NCBI GenBank assembly: GCA_947489325.1
Contig: CANLDA010000005.1
Span: 62,001-126,000, forward strand
DNA: 64,000 nt
Direction: 5' to 3'
Source: an uncultured Paracoccaceae bacterium
GTDB taxonomy: Bacteria; Pseudomonadota; Alphaproteobacteria; Rhodobacterales; Rhodobacteraceae
How positions within the stretch are numbered: the stretch's first letter is position 1; each line of letters starts with the position of its first letter. Shown here one piece after another: positions 1 through 64,000 of this stretch. Made by a program: the position numbers and the translations under genes. The notes beneath the pieces were generated by a model. It saw only the letters and a program-made list of their open reading frames with translations. It ran no database searches and was not told where the DNA came from.

Positions 1-2855
1 GGTAGAGTGACCTGAGGTTCGTTGACATTCTCTCCATCAATCGGGTCATTAAACAGTGGTAGAGGTTTTTCGCTACGGATCGCTTTGACCTGCCACAGAG
101 CATCGCGGCGCGTGAGGCCAATGTCGCAAAACCCATCCGCCTCGGCCAGCCGGGTCAGCACATCGGGGCGCAGACCGGCCCGCAGCCACAGTGCTTCTGG
201 GTCGGGGTAGCCATTGCCCCGTGCGGCAACGATCCAGCCTGCATCTTCTTCTTTGAATCCCTTGATCTGGCGAAACCCCAGACGCAGCGCCAATGCGCCA
301 TCGGGGCGGCGTTCTAAGGTGTTGTCCCATTCTGAATGGTTCACACATATGGGGCGCGTTTCAACGCAATGTTCGCGTGCATCACGCACGATCTGAGCGG
401 GGGCATAAAACCCCATGGGCTGGGAATTGAGAAGCGCGCAGGCAAAGACTGCCGGATGATGGCATTTTAACCAGGCCGAGACATAAGCGAGCATGGCAAA
501 GGCGGCGGCGTGGCTTTCGGGGAAGCCGTAATCTGCAAAGCCCTCAATCTGGGAAAAGCAGCGTTTGGCAACGTCCGGATCATAGCCGTTCCTGAGCATT
601 CCATTGATGAATTTATCCTCAAACGCCCCGATGGTGCCCATGCGCCGGAATGACGCCAGCGAACGACGCAGGTGATCGGCTTCCTCCGCAGAAAATCCGG
701 CCCCTACCACAGCGATCTGCATGGCCTGTTCCTGAAACAGCGGTACGCCAAGGGTGCGTTTAGTAACCTCTTCAAGCGCGGGACCGAAGGGCTCCGGCTG
801 CTCCAGTCCCTGACGGCGTTTGATATAGGGTTGCACCATGCCGCCCTGGATTGGGCCGGGGCGCACGATGGCGACTTCAATCACCAAATCATAGAATTCC
901 CGGGGCTTCATCCGGGGCAGAAAGTTCATCTGGGCGCGGCTTTCGACCTGAAACACTCCAACCGCATCGGCGGCACAAAGCATGTCATAGGTACGGTCAT
1001 CCCTTTGCGGAACTGTGGCAATGCTGAGGGCACGGTCTTCGTGGTGCAACAGCAGATCAAAGGCTTTGCGCAGACAGCTCAGCATGCCGAGCCCCAGAAC
1101 ATCGACCTTTAAAATCCCCAATGCGTCGATGTCATCCTTGTCCCATTCGATGACCGTGCGATCCTCCATCGCGGCATTGGCAATTGGTGACAGTTCATCC
1201 AGCCGCCCGCGTGTGATGACAAAGCCTCCGACATGCTGCGACAGGTGCCGGGGAAAGCCGATGATCTCGCCAATGAGCTGGATGGTTTGCATCAGGCGGC
1301 GGTCTTCGGGATTAAGGCCGAGCTCGCGGATGCGGTCCAGATCAATCCCGCCATTGCTCATCCCCCAAATCTGGCCTGACAGACCGGCCGTCACATCTTG
1401 GGACAGGCCCATGGCTTTGCCGACTTCACGAATGGCCGCCCGGGTGCGGAAATGAATGACGGTCGCGCAAAGCCCGGCGCGGTGGCGGCCGTATTTCTTG
1501 TAAATCCACTGGATCACCTCTTCGCGCCGCTCATGTTCAAAATCGACGTCAATATCGGGCGGCTCTCCCCGGTATTTCGAGATAAACCGCTCAAACACCA
1601 TCGAGATCATATCCGGGCTGACATCGGTGATACCTAATAGATAACACAGGATAGAGTTCGCCGCCGACCCGCGCCCCTGACACAGGATCCCTTGTGATTT
1701 GGCGAATTGGACAATGTCATGCACCGTCAGGAAATAGGCCGGAAAGTTCAATTCCCGAACCACGGCCAGCTCCTTTTCCATCAGATCAATCGCCCTCTGG
1801 GAGGGAGCATTGGGATAGCGCCGCGTCAAACCTTCGCGGGCCAGTCGTTCCAGGCGTGCCTGAGGCGTTTCGCCTGCCACCGCTTCATGGGGGTAGTCAT
1901 ACGAGAGCTCTCCCAGATCAAAGCAGCATTGACCGGCGATTTCTAATGTACGGCGGATCGCGCCCAGATGGTTGCGAAACAACCGCACCATATCCTGACC
2001 CGCCTTGATCCGGCGTTCGGCATTGGGCAGTGCACGGGTCCCGATCTGGTCAATGGTGATATGGTCACGCATGCAGGTCAAAACATCAGCCAGCCGTCTG
2101 CGGCTGGCGTGATGCATCAGCACATCACCGACCGCGACCATCGGGGTGCCTGCCTTTTGCGCAGCCGCTGCGCAGGCCGCCAGATATGCCTGATCGCTGC
2201 CGTCATAACGGGGGGCCGCGCCAAGAAAGACGTGATTGGGAAAATGCCGCCGCAGCCGCTGGATATCAGGTACGGCTTCGTTCATCCCCTGTTCCGGCAA
2301 GGCAATTAAAATCATCCCCTTGCAGGCGGGGATCATGTCTTTGCTGTAAAGCTCACAATCCCCCTTTTCCGCACGGCGTTTCCCCAGTGTCAGAAGGCGG
2401 GTCAAACGCTTGTAGGCGGCGCGGTCACGGGGCAAGGCGACCCATTCCACAGCACTGTCGCGCAAAACCAGACGGCACCCGACGATCAGCTTGGGTAAAG
2501 CTGTGATAGCTGGCTTTGCGATGGCTTCCCCCGATGCCACCTCTTGCCGAGATGAGGCATCCATTCGCTGTTGCGAGCGAATTTTCAGTGCCTCGCTTGT
2601 TTCTCGTTTCAACTCTTTCAGCGCGCTCCAGGCTCGCACCACACCTGCCAGTGAATTGCGATCGGTGATGGCGATCGCAGACAACCCCAGTTCTGCAGCC
2701 CGCACGACCAGTTCTTCAGGGTGCGAGGCCCCGGTCAGAAAGGTGAAGTTACTGGTGACACACAGCTCGGCATAGTCTTGCCCGTGCACCCGCATATCCA
2801 GCAGATCCCTTTGAAACGCCTCTACGGGTCGGTGGGTGCGATTAACCTCAATCAT
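1..2855 (-). CDS. dnaE2: Error-prone DNA polymerase DnaE2 (ImuC), 3' end outside window
   Basis: C-family polymerase alpha subunit that performs translesion synthesis in the ImuA-ImuB-DnaE2 mutasome. The reading frame is open from ATG at 2855 to the window edge, about 951 codons; family members are near 1,080, so only the C-terminus is missing. An N-terminal PHP domain is recognisable (ITDRNSLAGVVRA around residues 50-65). The palm carries the acidic motif PDIDVDFEHERRE near residue 433, preceded by GRGSAANSILCYLLG. The start overlaps the imuB stop as ATGA, implying translational coupling. Identity is secure; the only alternative is the replicative DnaE1, which is unlikely because the gene is fused into an imuAB operon. 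Confidence 0.95.
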   Translation of the reverse strand, partial: MIEVNRTHRPVEAFQRDLLDMRVHGQDYAELCVTSNFTFLTGASHPEELVVRAAELGLSAIAITDRNSLAGVVRAWSALKELKRETSEALKIRSQQRMDASSRQEVASGEAIAKPAITALPKLIVGCRLVLRDSAVEWVALPRDRAAYKRLTRLLTLGKRRAEKGDCELYSKDMIPACKGMILIALPEQGMNEAVPDIQRLRRHFPNHVFLGAAPRYDGSDQAYLAACAAAAQKAGTPMVAVGDVLMHHASRRRLADVLTCMRDHITIDQIGTRALPNAERRIKAGQDMVRLFRNHLGAIRRTLEIAGQCCFDLGELSYDYPHEAVAGETPQARLERLAREGLTRRYPNAPSQRAIDLMEKELAVVRELNFPAYFLTVHDIVQFAKSQGILCQGRGSAANSILCYLLGITDVSPDMISMVFERFISKYRGEPPDIDVDFEHERREEVIQWIYKKYGRHRAGLCATVIHFRTRAAIREVGKAMGLSQDVTAGLSGQIWGMSNGGIDLDRIRELGLNPEDRRLMQTIQLIGEIIGFPRHLSQHVGGFVITRGRLDELSPIANAAMEDRTVIEWDKDDIDALGILKVDVLGLGMLSCLRKAFDLLLHHEDRALSIATVPQRDDRTYDMLCAADAVGVFQVESRAQMNFLPRMKPREFYDLVIEVAIVRPGPIQGGMVQPYIKRRQGLEQPEPFGPALEEVTKRTLGVPLFQEQAMQIAVVGAGFSAEEADHLRRSLASFRRMGTIGAFEDKFINGMLRNGYDPDVAKRCFSQIEGFADYGFPESHAAAFAMLAYVSAWLKCHHPAVFACALLNSQPMGFYAPAQIVRDAREHCVETRPICVNHSEWDNTLERRPDGALALRLGFRQIKGFKEEDAGWIVAARGNGYPDPEALWLRAGLRPDVLTRLAEADGFCDIGLTRRDALWQVKAIRSEKPLPLFNDPIDGENVNEPQVTL

Positions 2856-4339
2856 ACAAATTCCCCCTGCACAAACCAGCCGGGGTTTTGCGGTGTGTAA
2901 AACAACCAAAGCCGCCGCCCCTGCGTGGTCTCCACCCGCCAGTAATCGCGCAGGCCAGAACGCCAATTGTCATCCTCAAGCCACCATTCAGGGGCAATGC
3001 GTTCCGGACCCGTGGCGCGGCCCGTGGTTAAGGACATGCGCCGCCAGCGAAACCGTTTGGGCGGATGTGGGCCTGTGGCCGCAATAAGTTCGGGAGGAAA
3101 CAGACACAGCGGTCGTGGATTTGAGCAGGCCCAGCCGCTGGCCGGTTCTGAATAGGCGGCGGGTGCGATGATAAAGCTGCGCTCTGGAATATGGCTGTCA
3201 GCGGTCAGGAAACGCTGAATATTTTCCAGCCTGACCCTTGTGCCGATCCGGGTGATGAGATCCTCCAACGGACCCTTCTGCGCGGCTGAAATATGGGTGA
3301 TTTGCTGGGCGGGCAGGGCCTCAACCTGCGTTGCCTCAAGCCGCAGCTGGTCGATGCCAAAGCCTGCTTCCATCTCGGCCACCCCCCGTTTAAACAGCGG
3401 CAGAATGCGCTGAGGATCGTGCAAAGCGCGTGCTAGACGCAGCTCGATCTCTTGGTGATCCTGATCCACCCGGCGCAATGTGATGGTCAGCACCCGTGCG
3501 CCCATTTCCTGTGTTTTCAATTTGGCGCATAACTGGGTCAGCAGTCGCTCAATTCCCGCCATCACATCGCTGAGAAGGCCAATGGGGTCCGGCAGCGTCA
3601 TCCGCACCCCGTAATGGGGAGGATCAAACAGGGGCGAAATGTCTTCCGGTTGCTGCCCCAAAGCCTGATCCAGCCGCAACAGCACATCCGGCCCAAAACG
3701 GCGGGTCAGCGGCGCCCGCGGTGCGGCAGCAAGATCGCCTACCTTGCGCAGCCCCAATCGGATCAAAGCCGTTGAGGTTTTCTCATCCAGCCGCAAGGCC
3801 GCAACAGGCAGGTCCCGTAGTGCAGGCAGCATGTCACCGGGTGGGGCCTGCCCTTCGCCATGATGCGCCAAGGCCCAAGCCGCCCCGCGCGTACCCGCCA
3901 GACCGATCTGCACCGACAGCCCTGCACGCATCAGACGGGCCCGCATATCCGCCAGCATCCCGTCCTCGCCGCCAAAGAGGTGGCCAGACCCGCTAATATC
4001 AAGCACCAGCCCATCCCGGCCTTCCATCCCCACCCATGGGCAATAGCGCGTGGCCCAGCGGCGCAGCGTTTTTAGAAACTGCTGATCTCTCTGCAGATCA
4101 GCAGGCACCGTTTGCAAACTGGGACAAAAAGCGCGGGCATCGGAATAGGCCATGCCCGGATGCAGGCTTTGCTGCGCGGCATCAATATTGAGGCAATAAA
4201 GTCGATTGGCATTGTTCCGTTTCAGGGTCAGGGCAAAGGGGCCATCACTTGGATACACCCGCAGAACCCGGTCACTCGCCAGGCGGGGAAACCACAATGA
4301 GACGACGCGACGCTGGATCCCACCGAACATGCCAAACAC
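2852..4339 (-). CDS. imuB: ImuB, Y-family DNA polymerase-like mutasome protein
   Basis: Catalytically inactive Y-family homologue that in characterised mutasomes bridges DnaE2, the beta clamp and ImuA. It has 495 residues. The N-terminus (VVSLWFPRLASDRVLR) aligns with the place where active Y-polymerases have their first catalytic Asp, but the acidic residue is absent, as is normal for ImuB. The second palm segment reads GLVLDISGSGHLFGG. The start lies 68 nt inside the imuA reading frame and the stop overlaps dnaE2 by 4 nt, so the three genes form one tightly packed operon. Confidence 0.92.
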   Translation of the reverse strand: MFGMFGGIQRRVVSLWFPRLASDRVLRVYPSDGPFALTLKRNNANRLYCLNIDAAQQSLHPGMAYSDARAFCPSLQTVPADLQRDQQFLKTLRRWATRYCPWVGMEGRDGLVLDISGSGHLFGGEDGMLADMRARLMRAGLSVQIGLAGTRGAAWALAHHGEGQAPPGDMLPALRDLPVAALRLDEKTSTALIRLGLRKVGDLAAAPRAPLTRRFGPDVLLRLDQALGQQPEDISPLFDPPHYGVRMTLPDPIGLLSDVMAGIERLLTQLCAKLKTQEMGARVLTITLRRVDQDHQEIELRLARALHDPQRILPLFKRGVAEMEAGFGIDQLRLEATQVEALPAQQITHISAAQKGPLEDLITRIGTRVRLENIQRFLTADSHIPERSFIIAPAAYSEPASGWACSNPRPLCLFPPELIAATGPHPPKRFRWRRMSLTTGRATGPERIAPEWWLEDDNWRSGLRDYWRVETTQGRRLWLFYTPQNPGWFVQGEFV

Positions 4340-4838
4340 CTAATGTTCCTGATTTGTTCTTAATAAGCTCCCATTTTTGCAGAGTCGAGTCCTGAGAGCT
4401 TGATTTGGAATCAAATACAGGGGCGCACCGCCAACGAGTCTCTGCCGCATTGCTGCCCATACCTTCGGGAATAATCGCCAAGCCCGTGGATTCCCCATCC
4501 CGCGCAGCCAGTTGCAAACGCCGCCCCTCGGTCAAACCCAAGGGCTTGTTAAGCGTCATCACCACCAGCGAAACGGCCCCAGAGCGCAGCGCCTCCTCTG
4601 CCACGGCCAAAGTTTCTGTTTGGTCTTTGGTATTGCACAGCGTCAGATTGGCAGGATTTATGAAGTCGGCGAACCCATTCGGATTAATCTGACGTGGTTC
4701 CCAACTTTCGCGTATCCACATGACATAGCCACCAAGCCGGGCAGCAAGTGCGAAGGCAAAAACAAAGGCCCCAGCCCCGCAAACCTCATGCGTGCGGGTC
4801 GTGGTAGGTGGAAAGAAACGCGGATTAGTCTCGTACAT
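4272..4838 (-). CDS. imuA: ImuA, RecA/SulA-like mutasome subunit
   Basis: First gene of the mutasome operon; ImuA proteins are RecA-like accessory factors for DNA-damage mutagenesis. It has 188 residues with the family core EEALRSGAVSLVV, a following proline-rich turn and the ETRW segment; no Walker A motif is seen. The ATG at 4838 has an in-frame stop four codons upstream and no good ribosome-binding site, so the exact start is unsure. I looked for an alphaproteobacterial LexA box (GTTCN7GTTC) between 4780 and 5034 on both strands and found none, although this operon is SOS-controlled in relatives. Confidence 0.85.
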   Translation of the reverse strand: MYETNPRFFPPTTTRTHEVCGAGAFVFAFALAARLGGYVMWIRESWEPRQINPNGFADFINPANLTLCNTKDQTETLAVAEEALRSGAVSLVVMTLNKPLGLTEGRRLQLAARDGESTGLAIIPEGMGSNAAETRWRCAPVFDSKSSSQDSTLQKWELIKNKSGTLGVWHVRWDPASRRLIVVSPPGE

Positions 4839-5034
4839 ATCTATGGATTATGCATTTGGTGGCAATATTGGGAAGGGCCTATGCCCGGCAAATACGGACC
4901 TTGGCGCAACTGTAGTGAAAGTTCGGTGTATCCCGCATTCCAGTCACCACAAACTGATTAAACATACCATTTATGACAGGCGGTCCGGTGTGGAATTTAG
5001 ATATCCAATACCTCAGCGCCATCTTTAAGATCGT

Positions 5035-6039
5035 TTAGATCGACAGGCGTGCTGCCTGACTGCCGCGTTCGCGGTAGGGGGTGATTTCATAATGTGCGCG
5101 ATAGCATTTTGAAAAATGTGAGGGGCTTGCGAAACCGCAGGCCAGTGCGACATTGATTACGCTCATGTCCGTTTGCATCAACAAGTTACGGGCCTTTTGC
5201 AGGCGCAGTTCCATGTAATAGCGTTTGGGAGAGCGGTTCAGGTATCGGCGAAACAGGCGTTCAAGTTGACGCGTGGACATGCCCACATCTTTGGCCAAAA
5301 TAGAAGGGCTGATTGGCTCTTCGATATTGTTTTCCATCATCTGGATGACTTGTGACAATTTTGGATGGCGCACGCCAATGCGCGTGGGCACGGACAAACG
5401 TTGGGTATCTTGATCGGTGCGGATTGACGAATAAATCAACTGATCCGCCACTGCATTGGCCAGTTCTTCGCCGTGATCATCCGCGATGATTTTCAGCATC
5501 AAATCGATAGAGGCCGTGCCACCCGCGGTCGTGATGCGGTTATTGTCCACTACAAAAACCGATTTGGTGAGCTCGACGTCGTCAAATTCTTCGGCAAAAC
5601 TGTCTTGGTTTTCCCAATGAATGGTGGCTTTTTTGTTGTCCAGCAACCCGGCTTTGGCCATAGTGTAACCTGCAGTACACAGACCACCAATCAACAGACC
5701 TCTGCGCGCCTCACGACGAATCCAATTCAGCAAACGTTTGGTCGTTGCGTGTTGTACCTCAATACCGCCACACAGCATGATCACATCGTCACGGTTCAGT
5801 TCTGCCAGATCAATATCAACCTTGAATTCAGCCCCGGCAGAGCAACGCACGGTGTCCCCACCTTCGCCGGCCAAAACCCATTCATAAAGTTGCTTGTCAG
5901 CCATGCGATTGGCAATCCGCAGACTTTCGACCGCAGCAGAAAAGCACAACAGCGTAAACTGATCCAGTAGAACAAAGACAAAGCGTCTTGGCTTGCCTGC
6001 TTCGACTTCTACTTTTACGATATGATTTTGTAGCGACAT
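5035..6039 (-). CDS. GlxA-family transcriptional regulator (DJ-1/PfpI-like domain plus AraC HTH)
   Basis: A 334-residue regulator. Residues 18-190 form a DJ-1/PfpI-type glutaminase-like sensor (FVLLDQFTLLCFSAAVESLR; GGLCTAGYTMAKAG), and residues about 225-325 form the double helix-turn-helix of AraC proteins (STRQLERLFRRYLNRSP; ALACGFASPSHFSKCYR). This architecture is shared with GbdR, CdhR and SouR, which sense glycine betaine, carnitine or sarcosine, but the ligand here cannot be read from sequence. It is divergent from the DAHP synthase gene with about 140 bp between starts. A distant MttB-family gene (12.6 kb) would fit a quaternary-amine theme, but nothing links the two directly. Confidence 0.88.
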   Translation of the reverse strand: MSLQNHIVKVEVEAGKPRRFVFVLLDQFTLLCFSAAVESLRIANRMADKQLYEWVLAGEGGDTVRCSAGAEFKVDIDLAELNRDDVIMLCGGIEVQHATTKRLLNWIRREARRGLLIGGLCTAGYTMAKAGLLDNKKATIHWENQDSFAEEFDDVELTKSVFVVDNNRITTAGGTASIDLMLKIIADDHGEELANAVADQLIYSSIRTDQDTQRLSVPTRIGVRHPKLSQVIQMMENNIEEPISPSILAKDVGMSTRQLERLFRRYLNRSPKRYYMELRLQKARNLLMQTDMSVINVALACGFASPSHFSKCYRAHYEITPYRERGSQAARLSI

Positions 6040-6179
6040 GTCGGCCTTCTACGTTGCGAGGGGGCTTCGGTGGATAATCACGTCTATCTTTAAGACTTAG
6101 GCGCTTATTTCATATATGGCCCTTGCTCAAGAGCTTTTGTATATTGCACAACGCAACTTGTAAAACCGGAGTGAAGACT

Positions 6180-7547
6180 ATGGCAGAATGGCAAAAATCT
6201 GACTGGCGCAAAAAGCCACGGGTTCAGATGCCTGACTATACGGATGACGCAGCGCTTAAGGCCACAGAAGCCAAGCTAGCAAGCTATCCGCCGCTGGTTT
6301 TTGCCGGTGAGGCACGCAGCCTGAAAGCCAAGCTTGGTGCCGCCTCTCGCGGCGAGGCCTTTTTGTTGCAAGGCGGCGATTGCGCCGAATCCTTTGCACA
6401 GTTCAACGCCGATCATATCCGCGATACCTTCAAGGTGATGCTGCAAATGGCGATGGTATTAACCTATGGTGCAAAGGTTCCTGTGGTTAAAGTGGGCCGT
6501 ATGGCGGGCCAATTTGCTAAGCCACGCAGCGCCCCGGTTGAGGTCGTGGATGGAGTGGAGCTGCCAAGCTATCGCGGTGACATTATTAATGATCTGGATT
6601 TCACATCTGCCTCGCGTATTCCAAACCCTGACAAGATGTTGCAGGCCTATACGCAGGCGGCCGCGACGCTGAACCTGCTGCGTGCATTTTCAACGGGCGG
6701 TTATGCGGATGTGCATCAGGTGCATGCATGGACTTTGGGGTTCACCGAGGGCGAAAAAGCCGCGCGGTATCGCGCGATGGCGACCCGAATCAGCGACACG
6801 CTTGATTTCATGAAAGCCGCCGGTGTGGACAGCGATGGGGCGCACACACTGCGTACTGTTGATTTTTACACCAGCCACGAAGGTTTGTTATTGGAATACG
6901 AAGAGGCGCTGACGCGTCTGGATTCGACTTCTGGCAAATGGCTGGCGGGCTCTGGCCACATGCTGTGGATCGGGGATCGTACACGTCAGCCTGACGGCGC
7001 GCATGTTGAATTCTGCCGTGGCGTGCAAAACCCCATTGGCCTGAAATGTGGTCCTACAACCACTGCCGAAGATCTCAAGGTTCTGATGAACAAGCTGAAC
7101 CCAGAGAATGAGGCGGGCCGCCTGACACTGATTGCGCGCTTTGGTGCGGGCAATGTGGGCGACCATCTGCCACGTCTGATCAAGGCGGTGAAAGAAGAAG
7201 GCGCAAATGTGCTGTGGACTTGTGATCCGATGCACGGCAACACGATCAAATCGTCCACCGGATATAAAACCCGTCCATTCGACAGCGTGCTGCGCGAAGT
7301 GCGTGACTTCTTTGGGGTGCATAAGGCCGAGGGCACCATCCCTGGCGGTGTGCATTTTGAGATGACCGGGCAAGACGTGACTGAATGCACCGGTGGTGTA
7401 CGTGCTGTCAGCGAAGAAGACCTGTCAGATCGCTATCACACCGCGTGTGACCCCCGCCTGAACGCAAGCCAGTCTCTGGAACTTGCCTTTTTGGTGGCCG
7501 AAGAACTGTCCGGTCTGCGCGAAGAACGCCAAGCCCAAGCGGTTTAA
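6180..7547 (+). CDS. Class II 3-deoxy-7-phosphoheptulonate synthase
   Basis: Condenses phosphoenolpyruvate and erythrose 4-phosphate in the first step of the shikimate pathway. 455 residues, the plant/actinobacterial type II form rather than the E. coli AroFGH form. Characteristic blocks are [36 protein letters not shown] and [18 protein letters not shown]. The frame is open upstream to 6123, but ATG 6180 is chosen because GGAGTGAAG sits just before it and [13 protein letters not shown] matches the family start. A strong terminator follows, so it is probably monocistronic. Confidence 0.95.
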
Positions 7548-7570
7548 TCACCCATTAATGAACAATCAAA

Positions 7571-7595
7571 GCCCCGAGAAATCTCGGGGCTTTTT
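7571..7595 (+). terminator. Rho-independent terminator of DAHP synthase gene
   Basis: Perfect 8-bp stem GCCCCGAG/CTCGGGGC closed by AAAT and followed by five T residues, 23 nt after the stop codon. The 219 bases from here to 7814 show no convincing gene or site. Confidence 0.9.
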
Positions 7596-7814
7596 GTTTG
7601 CTTGTTTTAAGCCAAAGCGGTCCTGCAGCCCTTGGCGGATGCTGCGATAGCTGGCTTTGTGTCATGCGTTGCAAAAGGGTGAGGTGCGGAAAAAAGTGAG
7701 GTTTTGCAGCAAATGCGCCAATGCATGATGGTGCGTGGATTGCAGGTATTTTTATCTGTTACGGCCTTTGCAAGTCAAAAGGAGGCTTAGCTGGCGCATT
7801 CCGTTCGTATGGGT

Positions 7815-8162
7815 TTACAATTTCACAGGCTGCCCATGCGGAGTACGAAGATAGGCTTGCTTCCACGCTTCGCATCTTTTCGATATTTCGACCTCAGTCA
7901 GCTTGCCGTGTGTCGTCACCAACGCTTCCAAAGTATCCAATGCCACGGCGTAATAGGTTTCCATATCATCTTGGCGTCCTGCAGCATGAGCTTGAGCTAA
8001 TCCGGCCCCGAAAGCCTCGGACCAGTGGGTTGGCTCGATTGATTTGTTGACAATCAGGGCATCGGCCATGGCAAGTACCTGCGCTTGCCATTCTTGCTCA
8101 AATACAGGCATCCCATCGAGATCCTTGAGCGGTTGTGGCTGGCTAAAACTATCTTGGGGCAA
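7815..8162 (-). CDS. Nitrile hydratase accessory (activator) protein
   Basis: Small protein that assists metal insertion or alpha-subunit maturation of cobalt nitrile hydratase. The longer frame upstream belongs to the beta-subunit region and is not coding in this phase. I place the start at TTG 8162, because GGGAGA lies 6-8 nt upstream, the start falls 14 nt inside the end of the beta-subunit gene, and the resulting 115-residue protein has family features: PVFEQEWQAQVLAMADAL, METYYAVALDTLEALV and the C-terminal WKQAYLRTPHGQPV. Third gene of the alpha-beta-accessory operon. Identity is strong; the TTG start is an inference. Confidence 0.85.
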   Translation of the reverse strand: MPQDSFSQPQPLKDLDGMPVFEQEWQAQVLAMADALIVNKSIEPTHWSEAFGAGLAQAHAAGRQDDMETYYAVALDTLEALVTTHGKLTEVEISKRCEAWKQAYLRTPHGQPVKL

Positions 8163-8811
8163 GGTAACTCTCCCATAAATCGAGGAAAACAACGTCTTTG
8201 CTGTTGGCGGATTCCGGCCAAAGATCTTTCGCTTTGAATGCAACAGTATATAGGTGTTCGGCCACCTCAATCCCCATGGAAACGGCATCAGGAAATAGAT
8301 GCGCCCCATGGTGTGCATGAATTTCTCCAACACGACCACGAACATATCCGGGCAATCGCGTATGGCCGGTCGATGCATTCTGATGCGCAACAATTCTACT
8401 TCCAACAGCAAATTTTGGCGCAACCTCGACGGGCCGGTCAAATCTAGTGGCGCTAGCGCGGTTTGCCGCAATTGCATCTTCGACGCTGATTGAAACAGCT
8501 TCTCCAACGGGTGGCGTGGCGGATTTTCCGGCCGCAAGCTCTTCGATTGTACAAACCTTGGAATCTACCAAGGTGGCCATATCGGTTTCGAGCCAGCTGT
8601 CCAGATATGGTCGCGTCAAATAGTCAGCCGGAATCGACGTTTCCCGGACATGCCGCCACCAGTCGATCGTTATGTCCGGGGCACCGCCTCCAAAGCCCTT
8701 GGAGAGAGCCCATGCACGCGCTTCCCATTCAGAGTGGAAAGGCTCTACCGGTTCCAGAACATCAATTGGGCCGTACCCTTGTTTGCCACCAAGATCATGA
8801 ACGCCGTCCAT
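8149..8811 (-). CDS. nthB: Nitrile hydratase subunit beta
   Basis: Non-catalytic partner of the nitrile-to-amide hydratase. 220 residues with the hallmark N-terminus MDGVHDLGGKQGYGPI and the C-terminal SH3-like barrel (HTRLPGYVRGRVGEI...HLYTVAFKAKDLW). The ATG overlaps the alpha-subunit stop as TGATG, so both subunits are translationally coupled in the usual cobalt-type order alpha-beta-accessory. Confidence 0.95.
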   Translation of the reverse strand: MDGVHDLGGKQGYGPIDVLEPVEPFHSEWEARAWALSKGFGGGAPDITIDWWRHVRETSIPADYLTRPYLDSWLETDMATLVDSKVCTIEELAAGKSATPPVGEAVSISVEDAIAANRASATRFDRPVEVAPKFAVGSRIVAHQNASTGHTRLPGYVRGRVGEIHAHHGAHLFPDAVSMGIEVAEHLYTVAFKAKDLWPESANSKDVVFLDLWESYLAPR

Positions 8812-9461
8812 CAGCTTTCCCCTTCTGTGGATTTACCCAAAATCCGATCAGTTCCAATCATGGAATTCCGCGTAACCAGTTTGACCAATTCTTTTTCACC
8901 TAATTCTTCGGTGTTTGCAGGGCGTTGTGGGATCACCAAATAGCGCAGTTCAGCGGTGCTATCCCAAACCTGAACTTGTATGTCTGTTCCCAGAGAGACG
9001 CCGAATTCCATCAACACTCCGCGCGGATCACGCACAGCGCGGGATCTGTAGGCTGCAGTTTTATACCAATTCGGCGCAATACCAAGAATCGAAAATGGAT
9101 AGCAGGAACACAAGGTACACACGACCAGATTATGGACGGCATCCGTGTTCTCTACTGCCTTCAGATGTCCGGTCGCATCCCCTTCAAAACCAAATTCCTT
9201 GATTGCTTCTGCAGCATCTGCCAGCAAACGTGATTTAAACTCAGGATCGACCCATGATCTGGCGACGACTTGAGCGCCTCGTTTCGGGCCTATTTCTTCA
9301 GAATAGACTTCAACCCAGGAATTGATCGTCTCAGAAGTGGTCAATCCCTTCTCCACCATCAAGCTTTCCAATGCCTTGACCCTCAGAGCAGGTTCAGAGG
9401 GTAAATGGCTATGAAGCTCGCGGTGGATTTCAGATGCCTTTTGGGTGTCAAAGGTTGCCAT
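8811..9461 (-). CDS. nthA: Nitrile hydratase subunit alpha, cobalt type
   Basis: Catalytic subunit converting nitriles to amides. The metal-binding motif is CTLCSC at residues 115-120; Thr in the second position is the sequence mark of cobalt enzymes (iron enzymes have CSLCSC). The cysteines are normally oxidised to sulfinic and sulfenic acids. Residues RGAQVVARSWVDP and PNWYKTAAYRSRAVRDPRG are also family-typical. Strong ribosome-binding site AAAGGAGGA precedes ATG 9461. No amidase, cobalt transporter or regulator gene adjoins the operon, so the amide product must be handled elsewhere. Confidence 0.96.
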   Translation of the reverse strand: MATFDTQKASEIHRELHSHLPSEPALRVKALESLMVEKGLTTSETINSWVEVYSEEIGPKRGAQVVARSWVDPEFKSRLLADAAEAIKEFGFEGDATGHLKAVENTDAVHNLVVCTLCSCYPFSILGIAPNWYKTAAYRSRAVRDPRGVLMEFGVSLGTDIQVQVWDSTAELRYLVIPQRPANTEELGEKELVKLVTRNSMIGTDRILGKSTEGES

Positions 9462-9716
9462 GTGCGTTCTTCCTCCTTTAGGGCAAGCCTAGCAGAGCAT
9501 GATACTGATGTTTAGTATTATTCAGTTTCACTCTGGCGCGCTAAATGATCCCATATTTGCACACTGAACTATTCGTCACGCGTGAAATTACGACCTTGTG
9601 ACATCGATTTTGTCCAACCCCATTCAGATTGACCAACGACGGCTTTCCAGAGGATGGCTAAATTACACAAAGCGGGACGAAGCGATCGTTAACGGGAGCT
9701 TAACCAATACCGGCTT

Positions 9717-9744
9717 TTGCCACTTGGCCGGACCTTGATAATAG
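9717..9744 (+). promoter_or_regulatory. Predicted promoter of the structured-RNA/mini-ORF unit
   Basis: TTGCCA (9717-9722), 16-nt spacer, TAATAG (9739-9744) on the plus strand. It lies immediately before the hairpin-rich stretch beginning at about 9760. The spacing is acceptable for a housekeeping sigma factor; the call rests on the match and position only. Confidence 0.4.
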
Positions 9745-9749
9745 AGATT

Positions 9750-10020
9750 AAGATACATATCCTCAGGGATGGTTGGGAAGCGGCAGGTGCCGTGGGCGAT
9801 GATGCCCAGCCTGACAAGTGCTTAGCCGTGCTATGTGAGCCCCTAGCCGGGGTGAGCTAAGGTTGGTCCTGAGAAACCCGATGACAAATCGGGCAATTTG
9901 AAGGGTGACCAGTCGACAGGCGTCTCTGAGTGATCATAGGAGTTAGCCGAACTGCCGATTTAGGGGCAGTATAAATATACTGAGCTAACTTAGGTAAGCT
10001 CAACCGGTTGGGCGTCGCTA
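9750..10020 (+). ncRNA. Candidate structured RNA or long structured leader
   Basis: About 250 nt with many complementary segments. A closing helix 9762-9768/9867-9873 (CTCAGGG with TCCTGAG, one G-U) encloses hairpins 9781-9792 (CGGC-AGGT-GCCG), 9793-9808 (TGGGC/GCCCA), and a two-part stem 9821-9826/9856-9861 (CTTAGC/GCTAAG) containing CCCC/GGGG at 9840-9852. Downstream are a CCCGAT/ATCGGG hairpin (9877-9893) and a 7-bp helix 9941-9947/9984-9990 (AGTTAGC/GCTAACT) around ACTGCC/GGCAGT (9951-9956/9965-9970). A competing hairpin AGTAT/ATACT (9968-9981) uses part of the same strand, which could form a switch. I do not recognise a known family. It could be an independent RNA or the 5' leader of the mini-ORF at 10033. 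Confidence 0.5.
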
Positions 10021-10032
10021 GGATTTAATCTA

Positions 10033-10128
10033 ATGCGGTTTTCAATCAAGCTGGAGGGTCGAGTTCGCTATGGGGATGTTATCGGAACCATTGCGCTCGT
10101 ACTGACACTTGTAGGTCTTTTCCTGTAA
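10033..10128 (+). CDS. Putative 31-residue hydrophobic membrane peptide
   Basis: ATG to TAA frame of 31 residues. The first half is charged (MRFSIKLEGRVRYGD) and the second half is an uninterrupted hydrophobic run (VIGTIALVLTLVGLFL), enough for one membrane span. AGGA at 10020-10023 is a possible ribosome-binding site with a 9-nt spacer. The frame ends 6 nt before a GC-rich hairpin. The layout (promoter, structured leader, short membrane peptide, hairpin) resembles type I toxin or regulated small-protein loci, but there is no homologue I can name and chance cannot be excluded for so short a frame. Confidence 0.4.
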   Translation: MRFSIKLEGRVRYGDVIGTIALVLTLVGLFL

Positions 10129-10134
10129 GGGTTG

Positions 10135-10154
10135 GGGCGGTCGCAAGACCGCCC
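10135..10154 (+). terminator. GC-rich hairpin closing the mini-ORF unit
   Basis: GGGCGGTC/GACCGCCC, 8 perfect pairs with a GCAA tetraloop, 6 nt after the mini-ORF stop. The downstream sequence (TTCACATATT) is only weakly T-rich, so it may act as a 3' stabilising hairpin rather than a strict intrinsic terminator. Confidence 0.5.
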
Positions 10155-10272
10155 TTCACATATTCAACTCTCAATACTTAGCCCTATTAAACACTCTGGT
10201 CTAAACCTTATCTTTAGTCCAACCCTCGTAGAAAGCAGACGTTTGAGCCTAGTGCAGCATCGGTCAAGTGGG

Positions 10273-10320
10273 CCCCACAGCCAGTTTTCGCGGCACTTAA
10301 TTCCAATGGCTGCTGTGGGG
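10273..10320. repeat. Inverted repeat in the 5' region of the GAF-LuxR gene
   Basis: CCCCACAGC (10273-10281) and GCTGTGGGG (10312-10320) are perfect 9-bp complements separated by 30 nt. They lie inside the 310-base stretch between the hairpin at 10154 and the regulator start at 10465. That stretch happens to be open in the regulator's frame from 10132, but its translation does not look like protein. Possible leader structure or operator; otherwise I see nothing in this interval. Confidence 0.4.
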
Positions 10321-10464
10321 AAGGGGCTGACTTTGCAAAGGGTATTGTGTGCATTGCTGTCAAAAAAATTGCCCCACGATATCGCCGTGATCACAGATAT
10401 CCGCGCACTGGACTCATCTTTTTTCTTTTGTCCGCATCCTGACTCGTTCTATGCTCTGGCGATC

Positions 10465-11427
10465 ATGGGGACGACAAAGCCTGACATACCAAAACACGTT
10501 ATGGACCGCTGGCAGCGGGTGGTCGATCTGATTGCAGATTTGGCCAACGTGCCGGCTGGATTGATCATGCGCACACTTGCGCCGGACCATTTTGTTTTTG
10601 TCACCAGCCGCACGGAAAACAACCCCTATGAGGTGGGGCGTGGGTTTGAGTTGCAACCAAAGCTGTATTGTCAGGGTGTAATCAGCAACGATGGCGAATT
10701 GGTGGTAGAGGACGCCGCTTGTGATCCGCACTGGGTGGATAACCCGGATATGGATCACGGTATGTCTTTTTATATCGGCTATCCGCTTAAATGGCCCGAT
10801 GGTACGCTGTTTGGTACAATCTGTGTGCTGGATAGGAAAAACAACCGCCGTGCACTGCAATTTCGCAATGGATTGTTGGAGTTTTGCAATGTAATTGAGG
10901 CCGATTTGGCCATGTTGGAAGAGGTGGATTTGCGCAAGCGGCTGGAATCCACATTACAAGAAACGCTGGATCAGCTGGAGGCGCGTGTGGAAAAACGCAC
11001 CGATGCGTTGCAAGAGGCCAATGGCGCCCTGCGTGTCTTGGTCAGTCAGATGGAATCGACCCGCGCGGATCACGATGAACAGATGTTGCGCCAGATTAAG
11101 GGTTTTGTGATGCCCCATGTGCAAAAGCTGCGACAGGCGATTTCGCCCGACAGCCCGGCGTTTGCCCATCTGGATTTGTTGGAAAGCAGCTTGAAAAGTA
11201 TTTCATCGGACCTGTCTGACAGCCTGACAAATGCGTTTGAGGTGCTGACGCCAACTGAAATAGAAATCGCGCAAATGATCATGTCAGGGCGCAGCACCAA
11301 AGAGATCGCGCGGATCATGGCGCGCGGCACATCGACGATTGATTTTCATCGCAACAATATTCGCAAGAAACTGGGTGTGACAGATCGTGGATTGAACTTG
11401 CGCACCCATTTGATGTCTTTGTCTTGA
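10465..11427 (+). CDS. GAF-domain LuxR-family transcriptional regulator
   Basis: 320 residues from ATG 10465 (MGTTKPDIPKHVMDRW). Residues about 5-145 form a GAF sensor domain (VVDLIADLANVPAGLIMR; YPLKWPDGTLFGTICVLD); a coiled-coil linker follows (KRLESTLQETLDQLEARVEKRTDAL), then a C-terminal LuxR helix-turn-helix (LTPTEIEIAQMIMSGRSTKEIARIM...STIDFHRNNIRKKLG). The linker resembles those of histidine-kinase-like sensors, but no kinase domain is present. The frame is open upstream to 10132; I chose the internal ATG because the GAF domain begins there, although its ribosome-binding site is weak. Ligand unknown. Confidence 0.85.
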   Translation: MGTTKPDIPKHVMDRWQRVVDLIADLANVPAGLIMRTLAPDHFVFVTSRTENNPYEVGRGFELQPKLYCQGVISNDGELVVEDAACDPHWVDNPDMDHGMSFYIGYPLKWPDGTLFGTICVLDRKNNRRALQFRNGLLEFCNVIEADLAMLEEVDLRKRLESTLQETLDQLEARVEKRTDALQEANGALRVLVSQMESTRADHDEQMLRQIKGFVMPHVQKLRQAISPDSPAFAHLDLLESSLKSISSDLSDSLTNAFEVLTPTEIEIAQMIMSGRSTKEIARIMARGTSTIDFHRNNIRKKLGVTDRGLNLRTHLMSLS

Positions 11428-11433
11428 TATTCG

Positions 11434-11454
11434 ATATGGGGGTAATCCCCATAT
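11434..11454. promoter_or_regulatory. Perfect inverted repeat upstream of the Tat MBL hydrolase gene
   Basis: ATATGGGG-GTAAT-CCCCATAT, 8 bp per arm, 6 nt after the regulator stop; a third half-site (CCCCAT) follows at 11458. No T-run follows, so an operator is more likely than a terminator. The upstream LuxR-type protein is the obvious candidate binder, as an inference from position. Confidence 0.45.
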
Positions 11455-11552
11455 TATCCCCATGTTTTACCGTCATCTGTGATTGCCGCTTGCCGCGTTA
11501 AGCTGATGTTAAGGGCAAACCAATCAGCCCGGCCAAACACGGAGACATAACG

Positions 11553-12548
11553 ATGACAGACAAGAAACTGGATCTGACACCCGCACAGGTGAATGGACAA
11601 CGCGACGAACAGATGGCGCCCGGCCTGTCGCGGCGATCATTCTTCATGGCAGCAGGGGCCAGCGGCTTGGGGGCTGCGGCAACAATGCTGGGTGGTACCC
11701 GTGAAGCCAAAGCGCAATCCACTGATTGGCTGCAACCTGGCAACAACAACCGCGTAATTGGAATGCAAGAGGCCAGCAGCTTTGCCCAAGGTGCTGTCGG
11801 TATTGATTTTTATGGCCATTGCGCGTTTAAAATCACGTCACCCGGCGGAGCCACGATCATGTTTGATCCGTGGCGGGATGATCCCTCTGGTGCGTGGGGA
11901 TTGTGGTTCAAACAAAAGTTCCCGGAAACCTTGGTGGACATCACTATGTCTACCCATACACATTTTGACCACGATGCCATTGATCGCCCGCAATCCACCA
12001 TGGTTCTGGACCGGATGGTGGGCACGTTTGAATTCGCTGATCTGAAGATCACCGGCTATGCGGACAAACACGCCTGTGTGGCGCCTGGTTGGTATCCTTG
12101 GACGGATGCACTTGCAGAATTCGGAGTAGAGGCTTGCCCACCGAACAACCCCGGACACATGGATATGGTGACCTATGTGGTGGAAACTGGTGGCATTCGC
12201 ACGTTGATTTGGGGGGATAACCGTCCTGACCCTGCGGATGGCTTTTGGGATCAAATCGGTGAAATCGACGTTCTCACCCTGCCAGTGGATGGCTCTGAAC
12301 ATATTCTCAGCTATGAGCAAGGCAATGCGTTGGTGGATCGGATCAAGCCCAAGGTGGTCATTCCAACCCATTACCTTAGCGAAACAACCACCTACACGCT
12401 CTCAACCCTTCAGCCTGCGGATGATTGGGTTAAGGGTCAGAAAAGTTTCAAGATGCTGGACAGTGCGTCCTTGTCTCTTGAAGCAGGCGATGTGGCTGGC
12501 ATGGACCGCGAGTTCATGTACTTCGGACATAACGCCCAAACGACCTAA
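11553..12548 (+). CDS. Tat-exported metallo-beta-lactamase-fold hydrolase
   Basis: 331 residues. The N-terminus has a twin-arginine signal (SRRSFFM, Arg27-Arg28, then a hydrophobic stretch ending near EAKAQS), so the folded, metal-loaded protein should be exported to the periplasm. The metal motif is THTHFDHDA with His135, His137, Asp139 and His140, followed by NNPGHMD and VIPTHYL, which supply further ligands. It resembles the UlaG-like/YtnP branch of MBL proteins; the substrate is unknown. It lies 125 bp behind the GAF-LuxR gene on the same strand and ends at a strong terminator. Confidence 0.85.
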   Translation: MTDKKLDLTPAQVNGQRDEQMAPGLSRRSFFMAAGASGLGAAATMLGGTREAKAQSTDWLQPGNNNRVIGMQEASSFAQGAVGIDFYGHCAFKITSPGGATIMFDPWRDDPSGAWGLWFKQKFPETLVDITMSTHTHFDHDAIDRPQSTMVLDRMVGTFEFADLKITGYADKHACVAPGWYPWTDALAEFGVEACPPNNPGHMDMVTYVVETGGIRTLIWGDNRPDPADGFWDQIGEIDVLTLPVDGSEHILSYEQGNALVDRIKPKVVIPTHYLSETTTYTLSTLQPADDWVKGQKSFKMLDSASLSLEAGDVAGMDREFMYFGHNAQTT

Positions 12549-12612
12549 GGGTCGTCTTTCACAGTCCGGACAGGGATGCATCCGGGCTGTGTTTCAACCA
12601 CTCACTGGAAAC

Positions 12613-12638
12613 GGGGGCGTTTTACGCCCCCTTTTTTT
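12613..12638 (+). terminator. Rho-independent terminator
   Basis: GGGGGCGT-TTT-ACGCCCCC followed by seven T residues. It ends the MBL hydrolase transcript just before the convergent mttB-like gene. Confidence 0.93.
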
Positions 12639-12647
12639 GTGCTGCGA

Positions 12648-14186
12648 TCACGCGGGTAAATGGATTTTGAATTTCTCACGAAGCGCTTGATCTAATATCG
12701 GGTCAAACCGCGCAGCAGAGCGTTGCGACAGGATATCCTCTTTGCGCGCAACGGCCTTTTCGATTAGGTCAGGCTTGCCAATTTCCGCCCATTCTTTAGG
12801 TGAGGTTCGGTCTCCAAGTGCAGGATAAACATAATCTTTTTGCATTCGGTTAAGAGTCTGATCTGTGCCCAGATAATGGCCGGGACCACCAAGGCAAACC
12901 TCGCGCATTTGATCCAATGCAAGGGTTTCATCGTCCACTTCGATCCCGCGGACGCATCGCAAGGCATGGCCAATCAGATCATCAGACAGGATGAGGGATT
13001 CATGACAGAACCCAAGCAAGGATGCATGCATTCCGGCCGCTTCATACACCATGTTCAACCCAGATAAACCGGCCATGACATTAGAACACATGGCTTCCCA
13101 ACCGGCCTGCATGTCAGGCAACTTGGCATCTGCAATACCCCCGACTGCGCCACCGGGCAGGCCATAGAATTTATGCATTTGCGCGCAGCCTGCACTCAAC
13201 AAGGCCTGCTCGCCCGACCCACCAGTCATAGCGCCTGTGCGCAGATCCAGACCAAAGGGCCAAGTGCCAAAAATCGCAGGGTGTCCGGGTTTTACGGCGT
13301 TTACATAGACCAAACCGGCAAGGCATTCGGCGCTAGCTTGAACGATGGCTCCGGCAATGGTCGATGGCGCAGTGGCTCCGGCCATACCCGCAGATAGCAG
13401 CAGGACAGGCATCCCACCTTTGATGCATTCCTCCATCACTTCGCAGGATTCCGTGGCGAATTTCATCGGCGGTACAACAAAACAGTTGGAGTTGCTGACA
13501 AACGGACGTTCGCGCCATTTGTCCTCTCCGCCAGCGATCATATGGAGCATTTCCAGCGCCGGTTTGACATAGCTGGGATCGGTGAAGGAGGTGCCGATGT
13601 GTTTCTTGGTGCCGGATACACAGCCATAGACGGTGTTGAGATCCATCTCAAAGTTATCAGAGATATCGCGACACACCATTGGGCGTTGAACAAAGTGGAT
13701 ATTGTCAAGCTGATCACAAATGCGCGCGGCATCGTGCAAATCCTGCAAGGTGCTGTCGCGATATTCGCGGCCATGCACATCCACCATATGCACCGCAGCG
13801 CCAGCGGTGCCAAAATGCACGCGATTGCCCGAAAGGATCAGATCGTTTGCCGGATCGCGGCCGCATAGGGTGATGGATGTGTTGGATTTCGCAATTGCGT
13901 CTTCAACAACGGCGCGCGGGAACCGAAGGCGCCCGTCATCCCCCAATATCGCACCTGCACCAACCATATAGTCAATGCCGCTTTGGGGGGCATCGGCAAG
14001 ACCGATGGTTTCCAGTGCTTCAAGCGCGGCGTCGTGGATTTTTTCGACTTGGGTTTGTGTTAGCGGCTTATATGCGCCGCCTTCCATGCCCGGAGTGATC
14101 GAGCGAAGTTCATCGGTGACCGGGGCGACACGGGCTGCGCGGCGGGCGGAGCGGCCGCCGGAACGGCGAGTAGCAGGTGAAGTCAT
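12648..14186 (-). CDS. Trimethylamine methyltransferase family protein (MttB superfamily, non-pyrrolysine)
   Basis: 512 residues with family blocks PGMEGGAYKPLTQTQVEKIHDAALE at the start, FGTAGAAVHMVD, GGSGEQALLSAGCAQMHKFYG and QAGWEAMCSNVMAG. Pyrrolysine MttB enzymes have an in-frame amber codon; here the frame is continuous, placing it with MtgB/MtpB-type corrinoid-dependent demethylases of glycine betaine or other quaternary amines. The substrate cannot be told from sequence. No corrinoid protein (MttC) or reductive activase is nearby. A CAGGAAA ribosome-binding site precedes ATG 14186. Upstream on the same strand are a 30-residue micro-ORF and an aminotransferase gene. Confidence 0.88.
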   Translation of the reverse strand: MTSPATRRSGGRSARRAARVAPVTDELRSITPGMEGGAYKPLTQTQVEKIHDAALEALETIGLADAPQSGIDYMVGAGAILGDDGRLRFPRAVVEDAIAKSNTSITLCGRDPANDLILSGNRVHFGTAGAAVHMVDVHGREYRDSTLQDLHDAARICDQLDNIHFVQRPMVCRDISDNFEMDLNTVYGCVSGTKKHIGTSFTDPSYVKPALEMLHMIAGGEDKWRERPFVSNSNCFVVPPMKFATESCEVMEECIKGGMPVLLLSAGMAGATAPSTIAGAIVQASAECLAGLVYVNAVKPGHPAIFGTWPFGLDLRTGAMTGGSGEQALLSAGCAQMHKFYGLPGGAVGGIADAKLPDMQAGWEAMCSNVMAGLSGLNMVYEAAGMHASLLGFCHESLILSDDLIGHALRCVRGIEVDDETLALDQMREVCLGGPGHYLGTDQTLNRMQKDYVYPALGDRTSPKEWAEIGKPDLIEKAVARKEDILSQRSAARFDPILDQALREKFKIHLPA

Positions 14187-14205
14187 GTGTGTATTTCCTG
14201 TCTGA

Positions 14206-14354
14206 ATGATCCAATATTACGAGGTTCAGACAGACTGCGGGCGCCCCCGCGCGGCACGGCCACGTTCGGCGCCGATCGTGATGATCACAAGCTGTATTTT
14301 CCAGCGACAGGTGTTCATGGCGTCTCCTTGTTGCGAAACGATGTATTGGATCAT
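14206..14354. repeat. 11-bp inverted repeat flanking the mttB leader micro-ORF
   Basis: Arms 14206-14216 (ATGATCCAATA) and 14344-14354 (TATTGGATCAT) are perfect complements. In the minus-strand transcript the first arm lies just upstream of the micro-ORF and the second lies between its stop and the mttB ribosome-binding site, so folding would loop out the micro-ORF. Confidence 0.6.
14226..14318 (-). CDS. Micro-ORF in the mttB-like leader (30 residues)
   Basis: ATG 14318 to TGA 14226, preceded by AAGGAG with a 5-nt spacer, a better ribosome-binding site than most genes here. The product begins MNTCRWKIQLVIITIG and ends in an Arg/Gly/Ala-rich tail. The stop lies 39 nt before the mttB-like start. 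The ORF sits exactly between the arms of an 11-bp inverted repeat whose downstream arm is close to the mttB ribosome-binding site. This could be a leader peptide controlling the downstream gene or an independent small protein. I recognise no homologue. Confidence 0.5.
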   Translation of the reverse strand: MNTCRWKIQLVIITIGAERGRAARGRPQSV

Positions 14355-14365
14355 ACAAGGATTCT

Positions 14366-14393
14366 GCGACAAAAGCGACAAAGTGTCGTTTTT
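14366..14393. promoter_or_regulatory. Repeated GCGACAAA motif upstream of the mttB leader
   Basis: GCGACAAA occurs at 14366-14373 and again at 14375-14382, followed by the inverted half TGTCG at 14384-14388 (CGACA-AAG-TGTCG) and five T residues. Tandem half-sites 9 bp apart suggest a regulator site upstream of the mttB unit. As a plus-strand terminator it would have no gene to serve. Confidence 0.35.
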
Positions 14394-14429
14394 ACCGCGC
14401 CTCTGGCACTCTTTTGCGGGCGCGGTAAA
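14391..14429 (-). other. 11-bp hairpin after the aminotransferase gene
   Basis: TTTACCGCGCC (14391-14401) and GGCGCGGTAAA (14419-14429) pair perfectly over a 17-nt loop, 18 nt after the aminotransferase stop. There is no U-tract on the minus strand, so it may be a 3'-end stabiliser or weak terminator separating the aminotransferase from the mttB unit. Confidence 0.45.
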
Positions 14430-14447
14430 GTACTTGCTATAACTGGG

Positions 14448-15623
14448 TTAGTGTTTTGCCAACGAAATAGCAAAATCACGCAATGTTTCCAACGCTTTGG
14501 TGAAACGCTCATCATCAATGGTCATGGCCACACGGATGTGCCCCGCCGCTGCTTGACCAAAGCTTTCGCCGGGCATGACCGCAATTAAGTGTTCATCCAA
14601 CAGACGATTGGCAAACTCTTCTCCACTTAACCCAGTGGCGCGGATGTCCAGCATGACATACATCGCCCCTTGGGCCGGAATGACCCCAACGGTATTTTGG
14701 GCTGCAAAAATCTGCTGTGTGATGTCGCGACGCCGCCGAAAAGGGGCCGCAACCTTTTCCTCAAGACCGTCCCCTTGCGCCAAGGCGAAATCAGCAGCAT
14801 CCTGAACAAACCCTGCCACGCCATAGGTGGTGTGTGTGGCCAGATTGATCAGATGATCAACCACATCTTTTGGGCCGATGATCCAACCGATACGGCTGCC
14901 GGTCATGGCGTGAGATTTGGACATGGATCCAACCACAAGCGTGCGTTCTGCCATGTCGGGCAGGGCGCGTGGACTGATATGTTCGCCTTCCCAAATCTGA
15001 GTGTCATAAACCTCGTCCGAGATCAGCCAAAGATCGTGTTCACGGCACACTTCGGCGATTCCCTCGAGCGTTTCGCGTGAATAGACAGTGCCCGTAGGGT
15101 TGTTTGGCGTATTCACCAACAAAGACGCCGCCCCCGCAGCGTGCTTGGCAATATCTTCGGCGCGCGGCTGAAAGGCATCTTCGGGATGAGTTTGAATGGC
15201 AACCGGTTCTGCCCCAACCCCGCGCAACGTGCCGGGGTAGGTGGCATAATAAGGGTCAAGATACAGCGCACGATCCCCTTGTTCACAGGTGACAAGATGC
15301 GCCGCATATAGCGCGGCCTGTCCGCCGGGGGTGATCATCACATTCTCAAAACTTGTCGATACACCTGTGCGATCCTGAACACGTGCCGCTACCCGTTCGC
15401 GCAGTGCCTGCGTTCCGGGCACCATGGCATAACCTGTGTGTCCGCCCTTTGCGGCCTTATCCATCGCATCAAGAATCACAGGATCGGTACGAATGTCATG
15501 TTCGCCAATGGTCAGTTCCGTAACCGGTTGCCCATCAGCAACCATCTGACGTGCGCGATAAAATACATCCCACCCGTCTGATCCCCCACCGTTCAGCGTG
15601 GTAATCCGCTTTGAAACTTGCAT
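14448..15623 (-). CDS. Pyridoxal-phosphate-dependent aminotransferase (class I/II)
   Basis: 391 residues from ATG 15623 (MQVSKRITTLNGGG), chosen over an upstream in-frame start because GAAGGAGAGAG lies just before it. Fold-type I features: the cofactor-lysine region VVGSMSKSHAMTGSRIGW, the NTPNNPTG loop, and DEVYD. The family transfers amino groups between amino acids and 2-oxo acids, typically aspartate or aromatic substrates, but the specific substrate is unclear. It is on the same strand as the mttB-like gene, about 130 bp upstream of that gene's leader micro-ORF and separated from it by a hairpin, so co-transcription is uncertain. Confidence 0.88.
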   Translation of the reverse strand: MQVSKRITTLNGGGSDGWDVFYRARQMVADGQPVTELTIGEHDIRTDPVILDAMDKAAKGGHTGYAMVPGTQALRERVAARVQDRTGVSTSFENVMITPGGQAALYAAHLVTCEQGDRALYLDPYYATYPGTLRGVGAEPVAIQTHPEDAFQPRAEDIAKHAAGAASLLVNTPNNPTGTVYSRETLEGIAEVCREHDLWLISDEVYDTQIWEGEHISPRALPDMAERTLVVGSMSKSHAMTGSRIGWIIGPKDVVDHLINLATHTTYGVAGFVQDAADFALAQGDGLEEKVAAPFRRRRDITQQIFAAQNTVGVIPAQGAMYVMLDIRATGLSGEEFANRLLDEHLIAVMPGESFGQAAAGHIRVAMTIDDERFTKALETLRDFAISLAKH

Positions 15624-15690
15624 GGCTCTCTCCTTCAATTTGGGCCAGAGGGCCATGACGGCGTTTTTACGTCAATGCGGAATTCGCCCC

Positions 15691-16176
15691 TTACATGCTG
15701 TTTTCGTCAATATCATTGGCACTATCGCCCATCAGGTATCGTGGGCCGGGGCCTTTTGCGTGGATACGATCCTTTGGATTATAGAGCTTGCATGTCTTCA
15801 GCGACAGACATCCGCACCCAATGCAGCCATCCAGTTTCTCGCGCAGGGCCTCCATCTGGGCAATCCGAGCATCCAGATCGTGGCGAAAACTTTGCGATAT
15901 TTTTTCCCAGTCTGATTTGGTCGGGGTGCGATTATCCGGCAGACACGACAAGGCAGACTTAATCTGCGCCAGACTGAACCCCATGGTTTGGGAAATCATC
16001 ACAAACGACAGGCGCCGAATGTCCGCACGTTCATAGCGGCGCTGCCCGCTGTCGGTACGAAAAGGATGCACCAAACCTTCCTCACCATAGAATCGAATGG
16101 CCGAAGGCGCGAGACCGGTGCGTTCGGCAACCTGTCCAATTGTCAGGCCGCGTTTTGTCAACAGTCTGGTTTTCAT
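15691..16176 (-). CDS. soxR: Redox-sensitive MerR-family activator SoxR
   Basis: 161 residues. An N-terminal MerR helix-turn-helix (LTIGQVAERTGLAPSAIRFYGEEGLVHP) is followed by a dimerisation helix and the [2Fe-2S] motif with Cys118, Cys121, Cys123 and Cys129, the exact C-x2-C-x-C-x5-C spacing of SoxR. Outside enteric bacteria SoxR usually responds to redox-cycling compounds and controls a few nearby genes directly rather than soxS. The divergent glyoxalase-like gene with a SoxR-type promoter is the likely target. Confidence 0.93.
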   Translation of the reverse strand: MKTRLLTKRGLTIGQVAERTGLAPSAIRFYGEEGLVHPFRTDSGQRRYERADIRRLSFVMISQTMGFSLAQIKSALSCLPDNRTPTKSDWEKISQSFRHDLDARIAQMEALREKLDGCIGCGCLSLKTCKLYNPKDRIHAKGPGPRYLMGDSANDIDENSM

Positions 16177-16189
16177 GTAAACTTTCCCA

Positions 16190-16220
16190 TTGAGTTAAAG
16201 TTAACTTAAGAGATTATACT
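16190..16220 (+). promoter_or_regulatory. SoxR-type promoter with 19-bp spacer
   Basis: TTGAGT (16190-16195), a 19-bp spacer, then TATACT (16215-16220) on the plus strand. Overlong 19-bp spacers are the defining feature of MerR-family-activated promoters. The spacer contains the palindrome AAGTTAACTT (16198-16207), the same core as the E. coli soxS operator. It reads toward the VOC/glyoxalase gene and sits in the soxR leader, so it may also mediate autoregulation. Confidence 0.8.
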
Positions 16221-16255
16221 GTTTTCATCGAGTTTTCAAACTGAAAGGGATGCTC

Positions 16256-16630
16256 ATGAAGCTGGAACATATCAATGTCACCGTGCCCGACCCCAAAGGT
16301 ACCGCGTCGATCTTGCAGGATTTGTTTGATTGGCACATCCGTTGGGAGGGCGAGGCGCTGGACGATGGCTATACCGTTCATGTGGGGGATGCGGGCACCT
16401 ATCTTGCGCTTTATGCCCCGGCGCATGAAGTCACGGGAGCTGAGGCGCGGTATCGTCGCACTGCAGGGCTTAACCATATCGGTATCGTGGTGGACAACAT
16501 TCAGGATACAGAAAACCGTGTGCGCAATGCAGGATACACGCCGCACAATCACGCCGATTATGAACCGGGCACGCGGTTTTATTTCGATGGTCCTGACGGC
16601 ATCGAATACGAGGTGGTCAGCTATGCCTGA
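16256..16630 (+). CDS. VOC-family (glyoxalase/bleomycin-resistance-like) protein
   Basis: 124 residues with two beta-alpha-beta-beta-beta modules: KLEHINVTVPDPKGTASILQD and LNHIGIVVDNIQDTENRVR, ending GPDGIEYEVVSY. The metal-site residues of the vicinal-oxygen-chelate fold are plausible (His7, Glu near the end of module 2), but the substrate is unknown. ATG 16256 is preferred over 16250 because GAAAGGG gives a proper 6-nt spacer to it. Divergent from soxR and behind a SoxR-type promoter, so probably a redox- or electrophile-stress gene. Confidence 0.8.
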   Translation: MKLEHINVTVPDPKGTASILQDLFDWHIRWEGEALDDGYTVHVGDAGTYLALYAPAHEVTGAEARYRRTAGLNHIGIVVDNIQDTENRVRNAGYTPHNHADYEPGTRFYFDGPDGIEYEVVSYA

Positions 16631-16717
16631 TAGGCGGCCCTCTGCGCGCATGTCTCTCTGCGCAGGCGTCACCTTACTGGCTTGACCCACTGGGGGCGGC
16701 TGCCTATGGTTGCCCCC

Positions 16718-16762
16718 ATGAAACCGATATGCACCATTATTATCTGCTGCATTACCGCCTAA
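16718..16762 (+). CDS. Putative Cys/Ile-rich leader peptide of cysS-cimA
   Basis: A 14-residue frame, MKPICTIIICCITA, 86 nt before cysS. Three of 14 residues are Cys (two adjacent TGC codons) and five are Ile. The genes that follow make cysteinyl-tRNA and citramalate, the latter a precursor of isoleucine. This enrichment matches classic attenuation logic. Against it: there is no clear ribosome-binding site (an in-frame ATG at 16706 is no better), and the hairpin downstream (GGCGGGC 16771-16777 with GCCCGCC 16814-16820) has no U-tract. A hairpin GGGGGC/GCCCCC overlaps the start region. Confidence 0.35.
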   Translation: MKPICTIIICCITA

Positions 16763-16848
16763 GACAATTTGGCGGGCGGATCTTCTATTCCATTGACATG
16801 ATGAAGTTGCTAAGCCCGCCGGGACCACCCGTGTGAGGACGAGCCACA

Positions 16849-18459
16849 ATGACAAGCCAGCCAGTGATCAAGCTGCACAATTCAAAGACCCGCAAGAAAG
16901 AGGTGTTTGAACCGATTGATGCAAACAATGTGCGCATGTATGTCTGCGGGCCGACAGTCTATGACCGCGCCCATTTGGGCAATGCGCGCCCCGTTGTGGT
17001 GTTTGATGTGTTGAACCGGCTGCTGCGTCACGTTTATGGCGATGATCACGTGCTCTATGTGCGTAATTTCACTGATGTGGATGACAAAATCAACGCCACT
17101 GCGCAGCAACGCAAAGAGGCCGGGGCGACAGGTACACTTGAGGAACTGGTGCATGAGCGCACCGAGGAAACCATTGATTGGTATCTCAAGGACATGGGCG
17201 CATTGGGCGCTTGCGAGCCGGACCACATGCCGCGTGCCACGCAATATATCCCGCCCATGATTGCCATGATCGAGGATTTGATCGCCAAAGGGCATGCCTA
17301 TGCCGCTGAAGGTCATGTGCTGTTCGCGGTCGAAAGCTACAAGAATTACGGCGCACTGTCAGGGCGGTCCGTGGACGACATGATCGCAGGCGCACGGGTC
17401 GAGGTTGCACCCTATAAACGCAACCCCATGGATTTTGTGCTGTGGAAACCGTCTACCGATGATCTGCCCGGCTGGGACAGCCCATGGGGCCGTGGTCGCC
17501 CCGGCTGGCACATTGAATGTTCGGCGATGTCTTATGAATTGCTGGGGGCGAGTTTTGACATTCACGGCGGCGGCAATGACCTGCAATTCCCGCACCATGA
17601 AAACGAAATCGCCCAAAGTTGCTGCGCCCACCCCGAAGGTGATTTTGCCAAAGTCTGGCTGCACAATGAGATGTTGCAGGTCGAGGGTAAGAAGATGTCC
17701 AAGAGCCTTGGCAATTTCTTCACCGTGCGGGACCTGCTGGACCAAGGCGTGCCGGGCGAGGTGATCCGGTTTGTTCTGCTATCCACGCATTACCGCAAGC
17801 CGATGGATTGGACGGCTAAGAAGGCGGAAGAGGCTGAATCGACGTTACGTAAGTGGCGAGCAGCTACAAGGAACTGCACCCCTACACCTGAAATCGACAA
17901 CGTACGTATTGAGCCTCTTGAACGAGAGTTGTGTAACGATCTGAATACAGCAGGAGCACTTAACGTTTTACATGCGTACTATAATTCAAAAATGTATGAC
18001 GCTTTGTTGGTAGGTGCGAGATTTCTGGGCCTGCTGACAAATGAGCTTGATGATTGGGAGACGGAAAACGAATATCCAGATTATTTGGTTTCTCTAATTG
18101 AAGACGTGCTTAAAAGTAGAACTAAGGCACGAGCAGATAAAAATTGGACTAAAGCCGATTTAGTTAGAGATGGTCTTAAAGCAGCTGGAATTCGTGTTGA
18201 AGACGGTCCCGAAGGAACAGTATGGTCTGTGGTGAAGGATGAAATTGATGCTTTGCCATATTTTAATGCCGTAAGACGTGCGAGCTTCTTAAGCGACCCC
18301 GAAAGGTTGAGTGAGGAAATTCAGAAGGCTGAAGATGCAGGGATTGTATTTTCTGACCTACACCAAATCGATGTTTCACCTGCCTGGCGGGGAAAACCTA
18401 ATGTTCGCCACATCGAAAAAACTCTATCCCAAACACTTAAAAGTATTGGAGAAAGTTAA
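16849..18459 (+). CDS. cysS: Cysteinyl-tRNA synthetase, with atypical C-terminal third
   Basis: Charges tRNA-Cys. 536 residues, longer than the usual 460-500. Class I signatures are HLGN (42-45) and KMSKS (282-286); zinc-site residues Cys33, and WHIECSAM and HHENEIAQS further on, are present. From about residue 327 the DNA changes from G+C-rich to about 42% G+C, although the protein still reads as a CysRS anticodon-binding region ([25 protein letters not shown]...GPEGTVW). After that typical end come about 70 extra residues without a recognisable domain. The enzyme is probably functional. The pattern suggests recombination replaced its 3' end. Its stop overlaps a 33-residue micro-ORF that overlaps cimA. 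Confidence 0.93.
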
Positions 18460-18505
18460 TGAGCCTTCTCACAATACAGAGTATCTCCAGACTACATATA
18501 GGGGC
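17830..18505. other. Low-G+C, atypical-codon segment spanning the cysS 3' end
   Basis: A hand count gives 251 G+C in 600 bases (about 42%) for 17881-18480, while flanking coding sequence is close to 60%. Codons such as AGA, ATA, TTA and CTA, rare in neighbouring genes, appear. The left edge lies inside cysS near 17830 and the right edge in the short interval before cimA. No transposase, integrase or terminal repeat is seen. Confidence 0.7.
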
Positions 18506-18560
18506 GGTCGGGGGCTGGCCGTGCCGCACGCGCCACGGCTTTGAGTGGGGCAAATCATGA
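18459..18560 (+). CDS. 33-residue micro-ORF coupling cysS to cimA
   Basis: ATG at 18459 overlaps the cysS stop (TAATG), and its TGA at 18558 overlaps the cimA start (ATGA). GGAG lies about 10 nt before the ATG. It begins [15 protein letters not shown]. It has no recognisable domain. Its role, if any, may be to carry ribosomes from cysS to cimA; a chance frame is quite possible. Confidence 0.3.
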   Translation: MSLLTIQSISRLHIGAVGGWPCRTRHGFEWGKS

Positions 18561-20179
18561 CCAAAGAACGCCTATATCTTTATGACACCACGTTGCGTGA
18601 CGGCCAACAAACGCAGGGCGTGCAGTTTTCCACAGCGGAAAAGCACCTGATTGCGGGCGCGCTTGATGCGTTAGGTGTGGATTATATCGAAGGTGGTTGG
18701 CCCGGCGCGAACCCAACTGACAGCGAATTCTTTGACAACCGCCCACAGACCCGCGCGACATTCGCAGCCTTTGGAATGACCAAACGTTCAGGCATGTCTG
18801 CCGAAAATGATGACGTGCTGGCACAGGTCGTCAATGCGGGCACGGATGCTGTGTGTCTGGTGGGTAAAACCCATGATTTTCACGTGAAAACCGCGCTGAA
18901 TATCACGCTGGACGAAAATATAGAAAATATAATAAAAACAATCACCTATATTTCAAAGTTAAACCGGGAAATCTTATTTGATGCCGAGCATTTCTTTGAT
19001 GGGTACAAGGCCAATCCAGATTATGCGATCCAAACCATCCGCGCGGCCTATGACGCGGGGGCGCGCTGGATTGTTTTGTGTGACACCAACGGCGGCGCTC
19101 TGCCGCATGAGGTGTTCGAGGCCACCAAGGCCGTCATCAATGCGGGCATTCCGGGCACCCATTTGGGCATACACACCCATAATGATTGCGAACAGGCCGT
19201 GGCCAATTCTTTGGCAGCAGTGGATGCGGGCGCGCGCCAGATTCAGGGCACGTTGAACGGGCTGGGCGAACGCTGTGGCAACGCCAATCTGACCACGCTG
19301 ATCCCGATGTTGATGCTGAAGGAACCCTACAAAAGCCGCTATGAAACCGGTGTTAGCCTTGAGGCCCTTTCTGGGTTGACGATGGCCAGCCGTCAGTTGG
19401 ACGAAATTCTGAACCGTGTTCCGATGAAGCAGGCGGCCTTTGTCGGGGCCAGCGCCTTTGCGCATAAGGCCGGGCTGCATGCCAGCGCGATCCTGAAGGA
19501 TCCCACGACATATGAACATATTGACCCGGAACTGGTGGGCAATGCGCGCATCATTCCGATGTCAAATCAGGCGGGGCAGTCCAACCTGCGCAGCCGCCTT
19601 TCGGACGCCGGGATTGCCGTGGAAAAGGGCGATCCGGCCTTGGCGCGCATTCTGGACCGCATCAAGGTACGTGAGGCCGAAGGGTATTCCTATGACGCAG
19701 CACAGGCCAGTTTTGAGCTGTTGGCGCGGGAAGAGCTGGGCCAGTTGCCCACGTTCTTTGAGATCAAGCGCTATAAAGTCACGGTGGAACGCCGCAAGAA
19801 CAAACGCAATAAAATGGTTAGCCTATCAGAGGCGGTGGTCGTCGTGAAAATCGGCGATCAGAAAAAGCTGTCGGTCAGTGAATCCATGGACAAAGCCGGA
19901 AGTGATCGTGGCCCAGTGAACGCATTGGCCAAGGCTTTGGGCAAGGATCTGGGGCCGTATCAGGATTACATTGATGATCTGCGCCTTGTGGATTTCAAGG
20001 TGCGCATCACCCAGGGCGGCACCGAGGCCGTCACGCGCGTTATTATTGACAGCGAAGACGGGCAGGGTCGGCGGTGGTCCACGGTTGGGGTGTCCGCCAA
20101 CATCGTGGATGCATCATTCGAGGCCTTGCTGGATTCGATCAACTGGAAGTTGGTGCGCGACGGCGCGCGGGCTGTCTGA
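18557..20179 (+). CDS. cimA: (R)-citramalate synthase
   Basis: Condenses pyruvate and acetyl-CoA to citramalate in the threonine-independent route to isoleucine. 540 residues from ATG 18557 (MTKERLYLYDTTLRDGQQTQG). The DTTLRDG catalytic motif, HTHND metal motif, GLGERCGNANL and a C-terminal LeuA-type regulatory domain (residues about 400-540) are present. It is distinguished from isopropylmalate and homocitrate synthases by its CimA-like length and N-terminus. About 60 bp around 18901-18960 are very A+T-rich (16 G+C of 60) and encode ENIENIIKTITYISKLN. It lies in an operon with cysS and the phytoene-synthase-like gene. Confidence 0.92.
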   Translation: MTKERLYLYDTTLRDGQQTQGVQFSTAEKHLIAGALDALGVDYIEGGWPGANPTDSEFFDNRPQTRATFAAFGMTKRSGMSAENDDVLAQVVNAGTDAVCLVGKTHDFHVKTALNITLDENIENIIKTITYISKLNREILFDAEHFFDGYKANPDYAIQTIRAAYDAGARWIVLCDTNGGALPHEVFEATKAVINAGIPGTHLGIHTHNDCEQAVANSLAAVDAGARQIQGTLNGLGERCGNANLTTLIPMLMLKEPYKSRYETGVSLEALSGLTMASRQLDEILNRVPMKQAAFVGASAFAHKAGLHASAILKDPTTYEHIDPELVGNARIIPMSNQAGQSNLRSRLSDAGIAVEKGDPALARILDRIKVREAEGYSYDAAQASFELLAREELGQLPTFFEIKRYKVTVERRKNKRNKMVSLSEAVVVVKIGDQKKLSVSESMDKAGSDRGPVNALAKALGKDLGPYQDYIDDLRLVDFKVRITQGGTEAVTRVIIDSEDGQGRRWSTVGVSANIVDASFEALLDSINWKLVRDGARAV

Positions 20180-20182
20180 GAC

Positions 20183-20953
20183 ATGAACCAAGACATCACC
20201 GCCTGCGCTGCTTTGGTTGAACGCGCTGACCCACACCGTTTTCGCGCAACCATGGCCGCGCCTGTGGCGGCGCGTTCCGTGTTGTTTCCGATCTATGCCT
20301 TTAACGTCGAAGTCGCGCGGGCACCTTGGGTGACACAAGAACCGATGATCGCTGAAATGCGCCTGCAATGGTGGCGCGATGCCCTGGAAGAAATCGCTAA
20401 CGGGGCTGAAGTGCGCCGCCACGAGGTGGTCACGCCTCTGGCGCAGGTACTGCGTGCGGACCATGCGCAAGCCCTTGATGCCTTGGTCGCAGCACGGCGT
20501 TGGGATATTTATAAAGACCCGTTTGAGGACGCTGCACACTTTGAGGATTACCTGACCCAAACCGCCGGCACATTGCTGTGGGTGGCTGCTGATGCGCTGG
20601 GTACTGCGGACCGCGCGGTGGTTCAGGATGCAGGGTACGCCTTGGGCGTCGCTAACTGGCTGCGTGCGATTCCGGCTCTTGAGGCTCAGCAACGCGTGCC
20701 TTTGGTGGATGGCCGCGCTGAGGCGATACAATTTCTGGCAACAAATGCCCTTGCCCGACTGAAAAATGCCCGCAATCAACGCTATAAAATTTCTGTCGCC
20801 GCCTCTGCCGCGATGTTTGCCGTGTGGGAGGCCGCGCCTATCTTGAAACAAGCCATGTCCGAGCCGCGCCGCGTGGCAGATGGTGCGCTTGGAACAAGCG
20901 ATGCGCGATCGCATCTGACGTTGATGTGGCGATCCTCAACTGGGCGTTGGTGA
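20183..20953 (+). CDS. Squalene/phytoene synthase family protein
   Basis: 256 residues, 3 nt downstream of cimA, so co-transcribed. It has the all-alpha isoprenoid synthase fold: RFRATMAAPVAARSVLFPIYAFNVEVARAPW, EMRLQWWRDALEEI, and a central helix bundle. The DxxxD prenyl-diphosphate motifs of true phytoene synthases are not clear. It resembles the proteobacterial relatives of NDUFAF6, a complex I assembly factor, so carotenoid synthesis should not be assumed. Confidence 0.78.
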   Translation: MNQDITACAALVERADPHRFRATMAAPVAARSVLFPIYAFNVEVARAPWVTQEPMIAEMRLQWWRDALEEIANGAEVRRHEVVTPLAQVLRADHAQALDALVAARRWDIYKDPFEDAAHFEDYLTQTAGTLLWVAADALGTADRAVVQDAGYALGVANWLRAIPALEAQQRVPLVDGRAEAIQFLATNALARLKNARNQRYKISVAASAAMFAVWEAAPILKQAMSEPRRVADGALGTSDARSHLTLMWRSSTGRW

Positions 20954-20960
20954 TCTTAGG

Positions 20961-22175
20961 TCAAATAACCTGATCTTTCGGCCTGAACATCAACCAAATG
21001 AGGGCTGCACCGGCCAGCATCAGGAACGGGGCCATGGCAAGGTTAACGGCGGCCCAACCCGCCTGTGGCGTGCCGCCGGAACAATTCATCAACCCGCCTG
21101 ATGACAGCGAAGCCAGCGTCACGCCGCCAAAAACGATCAAATCGTTCATGCCTTGAACGCGACCACGTTCATGCGTCTCGTGCGATCCTGCAAGCATCGT
21201 GGTTGCACCGATAAAGCCAAAATTCCAGCCAAGTCCCAACAGGATGAGGGCCACATAGAAATTGCCCAACTCGACACCTTGCATGGCCACACCCCCGGCG
21301 GCGGCCAGGATAATCAGGCCAGTGGCGATGATTTTCTCCACCCCAAATCGTGCGATTAAATGGCCTGTGAAAAAAGACGGAGCAAACATCGCCAAAACGT
21401 GACCTGTCACTACATCGGCAGCATTGCCTTCGGTAAAGCCACAGCCAACCACGGCGAGTGGTGTGGATGTCATCGTCAGGTTCATCAACGCATAACTGAC
21501 TGTGCCACAGATGATGGCCACGGCGATGCGCGGGGTTCTCAACAGCTCCCACCGTGATCGCCCGGCTGAGGGCGCATCGGTACTGTCCCGTTGGATCGAC
21601 GGTTTCAGGAACAAAAATAAGGTGGCGCCGATCAAATTAATCACAACAATCGCGAGATAAGTCCCAAGAAATGGCACAACCATCATATCAGAGGTCACTT
21701 TGACAAGTTGTGGCCCGATGATTGCAGCTGCAAGCCCGCCTGCCATCACATAAGAAATCGCTTTTGGGCGAAATTCATCAGAGGCGCTGTCAGCGGCGGC
21801 AAAGCGGTAAAAGCCATGTGCGCTCATATAGATACCAGTCAAGAAACTGGCGCCAAGGAACATGGCAAAGCTTGATTGCATCAAGGCATAGGCGCCAACA
21901 ATACCGCCCAATGCACCGCAGGCAGCCCCAAGCATAAAACCCACACGGCGGCCATATTTCTGCATGATTGCGGCCATTGGGGTGGCCGAAAACATCGATG
22001 CCAAAACGATCATTGTGATCGGAAGCGTGGCAAAACAGGCATTGGATGCAAGTGATTGACCCGCCAATCCGCCAATGGTGAATACCATCGGCATTTGTGC
22101 CCCAATCAGGGCTTGGGCCAGAACAAGAATAAATACTGTACGCCGGGCGCGGGCGTCATCAATCACTTGGGTCAT
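20961..22175 (-). CDS. Major facilitator superfamily transporter
   Basis: 404 residues from ATG 22175 (MTQVIDDARARR), with about 12 hydrophobic segments, the first beginning TVFILVLAQALIGAQ. The loop after TM2 (MQKYGRRVGFMLG) matches the MFS G-x-x-x-D/G-R-x-G-R signature loosely. The substrate is unknown. Convergent with the phytoene-synthase-like gene, only 7 nt apart. Confidence 0.85.
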   Translation of the reverse strand: MTQVIDDARARRTVFILVLAQALIGAQMPMVFTIGGLAGQSLASNACFATLPITMIVLASMFSATPMAAIMQKYGRRVGFMLGAACGALGGIVGAYALMQSSFAMFLGASFLTGIYMSAHGFYRFAAADSASDEFRPKAISYVMAGGLAAAIIGPQLVKVTSDMMVVPFLGTYLAIVVINLIGATLFLFLKPSIQRDSTDAPSAGRSRWELLRTPRIAVAIICGTVSYALMNLTMTSTPLAVVGCGFTEGNAADVVTGHVLAMFAPSFFTGHLIARFGVEKIIATGLIILAAAGGVAMQGVELGNFYVALILLGLGWNFGFIGATTMLAGSHETHERGRVQGMNDLIVFGGVTLASLSSGGLMNCSGGTPQAGWAAVNLAMAPFLMLAGAALIWLMFRPKDQVI

Positions 22176-22238
22176 GGGCAAATGGCTAGACCTGTTTACG
22201 TGTAATGGAAAGACTTGATAGCCACTTTTGCCGTATCG

Positions 22239-23213
22239 TCACGTCACGTTTTCAGAGATCATTGAAATCATTTCAAACATGATGGATGACGCCACCAGCG
22301 AGGTGATGTTATTTGGCGTGTCTTTGGTGGGCATCAGACACACCACATCGCCGCCAACAATGTTCATGCCCCGCACCGCGCGCAGCAGTTCCACGGCCTC
22401 ATCAATGTCAAAACCTTTGACACCGGGTTCAATGTTGGACACGGCGGGCGCAATGGTGGGATCAAGGCAATCCAAATCAAAAGTGATATAAACGGGGCGT
22501 CCATCCAGAACCTCTTTGATCTGGGAGATGACGTCGGCAGCGCCGCGTTTGCGGTAATCAGCCATGGTCACAACATTATAGCCGTAATCATAAGACGGTT
22601 GCAGCCAATCTAATGTGCGCGGATGTCCCCGCAGACCGATTTGCATGGATGTCTTGGGGTCAACCTTGCCTTGATCCGCCAGATAGGCCCCCCAATGCGC
22701 CGCGGATTTTTTGGCACCAAGAAAGTGATCCACCTTGGTAAACACATCCGTGTGGGCATCCAGATGCAGGAACGACACGGGCTCACCTCCGGTCAGATTG
22801 CCACATCCCAACGCCTGAACGATGCCGCCAGTGATCGAATGATCCCCGCCGATGGACACAGGCCGCGCACCTGCTGCATCGATGGTTTTGTAAAAATCGG
22901 TGATGTCTTGAATAGAGGCCTCATTGTCATTGGCGCGGGGCAGGGGCACGTCACCCACATCCACGATATTGGCGCTGGCCCATGGATCAATGCGAAACGC
23001 ATCATGCACGCGCCGCTGCACCGCCGAGACATTGCGCACAGCGCGTGGGCCAAGGTGCTGATCACGTTCCGTCGTGCCGTTGCCTGTGGAATGGGGCACA
23101 CCTGCAAGGACAATGTCAGCGCCTTCCGCTGCCCCTTGGGGGCACCGAAACAGTGTGGGGATGCCCCACCAGTACAGGTTGTTCATCATGCTGTCGTCGT
23201 GTTCGCGCGCCAT
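22239..23213 (-). CDS. speB: Agmatinase/ureohydrolase family enzyme
   Basis: 324 residues. Binuclear manganese motifs are in order: GGDHS, DAHTD and FDLDCLDP. The family hydrolyses guanidino compounds to urea; agmatine, guanidinobutyrate and related substrates share this sequence type, so speB is a family label rather than a proven substrate. GTTERDQHLGPRAVR and NIEPGVKGFDIDEAVELLR are family-typical. No polyamine gene adjoins it. ATG at 23213; another ATG lies at codon 9 (MMNNLYWWGIP). Confidence 0.88.
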   Translation of the reverse strand: MAREHDDSMMNNLYWWGIPTLFRCPQGAAEGADIVLAGVPHSTGNGTTERDQHLGPRAVRNVSAVQRRVHDAFRIDPWASANIVDVGDVPLPRANDNEASIQDITDFYKTIDAAGARPVSIGGDHSITGGIVQALGCGNLTGGEPVSFLHLDAHTDVFTKVDHFLGAKKSAAHWGAYLADQGKVDPKTSMQIGLRGHPRTLDWLQPSYDYGYNVVTMADYRKRGAADVISQIKEVLDGRPVYITFDLDCLDPTIAPAVSNIEPGVKGFDIDEAVELLRAVRGMNIVGGDVVCLMPTKDTPNNITSLVASSIMFEMISMISENVT

Positions 23214-23331
23214 ATTGTGCTCTTTTCATTGTTCGTTTTGTGCAGCTTTGATCAGGAAACGGATTGACGCAATGAATTTTGATGATGCTACATAGGCTTT
23301 CTGTGGGATGAGGGCGGTGGACCAAAATATC

Positions 23332-23961
23332 ATGGTTGGACGAATTATCGAAACATCTGCCTGTGTGGCAGAGGGCGCTGTGTGGCTTGCGGCGCAGGAT
23401 GCGCGGTGGGCGCATGCGCTGTCATTGACCGGGCCCTTGCCGTTGCGCCGCAGACCTGACGGATTTGCCCAAGTGCTGAGTGCGATTGTCAGTCAACAAG
23501 TCAGCGTGGCGGCCGCCAATGCGATTTGGAACCGTTTGAAAGACGCCAAATTGACTGGGCCGCGTAAGATCATGTGGGCCAGTGATGATGAGTTGCGTGC
23601 CGCAGGAATGAGCCGTCAAAAAATTCGCTATGCACGTGCACTGGCTGAGGCCAAGGTTGATTTCAAAGGATTGCGCACAGCGCCAACGGATCAGGTGATC
23701 ACCACTCTGACAGAGATCAATGGCATTGGTGCCTGGACTGCGGAAATTTATGCGATGTTCAGCCTGGGACGCGCGGATGTGTTTGCGCCGGGGGATCTGG
23801 CCCTGCAAGAGGCGGCGCGTCTGTTGTTTGACTTGGATGCACGGCCCAAGGAGCGCGCTCTACGCAAAATGGCCGAGGAGTGGTCGCCGTGGCGATCGGT
23901 TGCGGCGCGCGCGCTTTGGGCCTACTACCGTGTCGCAAAGGACAGAGAAGGCATAAGATGA
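23332..23961 (+). CDS. alkA: DNA-3-methyladenine glycosylase II (AlkA-type HhH-GPD)
   Basis: Base-excision repair enzyme removing alkylated bases. 209 residues from ATG 23332 (MVGRIIETSACVAEG); an earlier ATG at 23308 is possible. The helix-hairpin-helix reads LTEINGIGAWTAEIYAM, and the catalytic Asp is in DVFAPGDLALQ. It starts a run of three genes linked by 4-nt overlaps: alkA, esterase, GNAT. Confidence 0.9.
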   Translation: MVGRIIETSACVAEGAVWLAAQDARWAHALSLTGPLPLRRRPDGFAQVLSAIVSQQVSVAAANAIWNRLKDAKLTGPRKIMWASDDELRAAGMSRQKIRYARALAEAKVDFKGLRTAPTDQVITTLTEINGIGAWTAEIYAMFSLGRADVFAPGDLALQEAARLLFDLDARPKERALRKMAEEWSPWRSVAARALWAYYRVAKDREGIR

Positions 23962-24623
23962 CACGGGTACTGAATACACAGCGTAAAGAGCCGATATCTG
24001 GCGAGCTGCGCTCTATTGTGATTTTCCTGCACGGCTATGGTGCAAATGGTCAGGATTTACTGGGGTTGGCGGATCCATTGTCCGAACATTTGCCGGATAC
24101 GCTGTTTTTGGCCCCTGACGCACCAGAAAGCTGTGCTGGCGCGCCGATGGGATATCAGTGGTTTCCAATCCCATGGATAGATGGATCGTCGGAAGAGGAA
24201 AGCATGCGTGGTATGCAGGCCGCCGTCGAGGATTTGAATGCTTTTCTAGACGGTGTGATGGTGGATGAGGATGTGCTGCCAGAGCAGGTCGTGCTGTTTG
24301 GCTTTTCCCAAGGCACCATGATGAGCCTGCATGTTGCACCACGGCGTGAGGACGAAATGGCGGGAATTGTCGCTTTTTCTGGCCGCCTGTTAGAACCGGA
24401 TCTGTTGAAAGATGAGGTGGTCTGTCGCCCTCCGATCCTGCTGGTGCATGGGGATGCAGATGATGTTGTGCCGGTACAATCGTTGCCCCAAGCCGCCGAA
24501 GCGCTGCAAGAGGCCGGGTTCAAGGATGTTTTTGCCCATATCATGAAAGGCACGGGTCACGGCATCGCCCCAGATGGGTTGAGCGTGGCACTGGCCTTTA
24601 TGCGCGACAAATTGGGGTTGTGA
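23958..24623 (+). CDS. Alpha/beta-hydrolase, phospholipase/carboxylesterase family
   Basis: 221 residues from ATG 23958, which overlaps the alkA stop (ATGA). The catalytic triad is visible: Ser in GFSQGTMMSL, Asp in VHGDADDVVP and His in GTGHGIAP; the oxyanion region is IFLHGYGANGQDL. Resembles small carboxylesterases such as YpfH. The substrate is unknown. Confidence 0.9.
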   Translation: MTRVLNTQRKEPISGELRSIVIFLHGYGANGQDLLGLADPLSEHLPDTLFLAPDAPESCAGAPMGYQWFPIPWIDGSSEEESMRGMQAAVEDLNAFLDGVMVDEDVLPEQVVLFGFSQGTMMSLHVAPRREDEMAGIVAFSGRLLEPDLLKDEVVCRPPILLVHGDADDVVPVQSLPQAAEALQEAGFKDVFAHIMKGTGHGIAPDGLSVALAFMRDKLGL

Positions 24624-25060
24624 CCTCACTGATACGTCGCGCTGACCTCTCAGATTTTTTGCCCCTAAGGGCCGCTTTTGTGGCGGCCTACAGGCAGTAT
24701 GTTGGGGTGATTGAGGGATTGCCTGACGTCAGTGGTGGTTTGGATGCTGATATACAGAACAATGATGTCTGGATATGTCTTGAAAACGACGTCGTCGCTG
24801 GCGGCATAGTGCTTGAGCATGATTCCGACGTCACACTGGTCGCAAATATTGCCGTTCATCCTGACTTTGGCGGACGCGGCTTCGGGCGATTGTTGATGGC
24901 ACAGGCTGAAATATGCGCACAGCAACGGGCCAGCCGTATTCTACGCCTAAGCACCCATGAAGATATGCACAAAAACGTTGATTACTATCAACAACTGGGG
25001 TGGCAGGTTTTGTCGCATGACCCACCGAAAATTGTAATGCAAAAAGACCTGAAGGTCTGA
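24620..25060 (+). CDS. GNAT family N-acetyltransferase
   Basis: 146 residues starting at GTG 24620, which overlaps the esterase stop (GTGA). The acetyl-CoA loop is HPDFGGRGFGRLLMAQA and the C-terminal motif B is DYYQQLGWQV. The substrate is unknown. Third gene of the coupled alkA unit. Confidence 0.88.
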   Translation: MTSLIRRADLSDFLPLRAAFVAAYRQYVGVIEGLPDVSGGLDADIQNNDVWICLENDVVAGGIVLEHDSDVTLVANIAVHPDFGGRGFGRLLMAQAEICAQQRASRILRLSTHEDMHKNVDYYQQLGWQVLSHDPPKIVMQKDLKV

Positions 25061-25167
25061 AAACCTCGCCATCAATCCGATTCAAAACACCCGGAGAACT
25101 GCGTAATTAGCGCATATATCAAGGGGGTTGCCAGATGGTAACCACGATATATAGTGTTGATAGAGCA

Positions 25168-25185
25168 GGGCGGGCTATCCCGCCC
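25168..25185. other. GC-rich hairpin upstream of the HNH gene
   Basis: GGGCGGG-CTAT-CCCGCCC, seven perfect pairs, 45 nt before the HNH start. No T-run follows. It could be a leader structure of the HNH gene or an imperfect terminator of the alkA unit. Confidence 0.45.
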
Positions 25186-25230
25186 GAATGCCAAACGATA
25201 ACGGGCAGTTGGGCGGAGGATGAGTCCCAG

Positions 25231-25815
25231 ATGGATAGCGATTTCAGAACAGAGTTTGTCAGAGAACCGAGCGGGCTGAAACAGCACCCGGCCTTGGTAC
25301 TAAATGCGGATTACAGACCGCTTTCCTATTACCCATTATCGTTGTGGCCCTGGCAAGAAGCTGTGAAAGCCGCGTTTCTGGACAGGGTGGATATTGTCGC
25401 GGAATATGACCATGTGGTCCGAAGCCCTTCGATCGAAATCAGAATACCTTCGGTTGTTGTTCTCAAAGACTATGTCAAACCTCAAAAGCGCGTGGCCTTC
25501 ACGCGCTTTAATTTATTTCTGAGGGATGAATTTTGTTGCCAGTATTGTGGCGCTCGTGGAGACTTGACGTTTGACCACGTTATTCCACGCGCAGCAGGTG
25601 GTATCACAAGTTGGCAAAATGTCGTTGCTGCGTGTAGCCCATGTAACCTCAAGAAAGGCTCCAAAAGCCTGCGGCAGGCACATATGCAATTACATAAGCC
25701 TCCGCGCCAACCCTGTGCCGAAGAATTGCGCAATAATGGGCGTAAGTTTCCTCCGAACTTTCTTCATGAAAGCTGGATGGATTTCCTTTATTGGGATGCT
25801 GAACTGGACGCTTGA
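25231..25815 (+). CDS. HNH endonuclease domain protein
   Basis: 194 residues from ATG 25231 (MDSDFRTEFVREPSG); an in-frame start at 25135 would add 32 poorly conserved-looking residues. The C-terminal half is a zinc-stabilised HNH domain: CCQYC, then DHVIPRAAGG, N and CSPCN. The N-terminal half (HPALVLNADYRPLSYYPLSLW) is shared by a family found widely in alphaproteobacteria as a single chromosomal gene, so this is probably a housekeeping nuclease rather than a mobile element. The function is unknown. Its 3' end overlaps the convergent DUF502 gene by 28 bp. Confidence 0.88.
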   Translation: MDSDFRTEFVREPSGLKQHPALVLNADYRPLSYYPLSLWPWQEAVKAAFLDRVDIVAEYDHVVRSPSIEIRIPSVVVLKDYVKPQKRVAFTRFNLFLRDEFCCQYCGARGDLTFDHVIPRAAGGITSWQNVVAACSPCNLKKGSKSLRQAHMQLHKPPRQPCAEELRNNGRKFPPNFLHESWMDFLYWDAELDA

Positions 25816-26561
25816 TCGTGGTCAGAAGCGCCATTCTCAGGCATGCTTGGGTCTTTGGAATTGGGATAGACAAGCCCGGCTGAAATTACCAATTTGGCAG
25901 CGTCTTCAACGCTCATATCCAAAAGAGTCACATCCTCTTGAGGCAGGAACAACAAAAAACCCGACGTCGGGTTTGGTGTTGTCGGCAGAAAAATACTCAT
26001 CAGTTGACTGTCCCCCCCCGCACTTTCGTTGATTTCGCCTTTGGCAGTGGTCGACACGAAACCAATCGCCCATATCCCTTTGCGCGGATACTCAATCAAG
26101 CAGGCATTTTCAAAGCTGCGTTCAGATTGCGCAAACACCGTTTCGGCAATTTGTTTCACCCCGGAATAGATCGTACGTACAACCGGCATCCGATTAACCA
26201 AACCTTCGGCGTAGTTGATCAAGGACTTACCGATCAGGCCTTTGGCAATCCAGCCGATAAAGGTGGTGAATAACAAAAAGAACACCACGCCAACGCCGCG
26301 AATATTGATGGTTTTATCTGTGCCAATCCAAGCGCTGTAATTTTCGGCGCCGATGATCGCGCGTACAATGTAATCTGGTTGATAGTAATGTGGCACGAAT
26401 GGCAGAACAAACCCGTCAACCCAGCCGATAAAACTCCAGATCAGCCAGACTGTGAACACTACCGGCGCAATAACAACCAACCCCGTCAGAAACGAGTTGC
26501 GCATCCGTGTGATTAGGCGCGGGCGACGGGTGTGGTGCTCTTCATCAAAGGGTGTGGTCAT
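25788..26561 (-). CDS. DUF502 family inner-membrane protein
   Basis: 257 residues. Two N-terminal membrane segments (FLTGLVVIAPVVFTVWLIWSF and GVGVVFFLLFTTFIGWIAKGL) are separated by an extracytoplasmic loop, followed by a soluble domain with MPVVRTIYSGVKQIAETV and FLPTTPNPTSGFLLFLP, the signature blocks of DUF502. The function is unknown. Convergent with the HNH gene. Confidence 0.9.
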   Translation of the reverse strand: MTTPFDEEHHTRRPRLITRMRNSFLTGLVVIAPVVFTVWLIWSFIGWVDGFVLPFVPHYYQPDYIVRAIIGAENYSAWIGTDKTINIRGVGVVFFLLFTTFIGWIAKGLIGKSLINYAEGLVNRMPVVRTIYSGVKQIAETVFAQSERSFENACLIEYPRKGIWAIGFVSTTAKGEINESAGGDSQLMSIFLPTTPNPTSGFLLFLPQEDVTLLDMSVEDAAKLVISAGLVYPNSKDPSMPENGASDHDQASSSASQ

Positions 26562-26630
26562 AGGTGTCCCGAATTTATGCGCACTAAATAGGAGGTTTGG
26601 ATAAGTTCTTCAACGATTTGACCTGATCTG

Positions 26631-27551
26631 TCACGCGTTCTTTTTCGTTGCGACGATTTCTTGGGCAATTTTTGCAGCCAGACGGGCATTATTGCGCACC
26701 AACGCGATATTTGCTGTCAATGATTGCCCCTCGGTCAGCTCAAACAGGCGGCTTAACATGAAGGGCGTGACGGATTTTCCGATGATCCCCTGATCTGCCG
26801 CCTCTTGCGTGGCCTGATCAATTAGGGGGGCGAGCACATCATTGGCGATTTCGGCGTCTCTGGGAATGGGGTTTGCGATCAACTGGCCCCCGGGTAATCC
26901 CATGCTTACACGCATCAGATGCGCGGCGGCAATCTCGGCTGGATGGTCAAGACGCAATGGCGCGCGAATGCCAGATTGGCGCGACCAAAAGGCCGGAAAA
27001 TCATCCTGACCATAGGCGATTACCGGCACACCTTGGGTTTCAAGAACTTCCAGAGTTTTTGGCAAATCCAAAATCGCCTTGGCACCTGCGGCCACAACGG
27101 ACACGGGAGTTGCGGCAAGTTCAGTCAAGTCGGCGGAAATATCAAAACTTTCTTCGGCCCCTCGGTGGACGCCACCAATGCCGCCGGTGGCAAATACAGA
27201 TATACCTGCAAGATGCGCGGCAATCATGGTGGCCGCCACGGTGGTTGCGCCATTGCGTCTGGTTGCCATGCAGACCGGCAGGTCAGCCCGAGATACTTTC
27301 ATGACATCTTTGGTTTGTGCCAGTTCTTCAAGCTGCGCATCAGTCAGGCCGATCAACAGCTCGCCATTTAAAACGGCGATGGTTGCAGGCACAGCCCCGT
27401 TTTCGCGCACTGTCGCCTCGACCAATCGAGCGGTTTCTACGTTCTGCGGATAGGGCATGCCATGGGTGATAATGGTGCTTTCCAACGCAACAATGGGTTG
27501 GTGTGCGGCCATTGCAGCGGCCACTTTGGGAGACAAGGTAAACAGGCTCAA
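26631..27551 (-). CDS. psuG: Pseudouridine-5'-phosphate glycosidase
   Basis: Cleaves pseudouridine 5'-phosphate to uracil and ribose 5-phosphate. 306 residues with family blocks VALESTIITHGMPYPQN, ATGGIGGVHRGAEESFDISADL, KAILDLPKTLEVLETQGVPVI and GKSVTPFMLSRL. The start overlaps the psuK stop by 4 nt (ATGA), so kinase and glycosidase form a two-step catabolic operon. Confidence 0.95.
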   Translation of the reverse strand: MSLFTLSPKVAAAMAAHQPIVALESTIITHGMPYPQNVETARLVEATVRENGAVPATIAVLNGELLIGLTDAQLEELAQTKDVMKVSRADLPVCMATRRNGATTVAATMIAAHLAGISVFATGGIGGVHRGAEESFDISADLTELAATPVSVVAAGAKAILDLPKTLEVLETQGVPVIAYGQDDFPAFWSRQSGIRAPLRLDHPAEIAAAHLMRVSMGLPGGQLIANPIPRDAEIANDVLAPLIDQATQEAADQGIIGKSVTPFMLSRLFELTEGQSLTANIALVRNNARLAAKIAQEIVATKKNA

Positions 27552-28441
27552 TTCGGATTTCCTCCGGAAACATAGGTGGCGGCGGCATGTAGGGCGCGCG
27601 AAAGGGCCGCGTCGCGGGATGTGCCTGTCGCTTCGGTTGCGATATGGGCGGCCATGAATGTGTCACCCGCACCGGTGACACGGGCGATGGATACCTTTGG
27701 TGGGGCTTGGGTTATAATATTGTCAGCAGTGCCATCACTGGCAGAATTGCCACCATCGGTAACGAGAACGCGCCGCGCTCCTCGATCCAACAGCCCGGCA
27801 GCAGCCGCAACGGATGAACGGAATTCTGTCTGACACAGCAATCCGGCCTCTTGCAGATTGACATACAGCGTTGCACGCGACTGATTTAGAAAGGGTAGTA
27901 GGCGTTCAGCCTTGCCCGGGCTGGCCGGAGCCACGCGCAAATCTGCACGCGTAAATTCTTTTAACTGTATGATATATTCCAACACACCTAGGGTCAGATT
28001 GCCATCCAATGCGATCAAACCTTCATATGGTGCTTGGGCAGAGCCAAGCGTACCATCCAACAGTGGAGACAGAATTTTTTCGCCCACCGCCTCAAGCGAA
28101 TGGGCATCGGCAATCGCGGCAATCAGGCCATTTGTGCCCTCTACTGCCATATATTGATCGGTTGGCAAATCCGGACTGCGATAGATGTGATGCGTGTTGG
28201 CTCCCAAAGTACGACAAGCTGCGATCAACTCAACGCCTTCAGCATCCTGACCAATCGAAGATAGCAACACAGGGCGCATGCCAAATTGGGCCAATGTCAT
28301 TGCGATGTTCAATGCCACACCACCGGGCAGGCGGGTGATCCGACCTGCAACATCACTGCCTTTGCTCATCGGGACAGGGGCGCGGCCTATCACGTCCCAA
28401 AGAACACTGCCGATGCACAGAATGTCAGTTTTAGATGTCAT
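27548..28441 (-). CDS. psuK: Pseudouridine kinase, PfkB family
   Basis: Phosphorylates pseudouridine before PsuG acts. 297 residues with the PfkB N-terminal block LPGGVALNIAMTLAQFG and the catalytic VTGAGDTFMAAH near the C-terminus. Specificity is inferred from the overlapping psuG gene. No dedicated transporter is adjacent. Confidence 0.9.
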   Translation of the reverse strand: MTSKTDILCIGSVLWDVIGRAPVPMSKGSDVAGRITRLPGGVALNIAMTLAQFGMRPVLLSSIGQDAEGVELIAACRTLGANTHHIYRSPDLPTDQYMAVEGTNGLIAAIADAHSLEAVGEKILSPLLDGTLGSAQAPYEGLIALDGNLTLGVLEYIIQLKEFTRADLRVAPASPGKAERLLPFLNQSRATLYVNLQEAGLLCQTEFRSSVAAAAGLLDRGARRVLVTDGGNSASDGTADNIITQAPPKVSIARVTGAGDTFMAAHIATEATGTSRDAALSRALHAAATYVSGGNPN

Positions 28442-28550
28442 GTGAGGGTTTTGACGCCAAACGAGAGACAGTGCAAGGCGGTCGTATTATGTTGGATCAG
28501 GAAGGCAGATGTGGATCGTCGAAACCGCGGATGAATGATGCCCAGCATAG

Positions 28551-28574
28551 AAAAAGGCGCCGTGGGGCGCCTTT
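28551..28574 (-). terminator. Rho-independent terminator of the M23-bactofilin operon
   Basis: AAAGGCGCC-GTGG-GGCGCCTTT; on the minus strand the stem is followed by a run of T. It lies 24 nt after the bactofilin stop. The 150 bases from here to 28441 hold only this and the psuK upstream region. Confidence 0.9.
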
Positions 28575-28597
28575 CTGTTCGATCATCAATGCGTGTC

Positions 28598-29083
28598 TTA
28601 GCTTGCAGCAGTAGGTGCCGCAGCTTTGGACTTGCTGCCAGTCAGCGGATCGTCTTGACGCTGAACAGAGCCTTCAAAATGTGCACCGCTTTCGATGGCG
28701 ATGGTTTTGTGGATGATGTCGCCTTCGACGCGTGCGGTCGAGGTCAGGCGCACTTTCAGGCCACGCACGCGACCAACGATGCGGCCATTGACCACCACGT
28801 CATCTGCAATCACTTCGCCTTTGATCGTGGCGGTTTCGCCAACGGTCAGCAGGTGGGCACGAATGTCGCCTTCGACAGTGCCTTCGACCTGAATGTCGCC
28901 AGTTGTTTTCAGATTACCCGTGATGTGCAGATCCGAAGACAGGACAGACGCAGGCGGTTTTGCCTTTACCGGCGCTGGTCTGGATTCGCTTGCCTTTGGT
29001 GCAGAGGGAATTTCAGTCGTTGCAGGCTTGGATGCCTCAGAAGCTTTAGGACCGGGTTCGTTGATTTTGCTCTTAGAAAACAT
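28598..29083 (-). CDS. Bactofilin (polymer-forming cytoskeletal protein)
   Basis: 161 residues. A disordered Pro/Ala/Lys-rich N-terminus (about 45 residues) precedes the DUF583 beta-helix core (SSDLHITGNLKTTGDIQVEGTVEGDI, then repeating turns to GSVQ), and an Ala/Lys/Ser tail follows. Bactofilins assemble nucleotide-independent filaments that position cell-wall enzymes. The gene start overlaps the M23 peptidase stop by 11 nt; the bactofilin-M23 pairing is common in proteobacteria and indicates a shared morphogenetic role. Confidence 0.93.
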   Translation of the reverse strand: MFSKSKINEPGPKASEASKPATTEIPSAPKASESRPAPVKAKPPASVLSSDLHITGNLKTTGDIQVEGTVEGDIRAHLLTVGETATIKGEVIADDVVVNGRIVGRVRGLKVRLTSTARVEGDIIHKTIAIESGAHFEGSVQRQDDPLTGSKSKAAAPTAAS

Positions 29084-30377
29084 CTCGTGCTGCCTTGATA
29101 AAGTTCATCGGGTTCACAGGCTTGCCATTGATACGCACCTCATAGTGTAGATGCGTGCCCGTAGAACGCCCAGAATTGCCCATATCACCAATACGATCCC
29201 CGCGCGAGACCCTTTGTCCGACTTTTACGCGGATTTTTGCCAAATGGGCATAGCGGGTCTCGATCCCGTGTTCATGCTTGATCTTAATCAAACGTCCATA
29301 ACCGGACAGCCAGCCTGCGTGAATAATCACGCCATCGGCTGTGGAATAGATCGGTGTGCCGTGTTTTGCGGCAAAGTCGGTGCCATTGTGCATGCGTCCC
29401 CAACGCGCGCCAAAGCCGCTTGTATAACGGAACGCCCCCTTAAGAGGATTTGCAAACGGTGCGGTTTCGGCCGCGATACGATACATGTTCAGCCGGTCCA
29501 TCTGTGTCATCAAACGATTGGCACGCAGGGCTTCTTGGCTCAGTTCTCCGCCGCTTGTGGAAAGGGCGATTGGCGTCAACGGGCCACCTTGTCCGCTATA
29601 ACCACGGCGAACTTGCTCCAGCAGGCGATCGGTATTTAGCCCCGCCTTGCGGAACATTTTGTCCAAAGGTTCCACGGATACTGACATGGCCTCTTCGAGT
29701 TGTCTGAAAATTTGATCATTCTTTTCAGACAAAAGTGCCATCTCAAGACGCATGTCTTCGGCCGTTTTCAGCGCGGTCTGCGCATCTGCCAAAACTTGGT
29801 CTCTTTCGTGCGCGGTATCGGACAGGGCGCTGATGATAAGTTGCAATTCTTCACGCTCCATGGGTGAGGCTTCAGAGCCATCTGATTGTACGTCATTCGT
29901 CAGTGCTGCCAAATCCATACGCGCGCCATCACGTTCCTTGACCGCGCGTCCCAGAGATTTTTGAATAACTTCAATCCCGGTTTCCAATTCACGACGCCGC
30001 GTTTCAGAGGCCAAAAGCTGTGATTGCATCTTGGAAATCTGGCTGAGGGCCGAATTGAACCTCAGCTGTGCGGCCAATGCTTCGGTTGAACGCGCGTCGC
30101 GCTCGCCTGACAATTCATTCAGCCGCAACTCATAGGTTTGTTGATCACGTCGTGCCTGTTCACGGAAATTTCCGGCACCGATGCTATCCATCAACAAAAT
30201 GGCGGTTGTGATGATTGACCATGCCACAACACCTGCGGCCCCTAGCAGGGCAAACAGCTGTGTTTCAGAGCGAAGCCGGATAAAGCGCGTGTCGTTTTCC
30301 GAACGCAAAAACAAGCGACGTTCTGGAAAAAAACGCTCAAGCAAAGCGTGCACACGAATGCCAATGTGTGTTCTCAA
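29073..30377 (-). CDS. M23 (LytM-type) peptidoglycan endopeptidase with coiled coil
   Basis: 434 residues. One transmembrane segment near residues 43-64 (FALLGAAGVVAWSIITTAILL) is followed by a long periplasmic coiled coil (about 75-240) and a C-terminal M23 domain with zinc-site motifs HNGTDFA and THLHYEV. Start is TTG 30377; AAGGACGG is 6-8 nt upstream. A GTTCN7GTTC match overlaps that ribosome-binding site. Operon with bactofilin, which probably localises this enzyme. Confidence 0.9.
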   Translation of the reverse strand: MRTHIGIRVHALLERFFPERRLFLRSENDTRFIRLRSETQLFALLGAAGVVAWSIITTAILLMDSIGAGNFREQARRDQQTYELRLNELSGERDARSTEALAAQLRFNSALSQISKMQSQLLASETRRRELETGIEVIQKSLGRAVKERDGARMDLAALTNDVQSDGSEASPMEREELQLIISALSDTAHERDQVLADAQTALKTAEDMRLEMALLSEKNDQIFRQLEEAMSVSVEPLDKMFRKAGLNTDRLLEQVRRGYSGQGGPLTPIALSTSGGELSQEALRANRLMTQMDRLNMYRIAAETAPFANPLKGAFRYTSGFGARWGRMHNGTDFAAKHGTPIYSTADGVIIHAGWLSGYGRLIKIKHEHGIETRYAHLAKIRVKVGQRVSRGDRIGDMGNSGRSTGTHLHYEVRINGKPVNPMNFIKAARDVF

Positions 30378-30379
30378 AA

Positions 30380-30394
30380 GTTCCGTCCTTGTTC
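30380..30394. promoter_or_regulatory. LexA-box-like sequence GTTCN7GTTC at the M23 gene start
   Basis: GTTC-CGTCCTT-GTTC, an exact match to the alphaproteobacterial SOS consensus, directly upstream of the TTG start. About two such matches are expected by chance in 64 kb on both strands, and this position overlaps the ribosome-binding site, so regulation is uncertain. Confidence 0.3.
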
Positions 30395-30533
30395 CGTCCC
30401 CTCGTGCACGTTCGTCACATGACAGCGACAGCGTGCGCCGATTTATTAACGGCTGATGCTATTTCGAGCAAGAAAATTGACAAATGTGCGACAATTCCCG
30501 CGCAAACGCAGCAAGGAATTGCCGACAGATGGG

Positions 30534-31346
30534 TTAACGATATTGCTCGGCAAGCGGCCAATAAAAGTCAGGTGGCAGGCCCGCATCGGCGCGTTTCTCT
30601 TCGTTAAACGGTGGTTTCAGCGCGCCATGAAAATACTTGCGCACAAGACCATGGAAGATGTCTTTGGGGTCCAGATTGTGGCGTCCGCAAAGGAAATTAA
30701 ACCATTTGGACCCATAGGCCACATGCGCCACCTCTTCAGCATAGATCACATCCATGGCGGCCACGACATCCGGAAGGTTGGCTTTGCGGAAAAGCTCTAT
30801 CATACCGGGGGTGACGTCTAAACCTCGCGCCTCAAGCACCATGGGCACCACGGCCAAACGCCCCATCAGATCATCCGCAGTGTCTGAGGCGGCGCGCCAC
30901 ATGCCAGCATGGGCGGGCAGGGCACCATAGAAGCTGTCCAATCCTGCAAGGCATTCACAGATCAGATTGAAATGATTTGATTCTTCATCTGCTGATTTCA
31001 CCCAATCATCGTAAAACCCGATGGGCAGAGGCGTGTCGGTAAACCGTGCAATGATGTCCCAATGCAGATCAACCGCGTTTAACTCAATATGCGCAACCGC
31101 ATGCAGAAGGGCGATACGCCCTTGTGGACTGCCGGGTTTGCGCTTGGGCACATCGCGCGGATCAAGCAGTTCTGGCTGATCAGGGCGGGCGGGAAAATCA
31201 GGGGGTGAGGCCGCACCAATTTCGATCGGCGTGCCTGCTTCACGCGCTGCAAACCAAGTGGCCGCGTGTTTACGAGACAGCGCAGTTTTTTCGTGCCCAT
31301 CTTTGGTGGTCAGTACCTCAACGGCCATTTGCGCAAGGGTTTTCAT
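30534..31346 (-). CDS. DUF455 ferritin-like protein
   Basis: 270 residues from ATG 31346 (MKTLAQMAVEVL). Carboxylate/His motifs typical of di-iron ferritin-like helices are visible: AHIELNAVDL, DEESNHFNL and YAEEVAHVAYG. The family resembles the tRNA hydroxylase MiaE fold but its reaction is unknown. The start overlaps the bcp stop by 4 nt, so the two are coupled; a longer upstream frame simply runs inside bcp. Confidence 0.88.
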   Translation of the reverse strand: MKTLAQMAVEVLTTKDGHEKTALSRKHAATWFAAREAGTPIEIGAASPPDFPARPDQPELLDPRDVPKRKPGSPQGRIALLHAVAHIELNAVDLHWDIIARFTDTPLPIGFYDDWVKSADEESNHFNLICECLAGLDSFYGALPAHAGMWRAASDTADDLMGRLAVVPMVLEARGLDVTPGMIELFRKANLPDVVAAMDVIYAEEVAHVAYGSKWFNFLCGRHNLDPKDIFHGLVRKYFHGALKPPFNEEKRADAGLPPDFYWPLAEQYR

Positions 31347-31807
31347 GCCTGTGCTGCCTTTACCGCACCCAGCACATCCTCGACATGGCCCACAACCTTG
31401 ACCTTGCGCCATTCACGCAGGATGTGCCCGTCTGGCCCAATCAGAAAGGTAGAGCGCTCAATCCCCATGAATTTTTTGCCATACATGGATTTCTCTTTCC
31501 AAACGTCGAACTTTTCACAAACGTCCGACTGTTCGTCCGACAGCAACGGGACGCTAAGGCCTTGTTTCTCAATGAAACGGTGGTGCGATTTCATGCTATC
31601 TTTGGAAATCCCAAACACCCGCGCGCCAGCCTTGGCAAAGGCTTCGGCTTGTTCGGTAAATCCAATCGCCTCTTTGGTGCAACCGGATGTGTTGTCACGT
31701 GGATAAAAGAACAAAACCACAAAGGCAGGGCGCAATGTCGACAATGTGATGTCGCCCCCAGTGCCAGGCAGGGTAAAATCGGGCGCGAGTTCTTGCTTAT
31801 CAGACAT
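31343..31807 (-). CDS. bcp: Peroxiredoxin, BCP/PrxQ family
   Basis: Thiol peroxidase reducing hydrogen and organic peroxides. 154 residues from ATG 31807 with AAGGAG just upstream. The peroxidatic Cys43 is in YPRDNTSGCTKEA. The position five residues on, Cys in many PrxQ enzymes (CTxxACG), is Ile in this protein, so it would work as a 1-Cys type or resolve elsewhere (another Cys lies in SDVCEKF). Divergent from the YhdP-like gene. Confidence 0.92.
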   Translation of the reverse strand: MSDKQELAPDFTLPGTGGDITLSTLRPAFVVLFFYPRDNTSGCTKEAIGFTEQAEAFAKAGARVFGISKDSMKSHHRFIEKQGLSVPLLSDEQSDVCEKFDVWKEKSMYGKKFMGIERSTFLIGPDGHILREWRKVKVVGHVEDVLGAVKAAQA

Positions 31808-31901
31808 TAATTGGCTCCTTGGTCGCAGAATTTTTATGTATATGATAAGGCGCATCGGGCAACAAGAACACATTCGACAAGAAGGGTCGTAACCTACTGA
31901 A

Positions 31902-34900
31902 ATGGCTGACACTGACCCTCAGCATACCCCACGTAAACGGGGCCGTGGCAAACGGATCGGACTCTGGGCGCTGGCCAGTGTGGTGTTGATGGTGTTTGCC
32001 GGTGCTGTGGCTGGGTTTTTGTTAATTGGCCGCCCGGTGGATATGCCCGAATGGGTCAATCAAAGCGTTCAGAAACGTATCGCCAAGAGCCTTCCGGGGA
32101 TGGAAGTGCAGTTTGATCGTATCACATTGTTTATTGCAGATGACTGGCATCCACAATTTCGCCTGACCGACGTCGAGCTGATCAATGCAGAACAACAATC
32201 AATCCTGAGCTTCTCTGAAGTTGATGCAACATTGTCAATCACAGCCCTGAAAGATGGGCTTGTGGCGCCAAAATCCATTTTCCTTAGCGGCGTCTTTTTG
32301 AATGTCCGTCGTGAAAGTGGTGGGCAGGTTGATGTGGCTTTTGGCGAAGGACGCGGTGAGGCTGACAGGCAGCGCACCGGCCTTGGCAATCTTACGAGAC
32401 AAATCGAACAGGCGCTGCTACTGCCCAATTTGGCCAAACTTCAACAAGTTGAGATCGAAGCCGTTACTTTGCGGTACGACGATCTGCGTGCTGACCGGGG
32501 ATGGACGATTGATGGCGGGCGGATGCGCCTTATCCGAGAGGGTCAATTCCTGAGCATGGGGGCCGATCTGGCGTTGCTTGGCGGGCGAGATTATGTGTCG
32601 ACTTTGGCCTTAAGCTATCAAAGTGAGCTGGGCACAGGGACTGCCGATTTCGGCGTTCAGTTCGAGGACATGGATTCGGGCGACATCGCATCACAATCGC
32701 CCGGTTTGGCGTGGCTTGATATTGTACGCGCGCCAATTTCGGGAGCGTTGCGGGCAAATGTACAAAGTGATGGAACCCTTGGCCCGCTGAATGCCACATT
32801 GCAAATCGGCCAAGGCGTGTTGCAGCCATCTGAAACCGTGCGGCCCATTCCGTTCAATTCAGCCCGTAGTTATTTCACGTATACCGCGCAAACCCGCACC
32901 TTGCAGTTTGATGAACTGTCCGTAGACAGTGTGTGGCTGACGGCGCGCGCCTCTGGACGGGCAGAGTTGACGGATTTGCAAAACGGGCTGCCACAAGGGT
33001 TGGTGGCGCAACTCAACATCACAGAGTTTTCCGGAAATCCTTTTGGCATTTATGATGAAACATTGTCGCTGGAACACGTGGCTGCGGACTTCAGCCTGAA
33101 TTTCGCACCCTTTAAGCTGCGTCTTGGGCAAATGTTGATACAGGATCAGGGACAAAGCCTTGTTGTGGACGGCGCATTAAGCGCAACCAAAGATGATTGG
33201 AATCTTGCGCTGAATGGGCACATGGATGCGCTTGAACCAGAGCGCCTTATGGGGTTTTGGCCCCTGCGCGCAGTCCCTAATACGCGAAACTGGATTGATA
33301 GCAATGTCCTGAAGGGGCGGCTTTATGATATCAATCTGGCTGTGCGCTCCAAACCGGGCAGCCGCCCTGACACCTATTTGGATTTCAAGTTTTCGGACGC
33401 TTCGGTCCGTTTCCTGAAATTCATGCCGCTGATCGAAAATGGGTCTGGATTTGCAACAATTGAGCAAAGCCGCCTGTCGGTCGTCGCCGAAAGCGGCACA
33501 GTGCGGTCTGATATGGGGGGCGAAATTGATGTGTCAGGATCATCTTTTGTCATCCCTGATATCTTAGTTAAATCGCCCCCGGCAGAGGTGCATTTGAACG
33601 TCTCAAGCACGGTGACGGCGGCCTTGGCATTGTTGGATCGTCCTCCGTTTAATTTCATCAGCAAGGCCAAGCTGCCTGTGGACATCGCCGATGGGCTGGC
33701 GCGGGCACAGGGAATGATCCATGTTTCACTGAAGAAAAAACTGCCAGTGGAAGAGATATCGCTCTCCATTACAGCACAGGCCGAAAATGTTTCTTCAACA
33801 GTTCTGGTACCTGGAAAAGTGCTGTCCTCGCCAATGCTTGAGATTCTGGCGACAGAGAAAACACTGACGATTAAGGGCGCAGGCCGTGTAGGGCAGGTGC
33901 CGTTTGACGGGGAGTGGAGCGCTGATCTTGGCCCCAATGCCAATAAGGTAAGCGTGGTTCAGGCCGAAGTTGAACTGAGTGAGCGATTTGTTGAGGAATT
34001 TAACATCGGCCTTACCCCGGACATGTATTCTGGCAGCGCAAAGGCGAAGTTGCGCATTGAATTAGAGGCTGACACGCCGCCTCGGTTTGCTTTGTCTTCA
34101 AAACTCGAAGGAATTCGTCTTGTATTTGGGCCACTGGGGTGGACCAAGCCTGCGAATACATCGGGAAAATTGCTTGTTAGTGGCCAGCTTGGTACGCCGG
34201 TAAAGGTGACCCAACTGGCCTTGAATGCGACCGGATTGAACGCCATTGGCAATATTTTGTTAAATGCAGATGGTGGATTAAATCGGATTAACCTAAGCGA
34301 ATTGCGCGTCGGTCGGTGGTTGAATGCGCATGGGGCATTGATTGGGCGCGGGGGTGGTCGCACTCCCGGTGTCCACATCGATGGTGGCTCGCTTGATCTG
34401 CGTCGTGCGCCACAAACCCAGACCGCCAGCAGCGGCACAGGGGGCGGAGGCCCGATCATCGCGAACTTTGAAACTGTGCAAATTTCAGATGGCATCGCTC
34501 TTAAGAATTTCGCTGGAAAGTTCAGTACTGCCGGAGGAATGAACGGTAAGTTTAATGGCCTTTTGAACGGGGGCGCGCAAGTCTCGGGCGTGATTGTGCC
34601 AAAGGACGGGCGCAGCGCGTTTCGTATCCGGTCTGATGATGCGGGTGGTGTGATGCGCGCCTCTGGCGTGTTGAAAAACGCCCATGGTGGAGAGCTTGAT
34701 CTTTCATTGGTGCCTGTAGGTGAGGCTGGCAATTATAATGGCACGCTTAAGGCGTCTGCCCTTCGGGTGCGGGACGCCCCCGCGATGGCTGAGTTGTTGA
34801 ATGCCATCAGCGTGATCGGATTGCTTGAACAATTGGGGGGGCAGGGCATTTCGTTTTCTGCGGTCAACGCTTCGTTCAAATTGACCCCGGATCGCCTGAT

Positions 34901-35255
34901 CGTTCGCCAAGGCAGCGCCGAAGGGCCATCTATGGGGCTGTCCATGGATGGCGTTTATTGGCTGAACAGCGGCAAGTTCGACATGCAGGGGGTCATTTCA
35001 CCGATTTATATCGTGAATGCTGTTGGTCAGGTGATTTCCCGAAAGGGTGAGGGGCTGTTTGGCTTCAACTATTCTCTGCGCGGTACTGCAAGTGATCCTA
35101 AGGTTCAGGTAAACCCATTGTCGGTCTTGACGCCGGGCTTCATTCGCGACATTTTCCGGCGACCTTCACCAGCGAAGGATGAGGCGTTTGAAGAAGGCGA
35201 AATCCCTGCGTCCAACACGCCCAAAAAACCCACTTTTACACCTTCGAGTAGATAA
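31902..35255 (+). CDS. YhdP/AsmA-like envelope protein (DUF3971)
   Basis: 1,117 residues. A basic N-terminus and one membrane anchor (about 19-43, LWALASVVLMVFAGAVAGFLLIG) precede a very long periplasmic beta-rich region with AsmA-like repeats, and a conserved C-terminal block (LLEQLGGQGISFSAVNASFKLTPDRLIVRQGSAEG...GLFGFNYSLRGTASDPKVQVNPLSVLTPGF). Proteins of this family (YhdP, TamB, YdbH) form hydrophobic grooves that carry phospholipid to the outer membrane. 3 nt before queA, hence probably co-transcribed. Confidence 0.88.
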   Translation: MADTDPQHTPRKRGRGKRIGLWALASVVLMVFAGAVAGFLLIGRPVDMPEWVNQSVQKRIAKSLPGMEVQFDRITLFIADDWHPQFRLTDVELINAEQQSILSFSEVDATLSITALKDGLVAPKSIFLSGVFLNVRRESGGQVDVAFGEGRGEADRQRTGLGNLTRQIEQALLLPNLAKLQQVEIEAVTLRYDDLRADRGWTIDGGRMRLIREGQFLSMGADLALLGGRDYVSTLALSYQSELGTGTADFGVQFEDMDSGDIASQSPGLAWLDIVRAPISGALRANVQSDGTLGPLNATLQIGQGVLQPSETVRPIPFNSARSYFTYTAQTRTLQFDELSVDSVWLTARASGRAELTDLQNGLPQGLVAQLNITEFSGNPFGIYDETLSLEHVAADFSLNFAPFKLRLGQMLIQDQGQSLVVDGALSATKDDWNLALNGHMDALEPERLMGFWPLRAVPNTRNWIDSNVLKGRLYDINLAVRSKPGSRPDTYLDFKFSDASVRFLKFMPLIENGSGFATIEQSRLSVVAESGTVRSDMGGEIDVSGSSFVIPDILVKSPPAEVHLNVSSTVTAALALLDRPPFNFISKAKLPVDIADGLARAQGMIHVSLKKKLPVEEISLSITAQAENVSSTVLVPGKVLSSPMLEILATEKTLTIKGAGRVGQVPFDGEWSADLGPNANKVSVVQAEVELSERFVEEFNIGLTPDMYSGSAKAKLRIELEADTPPRFALSSKLEGIRLVFGPLGWTKPANTSGKLLVSGQLGTPVKVTQLALNATGLNAIGNILLNADGGLNRINLSELRVGRWLNAHGALIGRGGGRTPGVHIDGGSLDLRRAPQTQTASSGTGGGGPIIANFETVQISDGIALKNFAGKFSTAGGMNGKFNGLLNGGAQVSGVIVPKDGRSAFRIRSDDAGGVMRASGVLKNAHGGELDLSLVPVGEAGNYNGTLKASALRVRDAPAMAELLNAISVIGLLEQLGGQGISFSAVNASFKLTPDRLIVRQGSAEGPSMGLSMDGVYWLNSGKFDMQGVISPIYIVNAVGQVISRKGEGLFGFNYSLRGTASDPKVQVNPLSVLTPGFIRDIFRRPSPAKDEAFEEGEIPASNTPKKPTFTPSSR

Positions 35256-35258
35256 CCT

Positions 35259-36317
35259 ATGAAACTGTCGGATTTTGATTTCGATCTGCCTGATGAATTG
35301 ATAGCAACGCGCCCGGCATCGCCGCGTTCCGCGTCACGTCTGTTGGTCGCAACGCCTGATCACATCGAAGATTCACAATTTTCTAATCTGGATGATTGGT
35401 TGCGTCCCGGGGATCGCTTGATTCTGAATGATACGCGTGTGATCCCTGCGCGTCTAAGTGGTCGTCGCACCCGCCAAAGCGCGCAAGGCGAAGTGTCTGC
35501 CGCAATCGAAGTGACTTTGCTGTCGCCCGACACCGATGGCAATTGGACGGCCCTTCTTAAACCGCTCAAAAAGATCACCGAAGGCGAGGATGTGGTCTTT
35601 GCCGAAGGGTTTCATGCGACGCTGTTGGAAAAACGCGATGGGCAAGGGGTGTTACGGTTTAACCTGACAGGTGATGCCTTTGATGCGGCACTGGCGCAAT
35701 CGGGGGCCATGCCCCTGCCGCCCTATATCGCAGCAAAACGTGCGGCGGATGACCAAGATAAAACTGATTATCAAACTGTTTTTGCGCGTCACACAGGGGC
35801 CGTGGCTGCGCCGACGGCCTCTTTGCATTTTGACGAAGCCCTGCTGACACGCCTGAATGAGATGGGTGTGACTTTCTCTTATGTCACGCTGCATGTGGGG
35901 GCTGGGACATTCCTGCCGGTGAAGGTGGATGACATCACCGATCACAAGATGCATGCCGAATGGGGACATGTCTCAGATCAGACAGTGCAGGACATTCACG
36001 CCACCAAAGCAGCAGGTGGGCGCATCATTCCGGTTGGTACCACAGCTTTGCGCCTAATAGAAAGTGCTGCGCGCGACGGGCAGATCGTCCCTTGGGAGGG
36101 CGATACTGATATCTTCATTTTCCCTGGGTTTCAGTTTCATGTCGCAGATGCGTTGATCACAAATTTCCACCTACCCAAATCCACCCTGATGATGCTTGTC
36201 TCTGCGCTTATGGGGGCAGAGCGGGTGCGCGAGATATATGATCACGCTGTGAAACAGAAATACCGTTTCTTTTCTTATGGGGATGGGTCATTGTTGTTGC
36301 CACCCCCAAAAGACTGA
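35259..36317 (+). CDS. queA: S-adenosylmethionine:tRNA ribosyltransferase-isomerase
   Basis: Adds the cyclopentane precursor to 7-aminomethyl-7-deazaguanine in queuosine tRNA modification. 352 residues with [24 protein letters not shown] at the start, [25 protein letters not shown] and [12 protein letters not shown]. No other queuosine genes are in the window. Confidence 0.96.
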
Positions 36318-36429
36318 CCGCACAATAGATCAGGCACGACGGGAATATCTGTGACAAGTCGCGAACAGATCGGCGCATCTTGCCCACGCATGCCAATAGG
36401 TGCGTGAACACCCATAGGAGACCATCACA

Positions 36430-37689
36430 ATGTTCCAATTCCTTTCAAGTGCCTGGGCATTGCTGCTGGGGATGATGCTGTTGATGATGGGCAATGGTAT
36501 TCAATCAACTTTGTTGGGTATTCGTGGCCAGATCGAGGGCTTTTCAACGTTTGAAATGTCCTTTGTTATGTCGGCCTATTTTGCTGGGTTTTTGGGTGGG
36601 TCCAAAATGGCCCCAGAAATGATCCGCCGTGTGGGGCATGTGCGGGTTTTTGCTGCGTTGGCCTCGTTTGTGTCTGCGGTGATCATTCTGTATCCAACAA
36701 TTGCAAATCCTTGGGCGTGGGTTGTTGGCCGTGTGATCATCGGGTTCTGCTTTTCTGGCGTATATGTGACGGCCGAAAGCTGGCTGAATAACGCGGCCAC
36801 AAATGAAACCCGTGGGCAATCCCTGTCACTGTATATGATCGTGCAAATGATTGGGTTGATTGCAGCCCAAGCGATCTTGTTAACGGCAGATCCGTCCGGT
36901 TTTGTCCTGTTTGTGATCCCATCCGTGCTTGTTTCCATATCCTTTGCACCGATTTTGCTGTCGATTTCACCCACGCCTGCCTTTGAGGCGGCAAAACCCA
37001 TGAGCCTGCGCCAGCTCATTAATTCCTCGCCTTTGGGGGCCATTGGGATGTTGTTGCTAGGCGGTGTTTTCTCGGCTCAGTTTGGTATGTCAGCGGTTTA
37101 CGGCGCTGAGGTCGGGATGAGCGTGAAACAGATATCGATCTTTGCCGCGATGTTTTACGTCGGCGCCTTGATCTTTCAGTACCCTTTGGGATGGATTTCG
37201 GATCGTGTGGATCGACGCAGCCTGATCGCCATGGTGGCGGGAATTTGTTCTTTTGGGGCTATTATTGCAATTTTCCAAAGCGACTCTTTCATTATGATTT
37301 TGGTTGCCGCGACATTGATCGGGGGCATGTCAAACCCGCTGTATTCATTGCTTACGGCCCACACCAATGACTTTCTTAATCCCGAGGATATGGTCGCAGC
37401 CTCTGGGGGGCTTTTGTTTCTGAATGGTATTGGCGCGGTCACAGGTCCGATTCTGACCGGGTGGATCATGAGCGTTTTTGGATCCAACGGGTTTTTTGCA
37501 GTGATTGCGTTTTTCATGATCACATTGGCATTCTATTCCGCCTATCGAATGACACGTCGACCCGGCATCGCCATTGAGGACACAGGGTCATTTGCCGCAG
37601 TTTCGCCAACGTCGTCGCCTGTGATCTTTGAGGCTGCGCAAGAATACGCCGTTGAATCCTATCAAGATGAAGAAACGTCACAAAATTAG
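36430..37689 (+). CDS. MFS transporter, YcaD-like
   Basis: 419 residues with about 12 membrane segments. The start MFQFLSSAWALLLGMMLLMMGNG, the VGRVIIGFCFSGVYVTAESWLN block and the WISDRVDRR loop match the YcaD/DUF894-like branch of the major facilitators. Cargo unknown. AGGAG precedes ATG 36430. A short acidic C-terminal tail is cytoplasmic. Confidence 0.88.
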   Translation: MFQFLSSAWALLLGMMLLMMGNGIQSTLLGIRGQIEGFSTFEMSFVMSAYFAGFLGGSKMAPEMIRRVGHVRVFAALASFVSAVIILYPTIANPWAWVVGRVIIGFCFSGVYVTAESWLNNAATNETRGQSLSLYMIVQMIGLIAAQAILLTADPSGFVLFVIPSVLVSISFAPILLSISPTPAFEAAKPMSLRQLINSSPLGAIGMLLLGGVFSAQFGMSAVYGAEVGMSVKQISIFAAMFYVGALIFQYPLGWISDRVDRRSLIAMVAGICSFGAIIAIFQSDSFIMILVAATLIGGMSNPLYSLLTAHTNDFLNPEDMVAASGGLLFLNGIGAVTGPILTGWIMSVFGSNGFFAVIAFFMITLAFYSAYRMTRRPGIAIEDTGSFAAVSPTSSPVIFEAAQEYAVESYQDEETSQN

Positions 37690-37789
37690 AGTTTTATGTC
37701 GCGTTGTCGCAATTTGTGACTGTGCAGCCTGCATATTCTCTGTGTAACGTTTTTATGACGCCGGGGCAGTGCAGTAGGAGGCGCAGGCA

Positions 37790-38374
37790 ATGGATAATCC
37801 GGAAGATATACTTTCCTTCTGGCTGGATGAAGTGGGACCATCTGGCTGGTATGCAGTTGACGACGATCTGGATCAGAAAATTAGGGATCGGTTTATGCCG
37901 ACTTGGGAAAAGGCCATGGAGGGCAGTTTTGCTCAATGGCTCACATATCCCAGTGGCGCGCTGGCCTATATTATTCTGATGGATCAATTTTCCCGCAATA
38001 TGTTCAGAGGTGAAGGCAAAGCCTTTGCCAGTGACAAAATGGGGTTGGCGGCTGCGAAACAAGCCATTCACCTCAAATGGGATATGCGCATTGATGAACC
38101 TGCGCGCCAATTTTTCTATTTGCCCCTAATGCATTCAGAAAACTTGTGCGATCAGGATCGGTGTGTGCGCCTGATGAAAGACCGCATGCCAAATGGCGGG
38201 GACAGCAACTTGTTGCATGCCAAAGCACATCGCGAAGTCATTCGCATGTTTGGGCGCTTCCCTTATCGCAACGAGGCATTGAAACGCAATTCAACAACCC
38301 CGGAAAAAGCCTATGTGGCCGAAGGCGGATATGGCAGCACGGTGCAGGCGCTTCAGGCAAAACTAGCGGCCTAA
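37790..38374 (+). CDS. DUF924 family protein
   Basis: 194 residues, helical, with the family blocks ILSFWLDEVGPSGWY, LAYIILMDQFSRNMFRG and PARQFFYLPLMHSENL. GGAGG precedes ATG 37790. The fold is TPR-like; function unknown. Convergent with the LysR gene. Confidence 0.9.
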   Translation: MDNPEDILSFWLDEVGPSGWYAVDDDLDQKIRDRFMPTWEKAMEGSFAQWLTYPSGALAYIILMDQFSRNMFRGEGKAFASDKMGLAAAKQAIHLKWDMRIDEPARQFFYLPLMHSENLCDQDRCVRLMKDRMPNGGDSNLLHAKAHREVIRMFGRFPYRNEALKRNSTTPEKAYVAEGGYGSTVQALQAKLAA

Positions 38375-38386
38375 GTAAGCGCGCAG

Positions 38387-39289
38387 TTACATCAAAATTT
38401 GGGTGCGCGTGTCGCGCGCCTGCTGTCTGATCCAGTCCACAAACTTGAGCAATTGTGGGCGCAACCGGTCCGGATTTTGGATCGTCATTCGATATGCTTG
38501 CGGCGCAATGATGTGTTTATCGGGTGGATATAGAAGAAAAGCCTGACCGCTTTCTATGTCGCGTTGCACCAACGCATGACCACAAACGAGAAAGCCAACA
38601 TTTTGGCGCACAGCCTCCATGGCGACGCGGGCGTGTTTGTAATAAATACCGCGATCCAACCCTTCCTGACGTAACTCAAAGCTTGCAATCCAGTCGGGCC
38701 AACCAAGCCGGTCGTCTTGATCTCGTTGTCCCTCTAGGTGCAACAAAGGCAGTCCTTCCAATTCGTATCGACTGTCCCAATCACCAATCCGGCGCAAATT
38801 ATCTGGCCCACATACGGGCAACAAGTGATCTGTAAACAGCTCTTCGCCTGTTCCACCGAATTCGACGCGAATATCCGGTGCGCCAAGCCGAAGGGGAATA
38901 TCACCTTCGCCATTGATGCAAAATTTAATACGAGGATGATCGTTTTGGAATTGCGGAAGTTTTGGTAACAACCATAGCTCTGCCCAATCAGGGTCTGCGA
39001 CCATGTGAATTTCCGTCATACGCTGAAAATCAAGAGTTTCGCTTACCCGATTGAGCGCATCAAAGGCCAAGAATAAATCAGCCAGCGCGTGTTCCAACTC
39101 GCGTGTTGGCTTAAGTCCTGAACGTCCTCTTACCAGCAAATCTGTCCCAAGATAATCTTCCAATGATCGTACACGTTGACCAACTGCTGCGGGGGTAATG
39201 CCTAACTCATCCGCAGCGTTTTTTAAGGATCCATTTCGCAGCGCTGAATCCAAAGCCTGAAGTGATTTGAGGTGGGCGGTTACAGTCAT
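38387..39289 (-). CDS. LysR-family transcriptional regulator
   Basis: 300 residues. N-terminal winged helix (SLQALDSALRNGSLKNAADELGITPAAVGQRVRSLEDYLG) and a periplasmic-binding-like effector domain, GcvA-like in pattern. Divergent from the DUF4242 gene with 141 bp between starts, which carries paired AATAAAG/CTTTATT repeats, so it most likely controls that gene and itself. Confidence 0.9.
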   Translation of the reverse strand: MTVTAHLKSLQALDSALRNGSLKNAADELGITPAAVGQRVRSLEDYLGTDLLVRGRSGLKPTRELEHALADLFLAFDALNRVSETLDFQRMTEIHMVADPDWAELWLLPKLPQFQNDHPRIKFCINGEGDIPLRLGAPDIRVEFGGTGEELFTDHLLPVCGPDNLRRIGDWDSRYELEGLPLLHLEGQRDQDDRLGWPDWIASFELRQEGLDRGIYYKHARVAMEAVRQNVGFLVCGHALVQRDIESGQAFLLYPPDKHIIAPQAYRMTIQNPDRLRPQLLKFVDWIRQQARDTRTQILM

Positions 39290-39290
39290 A

Positions 39291-39350
39291 AATAAAGATT
39301 ACCTTTATTATGCAAAAGATTCAACGATCTGACAAAAGGTCAGCTTTATT
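39291..39350. promoter_or_regulatory. Probable LysR operator region
   Basis: AATAAAG-ATTAC-CTTTATT (39291-39309) is a perfect 7-bp dyad just upstream of the LysR start; CTGAC-AAAAG-GTCAG (39329-39343) follows and is abutted by another CTTTATT (39344-39350). Multiple half-sites between divergent genes are typical of LysR control. Confidence 0.5.
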
Positions 39351-39430
39351 AGACAATAGTTTTTTGCGTTTTACTGACCGAACCCACTGCCGCACACTAG
39401 GATGACCATCACATCAACAGGAGACATCTT

Positions 39431-39706
39431 ATGAAACGCTTTATCATAGAACGCGATATTCCCGGCATTGGACAGTTTTCCATGACTGAACTTTGCGGGG
39501 CAGCGCGTGCCTCAAATCAAGCCTTGGCAGAAATAGGCCCAAATATTCAATGGCAACACAGCTATGTCGCGGCTGACAAAACCTTCTGTGTGTATCTCGC
39601 CAATGGCGAGGCGGACATCCGTCAACATGCTGAACTAAGCGGTATTCCCTTTTCTAAAGTCACAGAGGTCTCCCAGATAATCGACCCATTGACTGCAAAT
39701 AATTGA
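39431..39706 (+). CDS. DUF4242 domain protein
   Basis: 91 residues, a single ferredoxin-like domain: MKRFIIERDIPGIGQFS, SYVAADKTFCVYLANGEADIRQHAELSGIP. DUF4242 proteins are short and of unknown function. CAGGAG precedes ATG 39431. Divergent from and probably regulated by the LysR gene. Confidence 0.88.
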   Translation: MKRFIIERDIPGIGQFSMTELCGAARASNQALAEIGPNIQWQHSYVAADKTFCVYLANGEADIRQHAELSGIPFSKVTEVSQIIDPLTANN

Positions 39707-39810
39707 TGCTGTTGTGGTCAGGCGCGACCAAATGAAACGAGGCTAGCTGTTGAAGCTCCTATGCTGATCCGTTACCTTTTCCCAAGTGCAACCCAGCAGG
39801 GAAAAATACA

Positions 39811-41205
39811 ATGACGGCAAACAGTTTCGACATGATCGTAATAGGCGCAGGCCCGGGTGGGTATGTGGCAGCCATACGCGGTGCACAGTTGGGGTTGAAA
39901 GTTGCCATTGTCGAGCGTGAACATATGGGCGGAATTTGCTTGAACTGGGGCTGTATTCCCACCAAGGCCTTGCTGCGATCCTCTGAGGTGTTTCATTTGA
40001 TGAACCATGCCAAGGATTACGGGCTGAGTGCTGACAATATTTCTTTTGATTTGGAAGCTGTGGTCAAACGTTCGCGTGGGGTGGCCAAACAACTGAATTC
40101 TGGCATTGGCCATTTGATGAAAAAGAACAAGGTTGCTGTGTTTATGGGAGAGGCAACGCTGCCCGCCAAAGGCAAAGTACAGGTGAAAGCCGATAAAGGT
40201 GCTCAGGATTTGACGGCGCCACATATCGTAGTTGCCACCGGTGCACGCGCCCGCGAATTGCCCGGGCTTGAGGCTGACGGTAAACATGTTTGGACTTATA
40301 AACACGCCTTGCAGCCGCCGCATATGCCCAAGAAATTGTTGGTCATTGGTTCGGGTGCCATTGGCATCGAATTTGCCAGTTTTTACAACACCTTGGGCGC
40401 TGATACGACTGTCGTAGAAGTGATGGATCGTATCTTGCCTGTTGAAGATGCCGAAATTGCGAGTTTTGCCAAGAAATCATTCCAAAAACAGGGCATGACC
40501 ATCAAGGAAAAGGCGATGGTCAAACAGCTTGATCGCTCTCAGGGTAAAGTCACTGCCCATATTGAAATGAACGGTAAGATCGAAAAGCGTGACTTTGACA
40601 CAGTTATTTCCGCCGTTGGCATTGTCGGCAATACCGAAGGTCTGGGCCTAGAAAAATTGGGCGTTATGGTGGATCGCACCCATGTGGTTACCGATGAATA
40701 TTGCCGTACAGGGGTTGATGGGCTCTATGCGATTGGTGACATCGCGGGCGCACCGTGGCTTGCCCACAAAGCCAGCCACGAAGGCGTGATGATTGCTGAA
40801 CTGATCGCAGGTGGAAAACCGCACCCTGTCAAACCCGAAAGCATCGCTGGTTGTACCTATTGCCATCCGCAAATCGCCAGCGTTGGCATGACTGAAGCCA
40901 AAGCAAAAGAGGCAGGCCTGAACATTAAGGTTGGCCGCTTTCCTTTCATGGGCAACGGCAAGGCGATTGCGCTTGGTGAACCGGAAGGCATGGTCAAAAC
41001 CATCTTTGATGCCAAAACCGGGGAACTTTTGGGTGCGCATATGGTCGGCGCAGAAGTGACCGAAATGATCCAAGGCTATGTAGTGGGGCGCACTTTGGAA
41101 ACCACCGAGGCAGAGTTGATGGAAACGGTGTTCCCGCATCCCACCTTGTCAGAAATGATGCATGAAAGCGTTCTGGATGCCTATGACAGGGCCATCCACA
41201 TCTAA
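39811..41205 (+). CDS. lpdA: Dihydrolipoyl dehydrogenase
   Basis: E3 flavoprotein of 2-oxoacid dehydrogenase complexes. 464 residues. FAD-binding VIGAGPGGYVAA (10-21), redox-active pair Cys43 and Cys48 in GGICLNWGCIPTK, NAD-binding IGSGAIGIEFASFY, and C-terminal catalytic FPHPTLSEMMHES. E1 and E2 genes are not in the window. AGGGAA precedes ATG 39811. Confidence 0.95.
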   Translation: MTANSFDMIVIGAGPGGYVAAIRGAQLGLKVAIVEREHMGGICLNWGCIPTKALLRSSEVFHLMNHAKDYGLSADNISFDLEAVVKRSRGVAKQLNSGIGHLMKKNKVAVFMGEATLPAKGKVQVKADKGAQDLTAPHIVVATGARARELPGLEADGKHVWTYKHALQPPHMPKKLLVIGSGAIGIEFASFYNTLGADTTVVEVMDRILPVEDAEIASFAKKSFQKQGMTIKEKAMVKQLDRSQGKVTAHIEMNGKIEKRDFDTVISAVGIVGNTEGLGLEKLGVMVDRTHVVTDEYCRTGVDGLYAIGDIAGAPWLAHKASHEGVMIAELIAGGKPHPVKPESIAGCTYCHPQIASVGMTEAKAKEAGLNIKVGRFPFMGNGKAIALGEPEGMVKTIFDAKTGELLGAHMVGAEVTEMIQGYVVGRTLETTEAELMETVFPHPTLSEMMHESVLDAYDRAIHI

Positions 41206-41765
41206 TGCCTTCTATCAATCGCATCGTCATGAACCGCGAAAGTCAGCGCCTGATGCAACTCATCGGTGTAAAAGATTTTGCCGTGGCAGAAATTTCCGGA
41301 AAGTGGGGCAGACGCCTTGCTTGTAAAAGCTATGAACAATTCTATTTTCCGGAATTTGACATCCGCAAGGGGCCGTTTCGCGCAGACAATGGGCGTATTC
41401 GAAAGTTTGATTTGATCCTTGCCAATCAAGTATGGGAACATCTGGATCGCCCATATGCTGCGTTAAGTCATATGCGTAAAATGCTGAAATCAGGCGGGTA
41501 TTTTTGGATGGCTGTTCCATTTTTCATTCCTCATCACGCGGCCCCTTATGATTGCTCGCGTTGGTCCGCGAGAGGATTACATAATCTTCTGGCTGAGGCC
41601 GGTTTTGACGAGGCTGAAATTCATACCGATCAGTGGGGCAACCGCGCGGCTGCGGCCCGCAATTTGGAAAAACCTTGGCCACCTGAATATGACAAAGCCA
41701 GGGATGATCTGACGAACGATCCAAATTTCCCCATATGCGCATGGGCTCTGGCACGTAAAACCTGA
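41205..41765 (+). CDS. Class I SAM-dependent methyltransferase
   Basis: 186 residues. The ATG shares one base with the lpdA stop (TAATG), so translation is coupled. The methyltransferase core is recognisable (FDLILANQVWEHLDRPYAALSHMRKMLKSGGYFWMAVPF), with the typical post-motif II segment GLHNLLAEAGF. The N-terminal SAM-binding glycine loop is degenerate (VAEISGKWGR). Target unknown. Confidence 0.82.
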   Translation: MPSINRIVMNRESQRLMQLIGVKDFAVAEISGKWGRRLACKSYEQFYFPEFDIRKGPFRADNGRIRKFDLILANQVWEHLDRPYAALSHMRKMLKSGGYFWMAVPFFIPHHAAPYDCSRWSARGLHNLLAEAGFDEAEIHTDQWGNRAAAARNLEKPWPPEYDKARDDLTNDPNFPICAWALARKT

Positions 41766-41769
41766 TTAT

Positions 41770-41836
41770 TTCTTCTTGGCCCAAATATCCTGGGGTGAAT
41801 TGGTTCTGGCATCAGAACCAAGAGGGGCAAAGCCCC
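41770..41836 (+). repeat. Modular 3'-end repeat, copy 1
   Basis: Starts 4 nt after the methyltransferase stop. A 31-nt head (41770-41800, beginning TTCTTCTTGG and ending CCTGGGGTGAAT) is followed by a perfect hairpin TGGTTCTG-GCAT-CAGAACCA (41801-41820) and GGGGC-AAA-GCCCC (41824-41836). The same head and tail recur at 55189 with a different middle hairpin. Confidence 0.85.
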
Positions 41837-41939
41837 ACGCGCGCAGCGCGCCATGCCCAACGCTTTTGCAGGCATTTCAATGCCGAAAAGAGGGGCGGGA
41901 GACCATGCCTCAAAGCTTTGGTCAGAAGAATTTTTAAAT

Positions 41940-41954
41940 GTTCACATTTTGTTC
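41940..41954. promoter_or_regulatory. LexA box upstream of uvrA
   Basis: GTTC-ACATTTT-GTTC, exact match to the alphaproteobacterial SOS consensus GTTCN7GTTC, 65 bp upstream of uvrA, a classic LexA target. The match plus its position make LexA control likely. Confidence 0.85.
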
Positions 41955-42019
41955 ACTTTTTGCTATTGGAGGTCAGGCCCGCCCGACTTATGTGTAGGGG
42001 GCTGATTTCGGGGGCTTGA

Positions 42020-44881
42020 ATGGCTGAGTTAAAGAACATCGAAGTACGCGGCGCGCGCGAACATAATCTCAAGTCGATTGACGTGGATATTCCCCGCGAT
42101 CAATTGGTGGTGATCACGGGCCTGTCTGGATCGGGAAAATCCAGCCTTGCTTTTGATACGATCTATGCCGAAGGTCAGCGCCGTTATGTGGAATCCTTAT
42201 CCGCATATGCCCGTCAATTCCTTGATATGATGGAAAAACCTGATGTGGACCACATCAGCGGCCTGTCCCCGGCTATCTCGATTGAACAGAAAACCACGTC
42301 GAAGAACCCGCGCTCCACCGTTGGTACGGTGACCGAGATTTACGACTATATGCGCCTTCTTTTTGCCCGTGTTGGCACGCCCTTCAGCCCGGCAACGGGT
42401 CTGCCGATTGAGGCCCAACAAGTGCAGGATATGGTGGATCGCATCATGTCGCTGGAAGAGGGGACGCGTGGTTATCTGGTGGCGCCCATCGTTCGAGACC
42501 GCAAGGGTGAGTACCGCAAAGAGTTTTTGGAACTGCGAAAGCAGGGTTTTCAACGGGTGAAGGTCGACGGTGAGTTCTACGAGTTGGACGAGCCACCGAC
42601 GTTGGACAAGAAATTTCGCCATGACATTGATGTCGTGGTGGATCGTCTTGTGGTGCGTGAAGGTATGGAAACCCGTCTGGCCGACAGCCTGCGCACAGCG
42701 CTTGATTTGGCCGATGGTATCGCCATTCTGGAAACGGCCCCCAAAGAGGGCGATCCCGAACGTATCACTTTCAGCGAGAAATTTGCCTGTCCAGTCAGTG
42801 GTTTCACCATTTCAGAGATTGAACCGCGCCTGTTTTCCTTTAACGCGCCTTTTGGGGCGTGTCCGGAATGCGACGGGTTGGGGATGGAGTTGTTCTTTGA
42901 TGAACGCCTTGTAGTGCCTGACCAAACTCTGAAAATCTATGATGGCGCGCTGGCTCCTTGGCGTAAGGGAAAGTCACCCTATTTCCTGCAAACCATTGAG
43001 GCGATTGCAAAGCATTACGAATTTGACCGCAAAACTCCTTGGAAAGACCTACCAGCGCATGTGCAGCAGGTGTTCCTCTATGGCTCTGGCGACGAGGAAA
43101 TTGACTTTCGCTATGACGAAGGTGGCCGCGTCTATCAGGTCAGCCGAGTGTTTGAGGGCGTCATTCCCAATATGGAGCGCCGCTATCGCGAAACAGACAG
43201 CAACTGGATTCGTGAAGAATTTGAACGGTATCAGAACAACCGCCCGTGCGGGGCCTGTCGTGGGCATCGTCTACGCGAAGAGGCATTGGCGGTCAAAATC
43301 GCAGGTAAACACGCAGGCCATGTGGTGCAGCTTTCTATTCGCGAAGCATTGGATTGGATTGGAGATGTTCCAAATCACCTGACAGTTCAAAAACAAGAAA
43401 TAGCGCGGGCCATTGTTAAGGAAATTCGTGAACGTCTTGGGTTCCTGAATAATGTTGGATTAGAGTATCTTACACTGTCACGTTCAAGTGGAACCTTATC
43501 TGGTGGTGAAAGCCAACGTATCCGTTTGGCAAGTCAAATCGGGTCTGGTCTGACTGGGGTATTGTATGTGTTGGATGAACCTTCCATTGGCTTGCACCAG
43601 CGCGACAATGACCGTTTGCTGATCACTCTTAAAAACTTGCGGGATCAAGGCAACACGGTGATCGTGGTAGAGCACGACGAAGAGGCGATCCGTGAGGCGG
43701 ATTACGTGTTTGATATTGGACCTGGCGCTGGTGTGCACGGTGGTGAGGTCGTGAGCCATGGCACCCCATCAGAAATTATCGCGGATGCAGGATCCATCAC
43801 CGGGCAGTATTTGTCGGGTGTCCGAGAGATTGCCGTGCCTGCCAAAAGACGCAAAGGCAATAAGAAAAAAGTCAAGGTTGTCAAAGCGTCAGGGAACAAT
43901 CTTAAAGATGTCACTGCAGAGTTTCCGCTTGCGAAATTTGTTTGTGTGACAGGTGTCTCTGGCGGTGGCAAATCGACGTTAACGATTGAAACCTTGTTCA
44001 AAACCGCTTCGATGCGATTGAACGGTGCGCGTCAGACACCGGCCCCTTGTGAAACCATTAAAGGGTTGGAGCATCTGGATAAGGTCATCGACATTGACCA
44101 GCGCCCCATCGGACGCACGCCACGATCCAACCCTGCGACCTATACCGGGGCGTTCACGCCCATTCGAGATTGGTTCGCAGGCCTGCCAGAGGCCAAGGCG
44201 CGCGGATATAAACCGGGGCGGTTTTCGTTCAACGTCAAAGGCGGGCGGTGCGAGGCCTGTTCTGGTGACGGGCTGATCAAAATCGAAATGCACTTTTTGC
44301 CGGATGTTTATGTCACTTGCGAAACCTGTCAGGGCGCGCGGTATAATCGCGAAACGCTTGAGATCAAATTTAAAGGGAAATCCATCGCCGATGTGTTGGA
44401 CATGACGGTTGAAGATGCCCAGGATTTTTTCAAAGCAGTGCCGTCTATTCGCGACAAGATGGATGCATTGGCGCGGGTTGGGCTTGGCTATATCAAGGTC
44501 GGCCAACAGGCGACAACCTTGTCTGGCGGTGAGGCGCAGCGCGTTAAACTGTCCAAAGAATTGGCGAAACGTTCCACGGGTCGCACGTTGTATATCTTGG
44601 ATGAACCGACCACTGGTCTGCACTTTGAAGACGTGCGTAAGTTATTGGAAGTGCTTCATGAATTGGTGGATCAGGGCAACTCTGTTGTGGTTATCGAACA
44701 CAATCTGGACGTCATTAAAACTGCCGACTGGATCATTGATATCGGTCCCGAAGGTGGTGATGGCGGTGGAGAGATCGTGGCCGTGGGCACCCCAGAAAAG
44801 GTGGCGGAAGAACCCCGCAGTTACACCGGCTATTATCTGAAAGACATGTTGATCAACAAACGCAGTGTGGCCGCGCAATAA
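42020..44881 (+). CDS. uvrA: Excinuclease ABC subunit UvrA
   Basis: Damage-recognition ATPase of nucleotide excision repair. 953 residues with two ABC modules: Walker A GLSGSGKS (34-41) and VSGGGKSTL in the second half; signatures [12 protein letters not shown] and [11 protein letters not shown]; zinc-finger cysteines in CPVSGF...CPECDGLG and CEACSGDGL...CETCQG. A LexA box precedes it. A region around 43360-43560 is modestly richer in A+T but the protein is standard. Confidence 0.97.
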
Positions 44882-44885
44882 CAGC

Positions 44886-46475
44886 TTATGCTGCGTGCAG
44901 CGTGGCCAACAGCTGTGCCTCGTGGCTGCGCAAGGAGATGCGTGCAGCTGCGCCATACCCTTCACCTGTGTCCGGACATAGTTCCGGAAACAGGCTCAAC
45001 AACTCGCCTTGCGTTCCAGAATCAAAACCTTGACTGGTTTCCTTGCCGGGTTGGTAACTCTCGGTAAGGGCTCCGTTGGACCAGATGATTTCATGCTGAT
45101 CAAACAGGATGTGATAGTACTGGATATCTTGCAGATCGCGATCGACATCGACAGAGACCCCATTCACCAAATCTTTGGCCTTTACCAGAACCTCGGTTTC
45201 TCCGAACAAGAGCTGGGCCAGATGTCCCGACAGAAGGATGCGGTGCTGCGGCGATACCCACAAATCCTGCGTGTTGGAAAACGTCCCTTTCTTGATCCGA
45301 ATAGGGAAGGTGCCTACGGTTGCTTCTATGTTTCGATGGCCAATCCAGCGAATGGTTTGGGCACCATTGTCCAATGTGTGAACCTTCATGCCTGCACGCA
45401 GGTCTTCTACGGCGATCTCACCATTGGGTGTCAAAATCGTGGTGCCCCGCAAAAAGCAGGGGGCGGATTGCGTGATTTCAACCAATGCTGTGTCGGTGTT
45501 GCCGGTCAGGCTGTCCTCAATCGTATAGTTGAAATAGGCAACTTCCTGATCTCCATCGGTTTGCACAGAAAAGGTGCCATCCGCATTCAGCGTCACTTGT
45601 TGACCAGAGGCCAGAGTCACGGTGTCACCAACCGACACTGCGACATCGTTGATGTGCGTAACCGTTAACGTACCGCCAGATGTCGCACTGTCATTGTCCA
45701 GCACATCCATAGTGTGTGTGGTGTTTATGAAATAACTGGCCTGATCATCCTGTGCGACAATGGCGGTTTGGACCGACCCTCCTGCAATCAGCAGGTTGGT
45801 GTCATAATTTGAATCTGCTGTATCAGCGACACCGATGCGCAATGTGTTTTCCACACCTGGATTGACCGGGGCTACAAAGGTCAGGGTGACGGTAAACCCG
45901 TCCATCTCGGTGTTGAATGCATCGGTGGTGTTGTCGATATAGATGTTTTCCGTGTCGTTTTGATTGATATTGCCAATTGAGGCAGAGCCATCGCCAATCG
46001 TAACCTGCGCCTCAACGCCGTTCACCCAAACACCCACCACGTCGTTAAACTGTGAATTGGCGAATTCAGGGTACTCTTCGGATGACAGCACAAAGTCGAT
46101 CGTCAGTGTGTCACCATCCGGAGTGAATACCACATCCAGATAAGAGGCATCAAAGGTGTTTGCCCCGGCCAGCCCATCAAAATCCGCATTCCCATCTTCG
46201 CCAGAGGTGTTCGTGGTGGTGCTGCCAGAGGTGTTGGTGTTGGTTGATCCATCCGAATTGGTGAAATCCTCGACATGTCCGGTGGACAGGATTACACCAG
46301 AATTCGCAGGGGCCACGCCCGGGCTTGTTGTGTCTGCACCTGTATAGATACCAGAAGACAAATCATCCCCGGTATAGGTCGCACTATCCACGGTTGCGCC
46401 TGCACCAAAAATTTCATTGGCCATATCTTCGGCACTGGCCGTAGAATTGATGTTAAGTTCCGTGGCTGTTGCCAT
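44886..46475 (-). CDS. Secreted-type choice-of-anchor L and Hint domain protein
   Basis: 529 residues, acidic and rich in Thr, Asn, Gly and Asp. Residues about 20-240 match the choice-of-anchor L type (GIYTGADTTSPGVAPANSGVILSTG; LSSEEYPEF), followed by a cadherin/VCBS-like segment (about 245-335) and a Hint domain from about 339 (CFLRGTTILTPNGEIAVEDL...WVSPQHRILL). Roseobacter proteins of this type are often exported by type I systems. The Hint Cys is retained, but whether it self-cleaves is unknown. No signal peptide or secretion genes are adjacent. Only 4 nt from the convergent uvrA stop. Confidence 0.85.
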   Translation of the reverse strand: MATATELNINSTASAEDMANEIFGAGATVDSATYTGDDLSSGIYTGADTTSPGVAPANSGVILSTGHVEDFTNSDGSTNTNTSGSTTTNTSGEDGNADFDGLAGANTFDASYLDVVFTPDGDTLTIDFVLSSEEYPEFANSQFNDVVGVWVNGVEAQVTIGDGSASIGNINQNDTENIYIDNTTDAFNTEMDGFTVTLTFVAPVNPGVENTLRIGVADTADSNYDTNLLIAGGSVQTAIVAQDDQASYFINTTHTMDVLDNDSATSGGTLTVTHINDVAVSVGDTVTLASGQQVTLNADGTFSVQTDGDQEVAYFNYTIEDSLTGNTDTALVEITQSAPCFLRGTTILTPNGEIAVEDLRAGMKVHTLDNGAQTIRWIGHRNIEATVGTFPIRIKKGTFSNTQDLWVSPQHRILLSGHLAQLLFGETEVLVKAKDLVNGVSVDVDRDLQDIQYYHILFDQHEIIWSNGALTESYQPGKETSQGFDSGTQGELLSLFPELCPDTGEGYGAAARISLRSHEAQLLATLHAA

Positions 46476-46603
46476 GGTCTGCTCCTGTACTCAAAAGCAC
46501 ACTCTTATTGGTGTGTATGATACAGGTTGCAAACAAGCGGGGCACAATTTTGAAAATACAGAGAAAGTTTGTGAAAGTTTTGTGTGGCTTTCACATATCT
46601 GCC

Positions 46604-47482
46604 TTACTCTGAGGACCGCGTGCGTGTTTCAAATCGTGGCAACATGGCTGAAAAATCGGTGCCTGCACCATTTTCGATTTCGACAAATTGCTGATAAAGC
46701 GCCATGGCATGCGCGCCCATTGGGGTGTCGGCATCCGCGGCCTCGGCGGCTTGTTGTGACAAGCGCAAATCCTTCAGCATGAGATCAGAGGCAAAACCGG
46801 GCTGATAGTCATTGTCAGCTGGGCTTTGTGGGCCAACGCCGGGGGCCGGGCAATAGGCATTCATCGTCCAACTGTATCCCGAAGACGTGCTGACCACATC
46901 AAACATCTTTTGCCGATCAAGGCCCAATTTATCCGCCAAAGCAAAGGCTTCACAGGTCGCGATCATAGTGACGCCGAGGATCATGTTGTTGCATATTTTT
47001 GCGGCTTGACCTGCGCCAGACTCGCCGCAATGCACGGCCTTTTGTCCCATGATGTCAAACAAGGGCTCGGCCACAGCAAACGCCGCATCAGACCCCCCGG
47101 CCATGAATGTCAGCGTACCTGCTGCCGCGCCACCGATGCCGCCGGAAACGGGTGCGTCCACGGCCAAAAGACCAGCATCCCGGGCTTGTTGCGCGACATC
47201 GCGCGCGCTTTCAACATCCACAGTGGAACAATCAATCAACGTGGCACCTGCCTGCATGGATGGGATGATCTCTGCTGCCACCGCACGCAGAATGGCACCA
47301 TTGGGCAGCATGGTGACCACAACATCGGCCTCATTTGCCGCTGCGGCCCCTGTCTTGGCCATGGTGAGGCCTTCGATGGACACATCAGCCATGTCAAACC
47401 CAGTGACCTCATGACCTGCTGCAATCAGATTGGCCGCCATTGGTGCGCCCATATTGCCCAGTCCGATAAACCCGATTTTCAT
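46604..47482 (-). CDS. mmsB: 3-hydroxyisobutyrate dehydrogenase
   Basis: Oxidises 3-hydroxyisobutyrate to methylmalonate semialdehyde with NAD in valine degradation. 292 residues. NAD-binding IGFIGLGNMGAPMAANL, substrate block DAPVSGGIGGAAAGTLTFMAGG, and catalytic Lys in GQAAKICNNM. Last gene of the tightly packed run isobutyryl-CoA dehydrogenase, hydrolase, mmsB. Confidence 0.95.
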   Translation of the reverse strand: MKIGFIGLGNMGAPMAANLIAAGHEVTGFDMADVSIEGLTMAKTGAAAANEADVVVTMLPNGAILRAVAAEIIPSMQAGATLIDCSTVDVESARDVAQQARDAGLLAVDAPVSGGIGGAAAGTLTFMAGGSDAAFAVAEPLFDIMGQKAVHCGESGAGQAAKICNNMILGVTMIATCEAFALADKLGLDRQKMFDVVSTSSGYSWTMNAYCPAPGVGPQSPADNDYQPGFASDLMLKDLRLSQQAAEAADADTPMGAHAMALYQQFVEIENGAGTDFSAMLPRFETRTRSSE

Positions 47483-47485
47483 GGC

Positions 47486-48526
47486 TTAGTCTCCTTTGTG
47501 AAATGTCAAAGATGCCTCACCCAAGGGTAAGAGCATCTGCTGAACGGCCTGATCCGGCAGATTGTCGATTTGGTGGCGCCACTGTGGATTGCGGTCTTTG
47601 TCGATGATCTGGGCACGGATGCCTTCCAGAAAATCCCCGTGTTCCATGGCGCGATAGGTGAAACGATATTCCTGCGTCAAAGCCGCGCGAAAATCGCCGT
47701 CAACACGCGTGCGACGAATGATTTCCAACGCGCATCCCATTGCAAGGGGCGAGTTGCGCCGCATCTTTTTTAAGGCATCGGTGGCAAAAGGGCTGTTGTC
47801 GCTTTGCAAAGAAGTCACGATCTCACTTAGGCTCTCTGCACCAAAGTGCCGATCAACCTTGTCTTGTAGGCCCTCTAACATGCCTGTGGGCGCGGTTGTG
47901 GCTGCTGTTTCAATCAAGGTGCTGTCTGCGGTCTTTTCTAATGTGGAGACCAGGACAGGCCATTGATCTTGGGGGATATAGTAATCAGCAAAGCCTGCAC
48001 GAATGGCATCTGTTGGCCCCATACGCGCTGCCGTCAATCCAAGGTATTCGCCCAGATGTCCGGGTGCCGTGGCGAGGATATAGGAGCCGCCTACATCCGG
48101 CACCAAACCGATCCCGCATTCGGGCATGGCAATTTGGCTGCTGTCACCCACCACCCGGTGCGAGCCATGGCATCCAACGCCCACACCTCCGCCCATGGTG
48201 AACCCTTGCATAAAGCTGGCGACAGGTTTGGGGAATTCCCGCAATTTTGCATTCATGCGGTATTCATCGGCCCAGAATGTTTGCCCAAAAGTAAAGTTTC
48301 CAGATGTGCCAGTCTCATAGAGGTCGGCAATATCACCACCCGCACAGAAGGCTTTATCGCCCATGGCATCAATCAGAACCATCTTGACTGTTTCGTCGAT
48401 GGCCCATTGATCCAAGGCGACCTCTATCGCGGTGCACATGTCATAAGACATTGCATTCAATGCCTTTTCACGGGTGAATGTAATGCGACCTGTGGGGCCA
48501 ATTTGACGGATGTTGATATCGCTCAT
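47486..48526 (-). CDS. 3-hydroxyisobutyryl-CoA hydrolase
   Basis: Releases CoA from 3-hydroxyisobutyryl-CoA. 346 residues of the crotonase fold: GGDIADLYETG, GGGVGVGCHGSHRVV, and PECGIGLVPDVGGSY, the latter distinguishing HIBYL-CoA hydrolases from ordinary enoyl-CoA hydratases. 3 nt before mmsB and 13 nt after the dehydrogenase stop. Confidence 0.93.
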   Translation of the reverse strand: MSDINIRQIGPTGRITFTREKALNAMSYDMCTAIEVALDQWAIDETVKMVLIDAMGDKAFCAGGDIADLYETGTSGNFTFGQTFWADEYRMNAKLREFPKPVASFMQGFTMGGGVGVGCHGSHRVVGDSSQIAMPECGIGLVPDVGGSYILATAPGHLGEYLGLTAARMGPTDAIRAGFADYYIPQDQWPVLVSTLEKTADSTLIETAATTAPTGMLEGLQDKVDRHFGAESLSEIVTSLQSDNSPFATDALKKMRRNSPLAMGCALEIIRRTRVDGDFRAALTQEYRFTYRAMEHGDFLEGIRAQIIDKDRNPQWRHQIDNLPDQAVQQMLLPLGEASLTFHKGD

Positions 48527-48539
48527 TTCAGGGCCTGTC

Positions 48540-49679
48540 TTAGTCTGAGATCAACTGGCGCGCGATGATCAAGCGCATGATTTCATTGGTACCTTCAAGG
48601 ATCTGATGCACGCGTAAATCCCGCACGATCTTCTCAATTCCGTAATCTGCGAGGTATCCGTATCCGCCATGCAACTGCAAACACCCGTTGGCGACATCAA
48701 AGGCCACGTCTGTCACCATCAGCTTGGCCATGGCGCAGAATTTGGTCGCGTCATGGGTGCCATTGTCAAGCTTCCATGCCGCCTGACGTAAAAATGTGCG
48801 CGCGGCTTGCAGCTTAGTTTCATATTCTGCCAGACGAAATTGTAGTGCTTGAAATTGGTTGATGGTTTTTCCAAAGGCGCGGCGCTCGGCCATATATTGC
48901 ACGGTCAGATCAAGTGCCTTTTGCGCGCCACCCAAGGCTCCGGCGGATATATTCAACCGTCCGCCATCAAGCCCGGCCATGGCATAGGAAAACCCGCAAC
49001 CTTCCTCGCCAATCAGGTTGTCGGCGGACACCTTGCAATCGTCAAATTGAACCTGTGCAGTGGGCTGTGCCTTCCAGCCCATTTTATCTTCTTGTGCACC
49101 AAAACTAAGACCGGTGGTGCCATCCTCAACCACGATGGTGGAAATGCCCTTGGGGCCGTCTTTGCCTGTTCGCACCATGGTGACATAGGCATCAGAATAT
49201 GACCCGCCCGAAATAAACGCCTTGGTGCCGTTCAAGGTAAAGCCTTCGTTGGTCTTTGTGGCACGGGTTTTCAAGGCGGCGGCGTCAGAGCCGGATCCGG
49301 GTTCGGTCAGACAATAGGAAAACACCTTTTCCATATTGCACAACTGCGGCAACCATTTTTCGCGCGTGTCGTCCGAACCAAATTTATCAATCATGCCGCC
49401 ACACATATTGTGGATCGACAGGAACGACCCCACAGCAGGGCAGGACATGGCCAGCGCCTCAAACACCAATGTACCGTCCAGCCGTGACAGACCTGATCCG
49501 CCATATGTTTCAGACACATACAACCCGCCAAACCCCAGTTCAGCCAATTGTGGCCACAGGGATTTTGGCATGGTGCCTGCGCGTTCCCATTCTTGGGCAA
49601 AGGGGGCGATATGCTCTTCGCCAAAGCTTTTGGCCATATCGAAGATAAGGGTTTGTTCTTCGGAAAGGGCAAAGTCCAC
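48540..49679 (-). CDS. Acyl-CoA dehydrogenase, probably isobutyryl-CoA dehydrogenase
   Basis: 379 residues starting at GTG 49679, preceded by AGGAGG. Family blocks: EPGSGSDAAALKTRA, MGWKAQPTAQVQFDDCKV, GGRLNISAGALGGAQKALDLTVQYM and GGYGYLADYGIEKIVRDLRVHQILEGTNEIMRLIIAR. The genes that follow (HIBYL-CoA hydrolase, HIBADH) indicate isobutyryl-CoA as substrate, the valine-derived acyl-CoA. Confidence 0.92.
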   Translation of the reverse strand: MDFALSEEQTLIFDMAKSFGEEHIAPFAQEWERAGTMPKSLWPQLAELGFGGLYVSETYGGSGLSRLDGTLVFEALAMSCPAVGSFLSIHNMCGGMIDKFGSDDTREKWLPQLCNMEKVFSYCLTEPGSGSDAAALKTRATKTNEGFTLNGTKAFISGGSYSDAYVTMVRTGKDGPKGISTIVVEDGTTGLSFGAQEDKMGWKAQPTAQVQFDDCKVSADNLIGEEGCGFSYAMAGLDGGRLNISAGALGGAQKALDLTVQYMAERRAFGKTINQFQALQFRLAEYETKLQAARTFLRQAAWKLDNGTHDATKFCAMAKLMVTDVAFDVANGCLQLHGGYGYLADYGIEKIVRDLRVHQILEGTNEIMRLIIARQLISD

Positions 49680-49797
49680 GGAAACCTCCTGTCAGCGCAA
49701 TTGAACGTTTGTTAAATTATACGAGTTTTGCAGGAATGTGTCAGGGGCGAAATGACGCGTAGAAATACGCGACTATTTCGAGATGGCGCGACACATC

Positions 49798-50931
49798 TTA
49801 CAAATCGGCGTGAAATTCTTCGGTCAGGTGATGTACCACAGCGCGCAAGGCGGCATCGTGATCCGCGCCACCACTTATGGCCGCTTGATAAGCAGCGCGC
49901 TGGCGTTCCGCACTGGTGCCATTTTGCAGGATATTGCGGGCGTTTGCCACTTCGCCCACTGATTGAAGGGCCTCGGCGTCCTCAGAAACGAGGGCAATCA
50001 TTTCCTCGACCAGATCCTCAAATGGCACGATTTCATGCAGGCCAAAATCGATCAAGCCTTCGGTGGTGCCATACCGTTGCGCGCGCCAGCGGTTTTCCTC
50101 AATCAGGAAACTGTCATACAGCCGCCAGCGTTGATTATGTGTCGCCAAACGATAGAGCATGCGCGTCAACGCCTGTGTCAGGGCCGCGAGTGTCAGCGTG
50201 GTTTCCAGTCGGGGCGAGACATCACAGATACGGCTTTCAAGTGTGGGAAAACGCGATGAAGGGCGTAAATCCCACCAGATCTTGGAGCTGTCCTGAATTA
50301 CTCCCAGATCTGTCAAGGCTTTGACTGATCGTTCATATTGCCCCCAACTTTCCATCTGGGGCGGCAATCCAGTCCGTGGCAGATTATCAAACACCGTCAA
50401 ACGATAACTGGCAAGCCCCGTGTCATCGCCCTGCCAATAGGGCGAAGAAGTCGACAAAGCCAACAGATGCGGCAGAAAATACCGGAGCTGGTTCATAAGG
50501 TCGATCCGTAGATCAGGTGCCTCAATGCCAACATGTACATGCATGCCGCAAATCAACATGCGCCGCACCACGCCCCCCAGATCATGACGCAAGGTGTTAT
50601 AGCGTTCTTTATTGGTATGATGCTGATCACGCCAATCTGAAAACGGATGGCAAGAGGCCGCAATGGGAGCAAGATTGAATTGATCGGCACAACGCGCCAC
50701 TGTGCTGCGCAAACGTCGCAAATCTTCGCGTGCTTCGCCAATGGTCTGACACACTTTGGTGCCAATCTCGATCTGACAATTCAGATATTCCGGGCTGACC
50801 TGGCTTTGCAATTCTGATTGACACGCCTCCATCAAACCTTCGGGGGCAGGGGACAGCGCAAGACTGTCCTTGTCGACCAAAAGATATTCTTCTTCGACGC
50901 CAATGGTGAAATCTGGTGCTGACCGTGCCAT
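49798..50931 (-). CDS. Carboxylate-amine ligase, YbdK/glutamate-cysteine ligase 2 family
   Basis: 377 residues with [12 protein letters not shown] at the N-terminus, [29 protein letters not shown] and [19 protein letters not shown]. The family has weak glutamate-cysteine ligase activity in E. coli; the real substrate is unknown. It separates the valine genes from mmsA and may form a unit with the 157-residue gene upstream. Confidence 0.9.
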
Positions 50932-50985
50932 TCTGTTCCCCCGTTTGGGGTAAGTTCAACAGGTCTGGGCCGTAAACTCAACCCG

Positions 50986-51459
50986 TCAGAGGGCAGGCAT
51001 GGGGTCTATCTCGCGCCAACCAGCGACCTCTGCCTGCTGGGAAAGCTGACTTAAAGTCATATCAGGCATGCCCGCCTTGGCCATAACATCCTCGGGCGTG
51101 CGATAAACATAGATCTCTACCTCATCGGACATGGCGGCAATACTTTCAAAGATACGCGAGGTGGCAAACGCAAGGTCGCTGGGTGCATACACCACGCATA
51201 ACATGGAGTTCACGGCCTGATCAGACGTGTCATTACGTACCGCGCGCTGGAAATTCCCCATGATTGACATGACCCGTTCAAAGCACAGGTCATTGTCTTC
51301 CATCCGGCTATGGTCCACGATTTTGGTAAAGGAAAACGGCATTGTCGGATCATTGGCCTGTCGCGAAATCATGGCCAAAAACTCGGCCTGTGTGACATAG
51401 CCTGAAAACTGGATCACGACGGTTTTGATGCTTGGTAACACGCTAAATTTAACAGGCAT
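50986..51459 (-). CDS. Conserved hypothetical protein (STAS/SpoIIAA-like pattern)
   Basis: 157 residues from ATG 51459 with GAGG 9 nt upstream. Alternating beta strands and helices (SVLPSIKTVVIQFSGYVTQAEFLAMI; SMLCVVYAPSDLAFATSRIFESI) suggest a single STAS/SpoIIAA-type alpha-beta domain, but I cannot name a function. Upstream of and in line with the carboxylate-amine ligase, 54 nt apart. Confidence 0.7.
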   Translation of the reverse strand: MPVKFSVLPSIKTVVIQFSGYVTQAEFLAMISRQANDPTMPFSFTKIVDHSRMEDNDLCFERVMSIMGNFQRAVRNDTSDQAVNSMLCVVYAPSDLAFATSRIFESIAAMSDEVEIYVYRTPEDVMAKAGMPDMTLSQLSQQAEVAGWREIDPMPAL

Positions 51460-51500
51460 TTTCGTCCTCAAAACTCAATTCTGCCTGACACATGGCGCAC

Positions 51501-51531
51501 AAAAAAACCTGCCAGAACGTCTGGCAGGTTT
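51501..51531 (-). terminator. Rho-independent terminator of mmsA
   Basis: AAACCTGCCAGA-ACG-TCTGGCAGGTTT, 12 perfect pairs; on the minus strand it is followed by a run of T. 23 nt after the mmsA stop. Confidence 0.95.
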
Positions 51532-51554
51532 GATTGTTAAGAGTTATGGACTGA

Positions 51555-53054
51555 TTAGTCCATAGCCTTGAAGTTGAACTCGCCACCTTCTTTGATGCCG
51601 GAGGGCCAGCGTGATGTCACGGTTTTGGTGCGCGTATAAAACTTAAAGCTGTCAGGCCCGTGTTGGTTCAGGTCGCCAAATACGGATTTTTTCCACCCAC
51701 CAAAGGTGTGATAGGCCAGCGGCACAGGGATTGGTACGTTGATACCGACCATGCCGATGTTGATGCGATGCGCAAAATCACGGGCCGTGTCGCCATCGCG
51801 GGTATAGATCGCGGTGCCGTTGCCATATTCATGATCCATCGCCATTCCCAAAGCGGCCTCATAGGTAGGTGCGCGCACGACGGACAGAACTGGACCAAAG
51901 ATTTCTTTGGTATAGATGTCCATGTCGGTGGTCACATTGTCGAACAGATGCGGGCCAACAAAGAACCCGTTTTCATATCCTTGAAGCGAGAAATCGCGAT
52001 TATCGACCACAAGTTTGGCACCCTGTTCCACTCCCGAGTTGATCAGACCAAGGATGCGCTCTTTGGCATCACGGGTGACAACAGGGCCGTAATCCACATC
52101 ATCGCCATCGGTATAGGGGGCAACACGCAGTTTTTCGACACGCGGCACCAAGGCTTCGATCAGACGGTCTGCGGTTTCTTCGCCAACAGGGACGGCCACG
52201 GAAATTGCCATGCAACGTTCGCCAGCTGCGCCAAACCCGGCACCGATCAAGGCATCCGCCGCCTGATCAATATCCGCATCCGGCATGATGATCATATGGT
52301 TTTTCGCACCACCAAAACATTGTGCGCGCTTACCAGTCGCAGTCGCGCGAGAATAGATATACTGCGCAATTGGGGTGGAACCGACAAAGCTGACGCCCTG
52401 AATGATGTCACTGTCCAGAATGGTGTCCACGGCCTCTTTGTCGCCATTCACAACCTGGAACACACCAGCAGGCAAGCCAGCCTCGACAAACAGTTCTGCC
52501 AGCATCAGGGGCACAGATGGGTCACGCTCAGATGGTTTGAGAACCACGGCATTGCCGCATGCCAGTGCCGGACCAACGTGCCACAAAGGCATCATCGCAG
52601 GAAAGTTGAACGGCATGATTGACCCAACAACACCCAAGGGCTGACGCATAGAATACATATCAATACCGGGGCCCGCGTCGTCTGTATACTCGCCCTTCAA
52701 CATTTGCGGCGCACCAATGCAATATTCGATGACTTCCAGACCACGCTGCAAATCGCCCTTGGCATCTGGAATGGTTTTACCATGCTCGCGGCTCAGCGCT
52801 TCGGCCAACTTGTCCATATCGCGGTTCATCAGGCCCACCATGGCCATCATCACACGCGCGCGCTTTTGTGGGTTTGTGGCAGCCCAGGCAGGCTGTGCGG
52901 CTGCGGCATCTGCAATCGCTTGCGTGGTTTCATCAACGCTGGCCATTGGGCATTGCGCTTGTGTTTCACCTGTCGCTGGGTTGAAAACATCCGCAAAGCG
53001 GCCCGAAGACCCTTTAACATATGCGCCATTCAGGAAATGTGAGAGTTCTTTCAT
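51555..53054 (-). CDS. mmsA: CoA-acylating methylmalonate-semialdehyde dehydrogenase
   Basis: Converts methylmalonate semialdehyde to propionyl-CoA, the end of valine breakdown. 499 residues from ATG 53054, after GGAGGATCAC; a longer frame upstream to 53102 is not needed. Aldehyde dehydrogenase signatures: FNFPAMMPLWHVGPALACGN, VGSTPIAQYIY and the catalytic Cys in GAAGERCMAIS. 500 codons match the family length. Divergent from the LysR gene, from which it is separated by a perfect dyad. Confidence 0.95.
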   Translation of the reverse strand: MKELSHFLNGAYVKGSSGRFADVFNPATGETQAQCPMASVDETTQAIADAAAAQPAWAATNPQKRARVMMAMVGLMNRDMDKLAEALSREHGKTIPDAKGDLQRGLEVIEYCIGAPQMLKGEYTDDAGPGIDMYSMRQPLGVVGSIMPFNFPAMMPLWHVGPALACGNAVVLKPSERDPSVPLMLAELFVEAGLPAGVFQVVNGDKEAVDTILDSDIIQGVSFVGSTPIAQYIYSRATATGKRAQCFGGAKNHMIIMPDADIDQAADALIGAGFGAAGERCMAISVAVPVGEETADRLIEALVPRVEKLRVAPYTDGDDVDYGPVVTRDAKERILGLINSGVEQGAKLVVDNRDFSLQGYENGFFVGPHLFDNVTTDMDIYTKEIFGPVLSVVRAPTYEAALGMAMDHEYGNGTAIYTRDGDTARDFAHRINIGMVGINVPIPVPLAYHTFGGWKKSVFGDLNQHGPDSFKFYTRTKTVTSRWPSGIKEGGEFNFKAMD

Positions 53055-53127
53055 GTGATCCTCCATCAATCGTTGGACGCACATTAGTCTTGCAAAAAAC
53101 ATCGGAAAAGAGGAAATAACTCAAAAA

Positions 53128-53149
53128 GGCTTTGCATTTTTGCAAAGCC
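53128..53149. promoter_or_regulatory. Operator-like dyad between mmsA and lysR
   Basis: GGCTTTGCA-TTTT-TGCAAAGCC, 9 perfect pairs, in the divergent promoter region 18 bp before the LysR start. Likely binding site of that regulator. Confidence 0.6.
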
Positions 53150-53166
53150 CAATAGGGAGCACAGCC

Positions 53167-54078
53167 ATGGCCAGCCAACTGGATGCACAATGGGATGATT
53201 TAAAAGTGTTTTTGGCCGTGGCCCGCGCCGAGAGCCTGTCTGGCGCTGGTAAAAAGCTGCGGGTTGATCCTGCCACCGTTGGTCGACGCATTGCCCGACT
53301 TGAGGCGTCCTTTGGCGCACCTCTTTTTGCCAAATCACCTACGGGATATGCTTTAACAGATGCAGGACAACGTCTGTTGGGACATGCCACCCGTATGGAA
53401 CACGTCATGGACGAAGCCACCGAAGAAATGGTTGGCGGGCGCGGGGGGCTGAGCGGACAAATCAGAATCGGCGCGCCTGATGGCTCTGCCAATTTTCTTT
53501 TGCCAAAAGTCTGCGCGGAAATTGGTGCGCGCAACCCGGAACTGGAAATTCAGATCATTGCCTTACCGCGTGTCTTTAGCCTGTCCAAACGTGAGGCCGA
53601 TCTGGTCATTTCTGTCAGCCCGCCAACCGCAGGCCGCCGTCTGGTGGTGCAAAAAATTGCTGATTACAAATTGCATCTGGCGGCGGCGGAAACCTATCTG
53701 GACGCGCATGAACCGATCACATCCCTGAACGATCTGCGCCATCATCGCATGATCGGATATGTGCAGGACATGATCTTTGATAAGGAGTTGGATTATCTCA
53801 GCGAAACCGGGCTGGAACGTGTGAACCTGTCATCCAATTCTGTCTCTGTGCAAATTAATTGGGTCAGACAGGGCGGAGGCGTCGCCATTGTGCATGATTT
53901 TTCCATGCCACATGTGGGTGGTTTGCGTAAGATTCTGACCGACCAAGTCAGCCTGACACGTACCTTTTATCTTGTGCGTCACGCCGATGATCGCCGCCTT
54001 GAACGCATGACCCGCTTTTCCGAAGAACTCTGCGATGGCCTGCGCAAAGAAGTCGCACGTTTGGAAGCACTTACTTGA
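53167..54078 (+). CDS. LysR-family transcriptional regulator, probable mmsA regulator
   Basis: 303 residues from ATG 53167 (MASQLDAQWDDLKVFL), preceded by AGGGAG. Winged helix residues 9-68 (FLAVARAESLSGAGKKLRVDPATVGRRIARLEASFG). The short spacing to mmsA and the shared dyad suggest it controls mmsA, whereas the Pseudomonas system uses the AraC-type MmsR. Confidence 0.9.
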   Translation: MASQLDAQWDDLKVFLAVARAESLSGAGKKLRVDPATVGRRIARLEASFGAPLFAKSPTGYALTDAGQRLLGHATRMEHVMDEATEEMVGGRGGLSGQIRIGAPDGSANFLLPKVCAEIGARNPELEIQIIALPRVFSLSKREADLVISVSPPTAGRRLVVQKIADYKLHLAAAETYLDAHEPITSLNDLRHHRMIGYVQDMIFDKELDYLSETGLERVNLSSNSVSVQINWVRQGGGVAIVHDFSMPHVGGLRKILTDQVSLTRTFYLVRHADDRRLERMTRFSEELCDGLRKEVARLEALT

Positions 54079-54137
54079 CAAGTTCTAATCTTGCGGCAAC
54101 GCTGGGTTTACAGCAATAATTTTTAGGAGGCTTCGCC

Positions 54138-54572
54138 ATGCTCGTGCATCAAATTCTCAAATCTAAGGGAAGCGCAGGTGTTATGACAGTGAAGCCAGGC
54201 ACATTGGTGTCTGATGCCGCCAAAATTCTGGCAGATAATCGCATCGGGACAGTGCTTGTATCCAAAGACGATGTGTCTGCGGATGGCATCCTGTCAGAAC
54301 GCGATATCGTGCGCGAATTGGCCAGCCGTGGCACTGCTTGTCTAACATGTACAGTGGATGAATTCATGACATCCAAACTTGTCACCTGTGGGCGTGGCGA
54401 TGACGCGACCGAAGTGCTTGAAAAAATGACCACTGGCCGCTTTCGCCACATGCCGGTTCTTGAAGACGGCAAATTGGTCGGTCTCATCACCTTGGGGGAT
54501 GTGGTTAAGGCCCGCCTGAGTGAACTGGCGATGGAAAAAGACGCGCTCGAAGGTATGATTATGGGGCATTAA
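54138..54572 (+). CDS. CBS-domain pair protein
   Basis: 144 residues forming two CBS motifs (about 10-65 and 75-130): DAAKILADNRIGTVLV and MTTGRFRHMPVLEDGKLVGLITLGD. CBS pairs bind adenine nucleotides or SAM. No catalytic domain. AGGAGG precedes ATG 54138. Confidence 0.9.
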   Translation: MLVHQILKSKGSAGVMTVKPGTLVSDAAKILADNRIGTVLVSKDDVSADGILSERDIVRELASRGTACLTCTVDEFMTSKLVTCGRGDDATEVLEKMTTGRFRHMPVLEDGKLVGLITLGDVVKARLSELAMEKDALEGMIMGH

Positions 54573-54682
54573 TGCGGATTTCTGCATCGCAGCACCCGTA
54601 AGACTACGCATGAGACATAAGGTCACTTGCAATTGCGCGCGCAATATAGTTGCGTGCGCAAAAATCAATTCTGGAGACCGCA

Positions 54683-55180
54683 ATGCGTATTGGCCTCTAT
54701 CCTGGCACGTTTGACCCCATCACTTTGGGACATGTTGACATCATTCGTCGCGCCACCGCCTTGGTGGATAAATTGGTCATCGGCGTGGCCATTAACCGTG
54801 ATAAGGGCCCTTTGTTCTCACTCGAAGAACGCGTCGCCATGATCGAGGCGGAATGTGCCGCCTTGTCACGCGAAACCGGCACGGAAATCGTGGCGCATCC
54901 TTTTGAAAATCTGCTGATCGATTGCGCCCGCGATGTTGGTGCGCAAATTATCGTACGCGGCCTGCGCGCTGTCACTGATTTTGAATATGAATATCAAATG
55001 GTTGGCATGAATCGAGCCTTGGATGCCAGCATTGAAACCGTGTTCCTCATGGCCGACTTGCAACATCAGGCGATTGCCAGCAAACTGGTTAAAGAAATCG
55101 CACGCCTTGATGGCGATATCAGTAAATTTGTGACCCCCTTGGTCAAACATGCCCTGCTGGATCGTTTAGGTAAAAAGTAA
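54683..55180 (+). CDS. coaD: Phosphopantetheine adenylyltransferase
   Basis: Penultimate step of coenzyme A synthesis. 165 residues from ATG 54683 after GGAGA. GTFDPITLGHVDI carries the nucleotidyltransferase T-x-G-H motif; further blocks are VRGLRAVTDFEYEYQMVGMNR and ASKLVKEIARLDGDIS. Confidence 0.95.
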   Translation: MRIGLYPGTFDPITLGHVDIIRRATALVDKLVIGVAINRDKGPLFSLEERVAMIEAECAALSRETGTEIVAHPFENLLIDCARDVGAQIIVRGLRAVTDFEYEYQMVGMNRALDASIETVFLMADLQHQAIASKLVKEIARLDGDISKFVTPLVKHALLDRLGKK

Positions 55181-55188
55181 CTCGCGGC

Positions 55189-55246
55189 TTCTTCTTGGTC
55201 AAAATATCCTGGGGTGAATGCCCTTAAGGGCAGAGGGGCAAAGCCC
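55189..55246 (+). repeat. Modular 3'-end repeat, copy 2
   Basis: Starts 8 nt after the coaD stop. The 31-nt head (55189-55219) differs from copy 1 at two positions. Then GCCC-TTAA-GGGC (55220-55231) replaces the middle hairpin of copy 1, and GGGGC-AAA-GCCCC (55234-55246) matches copy 1. The middle stem is entirely different in sequence yet pairs perfectly. Confidence 0.85.
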
Positions 55247-55260
55247 CTCATCATCTGCAT

Positions 55261-55293
55261 AACAAGAAAAAGGCAGCCCAAAGGCTGCCTTTT
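55261..55293 (-). terminator. Rho-independent terminator of tkt
   Basis: AAAGGCAGCC-CAAA-GGCTGCCTTT, 10 perfect pairs plus one A-T; on the minus strand followed by TTTTCTTGTT. Lies after the tkt stop at 55317. Confidence 0.9.
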
Positions 55294-55316
55294 GCATTTG
55301 GATTAAACTCGGCTGA

Positions 55317-57332
55317 TTACAGCATTGCCTTAACTTTATCTGCCACGTTTTGCGCAGTGATGCCGAATTTCTCAAACAATTGCGCCGCCGGGGCAGAGGC
55401 CCCAAAGCTATCCATGCCGACGAAATCGGCCTTGGCTTCGCGACCACGTTCGCCCAGCAACCACGTATCCCAACCTTGACGCACGCCAGCCTCAACAGCC
55501 ACACGTACCGGGCCACCCGGCAGAACGCGTTTGCGATAGGCGTCGTCTTGTTGGGCAAACAGTTCCATACAAGGCATAGACACAACACGTACGCCAATGC
55601 CTTCGGCCTGCAAGAGATCACGCGCAGCCATGGCCACTTCGACCTCAGAACCTGATGCCATGATGATCGCCTGACGTTTGCCATCCGCATCCGCCAGAAC
55701 ATAACCACCTTTGGCAACCAAATTCGCAGTTTTATGTTCGGTGCGCACGGTTGGCAGGTTCTGACGGGTCAGCGCAATAACGGCGGGGGTATCGGTTGAT
55801 GTGACCGCCAATTCCCATGCTTCTGCCGTTTCCACCGTGTCTGCAGGGCGGAACACATGGGTGTTCGGCGTCGCGCGGCAAATTGCCAGATGCTCGACCG
55901 GTTGGTGGGTTGGGCCGTCTTCGCCCACACCAATGGAATCATGGGTCATCACGAACACAGTCGGAATTTTCATCAATGCTGCCAGACGCATCGCAGGGCG
56001 CGCGTAATCGGTGAAACAAAAGAAAGTGCCGCTATAGGGCCGCACACCGCCATGCAATGCCATACCGTTCATTGCTGAGGCCATGCCATGTTCACGGATA
56101 CCCCAATAAACATAGCGGCCACCGCGATTATCCACATCAAACACGCCCAGATCGGCGGTTTTGGTGTTGTTGGAACCGGTCAAGTCCGCAGAACCGCCCA
56201 CGGTTTCCGGCATGATCGGGTTGATCACAGCCAGCGCCATTTCACTGGATTTACGGGTTGCGACCTTTGGCTGGTCTTCTGAAATCTGCTTTTTCAACGC
56301 TTTGATGGTAGCAGACAGCTTCTTAGGGGTTTCCAAGGCATAGGCACGATTGAACTGGGCCTGTTTCTGACCGGATAGCGTGGCAAAACGTGCCTCCCAT
56401 TCGGTGCGATCTGCGCCACCACGGGCACCAATGGCTTCCCACTGGGATTTGATGTCTGCAGGCACTTCAAACGGGCCATAATCCCAGCCATACGCCTCTT
56501 TGGCAGCTTTCAGTTGATCCGCATCTGTCAGCGCGCCATGACCCTTAGAGGTGTCCTGCGCGGCATGACCCAAAGCAATGTGGGTTTTACAGGCAATCAT
56601 AGAGGGTTTTTGGGATTTCTTGGCTGCCACGATGGCTGCGTCAATCGCCTCGGGATCATGGCCGTCAATTTCCTGAACATGCCAACCAGATGCTTTGAAG
56701 CGCGCAACCTGGTCAGTACGGTCTGACAGCTCCACGCTGCCATCAATGGTGATGTTGTTGTTGTCCCAGAATACAACCAGCTTGGACAATTCATGGCGTC
56801 CTGCAAGGCCAATGGCCTCTTGGCTGATGCCTTCCATAAGGCAGCCATCACCGGCGATGACATAGGTGTGGTGATCCACGACCTTCTTGCCATATTGCGC
56901 ACGTTGCATTTCTTCGGCCATGGCAAAGCCTACAGAATTGGCGATCCCTTGTCCCAAAGGACCAGTGGTGGTTTCCACGGCATCCAAAAGGAAGTTTTCG
57001 GGATGACCTGCCGTCAATTTACCCATCTGGCGGAAATCACGGATCTGCTCGATCGGCAGCTGTTTGTCGCCCACCAAATGCAGCAACGAATAAATCAGCA
57101 TAGAGCCATGACCCGCTGACAGGATAAACCGGTCACGATCTGGCCAGTTTGGCGCAGATGCATCAAATTTGAGGTGCTTTTCAAATAGCACGGTTGCCAC
57201 GTCGGCCATGCCCATAGGCATGCCAGAGTGGCCAGAGTTGGCGGCAGCAACCGCATCCAGTGTCAGGGCACGGATAGCAGCGGCTTTCATCCAGTGATCA
57301 GGGTTCTTGGCTTTCAAAGCGGCAATGTCCAC
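55317..57332 (-). CDS. tkt: Transketolase
   Basis: Transfers two-carbon units in the non-oxidative pentose phosphate pathway. 671 residues. I take GTG 57332 as start (read Met-Asp-Ile-Ala-Ala-Leu), because AAGGAAG lies 6 nt upstream and the family begins there; an upstream TTG at 57413 is unlikely. The thiamine diphosphate motif is [22 protein letters not shown]...WDNN; the transketolase-specific blocks [11 protein letters not shown] and [13 protein letters not shown] are present. Confidence 0.95.
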
Positions 57333-57548
57333 GAACAACTTCCTTGTTTTGCAGCACAATGGGTTTGCTTGCTCAATAACAGTCTTTGGCGCAAGATCAA
57401 GCACACAGCACAAGTGCTTGAAGTCAAAGGGGGCGCATTTTATCAGCGCTTTGGGTAAACTTGACCAAAGCCGGTCAAATGCCGATTCGCATATGCGATT
57501 TGGCAGGGGGCGCGAGGCCGGTGAAAATGAAATACGGGAATGAGGCCG

Positions 57549-58067
57549 ATGAGTGATATCAGCGAACTAGAAAGCCGGATCAGCGCTGCGATGGACCGGA
57601 TTGGGCGCGGGCTTGAAACACTGAACACAGGTGGAGACGATTCCGCATCTCAGGCAGAGATTGAACAGCTCAAAACACTGCTTGATGAAGAGAAAACAGT
57701 TTCTGCACAGCTGGAAGAACGTATTCGCGGGTTAAAAGAAAAATTCGATGCGGAAATTACGGCTCTGAAACAGGCTGATACCGCCCGTGAAACCGCGACT
57801 GTTGAATTGGATCAACGCTGCCAGCGGGTCAAACGTACAAATCAGGCATTGCGCGAAAACATTGCCAACCTGCGTGAAGCCAACCGTCAGAATCTGGGTG
57901 ATGCGCATTTGATAAACAAATCTATGCAGATTGAACTGGACGCACTGCGTGCAGCGCGGGCGGTAGAAAAGGCAGAGATTGACGCGATTATGGCGACGCT
58001 CAAGCCTTTGGTGTCTGAAAACAGCGAAGATACGCCACAAGCTGAACAAACCATGGGAGATGCCTGA
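57549..58067 (+). CDS. Coiled-coil protein upstream of zapA
   Basis: 172 residues from ATG 57549 ([12 protein letters not shown]), predominantly heptad coiled coil ([38 protein letters not shown]). No known domain. The stop overlaps the zapA start (TGATG), so its product is made with ZapA and may also act at the divisome; that role is inferred from position only. Confidence 0.8.
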
Positions 58068-58462
58068 TGCCAGAGGTTCAAATCACAATCGGCGGACGTC
58101 AATTTGATGTGGCCTGTCAGGCAGGTGAAGATCAATTTTTGAAATCTGCGGCAAAAATGTTGGATGACGAAGCGCAAGTTCTTGCCAGCCAGATCGGGCG
58201 TATTCCCGAACCTCGTATGCTGTTGATGGCAGGGTTGATGCTGGCCGATAAAACCGCAGGGCTCGAAGATAAGCTGCGCGAGGCTGAGGCTAAATTGGCG
58301 GCGCAGGCTGCGGAATTGGAAATGATGCGTAATCAGCCAAAACCGGAACCCGAGAAAGTTGAGGTGCCCGTGGTGCCTGCTGGTGTAAGCGAAGCATTGG
58401 CCGAGCTTGCCGCGCGTGCAGAGTCTCTTGCGGCAGATGTGGAAGAAAAAGTAAACGCCTGA
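58067..58462 (+). CDS. zapA: Cell division protein ZapA
   Basis: 131 residues, a FtsZ-bundling Z-ring factor. VQITIGGRQFDVACQAGEDQFLKSAAKMLDDEAQVL is the ZapA core, followed by a coiled coil and an Ala/Glu-rich tail. Translationally coupled to the coiled-coil gene upstream. Confidence 0.9.
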   Translation: MPEVQITIGGRQFDVACQAGEDQFLKSAAKMLDDEAQVLASQIGRIPEPRMLLMAGLMLADKTAGLEDKLREAEAKLAAQAAELEMMRNQPKPEPEKVEVPVVPAGVSEALAELAARAESLAADVEEKVNA

Positions 58463-58554
58463 CCACGCTATAAAATCTGAGGTGAGGGCGCTGCCCTCGT
58501 CTCGTAGGCGGAACTATAATCGCTGTCTATTGTTGGTGATCATAAGGCAAAGTA

Positions 58555-58578
58555 AAAGGCGCAATAAGATGCGCCTTT
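58555..58578. terminator. Bidirectional Rho-independent terminator
   Basis: AAAGGCGCA-ATAAGA-TGCGCCTTT, 9 pairs, between the convergent zapA and grxD genes with A/T-rich flanks on both sides. The 145 bases between the genes hold nothing else I can support, apart from GAGGGC-GCT-GCCCTC near 58484. Confidence 0.75.
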
Positions 58579-58607
58579 GTGTTTAAGGTGTTGGAATATT
58601 TTATAAA

Positions 58608-58970
58608 TTATCCGTTGGCTTCGCGGATTTTGGTAGCTGCGTCTTTGTCATAGCTCACACCATTGTCATCAAACATTGTGTCCAACTCACCAGACAGGGT
58701 CATCTCGGTGATGATGTCGCAACCGCCGACAAATTCACCTTTGACATAAAGCTGTGGTACAGTCGGCCAGTCGGAATAATCCTTGATGCCCTGACGGATG
58801 GCTTCGTCAGCCAGCACATTCACATCGGCAAAATCGACGCCCATATAGTTTAGCACGCCGGCGACGCGGCTGGAAAAGCCACATTGCGGCATGTCCTTGG
58901 TGCCTTTCATATACAGCACGACATCGTTTGCTTTTACGGTTTCGTCGATCTGTGTTTTTACATCGCTCAT
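58608..58970 (-). CDS. grxD: Monothiol glutaredoxin (Grx4 family)
   Basis: 120 residues. Active site CGFS with Cys30 (MPQCGFSSRV); the GSH/iron-sulfur block WPTVPQLYVKGEFVGGCDI. The family binds a [2Fe-2S] cluster and partners with BolA proteins; a bolA-like gene follows 69 nt upstream on the same strand. Confidence 0.95.
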   Translation of the reverse strand: MSDVKTQIDETVKANDVVLYMKGTKDMPQCGFSSRVAGVLNYMGVDFADVNVLADEAIRQGIKDYSDWPTVPQLYVKGEFVGGCDIITEMTLSGELDTMFDDNGVSYDKDAATKIREANG

Positions 58971-59039
58971 CTGACGTATCCTTGTCTGTGGGCAGGGCAG
59001 TACTGCCGTAATTTCATAGAGTGCTAGGCAACAGAGGGG

Positions 59040-59276
59040 TCACTCGGGCACTTTGGTGGTCAGGCCTAGGGCATGGAGATCGCCGTTAGAACCATCCATC
59101 TTACCTTTTAGGGCGGCATAAACAGCGCGTTGTTGTTGTACTCGGTTCATGCCGCGAAAGCTCTCGTCGATGACCATAGCGGACATATGAACACCGTCAT
59201 TTCCGGCCACCTGAATTTCCGCATCAGGAAAGCTTTCACGCAAGAGTTCTTCGATCTCGTGGGCTTGCATTGGCAT
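59040..59276 (-). CDS. BolA/IbaG family protein
   Basis: 78 residues with the BolA fold: EELLRESFPDAEIQVAGNDGVHMSAMVID and FRGMNRVQQQRAVYAAL. A conserved His (HMSAM) and the length fit the BolA2/IbaG group that works with Grx4 in iron-sulfur trafficking. AAGGA precedes ATG 59276. Same strand as grxD. Confidence 0.92.
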   Translation of the reverse strand: MPMQAHEIEELLRESFPDAEIQVAGNDGVHMSAMVIDESFRGMNRVQQQRAVYAALKGKMDGSNGDLHALGLTTKVPE

Positions 59277-59335
59277 GGCTTAAATCCTTTGATGTCTTAA
59301 GCGGAATCTAGGGGGGATCCCTGAGGTGTTCAAGA

Positions 59336-59366
59336 CAAAGGCCGCTTCATTTATGAAACGGCCCTT
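59336..59366 (-). terminator. Probable terminator of purL
   Basis: AAGGCCGCTTCAT and ATGAAACGGCCCTT form an imperfect 11-13 bp stem; on the minus strand it is followed by TTTGTCTTG. 13 nt after the purL stop. Confidence 0.6.
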
Positions 59367-59378
59367 GAAAATGTGTGA

Positions 59379-61544
59379 TCAGGCAACCGCCTGTGCAAAA
59401 CTTTGGCGGAAGACGTCGGCCAAATCTGCCAGCGGTGCCTCGGACGCGCCCATGCGCACTGTGTCACCGGTAAAGCGTCCCACGGTCACGATTGGCACCC
59501 CTGACTGACCTGCGGCAATCATCAGGGCTTCTGCCTGATCAAAGTTGCAGGCCACAAGGTAACGCGCCTGATCCTCACCAAAAAGCTCTTGCGTATTGTC
59601 GCTGTCCAGAACGACACCAACACCTGCGGCTTCGGCCATTTCAAAGGCTGCAAGCGCCAATCCGCCATCGGCCAAATCGGTGCAGGCCTTTATCATTGCG
59701 CGGTTTTCGCGGATGAATTCACCGTTTCGCTTTTCGGCATCCAAATCGACTGCCGGTGCGTCGCCGTCTTCGCGGTTGAACACCTCTGCCAGCAGGGCAG
59801 ATTGGCCAAGGTGACCTTCGGTGGTTCCAATGAGAACAGCAACATGACCATCGCGTGCTTCGCCGAGAATTGGCTCTTCGTCAGCAGCAATCAGACCAAC
59901 CGCGCCGATGGTCGGGGTTGGTAGGATCCCCTGACCGTCTGTTTCATTATACAGCGATACGTTGCCAGAAACGATGGGCATGTTCAGCGCAGACACCGCC
60001 TCGGCGATGCCTTTGATGGCGCCGACGAATTGACCCATGATTTCGGGCTTTTCGGGATTGCCGAAATTCATGTTGTCGGTGGTTGCCAGAGGCAGCGCGC
60101 CGACAGATGTCAGGTTACGATAGGCTTCGGCCACGGCCTGTTTGCCGCCCTCTACTGGGTTGGCGCGCACATAGCGAGGAGTCACGTCGCTGGTGAAGGC
60201 CAATTTCTTGTCACTGCCATGCACACGGATCACGCCTGATCCCAGACCGGGGCCACGTGCTGTGTCTGCCATGACCATGCTGTCATATTGATCATACACC
60301 CACTGTTTGCCTGCATAGTTGGGCGAGGACAGCAGCGCCTTTAGGCCATCAATCGGATCAATCGACGGCACGTCTGCATCTGTCAACGGTTCGGCCGCCG
60401 GGGTTTCCACCCATGGGCGGTCATATTCAGGCGCACTGGAGGCCAGTTTTGACAATGGCAGATCGGCCATGATCTCATCGTTGAGTAAGATAAGGAAACG
60501 ATCTTCGGGGATGGTTTCCCCGACGATGGCAAAATCCAAATCCCATTTCTCAAAAACGGCACGCGCCTCGGCTTCAAGCTCTGGTTTCAAAACCATCAGC
60601 ATGCGTTCCTGAGATTCCGACAGCATCATTTCATAGGCTGTCATGTTCTCTTCGCGCTGAGGCACATCCTGAAGGTTCAGTTTGACACCAAGACCGCCTT
60701 TATCGCCCATCTCCACGGCAGAACAGGTCAGGCCCGCCGCCCCCATGTCCTGAATGGAAATCACGGCACCGGTCTGCATCAGCTCCAGCGTTGCCTCCAT
60801 CAGGCGTTTTTCGGTGAAGGGATCGCCAACCTGAACGGTGGGACGCTTGTCCTCAATCGTGTCATCAAATTCTGCCGATGCCATGGTGGCACCACCCACG
60901 CCGTCACGGCCGGTCTTTGCACCAAGGTACACAACAGGCATGCCCACGCCGGAGGCAGCGGAATAGAAAATCTTGTCAGTATCTGCCAAACCTGCGGCAA
61001 ATGCATTCACAAGACAATTGCCATTGTAGGCGGGGTGAAAGCGAACCTCGCCGCCCACGGTGGGAACGCCAAAGCAGTTGCCATATCCGCCTACACCTTC
61101 GACCACACCATTGACCAACTGGCGTGTCTTGGGGTGATCCGGTTCGCCAAAGCTGAGTGAGTTCATCGCCGCCACGGGACGTGCGCCCATGGTAAAGACG
61201 TCGCGCAAAATGCCGCCAACACCAGTGGCCGCACCGTTATAAGGCTCAATATAGGAGGGGTGGTTGTGGCTTTCCATTTTGAACACCACGGCCTGACCGT
61301 CGCCAATATCCACGATACCTGCATTTTCGCCGGGGCCACAGATGACTTGGGGGCCTTCAGTCGGCAAGGTGCGCAGCCATTTTTTGGAGGATTTATAAGA
61401 ACAATGCTCGTTCCACATGGCCGAAAAGATACCCAATTCGGTGAATGTCGGTTCGCGGCCGATGATTTCCAGGATGCGCTCGTACTCGTCGGGCTTCAAT
61501 CCGTGGGCTGCGATCAGGTCTTCGGTGATGGCCGGTTCTTGCAT
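59379..61544 (-). CDS. purL: Phosphoribosylformylglycinamidine synthase subunit PurL
   Basis: Fourth step of purine biosynthesis. 721 residues, the small-subunit type that works with PurS and Pur[52 protein letters not shown] and the internal duplication ([16 protein letters not shown]-like segment, NVSLYNE) are standard. No purS or purQ in the window. Confidence 0.96.
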
Positions 61545-61639
61545 GGTCTAAGATTCCCCAAGGCTACGTTGGCCGCTCTTTAGTTCATTACGCCATTCGG
61601 GGAAAGGGGCAGATGCATCTTTGAGGGGCTGAAATGCCC

Positions 61640-61709
61640 AAAAAAAAGGCCGAGCATAAGCTCGGCCGAAGTCCAACAGGGAGGTGAAGATGATGCAAGC
61701 ATCGTCTTC
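61640..61709 (-). ncRNA. Candidate small regulatory RNA (alphaproteobacterial CCUCC-motif type)
   Basis: About 70 nt on the minus strand. The predicted 5' end (61709) coincides with a stem GAAGACGATGC-TT-GCATCATCTTC (one mismatch, 61686-61709). A single-stranded stretch holds CCUCCC (61679-61684), and then comes an intrinsic terminator GGCCGAGC-TTAT-GCTCGGCC (61648-61667) with eight T. Promoter elements lie at the right distance upstream. This layout fits the alphaproteobacterial Cuckoo/CcsR sRNAs, whose CCUCC motif pairs with Shine-Dalgarno-like sites; here only CCUCCC is found, not the longer CCUCCUCCC. An alternative is an attenuated leader of purL. Confidence 0.6.
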
Positions 61710-61716
61710 GAGATTT

Positions 61717-61745
61717 GAATTAGGACTCTGGTGTGCATCTTTCAA
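61717..61745 (-). promoter_or_regulatory. Promoter of the candidate sRNA
   Basis: Minus strand TTGAAA (61740-61745), 17-nt spacer, TAATTC (61717-61722). Predicted start about 7 nt downstream falls on the first base of the sRNA stem. Confidence 0.6.
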
Positions 61746-61774
61746 GAAAAATCCGGCTTAGAAAAAGCAAAGCT

Positions 61775-61795
61775 GATATGCACTCATTGCATATC
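61775..61795 (-). terminator. Hairpin at the lysR stop codon
   Basis: GATATGCA-ATGAG-TGCATATC, 8 perfect pairs, overlapping the lysR stop (61795-61797); on the minus strand followed by a T-rich stretch including CTTTGCTTTTTC. Probably ends the lysR transcript ahead of the sRNA promoter. Confidence 0.6.
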
Positions 61796-62700
61796 TACAG
61801 ATTTCCTTGTTCTCTCAGGTGTTTGCGATGCAATGTGATCTCTTGTTGGATAAAGTCCCGGAACGCCTGAATCCGCTTGGATTGGCGCAATTCCTCGGGA
61901 TAGGCGAGGTATACAGGCACCTCAACACTTTCCAGATCGGGCAACACCCGTACAAGATCCGGGGATTCCTCGACCACGTAATCCGGCAAAACACCAATTC
62001 CAAGGTCATGCAACACGGTTTGAAGCACGCCAAAATAATTATTCACAGTCAACAGCGATGGTACATCGCTTGTCAATAACGTCTGTACAAGGGATGCACC
62101 TGCCGACACTTGTGCGGCGCGGGTGTTTTGGCAAATCAGGCGATGGTGGTGCAAATCTTCGACTGTTTCGGGGGTGCCGTTCTTGTCCAGATACTCTTGC
62201 GTTGCAAAAAGACGCATCCGTACGCTCATCATGCGTTTGCGGATCAGGTCGGCCTGGCTTGGCTCTTTCATACGAATGGCAACGTCGGCCTCGCGCATGG
62301 GAAGATCAAGAACCTTCTCTTCCAGCATCAGGTCAATGTTGAGATCGGGATATTGTTCATACAGCTTGTGCAAACGCGGTGCGAGCCAAAGTGTCCCAAA
62401 ACCAATGGTCGTGGTGACACGCAATTCACCAAACACCTCTTCCTCGCTGTCGCGAATACGCGCAGCTGCGGCATCAAGGCGTTTGATCATAGCGCTGGTG
62501 GCGTCAAACAGCAATTCCCCCTGCTCGGTCAGAATCAGGCCACGCGCATGACGGTGAAACAATGTGGTGTTTAGTGATTCTTCTAGTGCGCGCACCTGAC
62601 GGCTGACAGCAGATTGTGACAGATGAAGGGTGTCACCAGCATGTGTCAGGCTGCCCGCGTCCGCAACAGCGTGAAATATTCGTAATTTGTCCCAGTCCAT
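61795..62700 (-). CDS. LysR-family transcriptional regulator
   Basis: 301 residues. N-terminal winged helix MDWDKLRIFHAVADAGSLTHAGDTLHLSQSAVSRQVRALEESL, effector domain with TTTIGFGTLWLAPRLHKLYEQYPDLNIDLML. Divergent from the IOR-like gene with 170 bp between starts, and probably its regulator. Confidence 0.92.
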   Translation of the reverse strand: MDWDKLRIFHAVADAGSLTHAGDTLHLSQSAVSRQVRALEESLNTTLFHRHARGLILTEQGELLFDATSAMIKRLDAAAARIRDSEEEVFGELRVTTTIGFGTLWLAPRLHKLYEQYPDLNIDLMLEEKVLDLPMREADVAIRMKEPSQADLIRKRMMSVRMRLFATQEYLDKNGTPETVEDLHHHRLICQNTRAAQVSAGASLVQTLLTSDVPSLLTVNNYFGVLQTVLHDLGIGVLPDYVVEESPDLVRVLPDLESVEVPVYLAYPEELRQSKRIQAFRDFIQQEITLHRKHLREQGNL

Positions 62701-62732
62701 GTCGCAACTTTCGTTATCCTGCGTAAGTCATA

Positions 62733-62745
62733 TGATAACTTATCA
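62733..62745. promoter_or_regulatory. Operator-like dyad between lysR and the IOR-like gene
   Basis: TGATAA-C-TTATCA, 6-bp arms, 33 bp upstream of the lysR start in the divergent promoter region. Confidence 0.45.
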
Positions 62746-62870
62746 AAAAACGAAACAAGTGACGTGAGGTTTTAGGGCTGTCATCACGATAAATCGTTTT
62801 GTGGGTCAATATTTATGACCTAATATCTCCTTATATTATGAATAACACATCCAGCCACAGGGAACGCCAG

Positions 62871-64000
62871 ATGAGCATCCAATCCATATCCTTGGCCGAC
62901 AAATTTGATCTTAAGAAGAATCAGATTTTGCTGAATGGCACGCAGGCGCTTGTGCGGCTGATGTTGACCCAAAAGGCACGGGATGTGGCTGCGGGGCTGA
63001 ATACCGCCGGATATGTAACGGGATATCGCGGATCGCCTTTGGGAGCCGTCGACAGTGTGATGATGCGCGCCGAAGCGCAGTTACAAGAGGCTGATGTTTT
63101 GTTTCAATCCGGCCTGAACGAAGATTTGGCCGCCACCGCATTGTGGGGCAGTCAGCAGGCAGAACTGCGCGGTGAGGGCAAATTCGATGGGGTGTTTGGC
63201 CTGTGGTACGGCAAAGGGCCGGGGGTGGACCGCACGGGCGATGTGATGCGCCATGCCAATATGGCTGGGACGTCACCGCATGGCGGGGTCCTGATGGCGA
63301 TGGGCGATGATCACACGGGCGAAAGTTCCACGGTGTTGCATCAATCCGAGTGGGCGCTTGTGGATGCTTATATGCCCGTGGTGTCGCCCGCCGGGGTGCA
63401 AGAAATCATTGACTATGGTCTCTATGGCATTGCTTTGTCTCGATTTACTGGACTTTGGGTTGGCTTGAAGACCATGAAAGACACGATCGAGGCCACCGCC
63501 GTTGTCAATGGCGCGCTGGATCGGATCGACATCAAGATCCCTGAATTTGACATGCCCGAAGGGGGGCTGAATATCCGTCTGATCGACACACCCCACGCCC
63601 AAGAGGCGCGGATGATTGATCATAAACGGTTTGCCGCCGAGGCGTTTTCTCATGTGAACAAGATGGACAAGCGTATCTGGGGCAAACCCGGTGCGAAAAT
63701 CGGGTTTGTTGCGGCAGGTAAAAACTGGCTCGACCTTGTGCATGCCATGTCTTTGTTGGGCATTGACGAGGATGAAGCAGAGCGTCTGGGCATCACCACC
63801 TATAAGGTCGGACAGGTTTTTCCGCTTGATATGAAAGGGTTTCACGAGTGGGCGGAAGGCCTTGATTTGATTGTGGTGGTCGAGGAAAAGCGCAAACTGA
63901 TCGAGGTGCAGATCAAAGAGGCGATCTTTGATGATCGGCGCGGACGGCGCGTCTATGGCTGGCACAAGGGCGGTGGTGCTGGCTCCATGCATGGTGAGGA
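62871..64000 (+). CDS. Indolepyruvate ferredoxin oxidoreductase family protein, 3' end outside window
   Basis: 376 codons of a protein that is normally about 1,130-1,150 residues, with IorA-like and IorB-like parts fused. The N-terminus (FDLKKNQILLNGTQALVRL; TAGYVTGYRGSPLGAVDS) is the pyruvate-ferredoxin-oxidoreductase-like pyrimidine domain; FGLWYGKGPGVDRTGDVMRHANMAG and GDDHTGESST follow. These enzymes oxidatively decarboxylate aryl or branched 2-oxo acids to acyl-CoA. ATG 62871 follows AGGGAA; an in-frame ATG at 62838 would add 11 residues. Confidence 0.9.
   Translation, partial: MSIQSISLADKFDLKKNQILLNGTQALVRLMLTQKARDVAAGLNTAGYVTGYRGSPLGAVDSVMMRAEAQLQEADVLFQSGLNEDLAATALWGSQQAELRGEGKFDGVFGLWYGKGPGVDRTGDVMRHANMAGTSPHGGVLMAMGDDHTGESSTVLHQSEWALVDAYMPVVSPAGVQEIIDYGLYGIALSRFTGLWVGLKTMKDTIEATAVVNGALDRIDIKIPEFDMPEGGLNIRLIDTPHAQEARMIDHKRFAAEAFSHVNKMDKRIWGKPGAKIGFVAAGKNWLDLVHAMSLLGIDEDEAERLGITTYKVGQVFPLDMKGFHEWAEGLDLIVVVEEKRKLIEVQIKEAIFDDRRGRRVYGWHKGGGAGSMHGE

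What the first reader, a model, noticed from the sequence alone, without database searches (positions are those of the whole stretch)
9717..10154. Unrecognised structured RNA with a 31-residue hydrophobic mini-ORF
A promoter, about 250 nt of dense nested complementarity (at least eight helices, two mutually exclusive near 9951-9981), a short frame ending in a 16-residue hydrophobic run, and a GCAA-capped hairpin occupy a stretch between operons with no other gene. The sequence fits no RNA family I can name. The arrangement suggests a riboregulated membrane peptide, possibly a type I toxin-like or signalling peptide, or an ncRNA with the ORF incidental.
Basis: partly seen in the sequence, partly recalled or inferred. 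Interest (0 to 1): 0.75.

Follow-up and report, generated by a model that had tools for sequence, protein, structure and literature searches.

The report
Self-pairing RNA encoding a membrane peptide
A short stretch of bacterial DNA between ordinary genes makes a previously undescribed folded RNA that seems built to pair with a second copy of itself and that encodes a tiny membrane peptide; its relatives often sit in a slot where sister bacteria keep virus-defence genes, so it may be a very small defence or toxin unit.

Summary
Window 9668-10261 carries a conserved element: a structured RNA (about 9770-10154), a 31-codon ORF (10033-10128) and a closing hairpin. I found 17 homologues, all Rhodobacterales or the window's family, one per genome searched with the RNA model, patchy (7 of 394 family genomes, own included). 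No Rfam family matches. The ORF is under purifying selection (pN/pS 0.43 in frame; 0.97 and 1.62 out of frame).

(1) Two loops stay self-complementary while their sequence changes: a hexamer (five versions, 18 of 18 copies) and a 16-nt hairpin (eight pairs, G-U allowed, 18 of 18). Neighbouring bases cannot pair within one molecule, so this is evolutionary evidence for an RNA homodimer. The second site competes with a hairpin holding the ribosome site and start codon. (2) 14 of 18 copies lie downstream of ettA; in one genus that slot holds interchangeable cassettes, 11 of 17 matching defence-gene models (controls 1 of 20); a second genus shows this only weakly.

Best guess: a dimerising RNA regulating a membrane peptide, probably toxin-like and defensive. 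Dimerisation, switch direction, toxicity and defence are untested.

The parts
9668..10261 (+). whole cassette: the only block shared (82%) with the closest relative L042
   Evidence: blastn of window 1-20000 against the 8-kb locus L042, one match
9735..9763 (+). promoter-like site TTGATA-17-TATCCT
   Evidence: 9 of 12 matches; 3% of shuffles as good in the window, but only 4 of 18 copies (window included) reach 5%
9817..9832 (+). hairpin P1, AGTGC/GTGCT with loop TTAGCC
   Evidence: 98.9% of cells paired, 2 pairs with double changes
9821..9861 (+). helix to GCTAAG (9856-9861) from one of two copies of TTAGC-like sequence: TAGC 9844-9847 (chosen by RNAalifold) or CTTAGC 9821-9826 (by eye); not resolved
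   Evidence: for the first; alignment here is unsure
9863..9912 (+). helix P3, TTGGTC/GACCAG
   Evidence: pair 53-107 has 5 of 11 rows with changes on both sides
9924..9942 (+). hairpin A, stem CTCT/GGAG
   Evidence: 83.3% of cells paired, 2 pairs with double changes
9931..9936 (+). loop A: self-complementary hexamer TGATCA, predicted kissing site of a homodimer
   Evidence: palindrome in 18 of 18 copies, 5 different hexamers
9951..9970 (+). hairpin PC, ACTGCC/GGCAGT
   Evidence: 93.3% of cells paired
9982..10001 (+). hairpin H1, GAGCT/AGCTC; shares its 3' strand with hairpin B
   Evidence: 95.6% of cells paired; P(H1) 0.999 in a monomer of the window copy
9998..10013 (+). hairpin B, 16 nt, self-complementary with one G-U (GCTCAACCGGTTGGGC), predicted second dimer site; competes with H1 and with the RBS hairpin
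   Evidence: 8 pairs, 100% of cells form standard pairs (G-U included), 6 pairs with double changes
10006..10047 (+). RBS hairpin 10006-10018/10035-10047 enclosing the Shine-Dalgarno (AGGA 10020-10023) and the ATG
   Evidence: 87.0% of cells paired against 33-44% when slid, 7 pairs with double changes
10033..10128 (+). mini-ORF, 31-aa hydrophobic peptide
10135..10154 (+). closing hairpin GGGCGGTC-GCAA-GACCGCCC, probable transcript end
   Evidence: 93.7% of cells paired; no T-run

Best explanation
A self-contained ~0.4-0.6 kb cassette makes a structured RNA of about 380 nt that encodes a 31-residue single-span membrane peptide. SHOWN by comparison: the RNA fold, the coding frame, a hairpin over the start site, and two self-complementary sites that keep their symmetry while changing sequence. 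INFERRED from these: the RNA works as a homodimer. As a single molecule it folds with H1 plus the RBS hairpin and is poorly translated. Pairing of two copies at loop A and at hairpin B pulls one strand out of H1 and one out of the RBS hairpin, and so changes access of the ribosome to the start codon; I think dimer = more translation, but the direction is a guess. INFERRED from the slot that most copies occupy: the peptide is a toxin-like membrane effector, and the unit is probably an anti-phage (abortive-infection type) or stress module, moving as a cassette among Rhodobacterales chromosomes.
For: 18 copies, window included. Peptide: same length in 17 of 18; pN/pS 0.43 in frame against 0.97 and 1.62. 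Loop A: 54 of 54 cells paired, 11 changed on both sides; 0 of 500 shuffles reach the paired percentage or the covariation score. Hairpin B: 8 pairs, 100%. Of 263 six-column windows only these two hold palindromes in >=90% of rows with three or more different ones; at least 6 changes of each hexamer on a tree built without them. Hairpin B is hardly formed by a monomer: P<=0.007 in 17 of 18, 0.037 in L052, while H1 has P>=0.89 in 17 of 18; the dimer is lower in energy than two monomers in 18 of 18. RBS hairpin. The adjacent-base argument was used for OLE and GOLLD, whose symmetric kissing loops were seen by cryo-EM (PMC12286853, passages seen). Slot: 14 of 18 copies downstream of ettA on the same strand; in genus g373, 3 of 20 slots hold this element and 17 other cargo, 11 of the 17 with PADLOC matches, 6 below 1e-20; cassette edges by alignment. 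Controls: 0 of 10 and 1 of 10 other proteins matched.
Against: Dimer co-folds agree only in part: hairpin B wholly intermolecular in 11 of 18; the inner start-codon stem stays wholly or partly closed in 10 of the 17 rows scored (L058 not scored), and in L052 it is open in the monomer too. So 'dimer opens the start site' is not a uniform prediction, and any 16-nt self-complementary RNA favours a duplex in such a calculation. In one search two of five measures are less striking (pairs with double change reached by 10 of 500 shuffles, pair types by 479 of 500). The four-base centre of hairpin B needs only 3 changes and the tree is mostly unresolved. The window copy and three others are not at ettA; in a second genus the slot is often nearly empty. 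PADLOC's PDC models are candidates (recalled), not all tested systems. Promoters are weak in most copies. No expression, toxicity or phage data exist here.
Confidence: 0.45

Rival explanations
1. Ordinary type I toxin-antitoxin module: the peptide is a membrane toxin, its long structured leader delays or blocks translation, and an unseen antisense RNA is the antitoxin.
For: Small basic-plus-hydrophobic peptide, occluded ribosome site, patchy single copies, defence-gene slot. A sigma-70-like match lies on the minus strand at 10003-9974.
Against: Its -35 hexamer TTGAGC is kept in only 6 of 18 copies (read from the alignment). Type I leaders known to me (recalled) do not conserve two self-complementary loops. 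No transcript data were available to look for a second RNA.
Confidence: 0.25
2. The RNA itself is the active molecule (a homodimeric ncRNA in the manner of OLE) and the peptide is an accessory, for example to hold the RNA at the membrane.
For: The upstream ~200 nt are conserved in sequence and structure well away from the ribosome site; loop A lies about 100 nt from the start codon; OLE is dimeric and localises to the membrane (PMC12286853 passages).
Against: An ORF is kept in all 18 copies and is under selection; the competing helices converge on its start site.
Confidence: 0.2
3. A riboswitch-like leader: the upstream domain binds a metabolite or protein and the H1/B/RBS helices are its expression platform; the symmetric loops dimerise the aptamer.
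For: Conserved domain plus mutually exclusive helices with covariation.
Against: In the 18 copies seen it precedes only its own short ORF and goes with it to different loci.
Confidence: 0.1
4. The palindromes act as DNA, as binding sites of a symmetric protein, and not as RNA.
For: The loop A hexamer (18 of 18) and the centre of hairpin B (4 bases 18 of 18, 6 bases 17 of 18) are perfect DNA palindromes.
Against: The hexamer changes in most of its bases (TGATCA, CGGCCG, TAGCTA) while remaining palindromic, which a sequence-reading protein would hardly tolerate; both sit in stem-loops whose stems covary.
Confidence: 0.05

Closest known systems
OLE RNA (and GOLLD/ROOL homo-oligomers), PMC12286853 (passages)
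   Same: Bacterial structured RNA; symmetric loops that switch between palindromes, read as intermolecular pairs; OLE is a dimer and localises to the membrane
   Different: Shorter, in Rhodobacterales, no Rfam match, and it encodes its own membrane peptide with an occluded start site
Type I toxin mRNAs (Hok, TisB, AapA kind; recalled)
   Same: Short hydrophobic peptide behind a long structured leader that hides the ribosome site; chromosomal, patchy
   Different: No antisense antitoxin found; two conserved self-complementary loops; larger conserved RNA; mostly in an ettA-side cassette slot
Viral dimer signals (HIV DIS; MoMuLV register shift), PMC7357161 (passages)
   Same: Palindromic sequence in a hairpin loop; dimer formation shifts pairing between competing helices
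   Different: Unrelated sequence and host; the shift here meets a bacterial ribosome site
Single-gene anti-phage cassettes and candidates (PDC-S14, PDC-S33, PD-Lambda-5, TIR, SIR2 models of PADLOC)
   Same: Occupy the same slot downstream of ettA in sister species
   Different: Those encode proteins (frames of 289-430 aa as I cut them); this is an RNA plus a 31-aa peptide without a convincing PADLOC match

Membership tests
Any Rfam 15 family | covariance-model score at the gathering threshold | tested here: not met
   element in the window: nothing there; 4 matches, all below threshold; 17 homologue loci: 0 at gathering; LOOT (14.1 bits, E 7.3) not seen in 8 homologue loci at E<=10, where another sub-threshold match (PrrB_RsmZ, 17.6 of 44 bits) overlaps the element in L010
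Type I toxin-antitoxin | short hydrophobic peptide under selection | tested here: met
Type I toxin-antitoxin | translation start hidden in RNA structure | tested here: met
   (comparative; not probed experimentally)
Type I toxin-antitoxin | RNA antitoxin from an antisense or divergent promoter | tested here: inconclusive
   one consensus match at 10003-9974, -35 hexamer kept in 6 of 18 copies; no transcript data
Type I toxin-antitoxin | peptide is toxic when expressed | not testable with these tools
   needs an experiment
OLE/GOLLD/ROOL RNAs | sequence and structure of those Rfam families | tested here: not met
   no match at gathering; not among the matches
Homo-oligomeric RNA (as a way of working) | symmetric loops whose changes keep self-complementarity at adjacent bases | tested here: met
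Homo-oligomeric RNA (as a way of working) | oligomer seen physically | not testable with these tools
   needs native gel, mass photometry or cryo-EM
Anti-phage defence system | located among, or in the slot of, defence genes | tested here: met
   genus g373; controls 85, 125. Weak in genus g56; not so for the window copy itself
Anti-phage defence system | protects against phage | not testable with these tools
   needs an experiment
Known phage or plasmid element | copies in phage, plasmid or viral-contig records | tested here: not met
   (one plasmid match at E 5 and one chance viral match); other collections not searched

The most novel reading that the evidence does not exclude
A minimal RNA-plus-peptide defence unit in which the transcript senses its own pairing state: two copies kiss through two evolving palindromes, the dimer rearranges the start-site hairpin, and the released 31-aa peptide damages the cell's own membrane during infection. 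I know of no bacterial mRNA whose translation is gated by its own homodimerisation, and saw none in the search listings (a partial library, listings only).
Probability: 0.25. Interest if true: 0.95.

Novelty: categorically new. Interest (0 to 1): 0.85.

Why it matters
Functional natural RNA oligomers are said to be rare (PMC7357161, abstract passage) and what they are for is largely open. Here is a small, genetically simple case in which evolution itself marks the contact points, the likely output (one short ORF) is built into the same RNA, and the genomic slot suggests a biological role. That makes 'what is RNA dimerisation for?' directly testable by swapping one self-complementary loop for another. 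It also shows that slots rich in defence genes can hold cargo with no annotatable protein, which gene-based surveys would miss.

Tried and rejected
LOOT RNA: weak full-length match in the window, not seen in 8 homologue loci; rejected. Hits L005 and L006: by eye chance matches in coding sequence. Of 15 matches, six are taken as real (E up to 7.6e-6); the other nine (E 4.4e-4 and above, short pieces of frames of 52-900 aa) were not followed up. Of 21 pattern matches, 9 are real; the other 12 score at most 9.3 bits with model R1. Viral contig L054: inside a phage gene, chance. PC' (CAGTAT/ATACTG): conserved in part but, by eye, without covariation; not claimed. FixQ resemblance of the peptide: 2 of 18 members, best E 0.14; PHROGs best E 0.051, PADLOC (ZorA) best E 0.047, one member each: not convincing. 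Promoters: only 4 of 18 copies, window included, have at most 5% of shuffles as good. The first count of the RBS stem, used wrong columns (27% paired); redone. In A6 the divergent L058 is misaligned around its start codon; it was kept in the pair counts. The tblastx part was cut by my own print limit, so only its blastn part is used. Papers: no report of this element in the search listings, nor in passages of PMC8632094 and PMC2864571, whose Rhodobacterales motifs lie near cco operons, cysS and metK. The 224-RNA survey (10.1093/nar/gkx699; recalled) is not held.

Full report
WHAT IS THERE. The window is G000:C5:62001-126000. Between nitrile hydratase alpha (8811-9461, minus strand) and a gene with a LuxR-type domain lies a stretch with a sigma-70-like promoter at 9735-9763, a densely folded RNA (z -2.71), a 31-codon frame at 10033-10128 and a GCAA-capped hairpin at 10135-10154. 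No Rfam family reaches its threshold on it. The own genome holds one copy.

HOMOLOGUES. Blastn over 295 family genomes matched 5: the own one, two further true copies with the same upstream RNA, frame and closing hairpin, and two chance matches. A three-row peptide profile over 394 family genomes matched 13 at E<=0.05, six of them convincing, own included. A 21-nt RNA pattern that contains neither loop A nor hairpin B found 21 stretches in the collection of one genome per species: 9 true, all Rhodobacterales by record title (one title looked up); the other 12 do not match the covariance model (best 9.3 bits). A model of the 135-position core (R1, 11 sequences) then found copies in 9 of 390 order genomes (8 of 140 genera), 3 of 21 genomes of genus g373, 2 of 62 of genus g56, 7 of 394 family genomes and 1 of 240 class genomes, the own one, which is also counted. 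Each of these genomes had one match. The searches over more than 40 genomes used stricter filters that can lose weak matches. In all, 18 distinct copies, window included. None was found in plasmid or phage records or in viral contigs (one search's single plasmid match has E 5, one search's single viral match is chance).

THE PEPTIDE IS REAL. It is 31 aa in 17 of 18 copies and 35 aa in the most divergent one, L058. Over the 136 pairs of the 17, mean differences by codon position are 10.9, 6.0 and 16.4; pN/pS is 0.43 in frame (0.06 for window against L042; 0.62 at most among the 13 pairs listed) and 0.97 and 1.62 in the other frames. The first twelve residues carry net charge +2 or more in 18 of 18; the best 17-residue hydropathy is 1.9-2.6, starting at residue 12-15, in 17 of 18 and 1.46 in L049. 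No Pfam, PHROGs or PADLOC family claims it convincingly.

THE FOLD IS REAL. On 11 rows RNAalifold gives 64 pairs, 20 with double changes (some of its long-range pairs look spurious). On 18 rows, five named helices have 93.4% of cells paired against 41-53% when slid by 1-3 columns, and 9 pairs show double changes.

TWO SELF-COMPLEMENTARY SITES. The loop of hairpin A holds a hexamer that is a perfect palindrome in 18 of 18 copies but in five versions: TGATCA (11), CGGCCG (3), TGGCCA (2), TGTACA (1), TAGCTA (1). All 54 cells pair and 11 are changed on both sides; 0 of 500 shuffles reach the paired percentage, the changed cells or the covariation score, 10 of 500 the number of pairs with double change, 479 of 500 the number of pair types. 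Hairpin B is a 16-nt self-complementary hairpin; its eight pairs are standard pairs (G-U included) in every copy, six with double changes; its four-base centre is a palindrome in 18 of 18 (CCGG 14, GCGC 2, CATG 1, GGCC 1), its six-base centre in 17 of 18 (L030 has a G-U). Scanning the 263 usable six-column windows, only these two places keep palindromes in at least 90% of rows with three or more different ones. On a tree built without these columns each hexamer needs at least six changes, the four-base centre of B three; most forks are unresolved. The innermost pair in both sites joins neighbouring bases, which cannot pair inside one molecule. The same argument was made for OLE and GOLLD, where cryo-EM showed the symmetric contacts (PMC12286853, passages read). 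I take this as good evidence for a homodimer; no physical data exist.

A SWITCH AT THE START SITE. Hairpin B shares its 5' strand with H1 (9982-10001) and its 3' strand with a hairpin that encloses Shine-Dalgarno and ATG (10006-10018 with 10035-10047). That RBS hairpin has 87.0% of cells paired against 33-44% when slid, with 7 pairs showing double changes, although L058 is misaligned there. So three competing helices are each conserved. In L058 the shared strand changed (GCTC to GCCC) and partners on both sides follow. Calculated for the region of about 80 nt, a monomer hardly forms hairpin B (P<=0.007 in 17 of 18; 0.037 in L052) and does form H1 (P>=0.89 in 17 of 18; 0.22 in L052), and a dimer is lower in energy than two monomers in 18 of 18. 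Thus a conserved helix that is unfavourable in one molecule becomes favourable in two. But the details vary: hairpin B is wholly intermolecular in 11 of 18 co-folds, and the inner start-codon stem remains wholly or partly closed in 10 of 17 scored; among the 7 open ones L052 is open as a monomer too. So dimer-dependent access to the start site is plausible, its direction unproved. Retroviral leaders offer a precedent for a dimer-driven register shift (MoMuLV; PMC7357161, passages read).

WHERE IT SITS. In 14 of 18 copies an EttA-type ABC-F gene ends 126-700 nt upstream, measured to a point 60 nt before the core, on the same strand; the exceptions are window, L042, L049 and L058. In genus g373, 20 of 21 genomes show the slot between ettA and conserved right-hand genes (one contig, L103, ends within the first right-hand gene; the 21st genome is 56% complete). 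Three hold this element (slots of 695-728 bp), 17 hold something else (slots of 767-2159 bp), mostly one gene. I gave PADLOC one frame per slot, the longest, except the first of two in L112. Eleven of the 17 match at E<=0.01: PDC-S14 in four (about 1e-108 to 1e-110), PD-Lambda-5_A (6e-70), PDC-S33/RelA-SpoT (4e-56), TIR effector in three (5e-10 to 2e-5), PDC-S21/SIR2-like in two (2e-8, 2e-9); six (L104, L109, L111, L112, L114, L115) match nothing. None of the 17 regions carries the RNA. Controls: 0 of 10 window proteins and 1 of 10 proteins next to the slot in L104 (10 of the 12 frames listed; the match, 1.4e-5, is to the helix-turn-helix part of a regulator, by my reading). Alignment of L065 with L102 shows common sequence to about 60 nt past the ettA stop and again from about 15 nt after the closing hairpin, so the element is swapped as one cassette. 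In genus g56 the picture is weaker. Of 62 slots I viewed 30, two with the element; of the other 28, at least 10 are nearly empty (a response-regulator-like gene lies within about 300 nt), about five hold a RAYT-like transposase by my reading, and of six cargo proteins from five slots two matched PADLOC (DarT-like, 5e-10; protease-like, 2e-6). In the own genome the ettA slot holds no copy. Window 1-20000 and L042 share only 594 bp by blastn, at 82%, so the unit also moves to other places.

READING. A new RNA family with a built-in membrane peptide, working as a homodimer (my probability 0.8), with the start site under structural control (0.75), dimer-gated translation (0.4), a toxin-like or defence role (0.5). 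The 0.45 under 'best explanation' is for its main line, a homodimeric RNA that controls a functional membrane peptide, without the direction of the switch and without the defence role. It works in parts like type I toxin mRNAs and in parts like OLE; it is no member of the OLE family on the tests made, and membership in type I systems stays open for want of an antitoxin and of a toxicity test.

Noticed in passing
L063-L065, L102-L118 (genus g373), right after ettA: The slot downstream of ettA is a single-cassette hotspot rich in defence-gene candidates; the one listing I searched for it shows no paper on it.
   Followed up: partly
window 61642-61716, minus strand: Rfam match to SorX (singlet oxygen resistance RNA), 47.2 bits, just above its threshold of 46.6.
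   Followed up: no
window 13037-13135, minus strand: Rfam PYLIS_3 match (42.4 bits) inside an MTTB gene (12648-14186) that is open over 512 codons without reading a stop; probably coding similarity, not a pyrrolysine signal.
   Followed up: partly
window 10003-9974, minus strand: Sigma-70-like site TTGAGC-18-TATATT inside the element; the first hexamer is kept in 6 of 18 copies.
   Followed up: partly
L130, after ettA in genus g56: DarT-like gene (PADLOC 5e-10) followed directly by a 220-aa frame without a PADLOC match, a possible toxin-antitoxin pair.
   Followed up: no
L028 4473-4812: cspA thermoregulator-like match, 58.4 bits, below its gathering score of 78.
   Followed up: no
L028, L032, L026 upstream of hairpin P1: A further hairpin of the kind GGAGGT...ACCACC near the 5' end recurs, by eye, in several copies but not in the window; not counted (sequences).
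   Followed up: no
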